This document shows, piece after piece, positions 1-64,000 of a DNA stretch of 64,000 nt. The number at the start of each line of letters is the position of its first letter. Position 1 is the first letter of the stretch. The notes under the pieces were generated by a model. That model was not told where the DNA came from, ran no database searches, and saw nothing but the letters and a program-made list of their open reading frames with translations. A program made the position numbers and the translations under genes. Source of the stretch: Trametes villosa (lineage: Eukaryota; Basidiomycota; Agaricomycetes; Polyporales; Polyporaceae); the NCBI GenBank assembly GCA_002964805.2, contig PUDQ02000003.1, positions 4,402,001 through 4,466,000 on the forward strand. The letters run 5' to 3'.

Positions 1-519
1 AGCCAATGTGGTTCAGGAGCCCGTATTCGAAGAAGGGGTGGGATGCGGTTGAGCGTGCGGGCGATTTCGACTGGTGAGACGCCATTGCGGCTCCCACATG
101 TACTACACACGCCTTGCTTTGAAGCGTGTTGAGCGACTGGCGACGACACGGTAGCTATCGCGCGTAGAGTCTACTACTACGGGAGCCTTCCCTATCATAG
201 GTATGAACGCATTCCTTAGCCGCTCTCTCACTCTTGAGCTCGGACGAAGACCTGCTGAGTATATGCCGACCGATTAAAGTACATCTATGCGAGGGAGGAA
301 GGAGCTGTGAGTAAATGCACGCGGCTTACAGGCGGTCCGCGCTGTATCACACAAGTACGTACATGGACCGCTCGGGCTTTTCATTCGATGCACACCGGTG
401 CCGAGAAAAGGCGAGGCCATTTTCTCTGCTTTTGACTATACGAGTCATACTTCCCACCACAGCAGTAGCATCCGAACCTCTGCGGGTCATATTCGACGGC
501 TTCCAGCGCGGCTTCGAGG

Positions 520-1575
520 CCTGCTTACTTCGCGCCACAGCGCGGTCACGTGCTCCCGCGCGACGCGTGTGTGGCGCGATCTGGCGCGCGAGGCTGACCG
601 CGGCTGACAGTTCGAACGTCCGCCGCCAGCCGCCGCCGCTGGGCGTACAAGGTCACGCTCTTCCGCCCGACTGCTCTTTCCTCCCTACCACCATCTACTG
701 CTTTGTCCTCCCCACACTCAGCTGTGTCTACCGGTCTGTCTTCGGTCACTCTCTACTCGCCACCTCAAGGTATGCTACACACGCTCTCTCTCCTCGCTCG
801 TCTATGCATGGCTCATAAATTCACGATCATAAAATTCGTGTTCCAGGGGATTCCCTTCTGTTATCTAGTTTGGCTGTGCTCCAGGTGAGTCCTCCACCTC
901 CTTTTTTTTCTTCATTTGTGTGGGGCCTGCGTCCATTTTCTCGCGCATCACGGTTACACCTATTCCTGTCCGCACGCCGAACATCAAGGGGCTCCAGGAC
1001 ACCGCAGAGGCGGGCTCGTACTGGGATGGCAGGGAGCGATCCACCCGGGCCACACCACCGCGCTCGCGAGCGGCGGGGGTCCCGGTAGAGTTGCATCCGC
1101 CCAGTGGATAGTACGAGACCACTCGCAGGCGCACAATCTGCGACTCGCCCGAGGCACCGCGGGCCCCTTTTCTGCAGCGAGGGGATCGCTGGCACCTCGG
1201 GTGTGTTGCATTCTGATGCGCCCTAGTCGGTGACTCCGGAGGCCTGTGATGCTTTCTGGGTGCTTACGGGCAAAGTGGAGCCTGGTGCGCTAGCGGGAGG
1301 GGAAGGGGGGTTCTATTCCTGTCTTCCTCTCTCGCTATTTTTTCTCTCGAGGGAGGGCGGGCTGCGCGCGCGCGGCTCGTCCTGGCGCAGACCTTTCCGT
1401 GGTCCTCGGGATAAGTACCCTTCCCGTAAGGGAAGGGGAAACCAGCATGCGCCGAATCTCCTTTCTATACCCGTTTCCTGGCTTATGGCTTTAGGTCCTG
1501 AGAATCGTGCTGCCGCGCTGCGCTGGAAGTGTCGTCGCGTCCGAGAAGCCTGATACACCCCGAAGCTGAGTGACT
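520..1575 (+). repeat. Left arm of a ~1.05 kb imperfect inverted repeat
   Basis: This stretch is repeated in reverse complement at about 3135-4195. Matching landmarks include the segment around the CACGTG at 546-551 (right arm near 4164), a block with a GTATGC near 770-776 and a GTGAGTCC near 886, a pyrimidine-rich block near 1310-1350 and the block at 1425-1500. Some sub-blocks look about 90% alike and others nearer 75-80%, with indels. No coding potential is convincing. The arms end near 520 and near 1575; the exact ends are estimates by eye. Confidence 0.8.
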
Positions 1576-3134
1576 CTCTTCTTCGCGCTACTGCGTCCCG
1601 TACACTGACATACGTGGTTTGACATCGCCAGGCAAGAGGCCGCCGCTGGGCATCGGTTTGGTGCTGTGACGTCGCGCCCCTCAGAAAGCGGTCACTACAC
1701 GTTCTGAGGCGCAGGGCTCGCAGTCTGAGGCGAGTATTGACCTTCACTCGCTGCTTCTATGCTGACCATCAAGCTTCCACCGCGCTGAACGTGGGGCCGC
1801 CAACCAAGACCTGTTCACCACGAACGGCCTAACGGTGCGGCCCCCGTACGTGTCCAGGATTCCTGTCCAACTCTTCTCTCGCCGGCCGTCGGCGTGCCTC
1901 TTGCGGAACCTGCTTTTTTCCCCTCCTGTGCTCTCGTCTCCGCGGCTGGGCTCTCTGGTCGCGTCAAGCTGCTCACGTCGACGAGTTTCGCTCAGCGTCT
2001 ACGCGACTCTCTGATTCTCGCGCCTCACTGTCGATCTCAGGGGCCTATCGACGCGGTAATCCCGCGGTGTACTCCCGCTACATGCCAAGCTACCGCCTCC
2101 GCCGCACCTCGCGATTACTCATTCTAAACGTCCCCCACCGTCCATCGGCGCTCCTTAGCCGAGCCCATGTTTTGTGACCGCGTCGCTCAAGCCATCCCGC
2201 AACTGCACGCTGCGAGAAACTGGATCCCTCCGCCGGCTCTCCGGACCCAAAAACGATGCGCGCGACGGCGTGCGCCCAGTATGGCTCACGAACATCGCGG
2301 GTGGATGCATTGATGTCGCGCCGCGCTCTAGGTATACTGCCATGTATGGAGGGCTCACTCGTGTTCCCAAGTTCGTTCTGCGTCATTGTATATTTACTCC
2401 TCCCGCGCGACACTGAATGAAGCACCGTTATAGCTACGCGAGACAACCGGCAGCGTCCAAGGTTTCACCAGTGGCAAAAGGTGGCCCAGATATCAGCTTC
2501 ACGCTCGGCTGTCGCGCGCGAGCTATCCAGGGACGAGAAGGGCGGCGCAGACATAGGGAACCGTGGTCGCCAGCTTCCTGACGCCGCGAGAGAGCGCGAC
2601 GGTAGCGAGCGAGTCGACGTCTGGCGTGAAGGGAGACATGTGACGTTGAGACGCTTAGATAGGAAGCCGTTTGCGGGCATTGGGTTTGCTCGTCGGAGAA
2701 CGGTGCTCGCAACCTCGGAGTCCAGTGCGACCTGAGTCTAAGTGGATGGGCTGGCAGTACGGGAGCGTCAGATCCAACAAGGGTGAAGGGGGATAGACAG
2801 CTCACCTCATGACTCCCCAAGCTGTCGGGGGGTGCGTCCTTATTCGAGTCGACGTGCGAGCGAGAGCGAGAACGAGAGCGAGCAGTGAAGCAAGATAGAG
2901 AATAGGCCGTCGATAGTTTCCCCCTGCAGTAGCAAAGCAACGCGTCCAGCCAGAGTTGAGGGGCCAGAGCCGAGGCAAGGGAAGACACAGCGTGCGAGGC
3001 GACGTCCGATGAGAAGAAAGGCGAGTCTTGCGTAGGCGTATAGGAGATCCAGAAACCGGGCCAGGCCACCGCCGGTGGCCCAATATCTTGTGATGGCGGA
3101 GCGCGTGGGTCAGCGCTTGAAGGTGGAAGTAAAA
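1576..3134. other. Spacer between inverted-repeat arms; no gene recognised
   Basis: About 1.56 kb of single-copy-looking sequence separates the two arms. The longest open frame is on the minus strand (2434-3147); it is Ser/Arg-rich, overlaps the arm boundary, includes a simple GAGCGA-type tract near 2855-2885, and shows no recognisable domain. I see no transposase motif, so calling the whole 520-4195 block a transposon would be a guess. Confidence 0.4.
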
Positions 3135-4195
3135 AAAAGAGAGACACTCAGCTTCGGGTTGCACCGGGCTTCTCAGAATTGAAGGCCCTTATGACGCAGC
3201 GCGGCAGCACGGTCCTGAAGACCTAAAGCCGTAAGCCAGGTAACGGGTAGAAAAAGGAGATTAGGCGCATGCTGGTTTCCCCTTCCCTTCCGGGAAGGGT
3301 ACTTATCCCGAGGACCACGGAAAGGTCTGCGCCAGGATGAGCCGCGCGCGCGCGCAGCCCGCCCTCCCTCGAGAGAAAAAAAGCGAGAGAGGAAGACAGG
3401 AATAGCATCCCCCCTTCCCCTCCCGCTAGCGCACCAGGCTCCACGATTCCCGTAAGCACCCCAGCAAACATCGAAGGACTCCAGAACACCGACCAGAGCG
3501 CGTCAAAACGCAACATCCCCGAGATGCCAGCAGTCCCCTCGCTGCAGACAAGGGGGCTCGCGGTACCTCGGGCGAGTCGCAGATTGTGCGTCCGGTGTGA
3601 GTGGTCTCGTACTGCTTAGGCGGATGCTATTCACCTTGACCCACCACCACCGCTCGCGAGCACGGTGATGAGGCCCGGGTAAATCGCTCCCTGCCATCCT
3701 AGTACAAGACCACATCTGGGGTGCCCCGGAGTTCCCTGATGTCCGGCGTGCAGACAGGAATAAGTGGGGCCATGATGCGCGAGAAAGTGGGCTCGGGCCC
3801 CACGCAAACGAGGAAAAAAGAAAGTGGAGGACTCACCTGGAGGACAGCCGAAGGAGATAAAAGTTGGAGACTCACCGCAAGCACGAGAATCTGAAAGAAC
3901 GAGAATGCATGAGCTATACGTAGACGAACGACTGGAGAGAGAGCGTGTGTAGCATACCTTGAGGTGGCGAGTGGAGACTGACCGAAGACAGACTGGTAGA
4001 CACAGCTGAGCGCGGGGAGAGCAAAGCAGAAGATGGCGGTACGAAGGAAAGAGCATCGGGGCGGAAGGGCGGGGTGTTATACACCCAGCGGCGGCGGACG
4101 TTCGAACTGTCAGCCGCGTTCAGCCTCGCGCGCCAGATCGCGCCACACACGCGTCGCGCGGGAGCACGTGACCGCGATGCCGCGCGAAGCGAACA
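3135..4195 (-). repeat. Right arm of the ~1.05 kb imperfect inverted repeat
   Basis: This is the reverse-complement partner of 520-1575. Its outer end lies about 70 bp upstream of the TATA-like element (4263-4269) of the gene starting at 4292, so the arm forms the distal upstream region of that gene. The left arm has no such gene beside it. Confidence 0.8.
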
Positions 4196-4262
4196 AGCCG
4201 CTCTACGCTCAGCTTCTAACTTCTCTCTCACACACCTCGCAGTCCCATCCCAGCATCGTTCC

Positions 4263-4269
4263 TATAAAC
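4263..4269 (+). promoter_or_regulatory. TATA-like element upstream of the 4292 gene
   Basis: TATAAAC lies about 29 bp before the ATG at 4292. The short distance implies a very short 5' UTR, or a different functional TATA further upstream. Confidence 0.35.
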
Positions 4270-4291
4270 GTCTCATTCCACTTGCAACAAA

Positions 4292-5136
4292 ATGACATCG
4301 GCCGCACCACAGCGCGACCTCCCACCGCCTGTTCAAACATCCGAACCCGCTGCCACCCCCGTCGCTTCGGGCCACAACTCGGAGGACCATCCGACTCCCA
4401 ACCCTCAACTTCCCGACAGTCCGGGATACTCTGTCGAAGAGGCCGCTCCACCCTGGGGGATCGCCCACATTCAGAATCTGGACATGACCGCAGAATCACG
4501 TCGGGTGAGTCTCCCACTTGTGATCCGTACCGGACCCTTCCAGCGCAGCAAGTAACTTCCGCGCTTCCTACGCAGGTTGGACAGGTTTTGGAAGCGTTCC
4601 CCTCCCCAATGCACGCGTTCAAGGGCAATCCCCACGGACCCCTCGTTCCATTCAGAAAGCCTCCGCCCATGCTGGAGGTCGACCAACCCTACTTCTTCGG
4701 CTGGCCGATCACCCGGGAGTGGCTGTCGATGTTTCGGGAGCTCACTGCGCCCATCGACGCTGCATCTCTTCGCCGGCCCGGGCCCGAGGCTGGCCTCGGC
4801 ACGCTCATGGACATGCTGGGCTGCGGCAGCGCGGCGCTGCCCTGGACGCGCGTCGTGGACGCTTCGGCGCCAGCCTGGCCGGGCGATGAGAATGTGCCCG
4901 AGGGGCTCGAGATCTTCGAGATGCTGGCGGCCGGGCAAACGCGCAGGGACGCTGCGCGACATCATTTCTTTTGGAGAAAGCTCTCGAAGGCGCAGTACGA
5001 GTGGCTGGAGAAGGTGCTCCCCGGGAAACCGGGGTGGTACAGGAGCACGTCGTCGTATGAGGACTGGATGCAGTTCGATGCGGACGACCTGTATCGTGCC
5101 AGTGCCCGAGGTCGCCCGGTATACTGGGCTGCGTAG
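4292..5136 (+). CDS. Uncharacterised 257-aa protein
   Basis: I do not recognise a family. Two exons are inferred: 4292-4504 (71 codons) and 4576-5136, joined across a 71-nt intron with GTGAGT donor and CAG acceptor; the frame changes from 2 to 1 exactly as the intron requires. The first 65 residues are rich in Pro, Ser and Thr and probably disordered. The remainder is a compact, Trp- and Phe-rich region (for example FFGWPITREWL and FFWRKLSKAQYEWLEKVL) that looks like a folded domain without signal peptide or membrane segment. The gene is tail-to-tail with a broken SDR 3' end (5316-5606). At three other loci in this window that position is held by an F-box gene. The real start could be earlier, because the frame of exon 2 is also open back to 4033. 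Confidence 0.6.
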
Positions 5137-5315
5137 ACAGTGTGTGTTTCTCGTTATCTTGATTCTACGAGAATGTACCAATATACTCGGATATCTGTCG
5201 AAGAGGGCAAGACCCCGCGTGGCAATTCAAGGACGACTCGTACAAGCTATAGATACATCGTATAATATGATTCAATACACAGTACCAACGAGAAACCCAG
5301 ATCAACGTCCTTCCT

Positions 5316-5606
5316 CTACTTCCCGAGGTTGTCCGACCACGACTCGTACAGGTCAATCTCCTCCGTCAGCGCCCGGATCTTCTCCCGCACCAGCCCAATC
5401 GAGTCCTTCCCGAGCGGGAAGTGCAGCGGCGGGCTCGACAGCCGCGAGAACTCAATGATCTTCGCGACGGCGAGCGACGCGTCCGCGGGCGCGAGGTCCG
5501 CGGGCGTGTCGGCCTCTTTGCCCGCACCCTTGAGGAACGCGCCGCGGAAGTTGTAGACGGGGTGGGCGATCCCGGGATCATTACTGCAGTACTCACCTGG
5601 GACCAC
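5316..5606 (-). pseudogene. SDR oxidoreductase, truncated 3' fragment
   Basis: Only the downstream two thirds of the last exon of a short-chain dehydrogenase survives. From PVYNFRGAFLKGAGKEAD to the terminal SWSDNLGK it is nearly identical to the four complete SDR genes in this window (25.3, 41.9, 47.9 and 53.6 kb). The Rossmann nucleotide-binding motif, the Ser-Tyr-Lys active site and exons 1-3 are absent, and similarity stops at about 5575. This cannot encode an active enzyme. It lies 0.83 kb from a secreted-peptide gene, in the same relative order and orientation as the complete SDRs at 47.9 and 53.6 kb, so it is probably the remnant of the SDR of this cassette copy. Confidence 0.85.
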
Positions 5607-6436
5607 GACTCCGCTGGCGCGTCTTAGGAGCCACGAATGGCTGCCAGTGGGCCAACGATGGAAACTCGAACCAGCTGCGGTAGCATCGGTGATAAGTATC
5701 CTGTAGAGACTTCAGCTACCGATTGGTTCAATGACGACTTTACAAATTTACGCTGGAGCAACACCAACTCTTTGGCGGCGGGTGGGAGACCGGAACCACC
5801 ACCACACCCGCCGATCATAGGTGCACAGATGCAGCTTCTCAACGACTGTTCACAAAGACGTGTGAGATTGCACTGCTTTCGCCGTCGGAATGCTTGTTCA
5901 ACACTGACTGCCCTCAAGGTGTTTGTGACATGCGCGGAACCGACCCCAAGATCTGCCCGATGTCGAGCCCGGCTGGCGCAAACAGAAGGTAAGCACATGA
6001 ACGCCGGAAGCTCGAAAGTAGAAGGTACCCACGCGTCGCGAGCTCGCTTGAGGTACCACCCAATATTCACGTACCGCGATCCCGCTGCGCCGCAGACGTC
6101 AACCCGCGACCGAGCCACACAGCACCGCCTCCGAGTCTGCTCTGGAGTCTGCGCATCCTCGATGTCCCAGAATAAGTACACCCAGACGGCGCAGTCCCTG
6201 AGCATGACCATGGCAACCACCCGCGGCACCGCTCGATCTGTAGCTCTATTCGCCACCCTTCGATCCCAGGCCGCGGGCGTGCCTCATTTGCTGGGGTCAG
6301 TGCGGCGGCGGCAGCGGCGGAGACCTGTGCAGGTAAGGAGGGACTGCGGGCCCGCTGAGACGCATATAACAGCTCGTGCCGCGGTCGAGGCAGGTCTACT
6401 GTTCCCTGTCCCACTTGCCCATCGGTTCCGCCCTGC
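5607..6436. other. Intergenic; promoter region of the peptide gene, no other gene seen
   Basis: An open frame runs 5637-6590 on the plus strand but has low-complexity, codon-poor content and overlaps the peptide gene's first exon in another frame. I see no domain in it. A TATA-like TATAAC sits at 6365-6370, about 70 bp before the peptide gene ATG. Confidence 0.4.
6365..6370 (+). promoter_or_regulatory. TATA-like element of secreted-peptide gene 1
   Basis: GCATATAAC lies about 70 bp upstream of the ATG at 6437. The two paralogous peptide genes have a related GCATATAGG about 55 bp upstream of their ATGs, which supports the gene calls. Confidence 0.4.
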
Positions 6437-6675
6437 ATGCGTTCGCCGCTCTACACCCTCGCTTTTTCTCTCCTGCTCGCGCTGTCTGTTGCGGTCTCGT
6501 CTGTCGCTGCGGCACCCGTGGACAATGTCGGTAAGCGAGCACGCGCATATAGTCCGGAAGGGCAGCACTCACCGACGTGGTAGCGGTTAGCCCCGACGTC
6601 AGGACGGGTCTAGAGTGGCTCGTCCGGAGGAAACGCATCGTGGTAGCTATTGAACATACCACTTGTTCTTCTTAG
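6437..6675 (+). CDS. Small secreted peptide precursor 1 (61 aa), UstYa-linked
   Basis: Exon 1 is 6437-6530 (31 codons plus one base), the intron is 6531-6583 (GTAAGC donor, CTCAC branch site, TAG acceptor) and exon 2 is 6584-6675. The protein starts with a clear signal peptide (MRSPLYTLAFSLLLALSVAV) with likely cleavage before APVDN. The mature part of about 36 residues carries SP-x-x-RTG, then WLVRRKRIVVAIEH, and ends in TTCSS. RRKR is a potential Kex2-type processing site. Two paralogues (46467-46718 and 52166-52429, minus strand) have the same exon-1 length, intron phase and core motif, which is the main reason to believe a gene this small. It is tail-to-tail with a UstYa-family gene. Function is unknown; a RiPP precursor or small effector are the main options. 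Confidence 0.65.
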
Positions 6676-6993
6676 GGCGCCGCTGACACCAGTCCGTCAG
6701 ATGATAGCAGGGCGACACGGCTGACGGGCGTAGAGCCCGCCAAGCTTTCGAGGGATGGCAGGGGGTTTGGGGGTAAGATTGCGGATATTTATGAGGGTAT
6801 ATGCGCGCGAACCCCGTTGTACGATTATAGAGGACCCCCGAGGGGCGTTAGATAGACGAACCGACAGGAGCGGCATAAGCCTTGGGCGTCATGACGCCAA
6901 TATCATATAGCGACCCCGGCGTGCCTATAAACGTAGTAGTATGAGATCGCCTGTTCGATGAGACGATGAAACGAAGGGCAATCTGGTCGCAAC

Positions 6994-7674
6994 TCACGGA
7001 AGCAATGCCAAAAATACAAGGTTCGACGACCTCGAGCCGGCGTTCATCACAGCTCTCCCGCCCGCCTTCCCGCCTCCGCCTCCGCCGCCACCCACTCGCT
7101 GGTTCTCCTCCACCGCCCTATACACCGCGCGCCAGTCCAAACACCGGCGAATCGGGTTCGCGTCCACGGGCCTTACGTTCGACGGGTACTGGTACGGGTC
7201 GAGGTGCGTGTCCCCGCGGCACAGGATCATCTGCCGGATGTAGTTCATGCAGTGCCGCGCGGGCTGCTCCGTGCGCTGCGCGCGCGGCCGCGTGAGCTGC
7301 TCGCGCATGATGTCGAGGCAGCGCAGCTGGTGGAACATCGAGGGCAGGAAGGGCTCGCGGTGCGCGCCGAGGTGGACGAGCCCGTCGGAAGGGACGAGCG
7401 CGCGCCAGGCGGCGGAGGCGTTGAGGCCGTAGTGCAGTCCGCTGTCGAACTGGAAGGCGACGGGCTTGCGCTCGACGTCCCATACGCCGCCTGTGTGGTG
7501 CGTGTGAGCACAAAAAGTGAAAGAAAGAATGTGAATAACCTCACCGTTAATAGGCGGGGGCGTTGGCAGGTTGTATAGCCGAGTTAGACTGACCAGCTTG
7601 TAGGCAAAGTTCGCGACCAGAAGGGTTAACACGAACATGAGAGCAGTGGACTCCAGTCGGTACCAGGGCAGCAT
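6994..7674 (-). CDS. UstYa-family (DUF3328) oxidase-like protein A
   Basis: Exons 7674-7545 and 7490-6994 are joined over a 54-nt intron to give 208 aa. Residues 10-30 form an N-terminal membrane anchor. The family signature is present in two parts: HQLRCLDIMR (residues 97-106) and HCMNYIRQMILCRGDTHLDP (123-142). The usual first motif is HxxHC; here the second His is Arg, so metal or substrate binding may differ. The C-terminus has a Gly-rich run. UstYa proteins are membrane-anchored enzymes that oxidatively cyclise secreted peptides in fungal RiPP pathways such as ustiloxin; others act on other peptide or amide products. The gene converges on the secreted-peptide gene at 6437. Decayed copies of this same gene sit next to the two other peptide genes at 45.9 and 51.7 kb. 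Confidence 0.85.
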   Translation of the reverse strand: MLPWYRLESTALMFVLTLLVANFAYKLVSLTRLYNLPTPPPINGEVIHILSFTFCAHTHHTGGVWDVERKPVAFQFDSGLHYGLNASAAWRALVPSDGLVHLGAHREPFLPSMFHQLRCLDIMREQLTRPRAQRTEQPARHCMNYIRQMILCRGDTHLDPYQYPSNVRPVDANPIRRCLDWRAVYRAVEENQRVGGGGGGGGKAGGRAVMNAGSRSSNLVFLALLP

Positions 7675-8898
7675 GGTGAGGGGAGGAGGAAGTGGGGTGC
7701 AAAGAGAGTGCAGCGCTGAGATAGCACTCCTTTGTGGACCGAGCCGCCGAGCTAGAGGGATCCCAGAGAAAGCCAGGCAAACGAGGCGATATTCAGTACA
7801 TAATTCAGTGCAGAGGGATCCGCGTTTTCGGAAGAACACGGGGGCGGCGACACTGTGTCAGAAAGGTGGATGCTGGTCCAGTCGATGACAGCAGCAGATG
7901 AGTGGAGATGACTCCTGACTTCCGTCCACGGTGGTGAGCCCAGATGCACATTGGTTGCAGGGAGGCTGAGTTTTGCGGGAGTCTGAGGAGAAATGGTAAG
8001 TACAGGAACCTGGAGTTGACCGCTCGACTGGCTATGGATGAGGACGGCCGCAGCCTCGGGCCTTAGCTGGCGAGGCGGCGGTGATCAGACAAGTCACCAG
8101 ACGAGACAGCCGTTTACGATATAAAAGGGGTGCATGCATGTGGTATTACAGCCGGTCATACGTACGCTAGCTGTACCGTCCCTCGGCTAACCTGTGCAGA
8201 TCGAGAAACATGGAGGAAGGAGTTCAAGGAACAAGTTCAGAAGTCCCCTGCAGCCTGCAGTGCCGCTTTACCGCACCGATAGCCACGTGTACTGGTCGCG
8301 TGGCCGTGAACCTTAATTCCTCCCGCCTCTCCTCTCCGAGTCCAACGCTCCGACCCGGCACGAGCACCTCGTACACAACCACCGCTATCTGTTTCAGCAA
8401 CTAACCAACCCTATCATATCGCTCTTATGAGCTCGGCATGCGAGAAGGATCACAACGCATGTTCCAATAGGAACACCTTTGCATTGGCGCCGACATCAAG
8501 CGGTCGTTCTCACTGAGCCGCAGCTGGAGGACAATCATAGCCTTGCGATGCTTGCCATTCAGCGACAGAAGCTCAGTCCTCGATCCCTCCCAGGTGCGCC
8601 ACAACAATAAGGCCACTGCGTCGAATGGTATTGAAGTGCGGGACGCCCGCACAGCCAAAATAACACCGCATGCTTATCGGATTCCCATGCTCACGAGCCA
8701 CATACCGGAATCCCCAGTACGAGGATGCCCTCCAGAACGTCCAGAAGAATGAGCAGCGATTTCGTGAACGCAAGTGCAGTACTTGCAGGCTGTGCTCTTT
8801 GGGCCTCTTAGGACGCCCCGGCTTGCGGACGAAAGCTGCGCACACCCGCGACATTGAACGCCAACCCCCCGCTATCCCGCTACCCGCTTGCTCTCAGC
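7675..8898. other. Divergent intergenic region, 1.2 kb
   Basis: This separates the minus-strand UstYa A gene from the plus-strand membrane-protein gene. A strong TATAAAAG lies at 8120-8127 on the plus strand, and a 64-codon frame begins at 8210, about 90 bp downstream. The frame has no signal peptide, no similarity I recognise and biased Ser/Thr content, so I do not call it a gene. Otherwise nothing is seen. Confidence 0.4.
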
Positions 8899-9938
8899 AT
8901 GCCATCCAGACACGTATCCGAGGAGAATGTATCACTCCTCCAGGATCGCGACTCCTACGAATTGGAGGACGCCTATCAGACCCAGATCTCCCAAGACTCC
9001 AAGGGACCGGCACGCAAGCAGCTCACCCGCCGGCAGTACGCCCTCTTCTGGGGCGTCATCCTGCTCGGCGCGGTCACCCTCACCGACCTCCTCGCGCTGC
9101 TCTACATGTCGCGCATCATGACGATCGTCTACGCCGACGTCGGCACCGCGGACCTCGAATTCGCGAGCCCGTACTACGGCCTCGCGGAGCTCTACGGGTC
9201 CGGGATCATCAACGCGTCGCGCATCGCGCCGATCCTGAACACCCCCCGCGTCGTCGCGCAGGTGTTCAGCGACCGCCCAAATGAGCGCGCGCCGGTGGGC
9301 GAGCACGATGTGTTCGTTAAGGCGTTCGGGACGATGTCTCCGCACGAGAAGCACCTGCACGTCTCTGCGAGGGTGAGTGCCCTTTCACCATGTGCTTGAC
9401 TCTCGCGCTGACATTCACACACCTACCCGCCAGACGCACACCATCGTGCAATTCCGCACCATCGACTTCGGGATGGAAGACTGCGCGCTCGTCCTCCGCC
9501 TCCCCGGCGCGTCCGACCGCATCGAGAGCGCAGAGCCGTTCATACTCAGCCCGCACACGACGCTCGACGTCTTCCGCCTCGACGCGCCCAAGCCGCTCGA
9601 CGTCCGCGCGCTCTCGTACGCGACGCGGCCGCCCGTGAAGGCGAAGGTCGCGACGGTCGCGCCGCGCGCGGGCGAGGGGACGCTGGTCGCGCGCTTCCCG
9701 TGCGCGTGGAGCACGCTGCATACGTTCGAGATCGCGTGTGCGCTCGACCCGGGCTGTGCGCTCGACCCGGGCCCGGGCGCGAACGGGGGCGGAGGCGAGG
9801 AGGCGGGGTGTCTGGTGGACGTGTGGTCGAGCCAGAACACGACGTGGGGTGAGTGGCCGGTGCTGGCCTGTGTGCAATGCGTGGAACTGACTGGCGTGGA
9901 ACACAGGTGTGTATATGTATCAGTATCAGACCGTCTAG
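8899..9938 (+). CDS. Single-pass membrane protein of unknown function (306 aa)
   Basis: Three exons, 8899-9372, 9434-9848 and 9907-9938, are joined by GTGAGT/CAG and GTGAGT/CAG introns, ending in VYMYQYQTV. The start is the first ATG in frame; the frame is open further upstream, but only from a TTG. A short acidic cytosolic tail (1-40) precedes one transmembrane helix (about 48-70), giving a type II topology. The lumenal or extracellular part has the conserved-looking blocks TPRVVAQVFSD, IVQFRTIDFGMEDC, LDVFRLDAPKPLDVRALSY and a C-terminal WSSQNTTWG. From memory this resembles a family common in Agaricomycetes and sometimes annotated as But2-like, but I cannot confirm that. It lies between two UstYa-family genes and could belong to the same pathway. 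Confidence 0.75.
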
Positions 9939-10690
9939 GGCCGTGGGTGGGCGCGGCGGTGGAAGACGCGTCTTGTACCTCCGTTATCTTGGGGCACCAC
10001 CGAATGTACTGTACGATCATTGGAAGAATCGCAGGAACGCAACTCCCTCGTACGAATGATACCCCCGTGCAACAGATCCTGCAAGCCTTCGTCAGTCAGT
10101 GTTAAGTTGAGAATTCGGAACGTTGCATGCGATTGCCTGCCCCGCACCGCCAAACGAAATTTGCCCCGAATACAAGTAGATGCGCGATTATCAACACCGC
10201 CCTCTTCCGAGGTCGCGCAACTCACGAACGAACGCACCTGCGAAGAGGCTGATCACCACTCGTCAACCACATTCGTGCGGAATGTCTCCGCACTGGGTTG
10301 CACGCAGCCTCTCCACGGTGCGTCCACGAAGGAGCAGGCATGCTGCAACTGCGATAGCGTCCTGCTCCGAGGGCTATATTGCATCCGCGGGCGAAGCGCC
10401 ATGAAGGACGTCCTACTACACCGTTGGCAGCCGCCGCGGCGCATCGGAGGCAGCGCGACGGGAGATGAGACAGATTACGACCACCGTATAGGGCTGAGGC
10501 GCGGACGCGGACGCGCGAGGCCTTCCCGAGGTGCATTCCGTTCCAAGTTGCCCTGCATCGGTATGTGGGCGGGGGCGCGTTCGCGACTCGATCGTATGAG
10601 CGAACCCGTTGAGCTGAGCGACATGAGTCAGTAGGTATATGTGATACGGAGTCAGTGGAGGACGCACCGAACTCATCTTGGCACCACCCC
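9939..10690. other. Intergenic, 0.75 kb
   Basis: No supportable gene. Open frames on both strands are short or start only at non-ATG codons. The region presumably contains the promoter of UstYa gene B. Confidence 0.35.
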
Positions 10691-11359
10691 ATGTCGTCCC
10701 ACCGCGCAGCCGTCGCCTTCCTTGCCATATTCGCAGCTCTGAATGCGTACCTCGACGTCCTCCACATACGAGCGACGGAGAGGATGGCTCTCACGCGCAC
10801 GCCGCCGCCGTCACACTACAGTATGTGCATCCACACGCCATGTGCAGCTGTCCTCGTTGACGACGGCTGTCCAGCCTTCCTCGACGACGACTACACGCCG
10901 CGCCTCCCGCTCCCCTCCGCGCGCCGCGCCGTCAAGCTGACCATCGAGGACAGCGCGCACTACGCCCTCTTGGATGCGCCCGAAGCCGACGCCGAGTGGC
11001 TCTGGACGGCGACCGTTGGGGACGGGAATGTGCACCTCGGGGCCAACGCCCGCTTCTTCGTCGTCGGCGTCACGCACCAGCTGCACTGCATGCGCGCGTA
11101 CCGCCAGGCGCTCGCGCAGGCGCACCCGCCGCACGCGGGCGGGCACCAGGAGGGGCACCTTGCGCACTGCCTGAACTTCCTGCGCATGTCGACGCTGTGC
11201 GCGGCGGACGTCGCGCTCGAGCCGCCTGACGCACTGGAGCGCGATTTTGAGAGGGAGAGGGCGGGCGGGGAGCGTGAGTGCGCGGACTGGCCGGCGTTCT
11301 ATGACGAGATGAAGGTGAACTTCGAGAGCTGGATTGCGCACCAGGGGTCGGGGATGTGA
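10691..11359 (+). CDS. UstYa-family (DUF3328) oxidase-like protein B
   Basis: Exons 10691-10820 and 10875-11359 give 204 aa. The 54-nt intron (GTATGT donor, GTTGAC branch, CAG acceptor) is in frame, so it could be read through, but UstYa A has an exon 1 of the same 130-nt length, the same phase and the same intron length, which argues that it is spliced. Residues 5-22 form a membrane anchor. The signature HQLHC (111-115) is complete, followed by HCLNFLRMSTLC (141-152). Unlike protein A, both histidines of the first motif are kept. The C-terminal ECADWPAFYDEM block is also typical of the family. It is the fourth intact gene of the 6.4-11.4 kb group and, with protein A, gives the locus two UstYa paralogues, as in the ustiloxin cluster (ustYa/ustYb). 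Confidence 0.85.
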   Translation: MSSHRAAVAFLAIFAALNAYLDVLHIRATERMALTRTPPPSHYSMCIHTPCAAVLVDDGCPAFLDDDYTPRLPLPSARRAVKLTIEDSAHYALLDAPEADAEWLWTATVGDGNVHLGANARFFVVGVTHQLHCMRAYRQALAQAHPPHAGGHQEGHLAHCLNFLRMSTLCAADVALEPPDALERDFERERAGGERECADWPAFYDEMKVNFESWIAHQGSGM

Positions 11360-11611
11360 AGGTTGGTTGTATGTTGAGCGCGCATGCTCCTCCGACGCGG
11401 TATCACGCATGACACTGAACAATAGGACTGTAGTCGCCGTTTGTGCATTTGGGACGAGTGTTTGAGCGATGAACTGTAGTCTATACGAGTAGTGCCCTAC
11501 GATGTCCTGTAAGTAATTCACGTCAGTAACGGATCGGCTTTCCAGTTAGGACATGCAGTAGGGTAGAAGATACCTGTATGCCTTTACGATCGCTTGCAGT
11601 TCCACGGCGCC

Positions 11612-12740
11612 CTAATACCCAACGTTAACTGCGGCTTGTGGTTGCTTCCCCGCCTCCCAGTCATTAACCATCTCGCCCTTCAGATTCTCATAGAAATCCG
11701 GGGTCAAGCCCGCCTTCTCCCTATCCTCCGCATTGAACGGGCCCTTCACGTCGCCCCTCCACCCGCGCTTGACCTCCTCTCTAAACGTCTGCACCGGGTC
11801 GACGCCCTGCCTCGCGCACACCCACGTGAACCAGCGGTGGCCGGTCGTGACGTGCGTCACCTCGTCGTGGTGGATCGTCTCGAGCACGCGCACGCTCTCC
11901 GCGTCGCCCGCGCGCCGGAACTTCTCGATCGTGCCCGGGTTCACGTCGAGCCCGCGCGCCTCGTGCACGAGGTGGATGATTGCGAGCCGCGCGCGCAGGG
12001 AGGGGAAGGTGACGCGCGCGGACTCCCAGAGCCCGGCGTGCACGGGGAGCGAGCCGTACGGCGTGGGCGGCGAGAGCGCGGCGAGGCGCGCGGTGAGCAG
12101 GGAGAAGTGCTTGGACTCGTCGAGCGCCATCTTGGTGAAGTCTGCGAAGAACGCGGGCGGGAGATCTGGATGTGAGGGGCCATATCGCGCGATGATGTCC
12201 CATCTAAACGAGGGGCGTGAGTGGAAATCAGGCGCTGTTCAACTGCTATGAGCCTTACGCGAGGTCAATTCTGGTAATTCTGACATCAGCGTATTATTGT
12301 GAAAGAGAGTGGTGCGTACTTACGCCCACTGCTCAATGTTGGCCAGAGCATGCAGCATAACTGCCCTGTTCTTTCTGCGTGCTAACTTGGCCGGATCGAC
12401 TGTATTTCGCGCATACAGCTCCTCACGCGGAGGGACTTCCGGCGGTCTCGGGGCCTTCGTCGAACGATGACCTATCGACTTGAGTTGGCCGGTACGGAAG
12501 AGCTGCACGGCATGCCTGGTGCGTTGAACCTGCATCAGCGTAAACCAGCGTGTTTTCACGACGGAACGGCGTCGCATACCTTGAGCATCGGATCCGCGGT
12601 ATTCAATATGAGAACAGCCCACTGAATAAGCGTCGTAGGCGGGTTCTCTACAGGGACAACGGGCTCCGGCTCTTTCGGCTCGGGAGAGGATATTGAGAGA
12701 TGCGAGAGATCGGGTGGAGGGGGAGGAGGGTCGGCGAACT
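11612..12740 (-). CDS. DUF455 ferritin-like family protein (5' end unresolved)
   Basis: Exons on the minus strand are 12740-12580, 12529-12324, 12270-12259 (only 12 nt) and 12203-11612, all with GT-AG borders and consistent phases, giving 322 residues. The joined protein matches the DUF455 pattern: TLIQWAVLILNTADPMLK, NRAVMLHALANIEQWAIDLA, FFADFTKMALDESKHFS, LVHEARGLDVNP and a late HHDEVTHVTTGHRWF, the Glu/His pairs expected of a ferritin-like diiron fold. The 12-nt exon encodes the AIDLA segment that the family needs between the two larger exons. The initiating exon is uncertain: no ATG is in frame in exon 2. The frame that splices best upstream (12794-13034) begins only at GTG; an ATG at about 12,980 with a GTACGA donor is another option. 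The biochemical role of DUF455 is not established. Confidence 0.8.
12259..12270 (-). other. 12-nt microexon of the DUF455 gene
   Basis: The 12 bases are flanked by CCAG upstream and GTAAGG downstream on the minus strand. Skipping the exon would keep the reading frame but delete four residues from a conserved helix (WAIDLAWDII). Confidence 0.75.
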
Positions 12741-12749
12741 CTACGGTGT

Positions 12750-13971
12750 GGCCTCAGCACTGGCTTTCCGTATGTAGGATGGGGTTCACTGACCTTCCGA
12801 GACAGGCCTAAATTCCACAAGCCGCCAACACGACCCGCCTTCAGGTGTCTCAACCCATATTTGTTCAGTCCCATCTTCATCCACGCGTATGTCCGTAGCA
12901 TATGTACAAGCCTTTAAGCCTGTCTCGCTATGTCCCGTCTTCAAGTCGAAGTCGTACCTTTCCGCACCTGAGTTATTGGACGTACACTGGACATCACTGG
13001 ACGCACCTATGCCAAGGACATACTGCAACAACACCAGTATCGCATTCCTCTATCTCGGCATGAGACATGTCCGCCCCAAGGTGTGGGCAGTTGGCTTCCA
13101 TGACGTAGATCTGGTCCCGCAAACTTTGAGAGGTAGGTGCATCTTCGCCCACCCCGGTCTCGGGTAGTTGCCCTGAGGTCAGGCGAAAGAGGATGAGGGA
13201 GTGGTATTCGCCTTCTTCCGAGCGTAATGTTAGGAAAAATCGGGAGTGGGATGCGAGCTTTGCGAGGGGTGATACTCTGTCCTAGGTCGAATCGTTCAAC
13301 TAGAGCTAAATTGAGTTAAGCTTTGGGCACGTACCTTAACCACTCTGCCCGCTGCTTCCCTAATACTGATGGCGCCTGGTCACCGCCGTCCTTCGTAGCC
13401 ATTCCACCGGATTCTCGTCTAGGTGCGTGTAGGATATTGTCGCGATGAAGGTTTGCGTATTTTCCGCGCGCGAGATGTCTATGAAGATCAGCGCGCGTCG
13501 AGGTCGAGGTCTGGCGTATCAGGCTAGCACTCCGAGGGTAAGAAATGTTCTGAAGACAGTTTCTGAGCCGCAGAGCGCAGGTAGGGGACATTCACGATGG
13601 AAGTCGAGTGCAAGGCGAGCACAGCCGGAAGCGCTCACTCGGTAACTCGTTACTCCTGCGAAGCGCGCCAAGACTTCGCCGCATGGCGCGGCGTGCTCTT
13701 GCGAAAGGAGCTCAAGCATCGAATTGATTGAAGGAGTCAAGGCAATGCATAGTGAGTATTCTCAATATGTTGTTTGATGGGGTAGAAAAGAATGCAAGAG
13801 TGCGGCATATTAAGGAGATGAACTGCAAGGGATGTGGGCGCGAAGCGCGAGGTGCGTGCCATATGTCGGAGAGGAAAACAAAAGTTGAGGCACCTAAGCA
13901 ATGGTACTGGAGTGGAAGGAGAAATGGAAGGCGGCAGGGGCAACCCATGTGCGCGAGCTCGCGGGAGGCAT
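12750..13971. other. Upstream DUF455 region and intergenic gap
   Basis: 12,750-13,034 probably holds the first coding exon or 5' UTR of the DUF455 gene. From 13,035 to 13,971 I see nothing beyond the 3' flank of the beta-mannosidase gene. Confidence 0.35.
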
Positions 13972-16900
13972 CTAGAGATGCGTGTTGTTCCAGAGCGAAC
14001 GGACGACGAAGTCCGACACCTTCGGGCTCTTCACAGTTGATAGAGTCGCAGACTGGACGAAGCGCACTGATGATGTCTGTGAGTGACGGTACGAGACCCA
14101 AGGCTTTGCAACTCACCAGTGCGGTCAGTGCCAGGAACGAGGTAGAGGCCGTTGAGCGGCCTGCCAGTCTTGGTGTCAACGAAGTAGCCGACGGTGCCCG
14201 AAGGGTGGTCGAGCCACGCGAAAGGCGCAACACCGCCCTGTGCGGAAAGGGTAAACGTGAGGTCATCCCCAGCGGTGACCTTGATCTGGGGGTCGACTAG
14301 CTTCGAGTTGGCAAGAGAGATCGGGACAAACTGTTCCCGAGGGATCAGTGAGAGCAGTCGTAAAGACATATGCGAGCACATACCTGTTGCTCGTGCGTCA
14401 CCGTCTGGCCATGTACCTTCGCGGTGGTAGTCACCAGCGCCCACACATCCTCAGCCTTTGAGCCGGCCGGTAGGATGTTGGCAAGGCCCTGAGCCTCGTA
14501 GGCGACGGTGCTGTTCAAGCCCTGGACCGTGAACGAGTGCGAGGTCGCGTTGAGCTTCCTCCCGTGCCAGTCGTACCAAGTGAACTCCACGGTCCCATCG
14601 ACAGCATCCGAGCGGTCCGAGGCAACCGCAATCTCGAGCGACTCCGTCTCGGGAATCCAGAACGGGTATGCGACGACGGGCTCGTAGATGTTCGCGAGCC
14701 CGTACTGCATCACCTTCCAGCGCCCCGAGAACTCCATCGCGGACCAGCTCGTCGCCTGCCAGATGTCGTTCAGCTGCCAGATAACCGCGCCGAGGTTGTT
14801 CTCCGCGCGGCCCGCGCCGCGGCGGTAGAACGCGATCTCCGCCTGCATGTACATCGTCTGGAAGACCTGCGTGCTCCAGCACCACTGCGCGAACGTCTGG
14901 TTCGAGTCGGACGTGCCAGGGGTGGGCAGCCAGCGCTCGACAGCGAGCGTCATGTCGCGCTGGCCTTGGGGCGCGAGCGGGTTGGGCCAGTCGAGCCCGA
15001 GGGCGGGCGGGTGGTGGTCGCGCGACATGACGACTGTAGAGTTGAAGGTGAAGTCGTCGGGGGACTCAAGGACTTCCTCCCAGCTGTAGAATGAAGGCAT
15101 AGAGACGAAGCTAGGTTGCGAACACGCTTCAGATCCGGAGACAAGATGAACCAGAAGATGATGCTCACCCGAACTCGTTGACAAACCTGCAATGGGTCGG
15201 TTAGCATGACTCTCGTGGTGTTTTAACATGGTCACTTACCGAGAGACGGGATAGGTGCTATAGTTGAACGAATGAGAGCTATCGTAGTCATACAGCTCTG
15301 TATTGGAGTTCAGCGACATCGGGAAGGTACTCATCATTAAAACGCACCGCTATTTCCGTAAAGGTGCCCCGGCTCGAGGTTGTTCATCCGCAGGACGTAG
15401 GGCTCCAAGCTCAAAACACCGTTGGTAGTAGAACACGCGGTGTAGGGAACCTGCTCATAAGCGTTGGATTACACATTCGGTCAGAGAGCTCTTGCACGTA
15501 CGGATGACTGCTCCTGCAAGACGATGTCGTGCAAGAGACCCTGGAAGACCTTCAAGAACTACCAGGGTGTTTCTGTTAGTATACACCATCGCCCCCCTTC
15601 ACTGCGTGAGTATGCTCACGTCGTTGATGTAACGCGGCTCCAAGGAGCCCGGGGTGAGGTGAATAGAGCCGATGTCGATGGGGACCGTAGTCGCGTTGAA
15701 GCCCAGCAGAATCGGCTCGAGCTCGTTGCCTGCCGCCCACTGCAAGTTGCTCGGGTGGCGCTTGATGCGGCGGACGTTCTGCCGCACCTCGCGCTCGACC
15801 GAGTCGAGGAACCAGTCATTCGTCATATATGTCGAGTCGGAGAACATGAGCTCGGACCAGACGAGAATGCCGAGCTCGTCACAGAGCGAGTAGAAGTCGT
15901 ACCCGCCCGTGAGCTCGTCTGAAGGCTGGTAGATGCCTCCACCCCAAGCGCGCAGCTATCACCACAAACGAAAGTCAGTCCATATATGAACGATGTCAAT
16001 GTATGTCGGGACATACCAGGTTGTGACCCGCAGCGACGACGCTCTCCAGGATCCAGCGGACCTTCTCAGTCGTCGTGCGCGCATAGAAGACATCAAACGG
16101 CGTGATGTTGGAGCCCTTCGAGTAGATAGGCTTGCCGTTGACCTCGAAGTGCCATTGGTCCCCAGGGGTGATCCCGCGCTGCTCGACGTCCTCCTGCGAG
16201 TACGGCGTCTGCACGAGGAAGACCGTCCGGAAGCCGCTGCGAGTGGTCCACGACGCCGCGGGCAGGCCAGCGACGTTCAGCGTGACGGTGACATTGTACA
16301 GCTTGGGGGTGCCGTGCGTGAAGGGGAACCAGCGCTGCGGTGTCCCTTCCGGAATGGAGAAGCCCGCGGTGACGGACGTGGACGCGTTGGTCGCAGCTGG
16401 GATCGAGGAGACCTTGAGCGGGCCGGAGTCGACATTGAGCTCGGGGATGGAAATCGTGACCGTGGGGTTGGAGTCGGCGCGGATGGAGCGAACGGCGAGC
16501 GTGACGTTGAGGAACCAGTCGGCGGACTCGTCGGGGCGCACGTTGGGGTTCTGCCCCACCTTGGAGATTTCGAGGGCGGACTCTTCGATGAAGACGCCGT
16601 TGTTCTGCGAGGCGAGAAGGTGGTGCGATGCCGGGGCGTTATCAGTGGAGGCAGGGGAGTCCGTCAGGGTGACCAGGTAGGCGGGCTTGAATACACCGGA
16701 GGGACCAAACGCCGGGGCCTGGGAGAGGATGTGAGGACCGACGTCGCAGTAGCTGGTATGAAGGTGTTGCGTACCCAGTCCCATCCAAAGTCGGATCCGA
16801 TCTTGCGCGTCCATTGGCGGATGTTGGGGAACTCGAACTGCGGGGGGGCCTATGAGCGAAAGATAAAGCGACCGTAGGTATGTACGCACGTCGATCGTGA

Positions 16901-17523
16901 GCTCCGGGAGCACATCTGCACGTGTGCTAACGTTCTGGCCGTACGTGATGGGAGACTCGAAGGCAATGTTGAGGGACTTGTCGTTGTCCAAGGGCGAGGC
17001 CAGGAAGTCCGTCACATCGTACACGTATTGCTGGAACTGGTTGTTGACCCAAGCAACGGGGTGGCCCGCTACAGTCTAAGTAATCGATGTCAGCTTGCGA
17101 AAGGCATGTGCGTAATCGGGATACTAACGATGTTGGCAATTGTGTCCAGCCCGTAGAACACCAGGAGCGTCTTGTCGGTGGTGTTACCCTGCGCATGCTT
17201 GTCTATGACCGAACTCAAATCCGCGTTGTAGATCCAGTCGTCGCTGACGATCCACCTCAAGCTAAAGTCTAGGCGCAATCAAAGTCCGGCGTCAAGATAT
17301 GTAGCGGCATTGTAAAACAATCGTACACACCATTGATACCGAGCAGAGGCTCAGTGATGACATTGGCGTTCTTGAGGTCCATGTGGACCTGAGACGGTAT
17401 CTGGGCAGGAATATCGACCTTGCCCTGCGTGTCCTTGAGGGTCCAGGTCAGCTCCGACAGGCTGAGAACTTCAGCGGCCGCAAGGGCTGCCCCAGAGGTA
17501 AGGGTCAGCAGCGGCAGCAGCAT
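13972..17523 (-). CDS. Secreted beta-mannosidase, GH2
   Basis: A multi-exon gene with introns of about 50-65 nt. It starts at 17523 with a signal peptide (MLLPLLTLTSGAALAAAEVL) and ends at the TAG at 13972-13974 after VVRSLWNNTHL. Landmarks in order are WTLKDTQG and QVHMDLKNA (N-terminal sugar-binding domain), FPNIRQWTRKIRSDFGWDW, the catalytic-barrel motif RAWGGGIYQ, WAAGNELE with the predicted acid/base Glu at codon 15722-15724, VNEFG with the predicted nucleophile Glu at codon 15174-15176, WQLNDIWQATSW, and the C-terminal APFAWLDHPSGTVGYF. The enzyme would remove non-reducing terminal beta-mannose from mannan and N-glycan fragments outside the cell, fitting plant cell wall decay. The exon around 15,250-15,600 was not resolved base by base. 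A TATAAAG lies about 70 bp upstream of the ATG. Confidence 0.92.
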
Positions 17524-17589
17524 CGTGTCGGAAGGCTGCAGGGAGGACGAGGGCCGGATTGGTGAGTTCTCTCCAGGATTGTCGGGAGG

Positions 17590-17596
17590 CTTTATA
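17590..17596 (-). promoter_or_regulatory. TATA box of the beta-mannosidase gene
   Basis: TATAAAG on the minus strand about 70 bp upstream of the ATG at 17523, a usual spacing for basidiomycete genes with short 5' UTRs. Confidence 0.5.
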
Positions 17597-17599
17597 CCC

Positions 17600-19292
17600 C
17601 ACCACGAGCACAGGCTTCATCCCGCCCGCTCCGCCGAGCGGCATGGAAGACGACATGCGACCCTGGCGTTAGCGCTCCTAGCGTCGGGTATGTCAGTCGG
17701 CGGCGCGAGTGTGTATGCAGTGACTTACCCAGTCTACGTACACACCCCGGCCAGCTCCTCCGTATGGGTGCTCGGTCCCATGGTCGCGGACCTCGCCAGA
17801 GCACGCGTGATTGGCTGCGGCCCTCCGCCTATGCGATAACGTGCTCGTCCTCGGCACTTCGTGACTCGAAGACGAGCAGTCGCGGTTAGCAATGTCCCGA
17901 CGCGCAGGGTCAGGCCTCGATCAAGTACGGCATCCGCAGTTGCATCGCATAACTCGGGTAGATTGGATTTTAGCCCTGGAACAGAGGATGTCTGGAGGTT
18001 TGTCAATCGCAGTTACAAATGCAGCGACGATTCACGACGCCCGGCCTCCGTTTTGATGCTCTTCATACATGTATCGGTGCCCGTATTGTATCCTTCTCGG
18101 GTATGTTACCGGCCTTGCGTCCAAGAACCGAAGCCGGGCTCCTCCGGCTCTTCAGGCTTTCAGGGCCAGTGCAATCGAAGTCTTGGGGCATAACAAATAC
18201 GCCAGTAGCCTGCAACTGTGTTGATGCCGAGTTCACTTGCTATGCAAAGCATTAGACTCGCTAGAGAGTACACGAATGTATTGAAAGCAGGGTGCGATTT
18301 TGAACAGGAGAGACAGCAGTGTTGCGGGAGGGGGCCTGAGCATGAATCTCGACAAAAGGACCAGCAAAAAGGAGCAAGACTGCCAAGCTGGCGAGTAGGC
18401 GAGAGTCAAGTCAGGCAGCACAGCCATAGCCCTGCCACCGCGCCTCTCCCGAAAAGGCATTCCCCGGCGGCCGCCTGTCCTGCACTCGACCGACGCGTAC
18501 ACACTCTCTGTTCTTCCCAAACCTCTACACTTTTACCAAGTACTATGACCCTAATCTAAAGTCTGCTCTTCTCGCCACGAGAACTCACGTCGACGTGTAG
18601 TTCTTAAGGTGTTGCAAGTACTACTCAGTCGTACTCGCGGGCAAACCTCGGGGACTGTGCCGGCGTAGTAGTGGCAGTACACCATGTACTGGCCGCCGCA
18701 TGCGACGCGCGCAGCAGCGCGGCACGCTGTTTCTTCACCGGTAACGCGAATGGACTTGCTATGTACCGGCTTGCCGTAGAGTTCTAAGACTGCTTAGGCA
18801 TTTACCATGACTATACGGGCGGAGGAAAGGCTCCTGCTGCTGTTTTACTATGCTCATCGAGGTTCTAACGGCGGCCGGTCGAGCACTTGGCGTTGCTCTG
18901 GACCTCGACGAGACAGTGCTTGGAGTGCTCCGTTCCACAGAGAAATACTCCCGATGCATTGACCCTGGAACATCGAACATATACGGAGTATGACAGGGCG
19001 GTGTATTGTGAGAACAACTGAAGCGTAGCTCTGAGATACAGGCCTCGAGTCCAGAGAACAACAGCACCGTGGTGCGCAAGTAATGTACAGGGGAGATGCA
19101 TGTTAGGTAGCGAAGCGCGACAGCAAATAACTTTGGTGCGTGAGCAGACGTGTATGCAGACGCAGCTGGAAAGCACATCACAAACGACGAGTGATGGCGA
19201 CGAAACGAAGGCGGAGACAGCAGGCAACGGCACATAACTTAACTCAACCTTGTCCATCAGCTTGACAGGAGTCACTCCATTCCCCCTCGCGC
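17600..19292. other. Intergenic, 1.7 kb; nothing recognised
   Basis: Short open frames only, none with a domain, signal peptide or paired splice sites that I can support. It includes the 3' flank of the lectin-domain gene. Confidence 0.35.
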
Positions 19293-20917
19293 TCACGCTA
19301 ACCTATACCCAATGCTGCGCCTGTTCGGCGAGTGCGCCTGAGGCCGTGCGTGCAGCAGCATCCAGCGCGGCATGCGCGTCACCTCGGTCACCGTCGTGAT
19401 CGTCGTGGTCGTAGTCGTCCGCGTCGTCGTGATGTGGTCGCGCTCCTCCGTGACCGACACCGTCTCCGTCGTCGCCGGCGGCGAGACCGCGCGCGCGCTC
19501 CGCACCTCGACCTCCTTGTCGTGCTCGTCGGCCGCAGGTGCGCACCGGGTGTAGTGCCAGAGCTGCGCGGACTCGTCGGGGCGGAGGCGCGTGAGCTGGA
19601 TCTACATGACGAGGGGATAGGGATGTCAGCGGAAGTCTGGCGGGCGGTTTGGTGGAGTGCGTACCTTTGTCCCTGGGGACTTGCTCCCCCATTCCGCGAG
19701 GGCGAAGACGAAGTCCGTGTTCGGCCACGAGACCCTGGGCGCATACACTCAACTAACGACCAGTGTAGACCATGATCGGACGTACCTGATGCCCTCCTCC
19801 GTCTGCTCGACGTTCCAGCTCACCGGGTACGGGCTCGCGACGATGGCAGCATTCTCGCGCAGGCCATCCTCGGTCGTGAGGTACAGCGGGTGCCCCTCGC
19901 TCGACCGCCGCACGCAACGGATCACATACCCATGCCCGCTCGGGATGAACTCCCACTGCCCCAACAGCAGGAGTCAGCAAACATCTACATAGGACATAAG
20001 GAGGTAGCGGCACATACCTGTTGGTTGGGCCCGCCGTGCATGGGGTAGCCGATGAGCGTCTTGTTGTCCATTCCTGACATGTCCACAGCCGTGCCGCTCC
20101 GCGCGTTCAGCAGCACGTACGTCCCAGGGGTCCACACGCCCCCCGCCGGGGTGCCAGCGCCCGACCCCGGCCCGGTAGAGACAGCAGTCGCATCGCTCGC
20201 CTCCGGCTCGTGGCGCGCAGCCTGCGCGTGGTGCTCGAGGCCAGGCGGGGAGGCGTGCTCCCGCTCTTCCTCCACTGGGGCGAGGTCCTCCTCTGTCTTT
20301 ACTGCGGCACGCGGGGTCGTCACCGTGTCTGGTTCAACCTGCGGCTCTGCGTCCTGGAACACCCCGGCGTCCTGCTCTTGGGTGTCGCTGCCCGGCTGCT
20401 TCTCCGCGGGGGATCCCTCCGCCTCGAGCGAGCCGCCGAGCGGGATGAGGCCCGTCCCGAGGTCCTTCTCCTCAGTTGGCATAGGGTTGAGGACGTGCGG
20501 GACATCCTGCACGTCGTAGCCCTGCACGCGCACTTCGTCCTCTGAGGAAGGCGACCGCCAGGGCTCAGGGGGAGGACTCGCAGATGGGGTGCCGGGGACG
20601 GGCGTGGGCGGCTCCGCACCAGGCATCGCGCTCGCCGAGCGCACAGACGCGGTGTCCGTCGCACAGCGGGCGAGCTGCGCCGTTCGCTGGCGCGGGCTGC
20701 TCCTCCGCGAGTTCATGTCGCTCGGTGCGTTTCCCATCTTGCCTGTCGGTTTCGAGGTCTTGGTCTTGTCGCTCTTTGGGTTTGCGTCGGGCTTGCGCTC
20801 ACGACCGAAGAAGAGGTGCTTGAAGGTGTGCGAGGACGAGGTGGTGGTGGTAGAGGTCGAGGACTTGTCGGTGCGGTGGCCGCGGAGACGGATGCTGAGG
20901 CTCTGGAGGTGGGGCAT
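19293..20917 (-). CDS. Ricin-B-like (beta-trefoil) lectin-domain protein, 482 aa
   Basis: Exons 20917-20018, 19955-19786, 19734-19665 and 19601-19293 join in frame over short GT-AG introns. The first 260 residues are low-complexity: Ser/Thr-rich and basic at the start, then acidic and Pro/Glu-rich, with no signal peptide. From about residue 270 a beta-trefoil lectin-like domain follows: GTYVLLNARSGTAVDMSG, YPMHGGPNQQWEF, a second repeat with GHPLYLTTEDG, and NTDFVFALAEWG. The C-terminus has a Thr-rich run (ITTTRTTTTTTITTVTEV) and a basic tail. Intracellular carbohydrate binding or protein scaffolding is possible; the sugar ligand cannot be inferred. The spacing of the QxW-like motifs suggests one trefoil. 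Confidence 0.8.
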
Positions 20918-21745
20918 TCTGTGAGGAGGGAGGGAGAGCGCCGTTTAACATAGCTGGCGATCGAGGGCAGGACTTGGGCGGGTGGAGGCCATGAGTCTGG
21001 CGGCGCGCGGCGGAGGCCTGCCATCGGCGTGGATGGGGAGAAGGTCTGCCATCCGCAGGCGGACTCGCTGCAGCCCGCAACGTGCATCTCATAGAACTGG
21101 CACTATCAAAGGTGCGCCGTGAGGGTGTTTCCACTGCACATAGTCGGCTCCTCGCGCTTGGCTGCTTACTTATAGGATAGCCACTAGTCTTCAAAGCCCA
21201 GTGAGAATATCAGAGGCGCCATATCTGAGTGGCCCGCTGTCATGCACTGCATAAGTAGCCAGCAATCATAGACACGACTAGTGCAAGCACTTTGCGCCGT
21301 GCAGGAAATTAGTGTCTTCAATTAGGCGCATGCAGGTAGACCGCTGTAGCTCACCTTCTGGTGTTCGCTCGCCCACAACCATGTCGCGAGGCTCGCGCGT
21401 GGCTTTCAAGTAGGCAGATAGCATATGATTCTCGCACGCGCTCGGTGATCTTTCTGGTGTCGCTGTCGCACCAGTAACAACGCGCACTAGCATATGGTGT
21501 GGAGGCTTTCATCGCGGTAAGCGAGTCTGCCTGGCGACGTGAGCGTAGCGGTTGAAGAGGATCGAAGAGACGAAGCTGTCGCGCGGCGCGCGGCGGCGGA
21601 GCCTGGGAACGGGTGGGCCCCGTCACGTGCGCTGCAGCCACCCCCAAGTCGCGTCCTCGGCGCGCGCGGACACCGCGTTTTCGCCCTCCACCCCCACTGC
21701 CCCCACTCCCTCCACGCTACCCCGACCCCCCACGCGCGCGCAAAG
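20918..21745. other. Divergent promoter region, 0.8 kb
   Basis: Lies between the minus-strand lectin gene and the plus-strand SUMO gene. A CACGTG E-box-type hexamer is at about 21,624, some 120 bp before the SUMO ATG. No gene seen. Confidence 0.35.
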
Positions 21746-22322
21746 ATGACGGAAGAACAGCCGCAGGAGGATGTGAAGCCGAAGATCAACCTCGTTGTCG
21801 ACTTTGAGGGACAAAGTGAGTCGCTGCGGCTGGCGCGTTGAGCGGGGCGCTGACCGGTTGTCTCGTGGACGCTTGCGCGCGTCGCTTAGCGTGCACGGTG
21901 AAGGTGAAGCCTGGAATGCCGTTCAAGAAGTTGTTTGAGGCGGCAGAGGTGAGCATATCTGTCTTTCGCGTGTGTGCTCAGTTGACCGAGGAGACGCTGT
22001 AGAAACGCTTCCAGAAAGAGCCAGGTCCGCATACGCGCTCATGCGCGGAGGATACTTGTGCTCATCAGAAGCTTTGCAGGAACATTCAAGTTCACGTATG
22101 GCGGTCAAAGGTTACGTCCAGAGGAAACTCCAGCAGAGGTGCGTTTACTATACGCCACAACCGCAGTATGTTACTCACCCGCGAGCGGTATGTAGCACGG
22201 CATGGAGGACGGCGACGCCATCGACGCCCATCTTCAACAGGTGCGTATGCTGCTCCTCAGTTCCCGTGCAGTTCCCTGATTCGCCACTCCTGCATCATTA
22301 GCTCGGTGGTGGCGCATGGTAG
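21746..22322 (+). CDS. SMT3: SUMO precursor (Smt3 family)
   Basis: Six exons encode 91 aa: 21746-21815, 21890-21948, 22003-22024, 22080-22138, 22196-22240 and 22302-22322. All phases close. The protein has an acidic Lys-containing N-terminus with VKPKINLVVDFEGQ, then TCTVKVKPGMPFKKLFEA, KRFQKEPGTFKFTYGGQRL, RPEETPAEHGMEDGDAIDAH and a terminal LQQLGGGAW. That is the ubiquitin-like fold of SUMO with the conserved GMEDGD loop. A SUMO protease would cut after the first Gly-Gly of LGGGAW, removing a short tail. Mature SUMO is conjugated to lysines of nuclear proteins. The VKPK near residue 10 resembles a site for poly-SUMO chain formation. The 22-nt third exon is notable and easily missed by gene finders. 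Confidence 0.93.
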
Positions 22323-23045
22323 CTGGGCCCCGAAGAGGGCAATGCTGGATCTGCATACTGTATCATCTTTCACTTATTCCCGGTCTGTATTCTGGTGTGT
22401 TCTTCATCAATCTCCCATTCTGTGTGCTCCAGAAGGTGCAACCGGTATCGTACCGGATACTAGGCCAGGGAGGTCCGTTACAAAGCCCTCCCCGAATCGA
22501 GCGGTCGACAGGACCAAGAAAGCATTTTAGGTGACTGACACAGAGCACGTCCCGCGCCGCCATATCTCTTGTGCAATCAATCTTTGCCGACGTTTTGAGT
22601 AGCCTGCGACCCCCAATGGGTGTTTTCTGGCGCACATCGGTCGCACCCTAGATACTGTAGAATGTCGGAGTGATGAGAACCGGTCTTCCCTCTCAATAGC
22701 TCATAAAGCATAAAGGCCGCTCCCACAAGCGTGCATACTCAGAGCACGTAGTGGTGACAAAATGACCCGATCACGTCACTAAGTTATAACTCGAGGACCT
22801 TCTAGCCTTGCAGTGGTCCCACGTACGAACCAGTACTGTACTCGATCAATGGTGCGTTAATCGAGCGCCCATCTGCATCTTCCTCCTCAACCACCACGTA
22901 CTTATGGATGCTGACGCTGAGCCAATATTCACGCCTCCTGTTGTCAATCAGTTTGGGTACGTCCTTCGTCTCCACCTGGTTCAGAATTCTTGGCGTGTCG
23001 TCCTGACGAGCGGCCTGTTGCGGGTGGCGTAGGCTCTGGGTGCCA
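22323..23045. other. Intergenic, 0.7 kb
   Basis: 3' flank of SUMO and promoter of the F-box gene at 23046. Nothing else supported. Confidence 0.35.
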
Positions 23046-24797
23046 ATGCCTGACGCATTGCGAGCCGCAATGTACCCTCCAGCCGTCCTCTTCGACGAGA
23101 AATTACCCGCCCCACTCTATGGCCTCCCTGCAGTCGATCTCGACACTCGCCGTATAAACTCCTACCCTCGAGACGCTAGCAAGAAATCTCTCTTCGACCA
23201 ACGACGAAAGTTCGAGCTCGAGCTCTTGAGCTGGAGCGCTCTCTGGAACGCAGACCTCCCGATCAATGCGTTGCCGGCGGAAGTTCTTCTACAGATCTTC
23301 AACGAGTTCCTCTTTCCGTTGGAGTCTACATGGCCAATCTTCCCCACCCCTGCCGAGCACGGGCGTCGAGCGGCCGAAAAGCGTCCCTGGGCGCGCCTCA
23401 TGGGTACCTGTCGGCACTGGTGCGCCCTCATCAGGAACGCAGGATGCTTTTGGAGGGATGTTTTAGTAACAGAAAACACTCGCTGGCTCATCCTCGCCTT
23501 AGGTCGTTTGGACAAGGGCCCCCTCCGTATCACGATCATGAGCCGCAGCGACCGCCTCCTAGAGGAGACCATATCGATTCTACTCAATCATTCGGACCAT
23601 ATCGAGGAGCTGCAAGTTAGTTGTGATCTCTACGCCTCGAATCCTCACCTCGTATCACTCCTGGATTGCTCCTACCCTATGCTCTCTACCCTGGCTATGC
23701 ATCTGAGCCCGCTGCCAGGAGGTCCATTCCCTGGCAGGATGCGCTTTCCGCGTCTCCATTACCCTAGCCTTACAACGCTGGGCCTGGCGTGCACATCTCT
23801 TCACTGGGCTCCGTCGCTGCTCGAAAATCTACGATCCCTCTCTCTGACAATGTGTCAGCTTGCCACGTCCTCCATCCCTCTTCCAGACTTCTTGGTCGTC
23901 TTAGGGAAGGGTCAACATCTCGAACACCTCGCCTTGTACCTCTCTCTCTCATCCGTGCTGGAACCGCAGGCCTCCCCGCCGCATGGATATCTAGTAACGC
24001 TCCCACGACTGTGCTATCTATCCCTTACCGAAGCTCCAACGAACATCGCGCGACTGCTGAGGCACTGCAAAGTACCCGATACATGCCAAATGGATTTGGC
24101 AGGAATGTGCGGTGAGGCCACAGATCCGTCAATCGGCTACGACACCATGCTCCCACCAGATCGAAGTCGGGTACCCTTCCTGCGATCATCTACCGACGTC
24201 GATCTCGTTGTGGTCGATTCCAACAACAGAATATACTGCCGCGACCTCGACTGCGAACTATCGCTGTATTCGTCGACCCCCTACCCTTCCTGGGACGACT
24301 GGCTGGATGCAGGATTGCGGCAATTCACAGGCCTTTTTGGCCACGGCCAGTCGTCGTTGACGTCTTTGAGCGTCACCGGCCGACTCCACACCGTGCCATC
24401 TTCGACCTGGGACGCGCTGCTTGAGGCGCTCCCCGCCTTACAATCGTTGACGCTTCATGGCTCCGAGCCACGGATCTTCCCCACATCCGTTACCCACTCG
24501 CTGTCGACACCCACGGCCGTCGATGTATACGGAGCTTCCGAACAGCACCGCGTCCCGTGTCCTTCCCTGAAGCGCCTCGACATCCGCGGATGGGAGTGGG
24601 CCGCCTTCGCGGTGGAGGCCGTGCTGGACTGCCTAAGCTGGCGCGCGGCGTCCGGGGCCCCGAAGCTGGACGTGTTGCGCCTGGACGCGGTGTGGCTTCA
24701 CGCGGAGGAGAAGGAACGCGGCGCGGCGTGGGCGGAATATTTGCCCCGGTTGCGCGGCGCAGCCGGTCAGTTCGATAATTACGACGAGCCCTGTTAG
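23046..24797 (+). CDS. F-box protein with leucine-rich C-terminal region (copy 1, 583 aa)
   Basis: A single open frame from the ATG at 23046. An F-box is visible at about residues 72-125: INALPAEVLLQIFNEFL, then WARLMGTCRHWCALIRNAGCFWRD. The rest consists of irregular leucine-rich repeats (LHYPSLTTLGL, LLENLRSLSLT, LEALPALQSLTLHG). F-box proteins bind Skp1 in SCF ubiquitin ligases and use the repeat region for substrate recognition. These genes are strongly expanded in Agaricomycetes. The gene is tail-to-tail with the SDR gene at 25296, an arrangement seen twice more at 42-51 kb. It is more diverged from the tandem copies than they are from each other. Confidence 0.8.
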   Translation: MPDALRAAMYPPAVLFDEKLPAPLYGLPAVDLDTRRINSYPRDASKKSLFDQRRKFELELLSWSALWNADLPINALPAEVLLQIFNEFLFPLESTWPIFPTPAEHGRRAAEKRPWARLMGTCRHWCALIRNAGCFWRDVLVTENTRWLILALGRLDKGPLRITIMSRSDRLLEETISILLNHSDHIEELQVSCDLYASNPHLVSLLDCSYPMLSTLAMHLSPLPGGPFPGRMRFPRLHYPSLTTLGLACTSLHWAPSLLENLRSLSLTMCQLATSSIPLPDFLVVLGKGQHLEHLALYLSLSSVLEPQASPPHGYLVTLPRLCYLSLTEAPTNIARLLRHCKVPDTCQMDLAGMCGEATDPSIGYDTMLPPDRSRVPFLRSSTDVDLVVVDSNNRIYCRDLDCELSLYSSTPYPSWDDWLDAGLRQFTGLFGHGQSSLTSLSVTGRLHTVPSSTWDALLEALPALQSLTLHGSEPRIFPTSVTHSLSTPTAVDVYGASEQHRVPCPSLKRLDIRGWEWAAFAVEAVLDCLSWRAASGAPKLDVLRLDAVWLHAEEKERGAAWAEYLPRLRGAAGQFDNYDEPC

Positions 24798-25295
24798 CTT
24801 TCGCGGGCGTGTTCCCGGCCTTGGTGCGCTTGTGTCACTGGTTTCGAGTTCGTGCATTGTACTCGCGTGTATGGGGAAATGGGGGTTGAAGGAGACGTCG
24901 TGTTTCCCTGTGTTACAGCGGTGCACTTACCTTCTCATCTGACTCGAGTATCTATGCTTGCAATAGTCTACGAAGCTTGACATATGCTGTATGTATGTAC
25001 TAGGACCTCATTGTGCGGCGTCGACCCTTCCATCTGAGCTCGAGACCAGCTATCTCTGGCCTGAAAATCCTAGACTCCATATCTGAATGCTACTATGACT
25101 GTCGATTCCGAGCAAAATCGACACATAAACAGACATATTTGCATTGCTAATCATCCAGGACGACGACCTGATATCTGAAAGAACCACGAGTGCACAATCG
25201 ATATTCACGACAAATACATCAACAGCGAGTAAATACAAACGGTAGATATCCTACATGACAGGCAGACTCGTGAGCGAAAGAGGCGGGTCCCCAGC

Positions 25296-26348
25296 TTACT
25301 TCCCTAGGCCCTCCGACCACGACTCGTACTCGTCGATCTCCTTCGTGAGCGCCTGGACCTTCTCGCGCGCGAACGCGATCGAGTCCTTGCCGAGCGGGAA
25401 GTGCAGCGGCGGGCTGGGCAGCCGCGCGAGCGCGAGGATCTTCGCCACGGCGGGCCCGGCCTCGACGGGCTGCAGGTCCGCCTCCGCGTCCGTCTCCTCG
25501 CCCGCGCCCTTCAGAAACGCGCCGCGGAACTGGTAGACCGGGAGCGCGGGGTTGTTGTATGCGGGGTGCTGCGGGATGAGGATCATGTTCGTGCCGAGGT
25601 TGAAGACGGAGGTCTTGAATGAGCCGGGCTCGATGATCGAGACCTGAAGGTCGGGTGGTCAGAAGGTGTGTCGGGTAGATGGCGAGGAAAGGTGCTTACC
25701 TTAATGTTCCAGGCGGGGTCGAGCTCCTTCGCAAGAGACTCGCTGAAGCCCTCAAGAGCTATCACGCACGAACTGTCAGCAACACGCAGCAGCGACGACA
25801 TACTCAATGAACTCACCATGCTTCGACGCCGCGTAGAACCCAATGATCGGCGCGCCCGCCAGGCCCGCCATCGAGCTGTTCTGTAAGAGAAGCCCGCCCT
25901 GCGGCTTGTTCTCTTCCCGGAAGAACCGCACCGCACGCTGCGACACGTGCACCGCGCCCCAGAAGTTCACCTCGACCTGCGAGCGCGCGACGTCGTCCGG
26001 GAAGGACTCGTTCTCGCCGACGGCGACGAAGCCGGCGTTGTTGAACACGACGTCAATGCGACCGAAGGCCGCCTTAGCCTGCGCGAATGCGGCGTCGATT
26101 TCGTCGATCTTTGTGACGTCAAGCTTGACCACGCGGAGGCGGTTGGAGGGGTATTTCGCGGTGAGGTCGTCGAGCACGGAGGGCTTGCGGAGGGTGGCGA
26201 CGACTTTGTCGCCGCTCTCGAGGGCTTGGATGACCGTCTCGCGGCCGAAGCCGGTGGAGGAGCCAGTGACTGTAAAATGACATGATGTTAGACGCGAAGT
26301 AGCGGTGGAAGGGAAAGACTTACTGAGCCAAACGCGGGATGCAGACAT
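25296..26348 (-). CDS. Classical SDR oxidoreductase A (294 aa)
   Basis: Exons 26348-26324 (25 nt), 26269-25817 (453), 25758-25700 (59) and 25643-25296 (348). The same four lengths occur in the three other full copies. The NAD(P)-binding motif TGSSTGFG is at residues 10-17 and is created by the first splice (WL-ITG). NNAG is at 85-88, the catalytic Ser is about 140 (QNSSM) and YAASK is at 154-158. The Asn of the tetrad is in VNFWG. There is no signal peptide, so it is probably a cytosolic NAD(P)H-dependent dehydrogenase or reductase. The substrate is unknown. It is the most diverged full copy (IGF-YAASK, LALARLPSPP near the C-terminus). A TATAAG lies about 80 bp upstream on the minus strand. 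Confidence 0.9.
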
Positions 26349-26427
26349 TGTGGTATTAGATGCTTGGGATGTGGAGGGAAGTTGGCGATTTCGGTGGGTG
26401 ATGAAGTTCGCGTTGGACGCTCTCCCT

Positions 26428-26433
26428 CTTATA
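26428..26433 (-). promoter_or_regulatory. TATA-like element of SDR A
   Basis: TATAAG on the minus strand about 80 bp upstream of the ATG at 26348, matching the 85-115 bp spacing in SDR copies B, C and D. Confidence 0.4.
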
Positions 26434-26439
26434 CTTTGC

Positions 26440-28950
26440 CATGCTGCTCGCTACTGTGAGCTGCCCTCTCCATGGGATGGACTCGTTGTACTACTCCAAT
26501 TCCAACCTCTGGTGATGTCTGTAAGCCATGGCCGCAGAGACGCTCAGGTGAGACTCAGGTGAAACCTGACAAATCGGCTTGCAGAGCGAGTAAGCGCCGG
26601 TAAGCAGCAGGCGGTTGGTAGTCCGTTTTGATGGCTTACTCATTTGTCGACCCTCGCTTTCCGAGAGGGATGAGAGCAAGTCTTGCTGCACAACTCGTTA
26701 TCCTCCCTTTCCGAATCTGAAGGTGGGTCTGCGAAGCGTACCTCGAAGTCAATCAGTCATCTACCTGTCCCCGAGCGACTCGGACTTACTGTCGTTCAGC
26801 CTGCTCGCCAAAGCAATCACTTGCTGCCGCGCGTTCGGGGGCTGCAGGCGATCGTGGGATGCCAGCAACCACCTTAGACCTATCGCAGACACGGGCTTGG
26901 TCAGGCGCAAGGAGCAGATTGTCGACGGGGTACGCTGGGGCCGTGGCGCGAATTTGACTCATTGTATAGGCATTTGGCGGAGTATGACGCGTGGCTCAGT
27001 AGCGGTCATCTAATGGAGCTAGGCTCACTGTAAGAAACTGTATACGAGCGGAAGTCCCCCGATGCGAGTTGCAGTGCAACACCCGCAGCTAGCGGCAGCT
27101 TGAACACGCTGCGACTAGGGTCAACGCTCATCCCAAGGGCAACATTGTATGGAAATCCTCACCTCCTTGGTTCAACGAAGGTTTCGTATGGCGAGCTAGA
27201 GCTCGGAAAACCAACAGTCCCGTGTAAGAGAGTCTGACGACAAAGCCTGAATGAACAACCGTCGGTTCTCCGGCGCTAAGGAAGGTGGCGGCGCAGCGGC
27301 AACTTCCGACCCCACTCCAGGAAGTGAAGCTTGCAGCTTTTTCGCCCTCAAGCAGCTTGGACGCTGGCGAACGATTGTCTTCCGCCCCCGAACGTGAGGC
27401 TGGTTTACGAGCCTAGCTTGGACCGCTACCATGACTACAACCTCGCAGGAGCCTTCACCTCTGTGCTGCCACATTTCTAGCTTTCTTCTAGGTCACGAAC
27501 TACTCTGAGTTTTGTACATGGTCGCTTGGAATCTTGGACTGCCGAGAATTTATGGGGCTCAATACGACCAGTCAAGCACTATAACCAGTCGACTCCCATA
27601 GGGTCGTGTGATGTCTAAGTACCCTTCTCGCTGTCTTCTACGTGTATGTCTGGGCCCCTCTTACGTGCCTACGTACACGCATCCCTTGGTAGCCCGCAGG
27701 TGAGCTCCATGTGAGCTCCAACGTCCCTGAAGCCTTTTATCCGCTTGCTGAAACTCCTCCTACTTTTTAGAAAGTAAAAATTAAGCGTTCTAGCCACGAC
27801 TTTACCGTGGCCATCTTAGTATATATGCCGAAGGGGAAGTCGAACAAATTTTCCGGCATGCCACGACGCGCCGCGTCGCGTTTTGTCACGTGCTGCGAAC
27901 ACGCTACGGACAGTCCCGACTTGGCCCCGGCGACCAACCCACGACATTCCCGCGCAAGGTCCACCGCTCTACCATCGCCCTAGCACATCCTAATCCACTC
28001 AACTCGGTCGTGCGTCTTATGATGCTTGACCAATGCCCGAGACGCAGCTGTCGTATGTCGCAGCAAAGTGAAATGGCGCCGTCATCACCATGCCCCCTTC
28101 CATCGAGGCCAAACTCCGGACCGTCGCTGCCGATTCAAGTTCTGATAGTGAATCACCTCCAAGCTATTCCCCAATTCGCCGTCGAGCAGCCTCGTGCAGG
28201 GGAGTCTTACCTTCTGTTCGCACACCACTCGCATTGGCGCAATTCATCACTCTACATCGACAGCTCTCGAACGTTCTCCAGCTCAACGTGCTAGACCCCA
28301 ACCCCGAGCAACCTCGCCGCTCGGCTGATGCAGTCGGGCGGCATCCCAAGACTGAGGGGCCGGCTGCTATCCCTGGCTCCAGATGCACTCCAGAGGCACA
28401 CTTATGCCACGATGACGAGAAGAAATCTCTCACCTGCTCTCTTTGAACGCCGAGTGGCTCAAACTGCCGCTTGGGCCGTTGCCGCGCATTGTCCGTGCGG
28501 ACGGTGCGCGTCGAGGGCCCGAGCGTGAGACCGACGGCGTCGAAGGTTTGGACGCTGCCACAGACGTCGGAGGCTGTCGAGCGTTTCAATGCGATGTTCA
28601 ACGCCTCCCCGGTGCGGTGGTGCGGCGTCTTGTCGAGCGAAAAAGCGTGGCCGTTTTCGGCGAATCCTCTCCTTTAATCTCAATCGAAGGCTGATCCGGG
28701 CGCGGGGCTCGCGCGTGCCCTTCCCCGCGCCTGCTTTTTTGTGATCTGGATTCTGGCCTATCCCCCCTCGTGGGGCCGTGCCATGTCTGATTATGGTGCC
28801 GGCCAGGGCTCGGTGCGCGGCGGTATAGAAAGTGGCGTGCATTGTCCGCCGTCCGTCTCCCCCTTCTCGCACTCTGCTCCTCGTTGACCTTAGACTCCTC
28901 GCGCGTTCCTCCCTCCGCTCTTTCACGCCCCTTCCGCCTCACGCCCCGCG
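26440..28950. other. Gene-poor region, 2.5 kb
   Basis: No recognised gene. The best open frame is 28090-28446 (+, 118 codons, real ATG): its Ser/Asp-rich start is followed by a segment with no domain I know, and no splice pairs extend it convincingly. It may be a small gene, a decayed one or chance. From 28,680 to 28,950 is the pyrimidine-rich promoter and 5' UTR of the gene at 28951. Confidence 0.35.
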
Positions 28951-30571
28951 ATGCTCTTCCGGAGCCTCTCGTTCCTCCCCGTTCTCCTGCTCACGATCTG
29001 CCTCCTCGTCGCTCATTCTCCTGCCTCCGCCCTGAGCATACCCCCAAGCCTCAAGTCGCCCCGCCGCGTCAAGTCTCTGCGCGCACCTGAACAGGCCCTC
29101 TGGACGAACGCCCAACGCCTCGCCGTAGGCCTGCCCCCGCGCGCTCCGCGCACGTTCAAGCGCGCGACCTCCACCAGCCCTCTCGAGCCCGCGTACGTCA
29201 AGCGTAGTGCCCCGAGCCCAAGCGCTAGCCCTGCCGCCTACTCCAAAGCCAGACCGTACGTCGCGCTGCATTCAGGGTGCTATACGGAAAGCTCACTGTG
29301 CGCAACACTACAGTGCAGTCGAGGTGGCGTATTCGGGACGCATCGTCGCGCGCTTGGCCGGAACGACGGTCCCTATAGGATACGTGCGGGCCTCCCCGTC
29401 CGGTGTGTGAGTAAACCACGTCCCATCTCCCGTCTTGCCGATCGCAGCATCGCTCACTCCGTGCGCCCGTGCCTGATCTGCATCTATCGCCATGCTCTGC
29501 CCGGGGATGCGATGCTACAGCGCGCTTGGCAGCGACGAAGGCAGCGCGCACGTCTCGTTCGCGGCGTCGGGCCCGCGGGCGCTGTTCAGTATCGGCAGCA
29601 TCGTCAAGGTCGCAACGGTGCGTGTGCCGATTCAATCTCGCGACATCGTCTCAGCGAATGCTAATTTCGTCGTCCGACGCGCCAGCCCGACGCGTCCGCG
29701 TCCGCGCTCGTGGAGGAATCGGCGTTCATAGGCGCAGCGGGCACAGCTGCACTCGGCGCTGGCTCCTCGAGGTACGTCCGCCTTACGCCCCCGACCCGCT
29801 TCCGCGTCCCCGGGACGGCAGCTCATCCTCGCTTCCTCTTCTGCTTGTGTGTTTTCCGCGCCTAGTGCGGTCGCGCTCAACAGCGTGCAACAAAGTGAGT
29901 CTAAACTGCATCCTTCTCCCCCCTGAGCCGCGCGCGCCGCCCCCGGGCCCCGCACGCGCGCGCGCGCGCGATGTCCTGCGGTATAGATGCGCGGTGTGTG
30001 GCGTCCGTCGCGCGGCGTCCGAGCCCGTGGTGCGCCTCCGCGCGAGGGCACCTGAGCCCCGCGGAGACTCCAGGCGTCGCGCGCGCAGCCGTGAGGCGTG
30101 GTGGCGCGCGCGCCAACCACGCACGCGCTCCGATCGCGGCCCCGATCCCCTCTTTGACCCGCCCGGACACCACGCTAACGCGGGCGTCGAACTCTCTGCA
30201 GCGGCTCCGCACGACCGGCCAGCGGCGACCGCGGGCGAGAGCGCGATCTGGATGTACGACGCGGCGACGAATGCCCTCACTGGTGCGTCATGTTCTGCTC
30301 GGTCTCGCGCGGAGCCTGACTGGAATGTGTGTGATGTGTAGCGCACTGGGTGAACCCGGACGGGTCGCATCCCAAGACGAAGGTGGCGCTGAGGGCGAGC
30401 GACGGCGCGCTGCTGCTGACCGGCGACGGGGGCGCGTACAACAAGGCGCACCCGGATGACCTCATTTACGAAGTGGTGCGTAGCGTGAACCAACGCTAGC
30501 CCGTGGCCGCAGTGCACGAGTCGCTAACCTTTTCCGTGTATCTGCAGACGCTCCACCTCGAGAGCGACTGA
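28951..30571 (+). CDS. Secreted protein of unknown function (282 aa, 8 exons)
   Basis: Exons 28951-29255, 29314-29406, 29521-29617, 29686-29771, 29866-29894, 30202-30282, 30342-30475 and 30548-30571 all join in frame. A signal peptide (MLFRSLSFLPVLLLTICLLV) is followed by a basic pro-like region with several Lys-Arg pairs. The folded part has VAYSGRIVARLAGTTVPIGY, LGSDEGSAHVSFAASGP, FIGAAGTAALGAG, GESAIWMYDAATNALT and AHWVNPDGSHPKTKVAL. I believe this is a recurrent Agaricomycete secreted family, but I know no function for it. Kex2-type cleavage in the KR-rich segment is plausible. Intron 5 (29895-30201) is unusually long at 307 nt, very GC-rich and carries an alternating CG run. Confidence 0.75.
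29953..29970. repeat. Alternating CG run inside an intron
   Basis: An uninterrupted alternating GC tract, of a type able to adopt Z-DNA, lies inside the 307-nt fifth intron of the secreted-protein gene. Confidence 0.6.
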
Positions 30572-31570
30572 GCACCGAGCACCGAGCACCGGAGCACGAG
30601 ACCCCCGGATGAGCACCATCGACCCCCTCTGTCTCAGATCCCTCCACGCGCGACCCGCCGACGAAACGAAAGAAAACGCGGAGACGGGCTATCTAGCCCC
30701 CTGCGCCGACGATGTACGACAATGTACGAGATGCATGAGATGCACGCCCCTGATGTCAATGACGGACTCGAGTTCCGCGCGCGCCCTCTTCCCCGCCATC
30801 CCGCATGTAGCTCTCTCTGCCCCCAAACGAGGGCAGCGCAGGAGATATGCGTGCATGGACGCGGAGAGCGGCGCACGCTTCCCATCCCCCGCCCCTCTAC
30901 TCCTCCCCGCCGTAGACTCCGAACTCTTCCCTGCCTTCATTACTCCTGCGGTATTGTACCCGTCCCCGGTATTCCCTTTCGTACTCTGCTTCCGTTTCCG
31001 TGTGTCGGACTAGACATTGGCTGCCGCTCTTACCGCCGCCGCCACCTCCTTCCCCTCCCCCTTCCCCTCCCCCCCCTTCTCACTCCCCTCCTCTCTATTC
31101 TCCTTTCCTCTTCTCTCTTCCATATGTTGCCCTTCTATTGTTGTTTTACCGCGTCGCCTGGACGATGGACCCTGCCCCCTTCAGTCTCAGCCTGCCGGAC
31201 TCTTCCGCCCTTCCCCCTGCTGTTGTTATTCCTGCTTATTGTGTAATACGAGCGGCGCCTCTGCGCTCGGACCCTGTGGATACTTCAACCTGTTCGGCTC
31301 CCCCTTCCCCGCCTCCCCCTTTGGGACATTTGTTGTCGTTTATCGTTTATCGTCTCTATTGTCGAAGTTTGTGGCTGGAGGACCCTGGTCCCGGCGTAAT
31401 ATGTATGTCATCGCTGCAACAACAATTAAATACAGATCCGGATCCGTGGACGTAGAGACGCCGTGTGCAGCGGCATGGTGGTGGCGTGGATGATCGCGAG
31501 GTTGAGGTCGAGGCGAGCGAGGTGGCGCATGTCATGAGGCGAGGAAGGAGGGGAGGAAGGCAAAAAGGTA
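30572..31570. other. 3' flank and pyrimidine-rich intergenic region
   Basis: About 31,020-31,130 is an almost pure C/T tract on the plus strand. Proline- and serine-rich open frames across it in all phases are compositional artefacts. No gene supported. Confidence 0.5.
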
Positions 31571-31661
31571 TTCCCACTAGCCGACTTGAACGACTGACCT
31601 CGTCATTACTACCTGATGATCAAGTACTAGTGACGCGCTCTACCAGCTGAGCTAAGCGGGA
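31571..31661 (-). tRNA. tRNA-Thr (anticodon AGT) with an 18-nt intron
   Basis: On the minus strand the acceptor 5' strand TCCCGCT (31661-31655) pairs with AGTGGGA (31578-31572) with one G-U, and the discriminator is A (31571). The D-arm is GCTC/GAGC. The anticodon stem is CGTCA/TGACG with loop CT-AGT-A, anticodon at 31628-31626. An 18-nt intron (31624-31607) sits at the canonical position after base 37. The T-arm is AGTCG-TTCAAGT-CGGCT. Mature length is 73 nt before CCA addition. The anticodon A34 would be edited to inosine to read Thr ACN codons. Confidence 0.92.
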
Positions 31662-32167
31662 GTTGTAAGGGGTTATCCCCCGCTGGTCATGATCTGTACC
31701 AACATTCATCGCACGTTACTTCAGAAACGGCAGCAACTCTCCTTACCGCCATCTTCCAGAATGCCAGGCCGCTGTCGCCCGTATGTTTCTCGGACAGAAC
31801 TCGTTCGCGCTGTCATGTTGGAGACATCTTATATCCTGCGATTACGAGGTAGAGCAGCACACTGCCCCATCAAATTGGTGTGTCGGGCATGAGATCCTCA
31901 AGGCTCACCGTCGCACATTGTCTAGTAACGTTCGCGAGACGGAGTACATATGCGTGGTCAGTCTAATCGATTACATCATGCCTGCTCGGAAAATCTTCCG
32001 CAAAGCTGCCATCGCGCTAACGTCGAGCTGAAAGAATACACAGATACGCGCGTGTATTAGGAGCGTGGTAGGATATACAAGCACAGGGTATCTTCAGGCG
32101 TCGCGCGCGTCCGCCGCACTGAGTCTACAGGTCATAACTTCCGTCCTTCCGTGTGCGCGCCCGACCT
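31662..32167. other. Intergenic, 0.5 kb
   Basis: Nothing beyond short open frames and the 3' flank of the small protein gene. Confidence 0.35.
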
Positions 32168-32555
32168 CTAGTAGGTCGCGGCCGCCCGACGACGGCCGAA
32201 GCCGCCGCCGTACCCTCTGCGCCGCCTGCCGGTGGTCGCGCCGCCTCCGTATCCGGCGCCGGTGGTGGTTCCCCGGCCTCTGCGGCTGAAGCACCTGCAG
32301 CACAGGATGGCGACGATGACGTCCCAGATGGTGACGAGGACCTGTTGTGGTCACAAATGTGAGTCCTCTGCCCATCGGAGCTGTAGGTGTGGATGATGCG
32401 TACCGTTACAATGGCGGAGACGATGGTCTCAATGACACCCGCAATTGCGGAGATGATGGCGTTGATGCCGGAACCGATGGCAGAGACGATGGAACCCTGC
32501 AAATCAATCGTTAGCGTTTGCGCAAGTTGACGGGGATGGAGAGGAAGCTCACCAT
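32168..32555 (-). CDS. Small Ile-rich, Cys and Gly/Arg-tailed protein (89 aa)
   Basis: Exon 1 contains only the ATG (32555-32553), followed by a GTGAGC donor. Exon 2 is 32496-32404 and exon 3 is 32341-32168. The join gives MGSIVSAIGSGINAI, a long hydrophobic Ile/Val-rich stretch (about residues 4-50), the cluster CCRC, and a C-terminus of Gly, Arg and Tyr ending RRRAAATY. The N-terminal MGSIVS fits an N-myristoylation signal (Gly2, Ser6), and the nearby cysteines could be palmitoylated, which would make this a membrane-attached protein. From memory, short proteins of this build recur in polypores without assigned function. The ORF is invisible without splicing. A TATATAA lies about 120 bp upstream. 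Confidence 0.75.
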
Positions 32556-33452
32556 TGTGTGATAATGATAACTCGGTAGTCGTAAACGTTAAGGTCGTTA
32601 AGTGGTGGTGTGTGTGGTGGGAAGGGGTGAGAGATGTTGTGTTTGGTGAGGAAGTCGGTGATCTGGACGAGGTTATATAGCAGGCGGATGGGCCAGGAAC
32701 GCGGTAGTGACGTCTGCACCATCCGCTGCACCAGCGCGACGTACAACTCCACGGAGCACACCCGCTCGTCACTCTTGGCCCGGTGATGTCATACGTTATC
32801 GACTCCACGCCGGGAGTAAGTGCGAGCGACTTCCATACTCGTCCATCGGTCCGGGTTTGCGCCTTCCCAAACTGCGCACTCGCCATCTCGTCTCCGCGTG
32901 CATGTGCGGAACTTGGTCTAGAGATGTCCCGACGGTGGAGGATGGGCGGGAGTACTTACACGCATATGACGTCACACAGTCGGCGGCTGAAGAACGAAGA
33001 GGTGGCGGTGCCGAGTGCTGTTCTGAAAATGGTAAGCGTATTAGAGCGCCCGACTTCTCCATTGCGTGCACCCCGCCTGGGTGAGCAATGCTCACATCTA
33101 AAGCTCCCCGTTGCATTTCTGTTACAGGAACCCGCTTCCACGCGGCAAATTGCTGGCAAAAGACTCTCCATCCGCTTGAAAATGTCGATAGTAATGGTCC
33201 GAGTACCTGAATCTGCTAGCCGTGTGTTTGAACATTGATTCAAGTTATTGATAACCTCGAGCGTACATAATGAGACAAAGGAGTGTGTAGGGATAGAGGA
33301 TAAGGAAAGTAAACGAGTGTGAGAGTGTGGGTACAACAGAGGGAGCGCTATGCTACAGTAGTTCTATACGTACAATGTGTTGAAAGAGAGATGATGAGAC
33401 GTCGAGCCACCGAGAACGAGGATGATACAAAACCGACGAGAGCACAGACCGT
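32556..33452. other. Intergenic, 0.9 kb
   Basis: Promoter of the small protein gene (minus strand) and 3' flank of the coiled-coil gene. No gene supported. Confidence 0.35.
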
Positions 33453-34946
33453 TCAGAGCTCCGCCATGAGCGTCGTGACCCAGCGGGCGACGAGGCCGGC
33501 GGCCTCCTTCGTGCGCTCCCAGTCCTCCACGCGCACCTTCGGGCAGATGGCCGCGTTGAACTTGTCCGGGTGCCAGCGCATGACCTCGACCTTGAGTATC
33601 TCGCGCGGCGTCTTGCCCTCGATGCACTTCCCCCGGAACGAGTGGAAGAGGAACAGACGCACGCGGTCGAGCGTGATCTCTGCGGGGTCGGTCGGCGTGA
33701 GGATGAAGGCCGGCCACGGGAACTCGTGGAAGCCGACGATGTTCACCAGCTCCTTGTTTGTCTTCAGCTGCGCCCACTTGGCCTCGTACGCGTCGCAGAA
33801 GGCGCGCGCGGTGTCCTCCTCAGCGGCCTGTGCCTGCCGCGCGGCCTCTTCCCGCGCAAGGCGCGCCTGCTCCTCCGCCGCGCGGCGCGCCGCCTCCTCG
33901 GCCTCCCTCGCGGCCCGCTCCTGCTCCGCGCGCAGCTGTGCCTCGCGCTCGCGCTGGAGAGCCTCGAGGCGGAGGCGACGCTCCTCCTCCTCCCGGCGCT
34001 GCGCCTCGGCCCGCTGGATGCGCTCGCGGTGCATCGCCTCGATGCGCTCGATCTGCGCCTGGCGCTCTGCCTCCTCTTGCAGCTGGCGAAGGCGCTGGAC
34101 CTCCTCCTGGCGGCGCCGCCACAGTTGTGCCTGCTCGGCCTCCATCTGCCGGCGAACATGCTCAGCGTGCTCGCGCGCGAGCTGCTCTTGACGGCGGCGC
34201 TCGGCCTCGATCGCGTAGGCCGCACGGCGCAGGGCCGCCTCCCGCTCGCGTTTGGCCTGCTCCTTCGCCAGGCGCGCCTGTTCCTTGCGCTCACGCTCCT
34301 TCTGCGCCTCCGCATCCAGCCGCTTCCTCTCCTCCTCCTTCTCCCGTGCCTCGCGCATCTCCTTGCGCTTCGCCGCGGCCGCCGCAGCCAGCTCGGCGTA
34401 GCGGTCGCGGCCCGGCGCGTCCTTGTCCTTGTCCTGCGCCGCGTCCATGAGGACCGCCTGCTCGTGGTACGCCAGGCGCGTCATCCCGGCGAAGCGCATC
34501 TGCGAGAGGTACTGGAGCACGAGTTGTATTTTCTCGAGGGGCAGGCGGCCGTTTTCCGTGCGCTTGAGCTCGTTGACGAACGGCTGCGCGGCATCGGGGT
34601 AGTCGATGAAGATCTGGTCGCCGACGGGCCGCGGCGGCGAGTGCGGCTTGCGCGGGGGCGGGTCGAGGAAGCGCATGGGCTTCACGGGCTCGGCGGGCGG
34701 CTGCTCGCGAGCCCGGTAGCGCCGGCGCGGCGTGCAGGGCGGGGCGGGGTAGCCCGGAGAGGGGGCGGCGTTTTCGTTCTGGGCGTGCATGGCAGCGCGA
34801 CGCACGCCGCGGATGTCGAACGGGGTGGGCGGGGGCGGAGGGAAGGCCTTTCGGGGGTGGAATTGTGGCTGCTTGGTCTGGCCGTAGGGGCGGGTGACCT
34901 TCTTGGGGCTGCGCATGTGGTTAACGGGGTGACGAGCGGAGAACAT
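33453..34946 (-). CDS. Coiled-coil protein with NFKBIL1-like C-terminal domain (497 aa)
   Basis: One exon with an ATG start. Residues 1-110 are Pro-rich and basic. About 170-365 form a long, highly charged Glu/Arg/Ala/Gln heptad-like region, almost certainly a single alpha-helix or coiled coil. The last 120 residues carry AYEAKWAQLK, FHEFPWPAFIL and LKVEVMRWHPDKFN, a pattern seen at the C-terminus of NF-kappa-B inhibitor-like 1 and many fungal relatives. The WHPDKF resembles a J-domain signature, but the surrounding helices do not match DnaJ. NFKBIL1-type proteins are linked to mRNA processing; the fungal role is unknown. The gene has a 300-bp GC-rich upstream region with a TATAAAG at 35273-35279 and an 11-bp tandem repeat. 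Confidence 0.8.
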   Translation of the reverse strand: MFSARHPVNHMRSPKKVTRPYGQTKQPQFHPRKAFPPPPPTPFDIRGVRRAAMHAQNENAAPSPGYPAPPCTPRRRYRAREQPPAEPVKPMRFLDPPPRKPHSPPRPVGDQIFIDYPDAAQPFVNELKRTENGRLPLEKIQLVLQYLSQMRFAGMTRLAYHEQAVLMDAAQDKDKDAPGRDRYAELAAAAAAKRKEMREAREKEEERKRLDAEAQKERERKEQARLAKEQAKREREAALRRAAYAIEAERRRQEQLAREHAEHVRRQMEAEQAQLWRRRQEEVQRLRQLQEEAERQAQIERIEAMHRERIQRAEAQRREEEERRLRLEALQREREAQLRAEQERAAREAEEAARRAAEEQARLAREEAARQAQAAEEDTARAFCDAYEAKWAQLKTNKELVNIVGFHEFPWPAFILTPTDPAEITLDRVRLFLFHSFRGKCIEGKTPREILKVEVMRWHPDKFNAAICPKVRVEDWERTKEAAGLVARWVTTLMAEL

Positions 34947-35119
34947 GGCTGTGGTAGATGTCGAAAGGAAGGAAGTCTAGGATGTCTGGGTGGGTCGAGG
35001 AACGGCGATAGAGCTACAGTGGTCGAGATGAGACTAGAGACGATCCTCCGGCTTGTCGATATGTTGCTGGTGTTGTTGTTGTTGCTGATGTTGATATTGT
35101 TGGCGTTGATGTTGCTGAT

Positions 35120-35163
35120 GTTGTCGAGTGGTTGTCGAGTGGTTGTCGAGTGGTTGTCGAGTG
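35120..35163. repeat. 11-bp tandem repeat, four copies
   Basis: The unit GTTGTCGAGTG is repeated four times in the presumed 5' leader of the coiled-coil gene, immediately next to a GTT-rich microsatellite-like stretch (35065-35119). Confidence 0.75.
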
Positions 35164-35280
35164 ACTTGAGGTAGCGCTTGAGGGCTCGAGGCCAGAGGGC
35201 CGAGTGGCTAAGCGCGCAGAACGGGGTGAAAGCGTGGGGGTGGGGGTCAAGCCGCCCCGCGCCCCGCCGCGACTTTATAG

Positions 35281-37165
35281 CTTTGGGGGGGCCCCGACTT
35301 TGGCGAGCTTTGGGTACGCGTGTTTGCGCCGTCAAAATAAACACCTGCAGCGACCTGCCTGCTTTGTCAGTTTTTCCGCGTGAAGGGTGGGGGGAGGCAA
35401 TCGATGGCAGAGGGCGCAATTATCGTCCAAACGGGGGGAGGTCCGCCAGGTTAGCCGGATTGGCGCTTTGGCGCTGGTGCTATGAAAGCCCAAGCCCCCG
35501 TCCTCGCGGCTTCCCGGGGGCCCTGCCATCCCGTTGTGTCGTCGTCGATGAGCTCGACGACGACGAGCTCGACGACGAGCAGGCATACTCGCTGGTCGAG
35601 AAACTGGGCTGGTAGCGGGATGGGGGGCGGGGGGCCGGCGCTGGACCTGCAGCTACGGAGCGGTTAGCGGATCAAATTTCGCCCTGTCCGCACCACGTAC
35701 CCTCTTTCTGCCCATTGTTCCCTCATGGCCAATTGCAACGATTCCAGGCCATTGCCCGGCCACGAGTACTTCGGGTGGCCTCCGCAGCCGACGGATTGCC
35801 CATACGCCCTGCCTATTGGCTGAGAGCATAGACTCAGACAACGGGGAAAAGCTTGGCGAGCAGGAAATTAGCGCATATACTGGGTTTCCAAGCGCAATAA
35901 AGTGAAAGGCACCTTTAGTTTCATGGCAAAGGCCGTCCGCCCTTCACGCAGTGAAGGGGCAGATGTTTGGAGACTGGCGATGCGCAGTTGGGCGGATATC
36001 ACGGTTCCAGGGCATGCGTCCTTCACGGTGGTGCGCAATGCGCCGAGCGAGCAGGAACATCCCCTCCCGTCTACTTGGGCAGACATGGCGGCGGCGTCGG
36101 CCTAAGGCAGAACTTGCCGCATGCACGGTGAATACGTCGTCGCTTGGGATTGGGATAATCTTCCTACGCGCAGCACAGGCTATCTCTGAGCACTGTGGTT
36201 GCGAAATGAACGGTGAGCTTCCATAAGTACTCTCATGGTGGTCCTCAAGCAGAAGACCCTGTGCGTATCGGAAAGTGTCGGAGGATTTGTGTTGTTCGCG
36301 CGGCCATCAGCCTTCTCTCATTAGCTCGATTCCTACCCAACAACCGGGTAGACCAGTCGCGTGCTGCGTAAGCTTTCCCCCTTCACTCCCGGGTACGCAG
36401 ACGGTTGACAACTCACCAGTGCGATCCATTGCCGCCGGCCGTAGGCAGTCTCAGGAGACAAATCTTCAGAGCGAGGGGCATCCTCTTTAAGCCCGTCCCG
36501 GCGCCGAAGAGCAGGTGCGCATGGACTCGTAGCATAGACGAGCGCATAGGCCCGCGTTCGCTCGTGACGTGGCCGACAGCTTCAATTTCCAGCCCGAAGT
36601 GCGTTGGCCTCGCGAAGCAAGTTATCAGTGAGAACCGAAGGGTAGGCAGCGTAGACCTATGCTCTAGTGGGATGTGCGAGTGAAAGAAATAAGCACGTCG
36701 TCGCCGCTGTCTCGGGCCTTCGCCTGAGCGGGGACACTGCGCCAAGTACGAACAAACTTCGGGCGGCGGGCGCTGCCAAAAATAGCAATACCCGCCCTGC
36801 GGGGAGTCGGCCCGCCGCCTCTATTGCGGGGCAACAATTGCAGGCGCCCGCTCGTCTTCTTCCTCCCACCGCCATGTTATCGCGGACTCAGCCCGCCTTC
36901 CTGCAGCCCTTTGGCATGTCAAGCAGGAGAGGTATATGCAGTGAACGTTTGTGCGTTGCTCGCGATATTGTGCCGCCTCGCAGTCCCGCACGCACCGGGG
37001 GGCGCGACGCCTGGTCCTACCCCGCATGGGCGACCGGAAACGTGCAACAATAAGGCCACGAATGTCATGCTCGCCCAAAGCCCCTTGTAGGAACGCTTGG
37101 TGTCAAGGCGACCACCAAGCGCGCTGCGCATTTGCCAGTCTGGCTAAGCTGCCCACCCTCACGGA
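35281..37165. other. Intergenic, 1.9 kb
   Basis: No gene recognised. A self-complementary GTCGTCGATGAGCTCGACGA-type repeat lies at about 35538-35582, and a GC-rich block is at 36,730-36,850. Confidence 0.35.
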
Positions 37166-37171
37166 TATAAA
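37166..37171 (+). promoter_or_regulatory. TATA box of the 37237 gene
   Basis: GATATAAACG lies about 70 bp upstream of the ATG at 37237. Confidence 0.5.
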
Positions 37172-37236
37172 CGCGCACGGACACATCGTCGTCTCACACT
37201 CACCTCCCGCACCACCCGCGTCTATCACAGTAAAAC

Positions 37237-38276
37237 ATGCTCTCCCGCTTCGGTAGCATCTCCTCTGTCTCGTAAGTCTCTTTATTTAATTGAAGTGCAG
37301 TACGCTGACGATTGGCTACAGCTCGGAGAGAGAGAACTACGGCGACGAGTACTTGCCGCTCCCCAAGGGCAATGCTAAACTCACTCGTAGCAAGTGAGCG
37401 CATCTTCCCGAATGATCACCGAGATTTCTTGACTGACGTTCTCACAGTACTGAGCTTTTCAACGAAGCCTACGCGCAGTTCTCCGCTCTCAGCCCCGTCT
37501 CGCCTTCGCGTGCTGAGCCTCGGCTTTCTCAGATGTGAGTGTTACGTCGGAGCTTTAGCGGCTGATATTGACAGCTTCCCAACCATAACAGCTTGGAGGA
37601 AATAGACCCATACAGGCACGCATATGGGGACGACGAGGAACTGCCCGAAGACGATCCACCCAGCCCGTCTACCACCGCCTTCTTCGCCCAGCGTGCCTCC
37701 TCTGCCCAGCGCGCCCCCTCTATCCAGCCCAGATCCACCTCTACCCAGCCCGCGTCCTCCCTTTCTCAGGCGCAGCACGACGCCCGCTCCGCCAGTATCC
37801 CTCCCTTCCCGGACTTCGACGATTACCCGTGGGGCATAGACATAAGCGTTCCCTCGACGCTCGAGAACGCGCCGCCCCCGGACTTCGCGTCCATGCAGGT
37901 ACCCGTTCCGCCCCACCCCAACCCGCATGCCTGGGACGCGGTGTTGGACGAGGTTGAAATGGAGATGATGATCGCTCCCCTGAAACTCTCCGACCTCGTG
38001 CACCTGCGCGATGGCACGCCTACCCCCGGGCCGTCCAGCCAGGTGGCCCTCCGGAGGGCGTCCACCATCCCCGCCCTTGGCAATGTTCCCCCCGTTGCTC
38101 CGCGCACCCCTGCTAGGGGGTCTTCCGTCGCCAACATTGGCGCGGAGTCGCCCTCGGGTGTGATTCGCCGCTCGCGCCGTCTGCGCGACAAAGTCGACGG
38201 GTTGCACGCGAAGAACGACGCGGCACACGTCAACGACTCGCCCAACCGGCCGACTCGCCGGACTCGCAGAATGTAG
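37237..38276 (+). CDS. Uncharacterised basic/Pro-rich protein (292 aa)
   Basis: Exons 37237-37271, 37322-37393, 37448-37534 and 37592-38276, all GT-AG, close in phase to 292 aa. The first exon is only 35 nt. The protein has a conserved-looking front part (YGDEYLPLPKGNAKLTRSNT, ELFNEAYAQFSAL), an acidic-to-Pro/Ser-rich middle and a basic end (VIRRSRRLRDKVDG and RPTRRTRRM) that resembles nuclear localisation signals. No domain is recognised. A nuclear regulatory or chromatin-associated role is only a guess. Confidence 0.7.
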
Positions 38277-38572
38277 ACGGCACGCATATCCGTGCCTTCC
38301 ACCTGTCGATGCTGAACCAGGTTTCTGCTACTCTCATCTCATCTCCACTTTGTGTATCCTTGTCACGCTTCTTCCTAGACGGCCAGGCCCTCTTCACGCT
38401 CTCTTATCGCAGTCCTCTTATACAAAGCATCCTCACATTCCTTGAGCCCACTGTGTTTCTCTCGCGCGCCCGTTATGTCCATACGAAATGTATCCATTGG
38501 ACCGCATGTAGCATCGTCACGATATCCTAATCCCATCACTTTACCCAACGAGAAACAAGTATACCGCCCGCC

Positions 38573-40783
38573 TCACGCATCCCTCAGTGCCGCGAGCCGC
38601 TGCTCGATGCCCGCCCCGTTCAACGCTTCCTCGTCCACCAGCTTCTCCACGCTCGCGCCCCCAGAGAGCGGCTCCGGGCTGTACGCGGCGCCGCCCAAGA
38701 ACGGCGAGCGCACGCCCTCGCCCGCACCCGCCCCCACGAGTTGCCGCTCGCTCCACCCGCGCGACAGGATCTCGCTGACTCTGTTCAGCGCGGAACTCCG
38801 CGCGTCGTGCCGCTGCGCGGGCGTGCCACGCCCCGCCGTAGACGGCGCGTCGACGGAGTCCGCGCTCTCGTTGCGTGCGACTGTCGCCGGGCGCGCGGGC
38901 GTGGCTTTCTTCGTCGGCGTCTTCTTCAGGCGCCCGCGGAAGGGAGAGGTGCTCGCGGTGGACGGGAAGGGTAGCGGCGGTGGGGAGCGTTGAGTCTTCA
39001 GCTTGTTGTGCGGGGTGCCGGTGCCGGTGCCGGTGGTAGGCATGGCGTCGTCCTTGGGGGGTACTTCTGGGAGGCGCAGGTCGAGGGAAGGGCTGGACCC
39101 GAAGTTGGGCGAGACGGCGCCGAAGAAGAGCTGCGAATCGAGCGGGGGAGAACGCACCATAGGCGGGCTCGCCGGGAGGATGGAGGAGTCGACCCGCCTG
39201 ATCGGCGGCATCGCCGGAGCCTCTGTCCAATCCGCGTCTTCCAAGGCGGCGAGAGAGCTGAGAACACGCGACGAGGGCGACGGAGACGCGTACGGGCTCC
39301 TCCGCTTGTCCGCAGCGCTGCGCCGCACAGGGAGCGCGGTGAACTTGTCGTCTCCGGCACGCTGCTTCGTCGGCGACGGCTGCCACGGGAGGGTCCACCC
39401 CCACGCGGGCCCGTCCTCCTTCGCCGGGCTCACGGCGCAGCTCGGGGGCGCGGTCATCAGCGCGCCGGACTCGGGGTCCTCGACGACGAGGCGGAAGCCG
39501 GGCGGGGACACCACGCTCTCCGAGCGGCTGGTCGGGTTCCGCGACATCGTGCCCTCGCTCGACGTCGTGCGCGTGCGCGTGTCCGCGACCTGCATGTCGG
39601 AGGAGTCGCGCTTGTGCCCGCGCCGCTTCCCGGTGTGCCGCTTGACGCTCGGGCTCGCCGTGAGGTCTGCGACCGCGCCGTCCTCTTCGTCCTCCTCCTG
39701 CGTCTCGCCGCGCTCGTACTCCGCCGGGGGGCGTCGGATGGTGCCGAGGCGGAGCCGTTCGAGGATGCCGCGCCGGATGGACTTGTGTCGGAGAGTCTCG
39801 TAGGGCGCGAGTTCCTCTTCGTCGCCGAGGGCGCCGTAGGGGTCCGGAGAGGTAATGCCAGCCGTCCGCGTGATTCCCCGCCTCCCGACGCCCCGGACTG
39901 CCGCAGGCGTGCCAGCAGTTGAGGTCCGATCGAGGAACGGGTCGTCCTCTGCTTCGTCGCCGGCGTCGGTAGATTGAGAGGATTGGGAAGCTGGCTTGGG
40001 AACTGCGCGGCTGCGCGTGGAGAATGCGCGCGAGATCCAGCTTCCCTTCCTCTCCACCGTAGGCTCCGCGTCGAGCAGGGGGTGGGCGCTGGACTGGGAC
40101 GGCCTAGCCATGTTCTTCTCGCCCGGAGGTCCAGGAGTAAGAGTCGCCGCCTGCCTGAACCGCGAGGGAGGGGTGTACCGCGGGCCAGGCTCCAGAGACT
40201 GCTCTCGCCGTCGAGATGAACCGCCAGAGGGCACACAGCGATAGAGGAGCCATGTACAAAGAGCTCCGGCGATGGCACCCAGGATGGCAAAGAGGGGCGC
40301 AAGGTAGGCGAGGTTGAAGGGCTTCGAGGGGCCTGTGCCTGCGGAGTTCCGCGCGCGGCTTACGGAGTTCATGCTGTTCGCAGGGGGAAGCGCGGTGATG
40401 TGGATAAAGCCGTCCGAGGTGCTCGAGGTTGCAGATGAGAAGGAAGCGCCGGACATGGTAGACGTAGCGACCTCGATTAGTGGGCTACTGGTCAGAAGTG
40501 CAGGATCCGACGGGTCGACGGTGGGAGTCGGCACAGAAGAGGTGCTGGCGTCGACAGTCGACGCAGTGCTTGTCGTTGCTCCCCATGAAGGATAGGGCCA
40601 CCAGTTGAAGCTAGACGTCGAGGTCGCCACGTCTTGTCTGGGTCCATGGCTATGCAGCGCGGCAGCTGTGGGTAGAGATGGTGGTCCGGGTATAGCCAGA
40701 GAAGGAGCGACAGTCGCAGAGAGAACCAGCGCCTGTAGCAGATGCCAGGAAGACGGCCGGCTGGCCGACGCTCTCGGTTTCAT
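38573..40783 (-). CDS. Single-pass membrane protein with Ser/Thr-rich ectodomain (736 aa)
   Basis: One long exon. The first in-frame ATG is at 40783; the frame extends to 40834, but only to a GTG. An N-terminal signal peptide (about 1-30) is followed by a Ser/Thr-rich segment likely to be O-glycosylated, a transmembrane helix at about 160-182 (APLFAILGAIAGALCTWLLY) and a long cytosolic tail rich in Ser, Pro and basic residues with many potential phosphorylation sites. This layout is like fungal cell-wall stress sensor or mid2-like proteins, but I see no cysteine-rich WSC domain, so the role is open. Confidence 0.8.
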   Translation of the reverse strand: MKPRASASRPSSWHLLQALVLSATVAPSLAIPGPPSLPTAAALHSHGPRQDVATSTSSFNWWPYPSWGATTSTASTVDASTSSVPTPTVDPSDPALLTSSPLIEVATSTMSGASFSSATSSTSDGFIHITALPPANSMNSVSRARNSAGTGPSKPFNLAYLAPLFAILGAIAGALCTWLLYRCVPSGGSSRRREQSLEPGPRYTPPSRFRQAATLTPGPPGEKNMARPSQSSAHPLLDAEPTVERKGSWISRAFSTRSRAVPKPASQSSQSTDAGDEAEDDPFLDRTSTAGTPAAVRGVGRRGITRTAGITSPDPYGALGDEEELAPYETLRHKSIRRGILERLRLGTIRRPPAEYERGETQEEDEEDGAVADLTASPSVKRHTGKRRGHKRDSSDMQVADTRTRTTSSEGTMSRNPTSRSESVVSPPGFRLVVEDPESGALMTAPPSCAVSPAKEDGPAWGWTLPWQPSPTKQRAGDDKFTALPVRRSAADKRRSPYASPSPSSRVLSSLAALEDADWTEAPAMPPIRRVDSSILPASPPMVRSPPLDSQLFFGAVSPNFGSSPSLDLRLPEVPPKDDAMPTTGTGTGTPHNKLKTQRSPPPLPFPSTASTSPFRGRLKKTPTKKATPARPATVARNESADSVDAPSTAGRGTPAQRHDARSSALNRVSEILSRGWSERQLVGAGAGEGVRSPFLGGAAYSPEPLSGGASVEKLVDEEALNGAGIEQRLAALRDA

Positions 40784-41797
40784 CCTGAAGTAGCGGTATG
40801 CAGGAGATGGGGGAAGTTCCTGGAAGTGAGCCACCAGTCTCTGGAGTCAGGTATCTCAGGGAGATGCTGTTGTCAGCCCTGGGCTGACGTCCCTCAAGTC
40901 AGTCCGAACTTAAACTCTCGCTGTATTGACCGGCAAATGCCAGCAGCTGTGTTTGAAGCTCATCCTCGCCGGTGATGCTGACGAGTTCAAAGAATTCACT
41001 TCACCTACGGCATCCTGTTTCGCAGAATACGTGTACTGTCAGGGTATGGTTCGACTAGTACGAAAGGGAGGTATGACCTACATCGAACTTTAATGAATTT
41101 GGGGCTGGCCTTCGTCGGAACCTGCAATTTCTAACCACCTCCTGTCTGATATTCCGGAGCCATAATACGACTCACAATTACAAGATGGATGTAGCGACCG
41201 TTTGGTAGTGGGCGTTGGTAACCAAGTTGAAGAACCGCCAAAATGACTGCTCTTCGGAAATTGCCGACATATGGCAAGCGCCCAACCCTGTGGCGTCAAC
41301 GCGTGCGGCGTTGATCAACGTTGACCACGACCGAGGTCCTCCATTCACCACAATACTTGCAAGTATGCATTTTAGTCGCGGCGCTCACTTCCCGCACGTT
41401 CACCGCTCATGTGGTCCTCAAAGGACATTTAATTCAGATGCGTGGCTACGTACGTAGCAAAATCAGGATGACTGGCGAGGTCAAGAGGTGCGGAAAGTAG
41501 CATCACGAGTGCCATCCTTGGGAACGGACTGACTCAACGAGAAGATAACGCCATTTCTATCAGTTTCTATCAGGGTCTGGCGATCCTCACCTGCCACTCA
41601 CTGGAGGGAACGGCGGGCGATTTGTCAGACAGTCATTGCATCAGCCGACGGCGCTTGTTTGTTCGTCTTTGTCAGGTCTCACCTCGGTATCTCTCCAGCC
41701 TATGGAGCCAGTGACAGCTCTGGAGGTTGGGCTTAGAAAGTTAATGTCTACAATGCTCTCGCCCTGTGAAGTTGAGAGCGGCGAGGGACGTGGATGA
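40784..41797. other. Intergenic, 1.0 kb
   Basis: Divergent region between the membrane-protein gene and SDR B. No gene supported. It lacks the near-identical upstream blocks found before SDR C and D. Confidence 0.35.
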
Positions 41798-41804
41798 TAT
41801 AAAT
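41798..41804 (+). promoter_or_regulatory. TATA box of SDR B
   Basis: TATAAAT about 95 bp upstream of the ATG at 41893. Confidence 0.55.
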
Positions 41805-41892
41805 CGCGCGGTGTTCGAGCAGAGCAGAGAACACCACCCAACCACTCCAGCCTCATTCAGCACTCGCACCACCCACAGCACCCCTCATAACA

Positions 41893-42946
41893 ATGTCTGC
41901 ATCCCGCGTCTGGCTCAGTAAGTGCTTGTTATATCTCTCCCATGGATACCTCAGCTTAAATCCTACCCCACAGTCACTGGTGCCTCGTCTGGCTTCGGCC
42001 GCGAGACCGTCATCCAAGCCCTCGAGAGTGGCGACAAAGTCGTCGCCACCCTTCGCAAACCCGCCGCGCTCGACGACCTCACTAAGAAGTACACCTCCGA
42101 CCGCCTCCGCGTCGTCAAGCTCGACGTCACCAAGCCCGACGAGATCGACGGCGCATTCGCACAGGCGAAGGCGGCCTTCGGGCGCGTTGACATTGTATTC
42201 AACAACGCCGGCTACTTCGCGGTGGGCGAGAACGAGGCGTTCCCGGACGACGTCGCGCGGCCGCTGTTCGAGGTGAACTTCTGGGGCGCGGTGCATGTGT
42301 CGCAGCGGGCGGTGCGGTTCTTCCGGGAGGAGAACACGCCGCAGGGCGGGCTGCTGTTGCAGAACAGCGCGATGGTCGGGCTTGCGGGTATGCCTGCCAT
42401 AGGGTTCTACTCTGCGACGAAGCATGGTGAGCGGTCCCGCTGGTCTGTGCCGTCTGGGCTGTTGCTGATTCGGTTTGTGCAATAGCGCTCGAGGGCTTCA
42501 GCGAGTCTCTCGCGAAGGAGGTCGACCCTGCTTGGAACATCAAGGTGATATCTCCCGCACAATACATACCCGGGCCATCCAGCTAACCCACCCTACAGGT
42601 CGCGATAATCGAGCCCGGCGCGTTCAAGACCTCCGTCTTCAACCTCGACACCAACATGATCCTCGTCCCTCAGCACCCCGCCTACACCAACCCCGCCCTC
42701 CCCGTCTACAACCTCCGCGGCGCATTCCTCAAGGGCGCCGGCAAGGAGGCCGACACGCCCGCAGATATCGCGCCCGCCGACGCGTCGCTCGCCGTCGCGA
42801 AGATCATCGAGTTTTCCAAGCTGTCGAGCCCGCCGCTGCACTTCCCGCTCGGGAAGGACTCGATTGGGCTGGCCCGGGAAAAGATCAGGTCGCTGACGGA
42901 GGAGATCGACCAGTACGAGTCGTGGTCGGACAACCTCGGGAAGTAG
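41893..42946 (+). CDS. Classical SDR oxidoreductase B (294 aa)
   Basis: Exons 41893-41917, 41974-42426, 42486-42544 and 42599-42946 (25, 453, 59 and 348 nt). TGASSGFG is at residues 10-17, NNAG at 85-88, Ser about 140 and YSATK at 154-158: a complete classical SDR active site. It differs from C and D in a few positions (YFAVG for YVAVG, KEVDPAW for KELDPAW, PAIGF for PVIGF). It begins the tandem array and is tail-to-tail with F-box copy 2. Its 3' flank matches that of SDR C, while its 5' flank differs, so it marks the left edge of the duplicated block. Confidence 0.92.
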
Positions 42947-43365
42947 AGGCGAAGGGGTCGGTTTGGATTTCTCGCCGGTATATTAGGACGCACGCATATA
43001 ATGTATCTATAGCTTATGTTCTCGATGAACCTGTCCGATCTAAGCCCTGCAGCTGGAGGCGCCTGAGTGGAAGAGGTCGGAATGCTTAGTCGCTCGTCGA
43101 AGTATCACGCTTGCGCTAGAGTCTGGTGCTAGTGCAAGAGCTGTGGGTGCGGGATAGAAGTGCATGCATCAGAAAACGTGGGCGCAAGTCCAAAGGTGCT
43201 TCAAAGGGGCGTGGTTGTTGGTATATTGATGACCACCTGGTCCCTCCTAGCAGATATCAACAGGATCTGTATAATCGGAACTCTCATACAACGTACGTAC
43301 GACCAAGGCATCTCCGAATACAGCGAACACCGTAGGAAAGAGACCAGCAGTACGACACCTTGTGG

Positions 43366-45183
43366 TTACCAGTAGTAGTAGCCGCTCACCTCGAACTCAT
43401 ACTCACTCGACACCATCGCGCGCAACTGCGCCGTCGTCTGCTCGTCCACGTAACGCTCGTCTGGCGACCCCCGGTATACTTCAACCAACAAGGAGCTCAG
43501 CGGTTGCGCGCCAGCAGTCTTGCGGCCTCGCAGACACTTCAGGACCGCGCCTAGGATCGCCCCGCCGTCCCAGATGAATCCGTGAAGGCTCAGATCCCGG
43601 AGCTTCGGGCAACGTACTCGGCTCTGCTCCGAGCCCGCGACGTCGGGAGTACAGGCCAAAGACTGCAAGAGGCACGGCGGAATGGGGCCAAGGACTCGTG
43701 GCGGTGACGTGATGGACAGGAATTTGAGCCGCGGGAAGGCATCGAACAGCAGGTCCCAATCACCCGTCGTGGCCTCCCGCAAGTCGGTACGAAGGCTGAG
43801 CGACTTCAGGACCGAGGGGTCGAGGAGCGTCCTCATCGGCGTGAGCACATTCCCCGGCGTGAAAGCGGTATCTTGGGGGTACGTTAGGTCGAGAGATACC
43901 TCGACAGGCCGGCTGCAGTGGTGAAAGCAGAGACTGCTGATTGTTTGTACGACCATGAAATAGTGCGTGTTCTGTACGAACTGTGCGCCTCCAAGTTGAC
44001 GGAGACCCGGAAGCAGGAGGTCCCATGGGTCCAGAGGCCCGGCACCGTTGAGGTCTTCAGAGCTGAGCTTCCCATCGAGTTCGACACGGCCGCGAGAAGG
44101 GAGGTGCACGTGGGTCGTGAACTCCTGGACCCATCGTACCGTGTCTTTGATCGAAAGTTCGTTCAGCTTGGGGAGGTGGAAAGGATCCTTGGAGGGGGAG
44201 GGGAAGTCGGAGCAGGCCGTATCCATGAAACACTTGAGTGTGAGGTATTCCAGGTGGCGCGCGCATTGAAGCATGTCGAAAAAGGTGTCGCCAGTTATAC
44301 GGTCAGAAGGAGCGACGGAGCAGTTTGTCAGGGATAGGGTGGTAAGACGAGAAAAGAGCGGCGGCGTCAGCTGGACGACAATGCACTCCAACTCCAGGAA
44401 GGCGAGCTGGGGGAACTTCTCCAAGACAAGAATAAAGGGCTGAGGGACTTGGCCGTCCCATATGCCGTGATTCTGGATTTGGAGCCTTGTGAGGGAAGGG
44501 AAGATGCCCCCAATCAACTGGGAGAGCTCCGCGACTTGACGTGCCGAACCTCTTCCGAGAACCAAGGATACCATTCGGTCGCGGAGAGGTATGACCTCCG
44601 GTAAGAGTTTCGTGAGCGTCGGCAGGTCGTCGAACTCCAGATCCAGTAGCATACCGTGGGCTCGAGACAGCGCGAGCCGGAACCATCTTCGACGCTTAAA
44701 GACGACTATGGTACTCCAGAAAGCTCCGTGGTCGAGGATGACACAACGCCAGTGGCGGCAAACGCTCATGTAACGTATGGGGTCGACGTTCTTCCGGTTC
44801 CGTCTTGGTCGGGGGTATACACCGAGAAGGATCTGGACGAGTACCTCGACAGGTAGCTTGTTGATTGAAGCGAACGAGTTCCACATTGCGCCAAGAGTGA
44901 GGGGGTCCACTATTGGCTGATCGCAACCCACTGCAGACGACGCCTCAACGGCTGTGAGGGCAACCTGCGTATGTATCAACGCATCTAGATCGGGGGTGAC
45001 TCGACCTCGGACGGAGGCCTCGGAAGCACTGGAAGAGACCGGGCCAGCTATATCCCTGGTACGGTTGCGTTGTAAGGGTGCCTCGGCCAACGTCGCGTGG
45101 TGGTCGGGGTGTGTAGTGGCTTCGGTGGTCACTCGCTCTACGTCTGGAGTAGCTGAGTCACAGACAGCGCGTATGGCGACCAT
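43366..45183 (-). CDS. F-box protein, copy 2 (605 aa)
   Basis: The first in-frame ATG is at 45183; the frame is open to 45270, but only from a GTG. The F-box is SINKLPVEVLVQILLGV with SVCRHWRCVILDHGAFWSTI. Leucine-rich irregular repeats follow (FPSLTRLQIQN, LAFLELECIVVQL, LFSRLTTLSLTNC). It is closely related to copy 3 at 49187 along its whole length. Copy 3 has an ATG at the position where this gene has ATA, so the two proteins probably differ at the N-terminus. It is probably an SCF substrate adaptor. It shares its 3' intergenic region with SDR B. Confidence 0.78.
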   Translation of the reverse strand: MVAIRAVCDSATPDVERVTTEATTHPDHHATLAEAPLQRNRTRDIAGPVSSSASEASVRGRVTPDLDALIHTQVALTAVEASSAVGCDQPIVDPLTLGAMWNSFASINKLPVEVLVQILLGVYPRPRRNRKNVDPIRYMSVCRHWRCVILDHGAFWSTIVVFKRRRWFRLALSRAHGMLLDLEFDDLPTLTKLLPEVIPLRDRMVSLVLGRGSARQVAELSQLIGGIFPSLTRLQIQNHGIWDGQVPQPFILVLEKFPQLAFLELECIVVQLTPPLFSRLTTLSLTNCSVAPSDRITGDTFFDMLQCARHLEYLTLKCFMDTACSDFPSPSKDPFHLPKLNELSIKDTVRWVQEFTTHVHLPSRGRVELDGKLSSEDLNGAGPLDPWDLLLPGLRQLGGAQFVQNTHYFMVVQTISSLCFHHCSRPVEVSLDLTYPQDTAFTPGNVLTPMRTLLDPSVLKSLSLRTDLREATTGDWDLLFDAFPRLKFLSITSPPRVLGPIPPCLLQSLACTPDVAGSEQSRVRCPKLRDLSLHGFIWDGGAILGAVLKCLRGRKTAGAQPLSSLLVEVYRGSPDERYVDEQTTAQLRAMVSSEYEFEVSGYYYW

Positions 45184-45903
45184 TGCAGAGCATGTCCCCG
45201 TAGGAGAATGCGTACAAGAAACAGAGTGCTCCGGTGCATCGGGGGCCTCTTCAGGCTGGCGCTGAGACACTCCCGCCGGGCTGAAGGGGCAAGGAGATCA
45301 AGTTAGCATGAGAAGCCGTGAAGTTTTACGAGGCGGTTACCGAGAACGTTTCCTGCGAATATATCTTGCGATTTCGTCGAACATCGCTGTCGAACACCCG
45401 AGCTCTCTCAAGTTGAGAAAGCGGGAACTTGGACGGCGGATTGAACGACTCTTCTACCCCAAGTTGCTGCCAGTGGGTGTGCAGGACTCAAAGAGGTTCA
45501 CAGCCACGTGGCTGACTTTGCGCGGCACTCCGGCGCTTCTGAACTTTCCCTTCAACACTTCCTCACATACTTGCGAGTCGCGGCCCGAATTGAACGGTTG
45601 ACTCAACCACCACGCATGCTGGCGTAGTTCTCGCCGATTTATGTGAACTGCATTCCTAGAAATTTGTGTCTTGCTACCAGCTGCCACGTCGCCAGCGAAG
45701 GCTGACCTCGCTGTGTCGTCGGACAAACTGATCCTCGCCCGAGGACTCCCCGTCATGCACTTGATTCAAGTTGGAAGCCAATGCTGGTTAGTGATCAAAT
45801 CCCGGGATAACAGGTTAGCCTCACAACTCATATAGTCTATCAATCCAGAGAACTCTTAGTGCGCTCACTTTGTTAGACGAAAATCTGGAGTATTTCAATT
45901 GCA

Positions 45904-46104
45904 TCCATGCGATCCCTCGATGTCGTGCGTAACCAGCTCCCAGATCCGCACAGCTGGTGGTTCGGGACGTCGTACACGCAACGCTGCATGAACTACGTCC
46001 GGCAGAAGATGCTGTGCCGCGGCATCATGCACTGGGCTCGTACCAGTATCTTCCGAACGCCAGCCCCATCAACGCGACTACCTGGACTAGCGCACCGCTC
46101 CTAG
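45904..46104 (+). pseudogene. UstYa (DUF3328) fragment, cassette copy 2
   Basis: About 65 codons resemble the centre of UstYa A: SLDVVRNQLPDPHS against its CLDIMREQL region, then RCMNYVRQKMLCRG against HCMNYIRQMILCRG. The upstream half with the membrane anchor and the first His motif is missing, the second motif begins RC instead of HC, and similarity ends in out-of-frame sequence matching the DPYQYPSN segment. This is a decayed gene. It points at peptide gene 2, the same tail-to-tail arrangement as the intact pair at 6.4-7.7 kb. Confidence 0.8.
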
Positions 46105-46466
46105 AAAGGAGAGTATGCTGACTGGACGACAGCAGCGTTGGGTCGAGGATGGTTCAGGAGCTGTGATGAGCGGGTCTGTAGTAAGTCTGCGCTTCGTCAC
46201 TTCGTCCAACAGCCAATCTCATCCTTCTTGTGCAGGTGAACGGATGCGTCTTTTGAACGCAGGTTGCGGGACGCTGTGCAGTTGGTCTATGTATAGAAGA
46301 CTCTCACAACGATATGATCGATATCCTTCATACAGCGTCTTCATGCTCATACACCTTTTGAAGAGCCCCGTAGCCCCGCTGTTACACTCCGCGCTGTCTC
46401 TAAAAAACCAAGACGCGCTCTAGGCCCCTCCAACGCGTCGCCCAGCTATCCTCTGACATCATGGTG

Positions 46467-46718
46467 TCAGGGATACTTGGCAACAGAGATATGAGGGATA
46501 GCTACCACGATGTGCTCTCGGCGAGCTAGCCACGCTGGACCTGTCCTGCCAGCGTTCGGGCTGAGCGCTGTTATTCAGGTGAGCATCGCGACACTTCTTG
46601 ACTAGATTGAGGGTTCTTGCTTACCAGCATCCTCTACGGGGACCGCGACGACAGGTGCAAGCGTGGCGAGCAGTGGGACCAGGAAGGTGAATAGGAGCAT
46701 GCGGAAGAGGGTGCGCAT
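46467..46718 (-). CDS. Small secreted peptide precursor 2 (64 aa)
   Basis: Exon 1 is 46718-46625 (94 nt), the intron is 46624-46568 (57 nt, GTAAGC donor, CTCAC branch, CAG acceptor) and exon 2 is 46567-46467. The signal peptide is MRTLFRMLLFTFLVPLLATL, with likely cleavage near AVA/VPVEDA. The mature part has RTGPAWLARREHIVVAIPH, then ISVAKYP. Exon 1 length, intron phase and core motif match gene 1, from which it differs at about half of the positions, so conservation at protein level is meaningful. Its Tyr and Pro near the C-terminus distinguish it from copy 3, where a 4-bp indel changes the frame after IPH. Confidence 0.65.
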
Positions 46719-47739
46719 ACTAGGCAGATTTAGAGTCCGGGAAGACGGACGGCCTGCCTCGCCCCACAAGGACCTATATGCGCATCGGCATACTCGCATT
46801 CCGTACGGGCACCAGCGAATGGGGCGCGCTTAGATCCGAAGCGTGTCGACTGGGGCAACAGATCGAACGGCACCGTAGGCGGTTGGCTTCGGGCGAGACG
46901 CTGCACTTCCTGGATATGTATCCAGGGCACACAGGTCAAGCTGGGGGCGGTGATCCCCTGTCAAGGTTAACGCCACCGAGAGGAGTTGAGTTGTGCGATA
47001 CGTAGGTTCGCCGCCATCCGTGAGTTGGAGATTGCGCTGATACACCGCGTTCTTCAGTTCAACTTCCCAGAGGCGACCTTCGTCTCTCATGATCGATCTC
47101 AACTGAGTCCCGGGCTGCTGTGTGTGCACCTTCCGCGATGCGCAGTGGGTTGCGGACGCTCACAATTGTGTGAGTGATATTCGGCCCCCAAGGCGATACG
47201 TTCGATCGCTCACACTCGGACGTACAGGTCCAAGCAAAAAGTCGCTCTGAATTGTAGTCAATAGCATCCAAGCTGACATCCAGCCAGTGCACACCCACAT
47301 AACTATACTCACTCGCCATTCCCACATAAAAACGACTAGAGCCTGCTTGCGGTCTGTCCAAGAATCGCAGTCAAGCTTCAGGTGGCTGATGATCGGAAGC
47401 GACCCAGCGTTCACCAGAACGAATGGCCGCGCAAGGACCGAGAGGCGTCAAAGAACCCAGTAAACTAGCACCTCATATGGGGGAAGAGGGGAGAGGGTCT
47501 TTGGAAGCTTTCGAGCGTCGAGAGCTGCGTGGTGAGCGAATGTCTCAGATTTCAGTCATCCGTCAGGCACGCAACTGACGACCGGCGCTTGTTAGCATGG
47601 GCGGCTTTGTCACCTTTTGTCACCCCCTCGTCTGCTCAGCGAGCATCCTTGCCAACTCTCTACAGGGAGGGAAGAGTTATGCATCCTTCTTGCTCAGCTA
47701 GGATGCTGCATACTGCAGACAGTGAAGGCGTCGCGGGCT
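46719..47739. other. Upstream region of peptide gene 2 and SDR C, with conserved open frame
   Basis: Nearly identical to 52,430-53,443. A minus-strand frame starting at an ATG at 47319 and ending at 47059 (86 codons; EYSYVGVHWLDVSL, NSERLFAWTC) is kept open in both copies, and several of the few differences between the copies are synonymous (for example in the RLFA codons). In copy 3 the frame continues to 52647 (124 codons). I cannot assign a function and it may be an exon of an unrecognised or decayed gene. Confidence 0.3.
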
Positions 47740-47746
47740 ATAAAGA
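47740..47746 (+). promoter_or_regulatory. TATA box of SDR C
   Basis: TATAAAG about 110 bp upstream of the ATG at 47852; the same sequence lies before SDR D. Confidence 0.55.
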
Positions 47747-47851
47747 GGACATTGTCCCAAGAGAAGGAACCTCACTACCCACCACCTTACCGCCCAACAC
47801 CGCCAACACCCTCAACAACTTCACCTAGTACACACAACACTCATCAAAGCA

Positions 47852-48899
47852 ATGTCTGCGTCTCGCGTTTGGCTCAGTAAATGCTCTCATGCTTTGCTGC
47901 ACCCAACCAAACTGACCTATTGCCTCGCAGTCACTGGTGCCTCGTCTGGCTTCGGCCGCGAAACCGTCATTCAGGCCCTCGAGAGCGGCGACAAAGTCGT
48001 TGCCACCCTTCGCAAGCCCGCCGCGCTTGACGACCTCACCGGGAAGTACCCCGCCTCTCGCCTGCGCGTCGTCAAGCTCGACGTCACCAAGCCCGACGAG
48101 ATCGACGCCGCGTTCGCGCAGGCGAAGGCCGCCTTCGGGCGCGTCGACGTCGTGTTCAACAACGCCGGGTACGTCGCGGTGGGCGAGAACGAGGCGTTCC
48201 CGGACGAGGTCGCGCGGCCGCTGTTCGAGGTGAACTTCTGGGGCGCGGTGCACGTGTCGCAGCGGGCGGTGCGGTTCTTCCGGGAGGAGAACACGCCGCA
48301 GGGCGGGCTGTTGTTGCAGAACAGCGCGATGGTCGGGTTGGCGGGCGTGCCCGTCATCGGTTTCTACTCCGCGACGAAGCATGGTGAGTGCTCTACGCAT
48401 GCTACACCAGCTTCTTTACTGATCTACTTCGTGTGTCAGCTCTTGAGGGCTTCAGCGAGTCTCTCGCAAAGGAGCTCGACCCCGCCTGGAATATCAAGGT
48501 AAGACTGAATGCGCATTGCGTACAAGTACTCTTGGCTAACCCGCGCTGCAGGTCGCGATCATCGAACCCGGCGCATTCAAGACATCCGTCTTCAACCTCG
48601 ACACCAACATGATCCTCGTGCCCCAACACCCCGCCTACACCAACCCTGCCCTCCCCGTCTACAACTTCCGCGGCGCGTTCCTCAAGGGCGCCGGCAAGGA
48701 GGCCGGCACCCCAGCAGACCTCGCGCCCGCGGATGCGTCGCTCGCCGCCGCGAAGATCATCGAGTTTTCCAAGCTGTCGAGCCCGCCGCTGCACTTCCCG
48801 CTCGGGAAGGACTCGATTGGCCTGATCCGGGAGAAGATCCGGGCTCTGACGGAGGAGATTGACAAGTACCAGTCGTGGTCGGACAACCTCGGAAAGTAA
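47852..48899 (+). CDS. Classical SDR oxidoreductase C (294 aa)
   Basis: Exons 47852-47876, 47931-48383, 48440-48498 and 48552-48899. TGASSGFG (10-17), NNAG (85-88), Ser140, Tyr154 and Lys158 are all present, so it should be an active NAD(P)-dependent oxidoreductase. It is very close to copy D; differences include PDEVARP for PDDVARP and ASLAAAKII for ASLAVAKII. It lies head-to-head with peptide gene 2 across about 1.1 kb and tail-to-tail with F-box copy 3. Confidence 0.92.
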
Positions 48900-49186
48900 G
48901 CGTGAGGGGTGTTGGTTTGGATTTCTCATCTTTATACTAGGATCGTCGTGTATAATGTATCCATAGCGTATGTTCTCGAATAACTCTCTGTGTCACAATC
49001 AGTCATAGTATCTCTAGGAGGTTTAGTATAGCGAGGACCTCGCTGCCGCTGTGGATACACAGATATCAACGGGAAGCGTATATGTAGCCCGTACTCTCCC
49101 GTATCTTCGCTATCGCAAGTACAGCAAAGGCGTCCCGGAATACTTCGGACACTGTAGGAAAGAGACCGTAGTAGGCCACCATGTGG

Positions 49187-51211
49187 TTACCAGTAGTAGA
49201 ACCCGCTCGCCTTGAACTCATACGCTCCCGACACCATTGCGCGCAACTGCGCCGTGCCCTGCTCGTCCTCGTAACGCTCGCTCGGCGACGGCTGATATAC
49301 GTGAACCAACAAAGAGTTCAGCGGTTGCGCGCCACCACCCTCACGGGCCCGCAGGCACTCCAGTATCGCGCCTAGGATTGCGCCGCCGTCCCAGAGGATT
49401 CCGAGAAGGCCCAGGCTCCGAAGCTTTGGACAGCGTACTCGAGTCCGCTCCGAGCCCGCGACGTCGGGAGTTGGGGCCAAAGACTGCAAGAGGCACGGCG
49501 GAACGGGAGCGAGGACTCGCGCCGGCGACGTGATGGACAAGAAGTCGAGCAACGGGAACGCGTCGAAGAGCAGGTCCCAATCGGCCGTCGCGACCTGCCA
49601 CAAGTCGGTACGAAGGCTGAGCGCCTCCAATACCGTGGGATTGAAGAGCGTCCTGATCGACGCGAGCAAGTTCCCCGGCGTGAAAGTGGGATAGTGGGGG
49701 TAAGTGAGGTCGAGAGATACATCGACATGCCTGCTGCAGTGGCGAAAGCTGAGGATGCTTGTATTTGTGTTGACCAGGAAATGACGGGTATCCTGTACGA
49801 ACCGCGCGCCGTTAAGCTGACGGAGCCCCGGAAGCAGAAGGGTCCATGGATCCAGAGGCCCGGCATTATTGAGGTCTTCAGAGCTGAGCGCCCCATCGAG
49901 TTTGACGCAGCCGCGAGAAGGGAGGTGTAGGAGTGTCGCGAACTGCTGGACCCATCGTACCGTATCTCTGATCGAAATACTGTCCAGTTTGGGGAGGTGG
50001 AAAGGATTCTTGGAGGGGGAGGGGAGGTCAGAGCAGGCCGTATCCATGAAACGTTCGAGGGTGAGGTGTTCCAAATGGCGCGCACTTTGAAGCATGTCGA
50101 AAAAGACGTCGCCAGATATACGATCAGAAGGAGCGACGGAGCAATCTGTAAGACATAGGGTGGTAAGACGAAAAAAGAGCGGTGGCGTCAGCTGGACGAC
50201 AATGCGCTCCAACTTCAGGAATGCGAGTTGGGGGAACTTCTCCGAGAAGAAGACAAAGGGATGAGGGATGGGGGCAAGACCGTCCCAGATGCCGTTATTC
50301 TGGACTTGGAGTTTTGTGAGAGAAGGGAAGACGCTCTCCGTCAACTGGGAGAGCCCCGCAATCCGATGTATCGAACGTTTTCGAAGCACCAAGGATACCA
50401 ACCGGTCGCGGAGAGGTATGACTTCTGGCAGGAGTTTCATGAGCGTCGGCAAGTCGCTGAACTCTAGCTCCAGTGGCATGCCGTAGGTTCGAGACAGCGC
50501 GAGCCGAAACCACCTTCGACGCTGAAAGACGACTATGGTATTCCAGAAAGCTCCGTGGTCGACGATGACACGACGCCAGTGTCGGCAAACCCCCATGTAA
50601 TGTAAGGGGTCAATGCTCTTCCGGTCCCAACTTGATCGGAGGCGTACACCGAGAAGGATCTCGACGAGTAGCTCGACAGGTAGCTTGTTGATTGAAGCAA
50701 ACGTGTTCCACACCGTGCCAAGGGTAAGGGGATCCAGTATTGGCTCGCCGAAAGCCCCCGAAGACGACGTCGCACCGGCTGTGAGGGCAGCCTGTGTATG
50801 TGGCGTCAGCGCATCCGAATCGTGGGTGACCTGATTGCACGCGAAAGCCTGAGGAACATTGGGAGAGTCCGGACCGGCTAGATCCCCGGTAGTTTTGTGT
50901 TGTAACGGCTCATCGGCCAACGTCGCGTGGTGGTCGGGGTGCGTGGTCTCGTGCATGGTCTCGATAGCCGCTTCCTGTACGTCCAGAGAAGCAGAGTCAC
51001 GGACGCCGCGTACGGCGACTATTTCCGAGCATGTCTGCGGTTCAGGAAGGGCACAGGGACCAGAAGGCTCGGGTGCTTCGGCGGCCTCTTCAAGCTGAGG
51101 CGGAGGTAGTCCTTGGAGGCTGAAGAGTGCAAGGAGTTCAACGCATGAGCCACGCGAGACTCGGCCATGAAATCTAACGGGACTGTTACCGAGAACGTTT
51201 CTTGCGAACAT
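49187..51211 (-). CDS. F-box protein, copy 3 (674 aa)
   Basis: A single exon opening at a true ATG at 51211. The first 60 residues precede the region alignable with the predicted copy 2 protein, so an internal start or a short upstream intron is possible. The F-box is SINKLPVELLVEILLGV with GVCRHWRRVIVDHGAFWNTI, followed by leucine-rich irregular repeats ending in the same GxYEFxxSGxYYW tail as copy 2. It is probably an SCF adaptor. The many substitutions in the repeat region relative to copy 2, against nearly identical intergenic DNA in the same units, suggest faster change in the substrate-binding part, but this needs counting. Confidence 0.78.
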   Translation of the reverse strand: MFARNVLGNSPVRFHGRVSRGSCVELLALFSLQGLPPPQLEEAAEAPEPSGPCALPEPQTCSEIVAVRGVRDSASLDVQEAAIETMHETTHPDHHATLADEPLQHKTTGDLAGPDSPNVPQAFACNQVTHDSDALTPHTQAALTAGATSSSGAFGEPILDPLTLGTVWNTFASINKLPVELLVEILLGVRLRSSWDRKSIDPLHYMGVCRHWRRVIVDHGAFWNTIVVFQRRRWFRLALSRTYGMPLELEFSDLPTLMKLLPEVIPLRDRLVSLVLRKRSIHRIAGLSQLTESVFPSLTKLQVQNNGIWDGLAPIPHPFVFFSEKFPQLAFLKLERIVVQLTPPLFFRLTTLCLTDCSVAPSDRISGDVFFDMLQSARHLEHLTLERFMDTACSDLPSPSKNPFHLPKLDSISIRDTVRWVQQFATLLHLPSRGCVKLDGALSSEDLNNAGPLDPWTLLLPGLRQLNGARFVQDTRHFLVNTNTSILSFRHCSRHVDVSLDLTYPHYPTFTPGNLLASIRTLFNPTVLEALSLRTDLWQVATADWDLLFDAFPLLDFLSITSPARVLAPVPPCLLQSLAPTPDVAGSERTRVRCPKLRSLGLLGILWDGGAILGAILECLRAREGGGAQPLNSLLVHVYQPSPSERYEDEQGTAQLRAMVSGAYEFKASGFYYW

Positions 51212-51728
51212 ATTTCACGATTTTGTCGAGCATCGCTGTCGAGCGCAACCGGCTCAGGCTGTGGTTCCGTGTCGGCAAGGATGTTCAACACCCAGCCACG
51301 TGGCTGCCATGTGCGGCACCTCCCTGAGCATGCGCGCTTCTGAGTTTTTCCTTACCTCCTCCTCCCAGTACCTCACATACGTCCGAGTCGTGGCTGTAAC
51401 TGAGTCGGATAAGCCACCATGCATGCTCGTGTGATTGTCCTTTCTGCTTTTTGTCAACTGCTAGAACTCTCTGCTGTTTAGTCGCCGCCATCTCGTCAGC
51501 GGCCAGTGTCCTTGACTGCTTGTAGTGTTGTCCAATCCCACCCAACTCCCGAGGGTTCGCCACCATGAAATCAATTGCAAGTCAGCGCAGGTTAGTGCTC
51601 GAATTCAACTCGTCGACAGATCCGCACCCTCACCACTGATGTAAATTTATCTGTAGAACTCCATTGCTCACCGGCCCTCGTCTTAGACGAAAAACTCGAG
51701 CATTGCTTGCGCATCAGCGGAGATCGTT

Positions 51729-51900
51729 GTGGTGCGCGACCAGCTCACGGAGCCGCACAACCAGCCTGGGACGCCGTACATGCAACATTGCATGAACTAC
51801 GTTTGGGAGGTGATCCTTTGCCACGGCCTCGTGCACTCGGCTCGTACCAGTGTTCTCCAAACGCCGGGCCCGTCGAATCTCGATGAGGCTGCCCGACGGG
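51729..51900 (+). pseudogene. UstYa (DUF3328) fragment, cassette copy 3
   Basis: Contains VRDQLTEPHNQ and QHCMNYVWEVILCHG, matching the second UstYa motif (HC kept, but RQ changed to WE and CRGD lost). The first half of the gene and the membrane anchor are missing. It points at peptide gene 3 as in the other two cassettes, and decayed independently of copy 2 in detail. Confidence 0.78.
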
Positions 51901-52165
51901 TCGGCGGTCAGTCTGCACTTCTTTCCCCCAACAACCAATCTCATCTTTCTTTCAGGTGAATGGATGCGTCTTGTAAATGTAAGCGGCAGGACGCTGTACA
52001 ATTCGTCTATCTATGGGGGGTCCTCACAATTATGTGATGGACATCCTTCATGCGCGTACATTTCTTGAAGAGCGCTGTAGTTCCGCCATCACATTCCGAG
52101 CTGTCTCTGAGAAACCAAGACGCGCTCTAGGCCCCGCCGGCCCGCCGCCCAGCTATCTTCTTACA

Positions 52166-52429
52166 TCATTGCGTCAGGGATACTTGGCGACAGAGAGAAG
52201 GATGAGGGATAGCTACCACGATGTGCTCGCGGCGGACTAGCCACTCTGGACCTGTCCTGCCAAGGTTCGCGCTGAGCGCTGTTATTCAGGTGAGCATTGC
52301 TGCGATTTCCGGCTAGATTGAGAGCTCTCGCTTACCAGCATCCTCTACCGGGACTGCGACGACAGGTGAGAGTGTGGCGAGCAGTGGGATCAGGAAGGTG
52401 AATAGGAGCATGCGGAAGAGGGTGCGCAT
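52166..52429 (-). CDS. Small secreted peptide precursor 3 (68 aa)
   Basis: Exon 1 is 52429-52336 (94 nt), the intron is 52335-52279 and exon 2 is 52278-52166. The signal peptide is MRTLFRMLLFTFLIPLLATL. The mature region has RTGPEWLVRREHIVVAIPH, then PSLCRQVSLTQ. Up to IPH it is nearly the same as peptide 2. After that a 4-bp length difference shifts the frame, so the last 11 residues are unrelated to those of copy 2 and add a cysteine. The ARR/VRR site before the core would suit a Kex2-like protease. It lies beside a decayed UstYa copy, so if processing needs UstYa it would have to come from the 7 kb or 10.7 kb gene. Confidence 0.62.
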
Positions 52430-53443
52430 ACTAGGCAGATTCGGAGTCCGGGAAGACGGTCGGCCTGCCTCGCCCCACAAGGACCTATATGCGCATCGGC
52501 ATACTCGCATTCCGTACGGGCACCAGCGAATGGGGCGCGCTTGGATCCGAAGCGTGTCGACTAGGGCAACAGATCGAACGGCACCGCAGGCGGTTGGCTT
52601 CGGGCGAGACGCTGCACTTCCTGGATATGTATCCAGGACACACAGGTCAAGCTGGGGGCGGTGCTCCTGTGTCAAGGTTACCGCCACCGAGAGGACTTAG
52701 GTTGTGCGATACGTAGGTTCGCCGCCATCCGTGAGTTGGAGATTGCGCTGATACACCGCGTTCTTCAGTTCGACTTCCCAGAGGTGACCTTCGTCTCTCA
52801 TGATCGATCTCAACTGAGTCCGTGTGTGCACCTTCCGCGACGCGCAGTGGGTTGCGGACGTTCACAATCGTGTGAGTGATATTCGGCCCCCAAGGCGATA
52901 CGTTCGATCGCTCACACTCGGACGTACAGGTCCAGGCAAAGAGTCGCTCTGAGTTGTAGTCAATAGCACTCAAGCTGACATCCAGCCAGTGCACACCCAC
53001 ATAACTATACTCACTCGCCATTCCCACACAAAAACGCGCAGAGCCTGCTTGCGGTCTGTTCACGAATCGCAGTCAAGCTTCAGGTGGCTGATGATCGGAA
53101 GCGACCCAGCATTCACCAAGATGAATGAGATGAATGGCCCCTCGAGGACCGAGAAGCGTCAAAGAGCCCAGTAAACTAGCACCTCATATGGGGGAAGAGG
53201 GGGAGGGACGAGGGTCTTTGGAAGCTTTCGAGCGTCGAGAGCTGCGTGGTGAGCGATGTCTCAGATTTCAGTCATCCGTCAGGCACGCAACTGACGACCG
53301 GCGCTTGTTCGCATGCGCGGCTTTGTCAGGCCCTCGTCTGCTCAGCGAGCATCCTTGCCAACTCTCTACAGGGAGGGGAGAGTTATGCATCCTTCTTGCT
53401 CAGCTAGGATGCTGCACACTGAAGACGGCAAGGGCGTCGGGGC
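52430..53443. other. Upstream region of peptide gene 3 and SDR D
   Basis: Near-identical copy of 46,719-47,739, including the minus-strand open frame (here 53021 to 52647, 124 codons). No other gene seen. Confidence 0.3.
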
Positions 53444-53450
53444 TATAAAG
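53444..53450 (+). promoter_or_regulatory. TATA box of SDR D
   Basis: TATAAAG about 110 bp upstream of the ATG at 53557. Confidence 0.55.
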
Positions 53451-53556
53451 AGGACAATCTCCCAACAGAGGGAACCTCACGACCCACCACCTCATCGCCC
53501 AACACCGCCAACACCTTCAACCACTTTACCCACAACACATACTACCCATCGTAGCA

Positions 53557-54605
53557 ATGTCTGCTTCCCGCGTCTGGCTCAGTAAGTGTCCTTGCGGTTC
53601 GCTACACTCAACCAAACTCACCAATCCCCCCGCAGTCACCGGTGCCTCGTCTGGCTTCGGTCGCGAGACCGTCATCCAAGCGCTCGAGAGCGGCGACAAA
53701 GTCGTCGCAACCCTCCGCAAGCCCGCCGCCCTTGACGACCTCACCTCTCAGTACCCCGCCTCCCGCCTCCGCGTCGTCAAGCTCGACGTCACCAAGCCCG
53801 ACGAGATCGACGCGGCTTTCGCGCAAGCTAAAGCCGCGTTCGGGCGCGTCGACGTCGTGTTCAACAACGCCGGGTACGTCGCGGTCGGCGAGAACGAGGC
53901 GTTCCCGGACGACGTCGCGCGGCCGCTGTTCGAGGTGAACTTCTGGGGCGCGGTGCACGTGTCGCAGCGGGCGGTGCGGTTCTTCCGGGAGGAGAACACG
54001 CCGCAGGGCGGGCTGCTGCTGCAGAACAGCGCGATGGTTGGGCTTGCGGGAGTACCCGTCATCGGCTTCTACTCCGCGACGAAGCATGGTGAGTGCTCTG
54101 CGCATGCTACACTAGCTTCTTTACTCATCCGCTTCGTGTGTCAGCTCTTGAGGGCTTCAGCGAGTCTCTCGCAAAGGAGCTCGACCCGGCTTGGAACATC
54201 AAGGTAGGACTTCTCGTGTCTGTGCCCTATGCACACTCAGCTAAAATACGAACACAGGTCGCGATCATCGAGCCCGGCGCGTTTAAGACCTCCGTCTTCA
54301 ACCTCGACACCAACATGATCCTCGTCCCTCAACACCCCGCCTACACCAACCCCGCGCTCCCCGTCTACAACTTCCGCGGCGCATTCCTCAAGGGCGCCGG
54401 CAAGGAGGCCGATACCCCAGCAGACCTCGCGCCCGCCGACGCGTCGCTCGCTGTCGCGAAGATCATCGAGTTCTCAAAACTCTCGAGCCCGCCGCTGCAC
54501 TTCCCGCTCGGGAAGGACTCGATTGGGCTGATCCGGGAGAAGATTAGGGTGCTGACGGAGGAGATTGACCAGTACGAGTCGTGGTCGGACAACCTTGGGA
54601 AGTAG
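53557..54605 (+). CDS. Classical SDR oxidoreductase D (294 aa)
   Basis: Exons 53557-53581, 53636-54088, 54145-54203 and 54258-54605, with the same four lengths as the other full copies. The coenzyme motif TGASSGFG, NNAG and the Ser-Tyr-Lys set are intact. The intron between exons 2 and 3 is almost identical to that of SDR C, as expected for a recent duplicate. It is followed head-to-tail by F-box copy 4, whereas A, B and C each face an F-box gene tail-to-tail. Confidence 0.92.
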
Positions 54606-54819
54606 GCTTGTGGATCCGCATGGACGCTCTGTAGACTATTACCCCTCTCATAATGTGTACTTTATTTCTTCCATTTGAGATCTGAGCTTACACCGCCTGC
54701 GCTCTACGGCGGGCATGTGTACGTATTATGCACGTACTGTGGTCAAACTCTATTTCCTGGACGTACGTGGCCAAAACCAACTTCCCTTCTCTCTACGAAG
54801 CTTTAACCTACCAAACACA

Positions 54820-56493
54820 ATGTCTGGCGTAGGCGGCATCGCACATATGCCAACAGACACCCTTGCACACATCCAGAACTCTGGTCATACATCGCTTGAA
54901 GCCTCCATCCCCCTTGCACGGGGCCGCGCCGTTCACATCGGCCATCTTCCCGACGACCTCCTGCTCGAGGTGTTCGAGCACGTCCGTGCCATCTACCTCG
55001 ACGACCCATCCCACCGAAACACTCTCACGTGGGCGAACCTCCGTCTCGTCTGCACGCGCTGGCATCGGGTAACCTCCACCCCTGGACTTTGGCGAATCTT
55101 TACCGCCGGCCGCTCCGTGGGGCACCTTCTCTTCTTCCTCGCGCGCTCCACGGGGACGCTCAGAGAGATCATCTTCAACAGCGTGGAACAGCTTCCGTGG
55201 CAGCTCTCATCACTGCAGTGGCAATTGATGTTTCCCGGGCAGCAGCCGCGGTCGCCCTCGCACCATCCGAGTTACAGGAACTCGCTCCGCTCCCTCGCCT
55301 TCAGGCTTTCCGCCGAGTCGACTCCGCAGGAATGGGCGTCCTCGCTGGTGGCCTTCTTCGCCGTCGACCTCCCGGCGTTGACGGCACTCGAGATCGCGCT
55401 GGACCACGGACATCTCGACCACTTCCATGCCCTGAGCCTGCACCCCCGCCGGTTCCCGCGCCTGGAACAGCTCCGGCTTCGCGAGCTGGCCCCACCGGGG
55501 GACGTAGCAAACCTCCGGGTGCTGCACTTCGTCGGGTACGGGCCCCGGCCCAACATTACCCCTATGCGGCTGCTCGACACGTTGCGACGTTCTCCGGACC
55601 TCGAGGAGCTGGTCCTGGCCGGCACCGCCGTCGACGTCACAGCGTCGTGGTCTGTCCCCGGCCGCGGGCCAGCGCCCAATCCCAGCCTCTCCCGTCTGCG
55701 TAAGCTCTCGATTCGAGATGCCGCCCCCGAGACGATAGCCACGCTCCTCGCCCATATCCACGCACCGTTCGTCGCAGAGACGACGCTTGCTGGGGTCATC
55801 TCCAAGTACGGCACCCACACACTCGAGAAGCTCCTACCCCCGAACGCGTCGGGCGTCCTCCCGGCTCTCACCGCCCCCGCTGTCGTAACTCTCAGTACAG
55901 GGCACGAGCTCGACCGCACAGACTCCCTGGAGGTCCACTCCGGCGATCGTCAGTTTCACCTCAGCGTCTTCGCAGAGCGCTCGAGGGGCGGGGACGACCC
56001 CGCCGAGCCGCCCTCCGCGACCAACCTGCGCGCCATGCTCAAGATCCTGGAGGCCGCCGGAGTGCGCGTCACGCAGCTCACCGTGCGCGGCGAACAGGCC
56101 TCCCCCGCAGACTCCTGGCGCGCCGTCTTCGCATCAGAGGCCCTGGCGGTTCTGGAGGAGCTTGTGGTCGAGAGCGCCGAAATACCGCGGCGGGAGGAGG
56201 GCGTGTGGGAGGGGCTGGCCGCTGCAGGGGCGAACTGCGTCCCGCGCCTGCGCTATGTGCGCGCTGGGGGTACATTTGCCCCCGAAGATGCGCACGGCAG
56301 CAATCCGACTGTGGCGACGATGCTGCAGGTGCTCCAGGCGCGAGCGGCGTCCGGGGCGCGGCTTATAGACCTGGTATTTCTCGACGATTATTGGGACTTG
56401 GACAGGGCGGAGGAGCACGGCGCACAGTTTGTGTCAGAGTTGTCAACGTTGGTCGAGCGACCCGTGTTCAGACGTGCATTTAGCTTAGGGTGA
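54820..56493 (+). CDS. F-box protein, copy 4 (557 aa)
   Basis: The preferred start is the ATG at 54820 in a CACAATGTC context; an upstream in-frame ATG at 54715 would add 35 unconvincing residues. The F-box region is GHLPDDLLLEVFEHVRAIY, then LRLVCTRWHRVTSTPGLWRIF. Leucine-rich segments follow (FPRLEQLRLREL, SPDLEELVLAG, LSRLRKLSIRD). It is clearly more distant from copies 2 and 3 than those are from each other. Role as for other F-box proteins: candidate SCF ligase substrate adaptor. Confidence 0.8.
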   Translation: MSGVGGIAHMPTDTLAHIQNSGHTSLEASIPLARGRAVHIGHLPDDLLLEVFEHVRAIYLDDPSHRNTLTWANLRLVCTRWHRVTSTPGLWRIFTAGRSVGHLLFFLARSTGTLREIIFNSVEQLPWQLSSLQWQLMFPGQQPRSPSHHPSYRNSLRSLAFRLSAESTPQEWASSLVAFFAVDLPALTALEIALDHGHLDHFHALSLHPRRFPRLEQLRLRELAPPGDVANLRVLHFVGYGPRPNITPMRLLDTLRRSPDLEELVLAGTAVDVTASWSVPGRGPAPNPSLSRLRKLSIRDAAPETIATLLAHIHAPFVAETTLAGVISKYGTHTLEKLLPPNASGVLPALTAPAVVTLSTGHELDRTDSLEVHSGDRQFHLSVFAERSRGGDDPAEPPSATNLRAMLKILEAAGVRVTQLTVRGEQASPADSWRAVFASEALAVLEELVVESAEIPRREEGVWEGLAAAGANCVPRLRYVRAGGTFAPEDAHGSNPTVATMLQVLQARAASGARLIDLVFLDDYWDLDRAEEHGAQFVSELSTLVERPVFRRAFSLG

Positions 56494-56684
56494 TACACGA
56501 TAGTTCGACGTTCTTGGAATATCAGGCGTGGGTGTCCATATTGGTGAATCTTGCGCTAAGAAACCTGTGTGATAGTGTAGACAAAGCGGGATAGCGGATA
56601 CTAGGATAAATATATATACGAATGAACCGCACCCTGACACACGTCTGCCGGCGTCGTATAACTCACCAGCGGAGTGTCGACCCC

Positions 56685-58845
56685 TCACAGAGCCACGCGC
56701 CCCGCATACCGCTGCGCGTCCTCCCGCCCGCGCTCGACGTCGACGGCCATCAGCACGGGCACGGCGGCCCAGATCATGAGCACGAGGAAGAAGAACGCGT
56801 AGCGGATGTTGCCCGTCGTGTCCGCGATCAGGCCCACCACGAGCGGGCCGACGAACGAGCTCGACTGCATCATGCGCCGCAAAGTCAGCGCGAGGTTGCT
56901 AAGGAAGGGAAGGGAGGGAAGGGTGACGTACCTTGTCGGTGATGGAGAAGAGCGCGTACCACCGCGCCTCTTCGCCGGGCGGGATGAACTCCGCGTAGAA
57001 CGCGCGCGCGTAGCCCTGGAAGGCACCGTACACCGACCCCTGCGCACCAATACTGATCAGACACTGCCGCATATCACATGAAGGGCGCGAGGATACTCAC
57101 AAAGTACACCGCGAGGACGTACATCTCCGCCGGCGTCGTCAGCCCGCCAAACTTCACGCTGCCCTTCTGGAACACCGGCAGGAACCCAAGGCACCCGTAC
57201 GCAGGGATCGCCGAGGCCATCGCGACGAGCACGACGAGCACGCGCAGGTTCGACCAGCCTGCGCGGCGCTGCACCATCGGCCATATGAGCGAGCCGAGGA
57301 TGCCTGCGGTGGGCGTGAGAGCGCCGATGAGGACCAGCGAGGAGGGCGGCATGTGTAGCGTCGTCTTCCCGAAGAGGAGCGCGGTCGATGTGATCGTCGT
57401 GAACCCTGCATGGAATCGTCGGTATGTCAGATGAGGGGGGCATTAGGATTTAGGGGCTGACCATCAGAGAGGAGGAACCACGCTGCGAGGTAGACGAAGG
57501 TGTTGCGGAGCTTCTTGATCTCTCGCCACTTCAGCATCTGTCCGAGTCGCTTCCACGCGCGACCGATTTCCCGTGTCATGCTCCAGTTCTGCTCGTTCGC
57601 AGTAAACTCTTGTGCGAGTTCGCTGGTATCGCCGTCCTCTGACAGCGCTACGGCCGCCTTCGCGACGGTGGACGCCCCAGGAAGCCACGCAGCCGCGGGG
57701 AGCGAGAACAGCGCCCACCAGATCCCGCTGAGGCCGATGGCGAGGCGGAGAGAGTCGGTAGAGCCTTTCAAAGCGCGTACAGGAATGAGGGCGAGGAGAA
57801 GCATGACGATCCCAGCGGCGTACCCCAGCGCTATACCTTGTGAGGAGATGCGCGAGGTAGTCGTTGACAGAATCTTGTCGTGCTCTGCCTTTGCTTCGCG
57901 CGCACTCGCATGTGCGTCGCCGTCATCCTCGATCCCCGCGAGCAAAGGCTGATGTGCCTCTGACGTGTCTGCATCACCGTCCAGCGACGCGCGAGGCCCC
58001 GCGGCGCGCGATGGCGCCCGCGCAACCCGAACGAGGTTGGCTCGCGCCTCGACGACTTCTTGTGCGCCCTGAGCGAGAGTGGGGATGTATGCGTTCAGCG
58101 CCACTATTGAGGCGCCAAAGCCGACATTCGCGCATATGGCGAGAAGGGCGACTAGAGGCCAGGCAGGAGACGAGGACGAGATGAGGAGAAACAGCATAGC
58201 CGAGATGGAACCAAGGGCAGCGAAAGCCAGCAGGAGCTTCTTGCGGTGAGGCGCTTCGAGCATGTCAGCGATATGCACCATGTAGACGCCGCGAGGATTA
58301 ACCTACGATGGTCAGCAATCCCGCCCATAGAGATGACGGTGAGAGCCTGGAGTGCGACCGAGATGGAATAGACGTACAGACTACAGCAAGTCCCTCAGCA
58401 TTTACGCAACGCAGAGGCTCAGAAATGCATATATGCGTACCTGAAGCTCGCGCTGTCTATCCACAACCAGCCAAGTTCGACCACACAGCGTGCATCCTCT
58501 ACCTCCGGCGAGGGCGGGCTAGTGGCCGGTGGGGTACATGGCTGCGTCTTGTCCGGGAGAAGATACCCATTATCTCTGCCACCGTCTGTACTTAGCCGCA
58601 TTGTGAATTTACAAGGTAGTATTGGCACGCACCTGGCGAATTGTTCTAGACATATTGGGAGGAAGAGCGTCAAGGAGACAATGACGAAGACCTCACTTTG
58701 TGCGGTGGGTTCGTCATTTCGAGTAGAAGAGGTGTACGTGGGTAACGTACCTCGCAAATGCATAGCTAAACCACCCTCTCAGGTGCCTGTGATACTTCAA
58801 CTTGTCATACCGAGGTATCTCAATACCGCGTTGTTCTGCAGTCAT
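56685..58845 (-). CDS. ATG22: ATG22-type vacuolar amino-acid exporter (MFS)
   Basis: Reconstructed from the ATG at 58845 to the stop at 56685. The first exons are 58845-58751, 58695-58633, 58590-58441, 58380-58307 and then from 58251; later junctions near 57,470, 57,415, 57,100 and 56,930 also fit. The sequence reads LRGWFSYAFASEVFVIVSLT, LFLPICLEQFAS, SASFSLYVYSISVALQALTV, MGGIADHPPHRKKLLLAF and later QGYARAFYAEFIPPGEEARW, YALFSITDK and SSSFVGPLVVGLIADTTG. These are the hallmarks of Atg22, a multi-span vacuolar membrane protein that releases amino acids from autophagic breakdown. A hydrophilic loop with acidic Ser-rich sequence lies around 57,900-58,000. The intron before PPHRKK has a GTAGGT donor and an AAG acceptor. 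Confidence 0.88.
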
Positions 58846-59152
58846 AGTCGCAAATGGCAGAATCAGGGACTTTCACGGTAGTGCTGGCGGGGCCAATAGG
58901 GCTGGATTGTGGACACCGCAGACAAGCAGTTAAAACAGTAACATTGAAGGTCGAATCGTTGCCAGGATGTAGATGGTCGCCGTCGAGAACTAAGCGGAGT
59001 GGTCGCAGCACTCGGCCTCCTCGCCACCTTGGGGTTAGACGCTCTCGCCGTAACACGAGGCTACGGGGTCACCTGATCAACGCCTCCGCTTTAGGCAAGT
59101 CTTCTGAATATACAGACGCCGGGGAGCGAAAAAGGTTTGCGAAAGTTCCGTT
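58846..59152. other. Intergenic between ATG22 and tRNA-Lys
   Basis: Promoter region of ATG22 on the minus strand. Nothing else seen. Confidence 0.35.
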
Positions 59153-59236
59153 AGCCCACCGCGAGGGTCGAACTCGCAGCCTTCAGATCACCCGCTAGTA
59201 AGAGTCTGACGCTCTATCCGATTGAGCTAGGCGGGC
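59153..59236 (-). tRNA. tRNA-Lys (anticodon CTT) with a 10-nt intron
   Basis: Minus strand: acceptor GCCCGCC (59236-59230) pairs with GGTGGGC, and the discriminator T is at 59153. The D-arm is GCTC/GAGC, the anticodon stem TCAGA/TCTGA with loop CT-CTT-A, a 10-nt intron follows base 37, and the T-arm is GCGAG-TTCGACC-CTCGC. Mature length is 74 nt before CCA addition. Confidence 0.93.
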
Positions 59237-59530
59237 GTTGGCGGGCACAACTTTGATTGGTATACAGAGGGCAGGTTTGGGTGTGGGCACACAGAGGGCC
59301 CTACTTTGTGCTCGCCAGGGGAAGGCGGGGGAGCTTGGTTTTCAGATCATCGCAGTAAATTCGAGGGAGGGACTACTGCCGTAGATACTTGGCTCGTATT
59401 CGTACACTTTGTGCATGCTCTCATAACAACTACAGACCTAAAAATTCGTACACATGGCTCGACTCGATTCTTCTTCGACTCGAAGGAGCATTCGGGGCGA
59501 CATCGAACGGGCTCATTGCCAGACCGCCTA
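59237..59530. other. Short intergenic, 0.3 kb
   Basis: 3' flank of pyranose 2-oxidase. Nothing seen. Confidence 0.3.
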
Positions 59531-62268
59531 TTAATGCTTCTTGGTGAACTCACTCGGCTTGAAGTTCTTCTTGATGTACTCGCAGCTCTTGATGGCGAGC
59601 GACATCGCGGTGAGCGTTGCTGAGAGGTGAGCATACGTTAGTGTCCGATATTCCCGGGGATCGACGAAGAAAGGGATAGGTAACTCACGGTTCGCGGCGT
59701 ACGCGGTGGGGATGTTCCCGCACCCGCCGAGGAAGAGGTTCTTGAAGCCGAACACGCGCGAGTCGGTGTCGACGCAGCACTTGTCGGCCTTCTCGTCGAA
59801 GCCCATACGGTGTGTTCCCTAGCAAAAATGCGTGAGCCCGAGGGTAGTAGAAAGGGGAGCTGCAAAGACGACTCACGCCGAGGTGGAGCACGAGGCCGGG
59901 CTCCATGAACTGCGGGTACGACCCGGGCAAGCTGGTATCATCTCGGGTGAGCAGACCGTCCCTGACGGGGGAGAGGCCGCGGAGGACTCACAAGCCACCG
60001 ATCTTCGCCGACATAACACACATGTCGCTGTCCACGCCATCAAGTCAATCAGCCACACCAACACAGAACCAGCAAGAAAAACGCACGTCATCATGAGCTC
60101 GGCCTCCTGGCTCGTGCGGCCCGCGGGGAAGCGGAAGTCGAACGTCGGCTGCGGCATGTTGTACGCGTCCGTGATCTTGTCCGAGAACCAGAGCCGGTTC
60201 TCCTCCTTGGGCTCCGTCCGCCCGAAGAAGCGCCAGTCGACGATGAGCCGCGAGTCGATGCTCTGCTGCACCGCGCCGTAGCTGCAAGCGAATGGGGCCG
60301 GTGAGCGACGTACGGCTAGCAATGAGTAGGTCTTACCTGAAGGCGTCGCGGTGAATCTAGGGGAGACCGGTGAGAATCGCGTAGTAGAGGGGCAACACAG
60401 GCGAAGGCGGCTCACCTGGGTGTGCCACGGGTGGGTCGCCTGGAAGAGGGTCGTAACCTGGGGCTCTAAAGAAGACACGAAGAGTCAGCAAACCCTACAC
60501 GAGGCGCCAGCCTGATTAGACTCACCGGGGTCCTCGAACGGGATCGGGAGCGGGTCCTCCTGGTGCTTCATCATGTGGTCCTTCACCTTCTGGTTCCACC
60601 AGTCTTCGTGCTTGTTGTTCGTGCCCCCAGGCGTGAAGTTGACGCTGTACTCCGGGTCGCCGGGCTTGCCGACGATGGTCATGTCGGACGTGACGCTGTT
60701 GATGAGCTCCGTGCTCATGACCGTCTGGCAGAAGACGAGCGTCTGCTCCGTGATATGGGTCCCGAGGTACGGCAGCAGCTTCGGCGGCTTGGCGGGATCC
60801 GGCTTCCCGAGCTGGCCAAAGCCAGAGTTCGCGAGGAGCTGCGACATCCGACAGTGAGCGCTGCAGGCGACTAACCAGGCCAGCAGAGAAGCGTACCTGG
60901 GCGTTGTGCACCGCGCCGGCGGTGAGGACGTACACGTCCGCCTTGATGACGAAACGGCCGCCGCCGATGAGGTCGTGCACCACGACGCCGTCGATCGCCG
61001 AGTCCCCCGTGTTGCGCACGACGCGCTCGCACGCGACCGCGGGGAACAGGTTGAAGCGCTCCTTCGGCGCGTCCGTGTTCGGCCGGTTCTGCAGGTCGAA
61101 CACGGTGTGCGACGAGCTCCACTCGACGAACGTCGCGCTGCGGCGCGTCGCCGCGAGCGGGATCTGCTGGAACTCGCGCGTGCCCTTGTAGTCCGCCTGC
61201 AGCTTGCCGAGCACGAGGTTGTGGCGGATCGACTGCTTGAACTGGTCCGTGCCCGTCCTGAAGTACCCCTCGGCCTTGGTGTAGAGCCGGTTCCACTCCG
61301 CGTCGTCCTTGGTGGCATCCTTGTCGAGCACCGGGCGCTGCAATTTCTCGAAGCGCGGCGTGGCGCATGTCCCTGGAACTCAAGTGGGCCCTGTGAAGAG
61401 ACAGGATCTAGAGAAGGGGCGCTTACAGTGCGTGGACATCCCACCGACGACGCGCGTGACGGCCTGGCCGCTAAGGTTACGAAGCGGGTCCTGCTCTGTT
61501 CAGGGGTGAGCGAACGCGGACAGTGCGGGCGAACTATGTTGGACGTGCCTGGGTTCGCGCCGTTGCGGACAAAGAAGTTCGAAGCTTGCCAAGACGCCGG
61601 GCTGAGCGTGTCGACTACCATCGTGTTCACGGGAACGGAGACGGGCATAAGTTGGCCCTGTAGGGCACGATTGAGTGAGCCGGTTGGCGCATGTTGCTCA
61701 AGAACGCCTCACCTGGATGACACTAGCCACCAGCGCGAGTGTTAGCAAACTGGGGCGTTCATAGCTCACACGGGACGTACTTCACAAACTTGTCGATGTT
61801 CTTCTGGTACTCGACGGTCTGTGAACACGAGGTCAGAGGGCCGAAGGTTCGATCATTGCGCCGCTCAACTTACGTTCTTCTTGTGGGAGCCAATTTTCAG
61901 GCCCGAGTCGCTGCAATAACATCAGTGCTCAATCCTGAGCAAACCAACCTCGGTTCACCTACATTTCTCCAATGTCGAACATGGCGACATTGTAGCCGGC
62001 GGCGACGAGCTCGCGGGCATAGGTGGACCCGATAGGACCAGAGCCGACAATGACGACGTCGTACTTGAGCTCCAAGCCCTGTTTCGGCGGTCAGCTATAT
62101 GTTCTGCGATTGGGACAGGCATAGAGACGACGAGGAAACACTTACGGGCGGGGTCTGGTCAGGACCAGGGAGCGGCGGCAGGGAGTGCGCAGTGGCCCTC
62201 TTCGCCGTCTGGCTCCTGAAGCTCGTCTGAGCGAAGTGGTGGAACGGGTCGCTCGGGGTGGTAGACAT
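59531..62268 (-). CDS. p2ox: Pyranose 2-oxidase (GMC oxidoreductase)
   Basis: A multi-exon gene starting at MSTTPSDPF (62268) and ending SEFTKKH (59531), roughly the 620 aa usual for the family. It has the FAD-binding motif [45 protein letters not shown], the flavinylation site STHW with its His codon at 61428-61430 split from Trp by an intron, [21 protein letters not shown], the catalytic GTHRMGF and the Asn-bearing AYAANPTLTAMS. The enzyme oxidises glucose and other pyranoses at C2 and reduces oxygen to hydrogen peroxide or quinones, feeding lignin-degrading peroxidases. It lacks a signal peptide, as known members do. Two oddities are a 10-nt exon (61713-61722) and a GC-AG intron (61548-61496). 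A TATAAA lies about 85 bp upstream. Confidence 0.95.
61496..61548 (-). other. Non-canonical GC-AG intron of pyranose 2-oxidase
   Basis: The exon end [13 protein letters not shown] is obtained only if the intron begins with GCACGT after CCAG and ends in CAG. The 53-nt length and CTCAC branch-like site are normal. Confidence 0.75.
61713..61722 (-). other. 10-nt microexon of pyranose 2-oxidase
   Basis: Flanked by CTAG and GTGAGG on the minus strand. It supplies the last base of an Asn codon plus Val-Ile-Gln, restoring FVNVIQGQLM as in known enzymes. Skipping it would shift the frame. Confidence 0.8.
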
Positions 62269-62350
62269 GGTTGTGAGCTGCTTTGATACTGGGGCAGAAA
62301 GGCTGGGGTTCCTGTCCGCCTGGTGAACTTCGAGGCGGCGCATGCAGGAC

Positions 62351-62358
62351 AATTTATA
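62351..62358 (-). promoter_or_regulatory. TATA box of pyranose 2-oxidase
   Basis: TATAAATT on the minus strand about 85 bp upstream of the ATG. Confidence 0.5.
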
Positions 62359-62399
62359 CTCATTAACCAAGGGCGCATCGGGGCGAGCAGCGATATCCA

Positions 62400-64000
62400 C
62401 GCGCCCGGCCAGAGTCATGAGCCCCGCGCCACCGGTGGTAGGCAGGCTTCTCTGCTAGGGGATTGCATGGAAGGGCGGGAATCCGGGGTAGGGTGACCTT
62501 CTGTATAGCTGATCCCGCGGTCGAGGCTTGGAGTATAGCTGACAGCCGGACAGGACCCTTGATGATGCGCGAGAATACGTTAAACGTCGGAACGAGCAGT
62601 CGTAGTGCTTCTCGTGGAATCGCTAAGGTACCCCTACCGTCATAAACCACTGTCTCGAGCTGATGAACGTCGGTACGTTGCGCCTAGGTTGGCCAACTAA
62701 TCATCAGTCTAGTGAAATCGACAAGTCCTATGACTAGTGGTACCTACCGGTGAAGTGCTTATCAAGGTGTGCGGAAGGGTATTCGGGGCGCGCAAAGGGA
62801 AGTTCACCGCGTACGAGAAGTTACGGAAACTCAGCACCACTGACCGTTCGCCGACGAATCCTCTTACACTACCGGCGGCCCAGCGGGTCTTCTGTGACGG
62901 CTCACGGGTGTCTCTTCACGCCACGGGCCTCCTATGACCCCACGCCGTGCTCTGAGTTAGATGCGTGTATATTCCTACGACTGAACCGAGGTTAGCGTCT
63001 GTCTGCTAGTTTGATGGATGCAAGAACACTTAACGTACTCAGCATGTGTGCCTGACGCGCTACTGCAGACACTGATAAGAGCGTCAGTTCTGAACGAGGA
63101 TCTTCACTTGTACGTTGGGCGTCAACAGCAGCGCCACGCTCACCTTCCTGACAGCTCGGAAACTCACGCGCACCTGATGCATGCAGGGAACTGCTCCTGT
63201 GGTGACGGCTGTAGTGGGGGTGAGGTAAGTTCGGTGAGTCAGGGGTGAGCACCGGAGAACTCTGCGTGGATGCCTTGTTACTCTCGGTACACGCGAACGG
63301 CGAAGAACGCAAGGCTTTCACCGCCGATCAGGTGCCGATGACCTCTAGCGTCCCGGCGGGCTAGGAGCCGATAGTTCGATGTCTGATGCTGTGACAGCTC
63401 GAAGACTACATTCAGCGAAGACCCAATAGAAATCTGCGCGTGCCCAATACGTCATTAGCACACGAAAGTCAACGAGAGACGGAATGGACGCACTGAAGAC
63501 CTTCACGCCGCGTTCGATTATGGGGTGCAAACCCGTCGCTTGAGAGCGCGTGCATGCTATCGGTAATTCTCAACGCGGATGTCGCACATCATACAGAGCG
63601 CCGTGCAGCTCCGCCTGACAGCGCGAATGTACATTTGCTCCTCATGCATGCACGCAATTGCCGTACTTGCGAGGGTTCTGGGCGCTGGATGCTCGGAGTC
63701 GACGCCTCCCAGTCGCTATACCTCCATTTGACCGGTGGCGCCTGTCGAACAGTACTGCGTATCTTCAAGTACCACGCTACGGGTTTGCATGGTCTATATC
63801 GTGCAGGCTTGTTATCTCATCCCTGGGAGGTTGACCGCTGACAACCGAGAAGGTGGGTACGTATTTCTGTCCCATGCTCACGACTTGAACGACGTGTCGC
63901 CCAGGCGGAGAGCGCACATAGACTTCTTCTTGCCTCCTGTACAGGTGTAAGTATGTGGTTTCGCTCGGCTTTTGCAAGTATGAATCCGCGATAGAGAGAG
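62400..64000. other. Gene-poor end of the window
   Basis: No gene recognised. Two weakly similar direct segments (about 63,085-63,220 and 63,555-63,690) can be translated to a shared pattern with VLN, PDS, LMHA and NC, but the match is faint. Confidence 0.3.

Follow-up and report, generated by a model that had tools for sequence, protein, structure and literature searches.

A half-site DUF3328 gene beside a copied and decaying unit with a putative secreted-peptide gene in a Trametes-like fungus

The DUF3328 (UstYa) family was shown in 2025 to consist of copper-dependent enzymes (PMC12435403). In that report, CctR is a binuclear-copper DUF3328 hydroxylase with the motif HxxHC(x)nHxxHC, and alanine mutants of its conserved His and Cys lost activity. 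According to PMC6514808, the asperipin-2a cluster of Aspergillus flavus (aprA, aprY, aprT, aprR) has only four genes, for the precursor AprA with the core FYYTGY, a DUF3328 protein, a transporter, and the isoflavone reductase AprR, and the ustiloxin cluster has two DUF3328 genes, UstYa and UstYb, near a secreted, dibasic-cut peptide. For Basidiomycota, PMC7329392 reports a DUF3328 gene near 103 of 1680 KEPs, which are defined by repeats between Kex2 sites, and di-histidine instead of Tyr in some DUF3328-linked KEP types.

The window analyzed here, a stretch of 64,000 nucleotides of contig C3, resembles these systems in part (Table 1). As with asperipin-2a, a possible precursor gene, a DUF3328 gene, and a reductase gene form a small cluster, but the peptide here has one core without conserved Tyr, the reductase is a classical SDR, the DUF3328 protein beside the peptide has an incomplete copper motif, and a dedicated transporter was not recognized in the window, which contains a gene for an Atg22-like effluxer. 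As in the ustiloxin cluster, two DUF3328 genes are located near the peptide gene, but no repeats, tyrosinase, or S41 peptidase were seen, and one DUF3328 protein is without two copper His. The peptide shares with KEPs a predicted signal peptide, a dibasic site, and an adjoining DUF3328 gene, but not the repeats.

Table 1. Features of the window, with coordinates counted from its first nucleotide
Feature	Position	Strand	Basis and remarks
SDR C-terminal fragment, cassette 1	5319..5609	-	residues 200-294 of 294; tblastn, 82% identity; no Pfam match
Peptide copy 1, exon 1	6437..6530	+	signal-peptide-like N-terminus; five-copy alignment, spliced translation
Peptide copy 1, exon 2	6584..6675	+	ends in GLEWLVRRKRIVVAIEHTTCSS; alignment and spliced translation
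Half-site DUF3328/UstYa gene, HQLRC/PARHC	6994..7674	-	PF11807 E 2.5e-11; two exons
Gene between the two DUF3328 genes	8890..10105 (bounds approximate)	+	C-terminal part weakly But2-like: PF09792 24.0 bits, cut-off 24.2
Full-site DUF3328/UstYa gene, HQLHC/HLAHC	10691..11359	+	PF11807 E 6.3e-13
SDR paralogue without peptide neighbor	25299..26348	-	tblastn; no peptide match nearby
SDR paralogue without peptide neighbor	41890..42945	+	tblastn
F-box gene, duplicated unit 2	43369..45297	-	open frame; PF12937 E 6.7e-6
UstYa relic, cassette 2	45907..46032	+	42 aligned residues, 43%; no Pfam match
Peptide gene copy 2	46467..46718	-	exons 46718-46625 and 46567-46467
SDR gene, cassette 2	47852..48899	+	tblastn, full length
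F-box-like gene, duplicated unit 3	49190..51214	-	open frame; homology to unit 2, 69% over 615 aa to 43369-45297
UstYa relic, cassette 3	51729..51836	+	36 aligned residues, 44%; no Pfam match
Peptide gene copy 3	52166..52429	-	exons 52429-52336 and 52278-52166
SDR gene, cassette 3	53557..54605	+	tblastn, full length; PF00106 E 7.3e-30 on frame 53449-54204
Atg22-like effluxer	57.4-58.3 kb		Pfam scan of 30 long window frames

Two frames of the window belong to the DUF3328/UstYa family (PF11807, 44.3 bits for 6997-7857 and 49.5 bits for 10613-11356; cut-off 25). The gene next to the peptide has an intron at 7491-7544, read from the sequence, and a C-terminal end that is frame-shifted relative to its downstream copy. 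Its motifs stand in place of HxxHC/HxxHC with two of the four His absent, and it is therefore called the half-site gene here. The full-site gene is located about 3 kb away, with one gene between. The CctR-type binuclear copper motif was found in this second gene but not in the one adjoining the peptide. In a dikaritin cluster, a DUF3328 protein with both HxxHC motifs would be expected next to the precursor.

In 49 of 51 database homologues of the half-site protein, motif 1 is likewise without its second His and motif 2 without its first, and the half-site sequences fall on one side of a branch with 100/99 support. Among the homologues of the full-site neighbor, HxxHC/HxxHC is present in 32 of 33, the remaining one being without the region. 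By sequence comparison, the half-site proteins represent a conserved agaricomycete subfamily without two of the four binuclear copper-site histidines. The T. cingulata orthologue was modeled with AlphaFold2 from 41 sequences (mean pLDDT 78.8, pTM 0.59), and motif 1 (97-101) is located in a predicted helix at 94-110 and motif 2 (120-124) in one at 118-135. The predicted N-terminal membrane-type helix and the successive motif-bearing helices resemble CctR, but CctR has HxxHC twice where the half-site group has HxxRC ... xxxHC. PDB sequence searches yielded no match with the full-site protein and just three, to unrelated chains (E 0.7-0.91), with the half-site protein. In limited literature searches, the half-site motif was not seen, and nothing was found on UstYa in Polyporales or Trametes or on DUF3328 in Agaricomycetes.

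In 7 of the 10 species represented in both homologue lists, the half-site and full-site kinds are on contigs of identical length; coincident contig sizes across different species were seen in 0 of 294 comparisons. Judged from these lengths, the pair seems to be on the same contig in several Trametes relatives. In T. versicolor and T. gibbosa, which also have the full-site gene, the listed half-site sequences show less similarity (46% identity in both) and their contigs do not match in length; the two contigs of Dichomitus squalens likewise differ in length. The half-site/full-site pair is the most interesting feature of the locus. We infer that the half-site protein most likely acts as a partner of the full-site protein rather than as a copper oxidase alone. 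Whether a group without one particular His in each motif comprises mononuclear-copper enzymes, dead partner subunits, or something else is a testable question, and for genome mining the presence of UstYa should not be equated with the presence of a UstYa oxidase.

The preliminary description presented a cassette occurring three times, each with a UstYa gene, a peptide gene, and an SDR gene in the same relative order and orientation. This order was recovered when relics were counted, but the three do not form complete, functional sets. At 45.9 and 51.7 kb, UstYa survives as relics of about 40 residues (43-44% identity) without a Pfam match at E 0.1, leaving the half-site gene of cassette 1 as the sole UstYa-family gene among the three. 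Conversely, the SDR is full length in cassettes 2 and 3, but only its last third remains in cassette 1. The copy at 53.5 kb matched the classical SDR profile adh_short (E 7.3e-30), the other copies were assigned by homology, and the 5.3-kb fragment gave no match. The repeats are not independent either, since 43.3-48.9 kb (with cassette 2) and 49.1-54.6 kb (with cassette 3) arose by a tandem duplication and are 80-88% identical. The threefold presence thus reflects one copied ancestral unit and is not independent support for a RiPP; in genome mining, triplicate cassettes may represent a single unit that was copied and is decaying.

A second, rearranged copy of much of the window is located farther along contig C3. 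The segment at 33.5-35.0 kb recurs at C3:4583051-4584562 (90%), and that at 57.3-58.5 kb recurs inverted at C3:4543845-4545045 (88%). Outside the window, one upstream segment is found again at C3:4384861 (97%) and C3:4622625 (92%), and one downstream segment recurs partially and inverted at C3:4533094 (83%). If the second copies are the other nucleus's haplotype in one contig rather than duplications, the peptide copies per nucleus would number three and two. The argument from cassette decay stands under either origin, so the relative standing of the readings weighed below is unchanged.

Peptide genes of 61-68 aa had been proposed, with a signal sequence, a dibasic site, and a variable C-terminus. 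Three homologous two-exon reading frames of 61, 64, and 68 aa were confirmed in the window, each with a hydrophobic N-terminus, a GT-AG intron of 53-57 nt, and the motif WL.RR..IVVAI.H. In copies 2 and 3, the differing C-terminus traces to small indels located after IVVAIPH. Genome-wide, five peptide genes (61-69 aa) were found, all within the last 275 kb of contig C3. The two outside the window are at C3:4549937-4550200, whose protein is identical to that of copy 3, and at C3:4555934-4556196. A hydrophobic N-terminus followed by RR, corresponding to the signal peptide and Kex2 site of dikaritin precursors, is present in all five, and a GCATATA box is located upstream of each. The GT-AG splice sites are kept throughout, the same frame continues across the intron (53 or 57 nt) in every copy, and one in-frame codon indel precedes the RR motif. 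Use of the next acceptor AG, or no splicing, gives other, short tails. From these features the peptides look like true secreted, dibasic-cut precursors. A protein-database search with a four-peptide alignment (279 shared-word candidates) returned no homologue at E 10 or better; it requires shared 5-residue words, and peptides that have diverged further or lack annotation would escape it. The same database does contain UstYa proteins from Trametes relatives, but a homologous peptide was not found in it. Pfam gave nothing usable for the peptide, with one of four members matching DUF7327 at E 0.12.

The repeated core peptides of dikaritins and KEPs are absent, with a single segment past the dibasic site in five of five copies, and no Tyr is conserved among them. 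By exon-wise search, no tyrosinase gene was located near the cassettes (seven genome matches, on C1, C20, and C87 only), and an S41 peptidase had no match genome-wide. Some accepted dikaritin clusters are without a tyrosinase or an S41 peptidase. Apart from the Atg22-like effluxer, no methyltransferase or transporter domain was found by Pfam in the 30 long window frames scanned. At nine other UstYa loci (11 of 15 PF11807 hits; C3:3.67-3.70 Mb, C4, and C9), peptide matches were at chance level (best E 0.29) and a close SDR was absent. A second half-site gene is located on C4, and no such peptide was recognized in the frames next to it.

The coding evidence for the peptide gene is moderate, and the gene is probably real. 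Between the two peptide types, core dN/dS was 0.31-0.42, and equally few amino-acid changes were obtained in 128, 268, 544, and 773 of 5000 neutral simulations for the four pairs. For the two within-type pairs the corresponding counts were 1809 and 412 of 5000 (core dN/dS 0.50 and 0.42; whole-peptide 0.47 and 0.64), so the selection signal is weak. In exon 1 alone, amino-acid constraint was not detected; its hydrophobicity and uncharged stretch were kept, which was matched by 1244, 1170, and 1340 of 20000 neutral simulations for three pairs. The weak signal would fit a non-coding relic carried by duplication, as would C-terminal ends changed by indels and stop changes, a 15-nt block that is invariant even at synonymous sites, and the lack of an annotated homologue in the database search. 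This is improbable, however, because frame, splice sites, and signal-peptide character were kept in all five copies although the two types differ at 61-62 of 168 nt.

A plain secreted peptide with a signal, defense, or effector-like role, copied together with the SDR and only incidentally linked to DUF3328, is a serious possibility that we place a little below even. A full-length SDR was found by tblastn next to four of the five peptides, compared with DUF3328 next to two of five, and the peptide was detected nowhere outside this region, nor at the other UstYa stretches examined. Against this, all three genes are kept in the most complete copy, and two further SDR paralogues have no adjoining peptide, so the SDR-peptide linkage is not strict either. 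That copy, the sole one with all three parts gene-length, is outside the window at about C3:4553432-4557162, and the peptide between SDR and DUF3328 there is also what a RiPP precursor would predict. Its Kex2-cut C-terminal peptide would be oxidized or cross-linked by the DUF3328 pair and tailored by the SDR, as in the minimal asperipin-2a cluster. The proposal of a RiPP precursor retains the secreted, dibasic-cut look, a true DUF3328 gene beside copy 1, and a canonical one about 3 kb on. The asperipin-2a precedent (PMC6514808) and the KEP types with di-histidine (PMC7329392) would accommodate a small cluster and a core without Tyr. The role itself is unproven, and we consider it unlikely. Past the RR site, Tyr or Trp is limited to one Tyr in copy 2, there are no core repeats, and the peptide is still open at three of five copies where the UstYa gene is a relic. 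The adjoining DUF3328 protein is without two His of the kind whose mutation inactivated CctR (PMC12435403). The tyrosinase and S41 results, an SDR that fits classical models, the nine other UstYa stretches without such a peptide or close SDR, and the lack of a database homologue also argue against it.

The best overall explanation, for which we see an approximately even chance, is a copied, decaying unit with a probable secreted peptide and a half-site DUF3328 protein as partner. Its observed part consists of the copied units with their relics, the grouping of the half-site proteins, and the same-length contigs for the pair in related species. An ancestral unit of SDR, small secreted-peptide gene, and DUF3328 gene, with an F-box gene alongside in the tandem units, would have undergone copying and rearrangement within the terminal 275 kb of a single contig in this Trametes-like fungus, most copies losing a part. 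The peptide would enter the secretory pathway and lose its signal peptide, and a Kex2-type protease would cut after RR (or RRKR), leaving a short C-terminal fragment that contains IVVAI.H. The half-site protein would pair with the full-site protein encoded one gene away. That this pair acts on the peptide is doubtful. A far more speculative form, which we think has little chance of being right, is an asymmetric half-site/full-site dimer with one copper site given up that oxidizes a secreted, Kex2-cut, single-core peptide without conserved Tyr. If true, it would represent a basidiomycete peptide-modifying system based on a mixed dimer. The half-site subunit, from an old agaricomycete DUF3328 subfamily, would have Arg at the second His position of motif 1, with Pro or another residue at the first His position of motif 2.

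Five peptide genes were detected in the 46.7-Mb genome using exon 2 of either peptide type, or the copy 2 DNA sequence, as the query. All of them are located on contig PUDQ02000003.1 (C3), three within the window (C3:4402001-4466000) and two beyond it, separated from their nearest counterparts by 96 and 148 kb. In each copy, an ATG and an exon 1 of 94 nt are followed by a 53- or 57-nt intron with GT-AG borders, and exon 2 is read in the same frame; GCATATA and then GAGGCAGG lie on the 5' side. The spliced peptides are 61, 69, 64, 68, and 68 aa long, the two of 68 aa being identical, and the only length difference between the types N-terminal to the RR motif is one codon. A 15-base block at window positions 6636 to 6650, CATCGTGGTAGCTAT, is unchanged in all five copies, including its synonymous sites, while its flanks vary; constraint at the DNA or RNA level, conversion, or chance may account for this.

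The dN/dS ratio between peptide types was 0.31 to 0.42 for the core and 0.34 to 0.48 for the whole peptide, and within types it was 0.42 to 0.50 and 0.47 to 0.64, respectively. For the four pairs that span the two types, equally few amino-acid changes arose in 544, 128, 773, and 268 of 5000 neutral simulations; for the two pairs within a type, the numbers were 1809 and 412 of 5000. All of these simulations, including those by exon, assumed uniform sites and were counted per pair, uncorrected across several related pairs. The constraint signal was located in exon 2 (45, 25, 329, and 139 of 2000 simulations). Exon 1 showed no amino-acid constraint signal (613 to 1363 of 2000), and its hydrophobic, uncharged stretch was kept despite changes at 40 to 41 of 93 bases, which 1244, 1170, and 1340 of 20000 simulations matched. 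Because the kept structure, the dN/dS ratios, the exon 2 signal and the exon 1 hydrophobicity combine, the peptide is likely, though not certainly, a coding gene. The peptide genes proposed in the preliminary description are real and occur in five copies that share one frame, with coding probable.

The same description had read three UstYa-peptide-SDR cassettes in the window, which was an over-reading. The UstYa elements of cassettes 2 and 3 are relics (42 and 36 residues aligned, 43 to 44% identity) with no Pfam match, and the SDR of cassette 1 is cut to residues 200 to 294. The unit at 43.3 to 48.9 kb matches that at 49.1 to 54.6 kb with 80% identity in the F-box part and 88% in the peptide-SDR part, and the unit is present twice more at C3:4547.7-4557.2 kb. 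A full-length SDR adjoins four of the five peptides and a full-length DUF3328 gene two; the window also contains two further SDR paralogues without a peptide neighbor, at 25.3 and 41.9 kb. All three cassettes represent a single unit, copied and in decay.

Cassette units outside the window and matches between the window and the rest of C3
Feature	Coordinates	Remark
Outside unit a, SDR	C3:4548795-4547744	
Outside unit a, peptide	C3:4549937-4550200	
Outside unit a, UstYa relic	C3 ~4550493-4550599	blastn match to cassette 2 relic
Outside unit b, SDR	C3:4554481-4553432	gene length by tblastn
Outside unit b, peptide	C3:4555934-4556196	gene length by tblastn
Outside unit b, DUF3328	C3 ~4557162-4556546	gene length by tblastn
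Window 61327-47526	C3:4541000-4554794	inverted, 88% over 13.9 kb
Window 5916-16860	C3:4555440-4566999	direct, 84-86%, two pieces
Window 17.0-21.1 kb		direct, 87%
Window ~23.0-24.0 kb		direct, 73%
Window 33.5-35.0 kb		direct, 90%
Window 21.6-22.5 kb		inverted, 82%
Window 57.3-58.5 kb		inverted

Much of the window has a rearranged second copy farther along C3. There, peptide copy 1 and its UstYa gene have the full-length SDR neighbor that is absent in the window, and the junction of the C3 matches to the window parts shows that the SDR fragment of cassette 1 borders a rearrangement breakpoint. The opposite orientation of this fragment, at 5.3 kb (-), and the SDR at 41.9 kb (+) would fit an inversion of the intervening DNA. 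The second copy may have arisen by duplication, or it may be the second haplotype of a dikaryon assembled into the same contig. The peptide region of copy 3 (~52.1 to 52.5 kb) is 99 to 100% identical to C3:4549.9-4550.3 kb over four 100-column blocks, with 71 to 99% in the flanking blocks; gene conversion is possible. A segment immediately 5' of the window is present in three places on C3 (4384861-4386313, 4394001-4395800, and 4622625-4624091; 92 to 97% identity), and therefore this end of C3 is rich in similar copies. Window positions 528-1583 and 3134-4189 form an inverted repeat with arms of ~1.06 kb (83% identity) and a ~1.5-kb spacer. A ~100-base element at 31571-31661 (-), with repeats at several sites on contigs C10, C1, and C3 (76 to 92% identity), was called a tRNA gene of unclear anticodon by ARAGORN and by eye looks like an intron-bearing one.

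The proposed RiPP role of the peptide is possible but unproven. A putative precursor, DUF3328 and a reductase-like gene are present, recalling the asperipin-2a cluster as described in PMC6514808, and a single core has been suggested as a possible explanation for lichen clusters that lack repeats (PMC12048977). However, the defining repeats are absent from all five copies, the conserved core IVVAI.H contains no Tyr, and in the genome tyrosinase matches were on other contigs only and an S41 peptidase was not detected. The peptide is also retained where the adjoining DUF3328 gene is a relic. The general idea is not new, since a DUF3328 neighbor was reported for 103 of 1680 basidiomycete KEPs (PMC7329392) and developmental expression for 6 of 16 UstYa-like genes of Pleurotus (PMC8893723).

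CctR is a binuclear copper enzyme with the motif HxxHC(x)nHxxHC, in which replacing the conserved His and Cys with alanine abolished activity (PMC12435403). In contrast, the DUF3328 protein beside peptide copy 1 has HQLRC and PARHC (half-site). Among its 51 database homologues, which are those nearest to one query and not a family-wide survey, the second His of motif 1 is missing in 49 (replaced by Arg in 48 and by Gln in the other), as is the first His of motif 2; of the remaining two, P0030 lacks only the former and P0032 has all four His. Since the two motifs sit in successive helices in the predicted structure of the T. cingulata orthologue, the two retained His could belong to one copper site, with the other site having been formed by the two that are lost. 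A tree was built from 93 proteins (the 99 without P0080, which is a second T. sanguinea row, and without five rows under 145 aa, P0032 included). With the root not fixed and three rows in no group, the 48 half-site rows share one side of a 100/99 branch, and P0030 falls among them. This group includes Mycena, Crucibulum, Coprinopsis, Auricularia, and Rickenella besides polypores. The window gene has a C-terminal end altered from that of its other copy, outside the motifs. By eye, exon 2 (window 7490-6994 versus C3:4556995-4556546) has diverged less between the copies than have exon 1 and the intron, which suggests constraint or gene conversion.

A full-site DUF3328 gene (HQLHC/HLAHC) is located ~3 kb away from the half-site gene, on the far side of a single intervening gene. 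The four His are present in 32 of 33 database homologues of its protein, the other lacking the region in the alignment. The nearest homologues of both proteins are from Trametes, Lenzites, and relatives, with 71 to 79% identity in the top rows, which makes a polypore of the Trametes clade the most likely source. Both proteins were on contigs of equal length, read as the same contig with gene order not visible in such rows, in 7 of the 10 species that are named in both homologue lists (L. betulinus, T. cingulata, T. maxima, T. sanguinea, T. elegans, T. polyzona, and T. cinnabarina, but not D. squalens, T. gibbosa, or T. versicolor). None of 294 cross-species comparisons coincided in length. This count compared 19 named species of one list with 16 of the other. 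It omitted P0080 as well as nine named species confined to a single list, namely eight distant ones in the first and Sparassis in the second. The protein names are two apart in T. elegans (492139/492141) and T. cinnabarina (g5/g3), as if one gene lay between the pair, like in the window. The metagenome pair P0024 and P0076 has a longest contig of 24080 bases in common. This conserved half-site group with its full-site neighbor deserves biochemical work.

Other DUF3328 genes of the genome are also grouped, at C4:34680-39152, C9:29308-30952, C9:73732-83191, and C3:3671709-3700112. The gene at C4:34680 is of the half-site type, and altered motifs occur in two others, C9:82838 (RQLRC/HVHHC) and C4:52147 (YELHC/HVERC).
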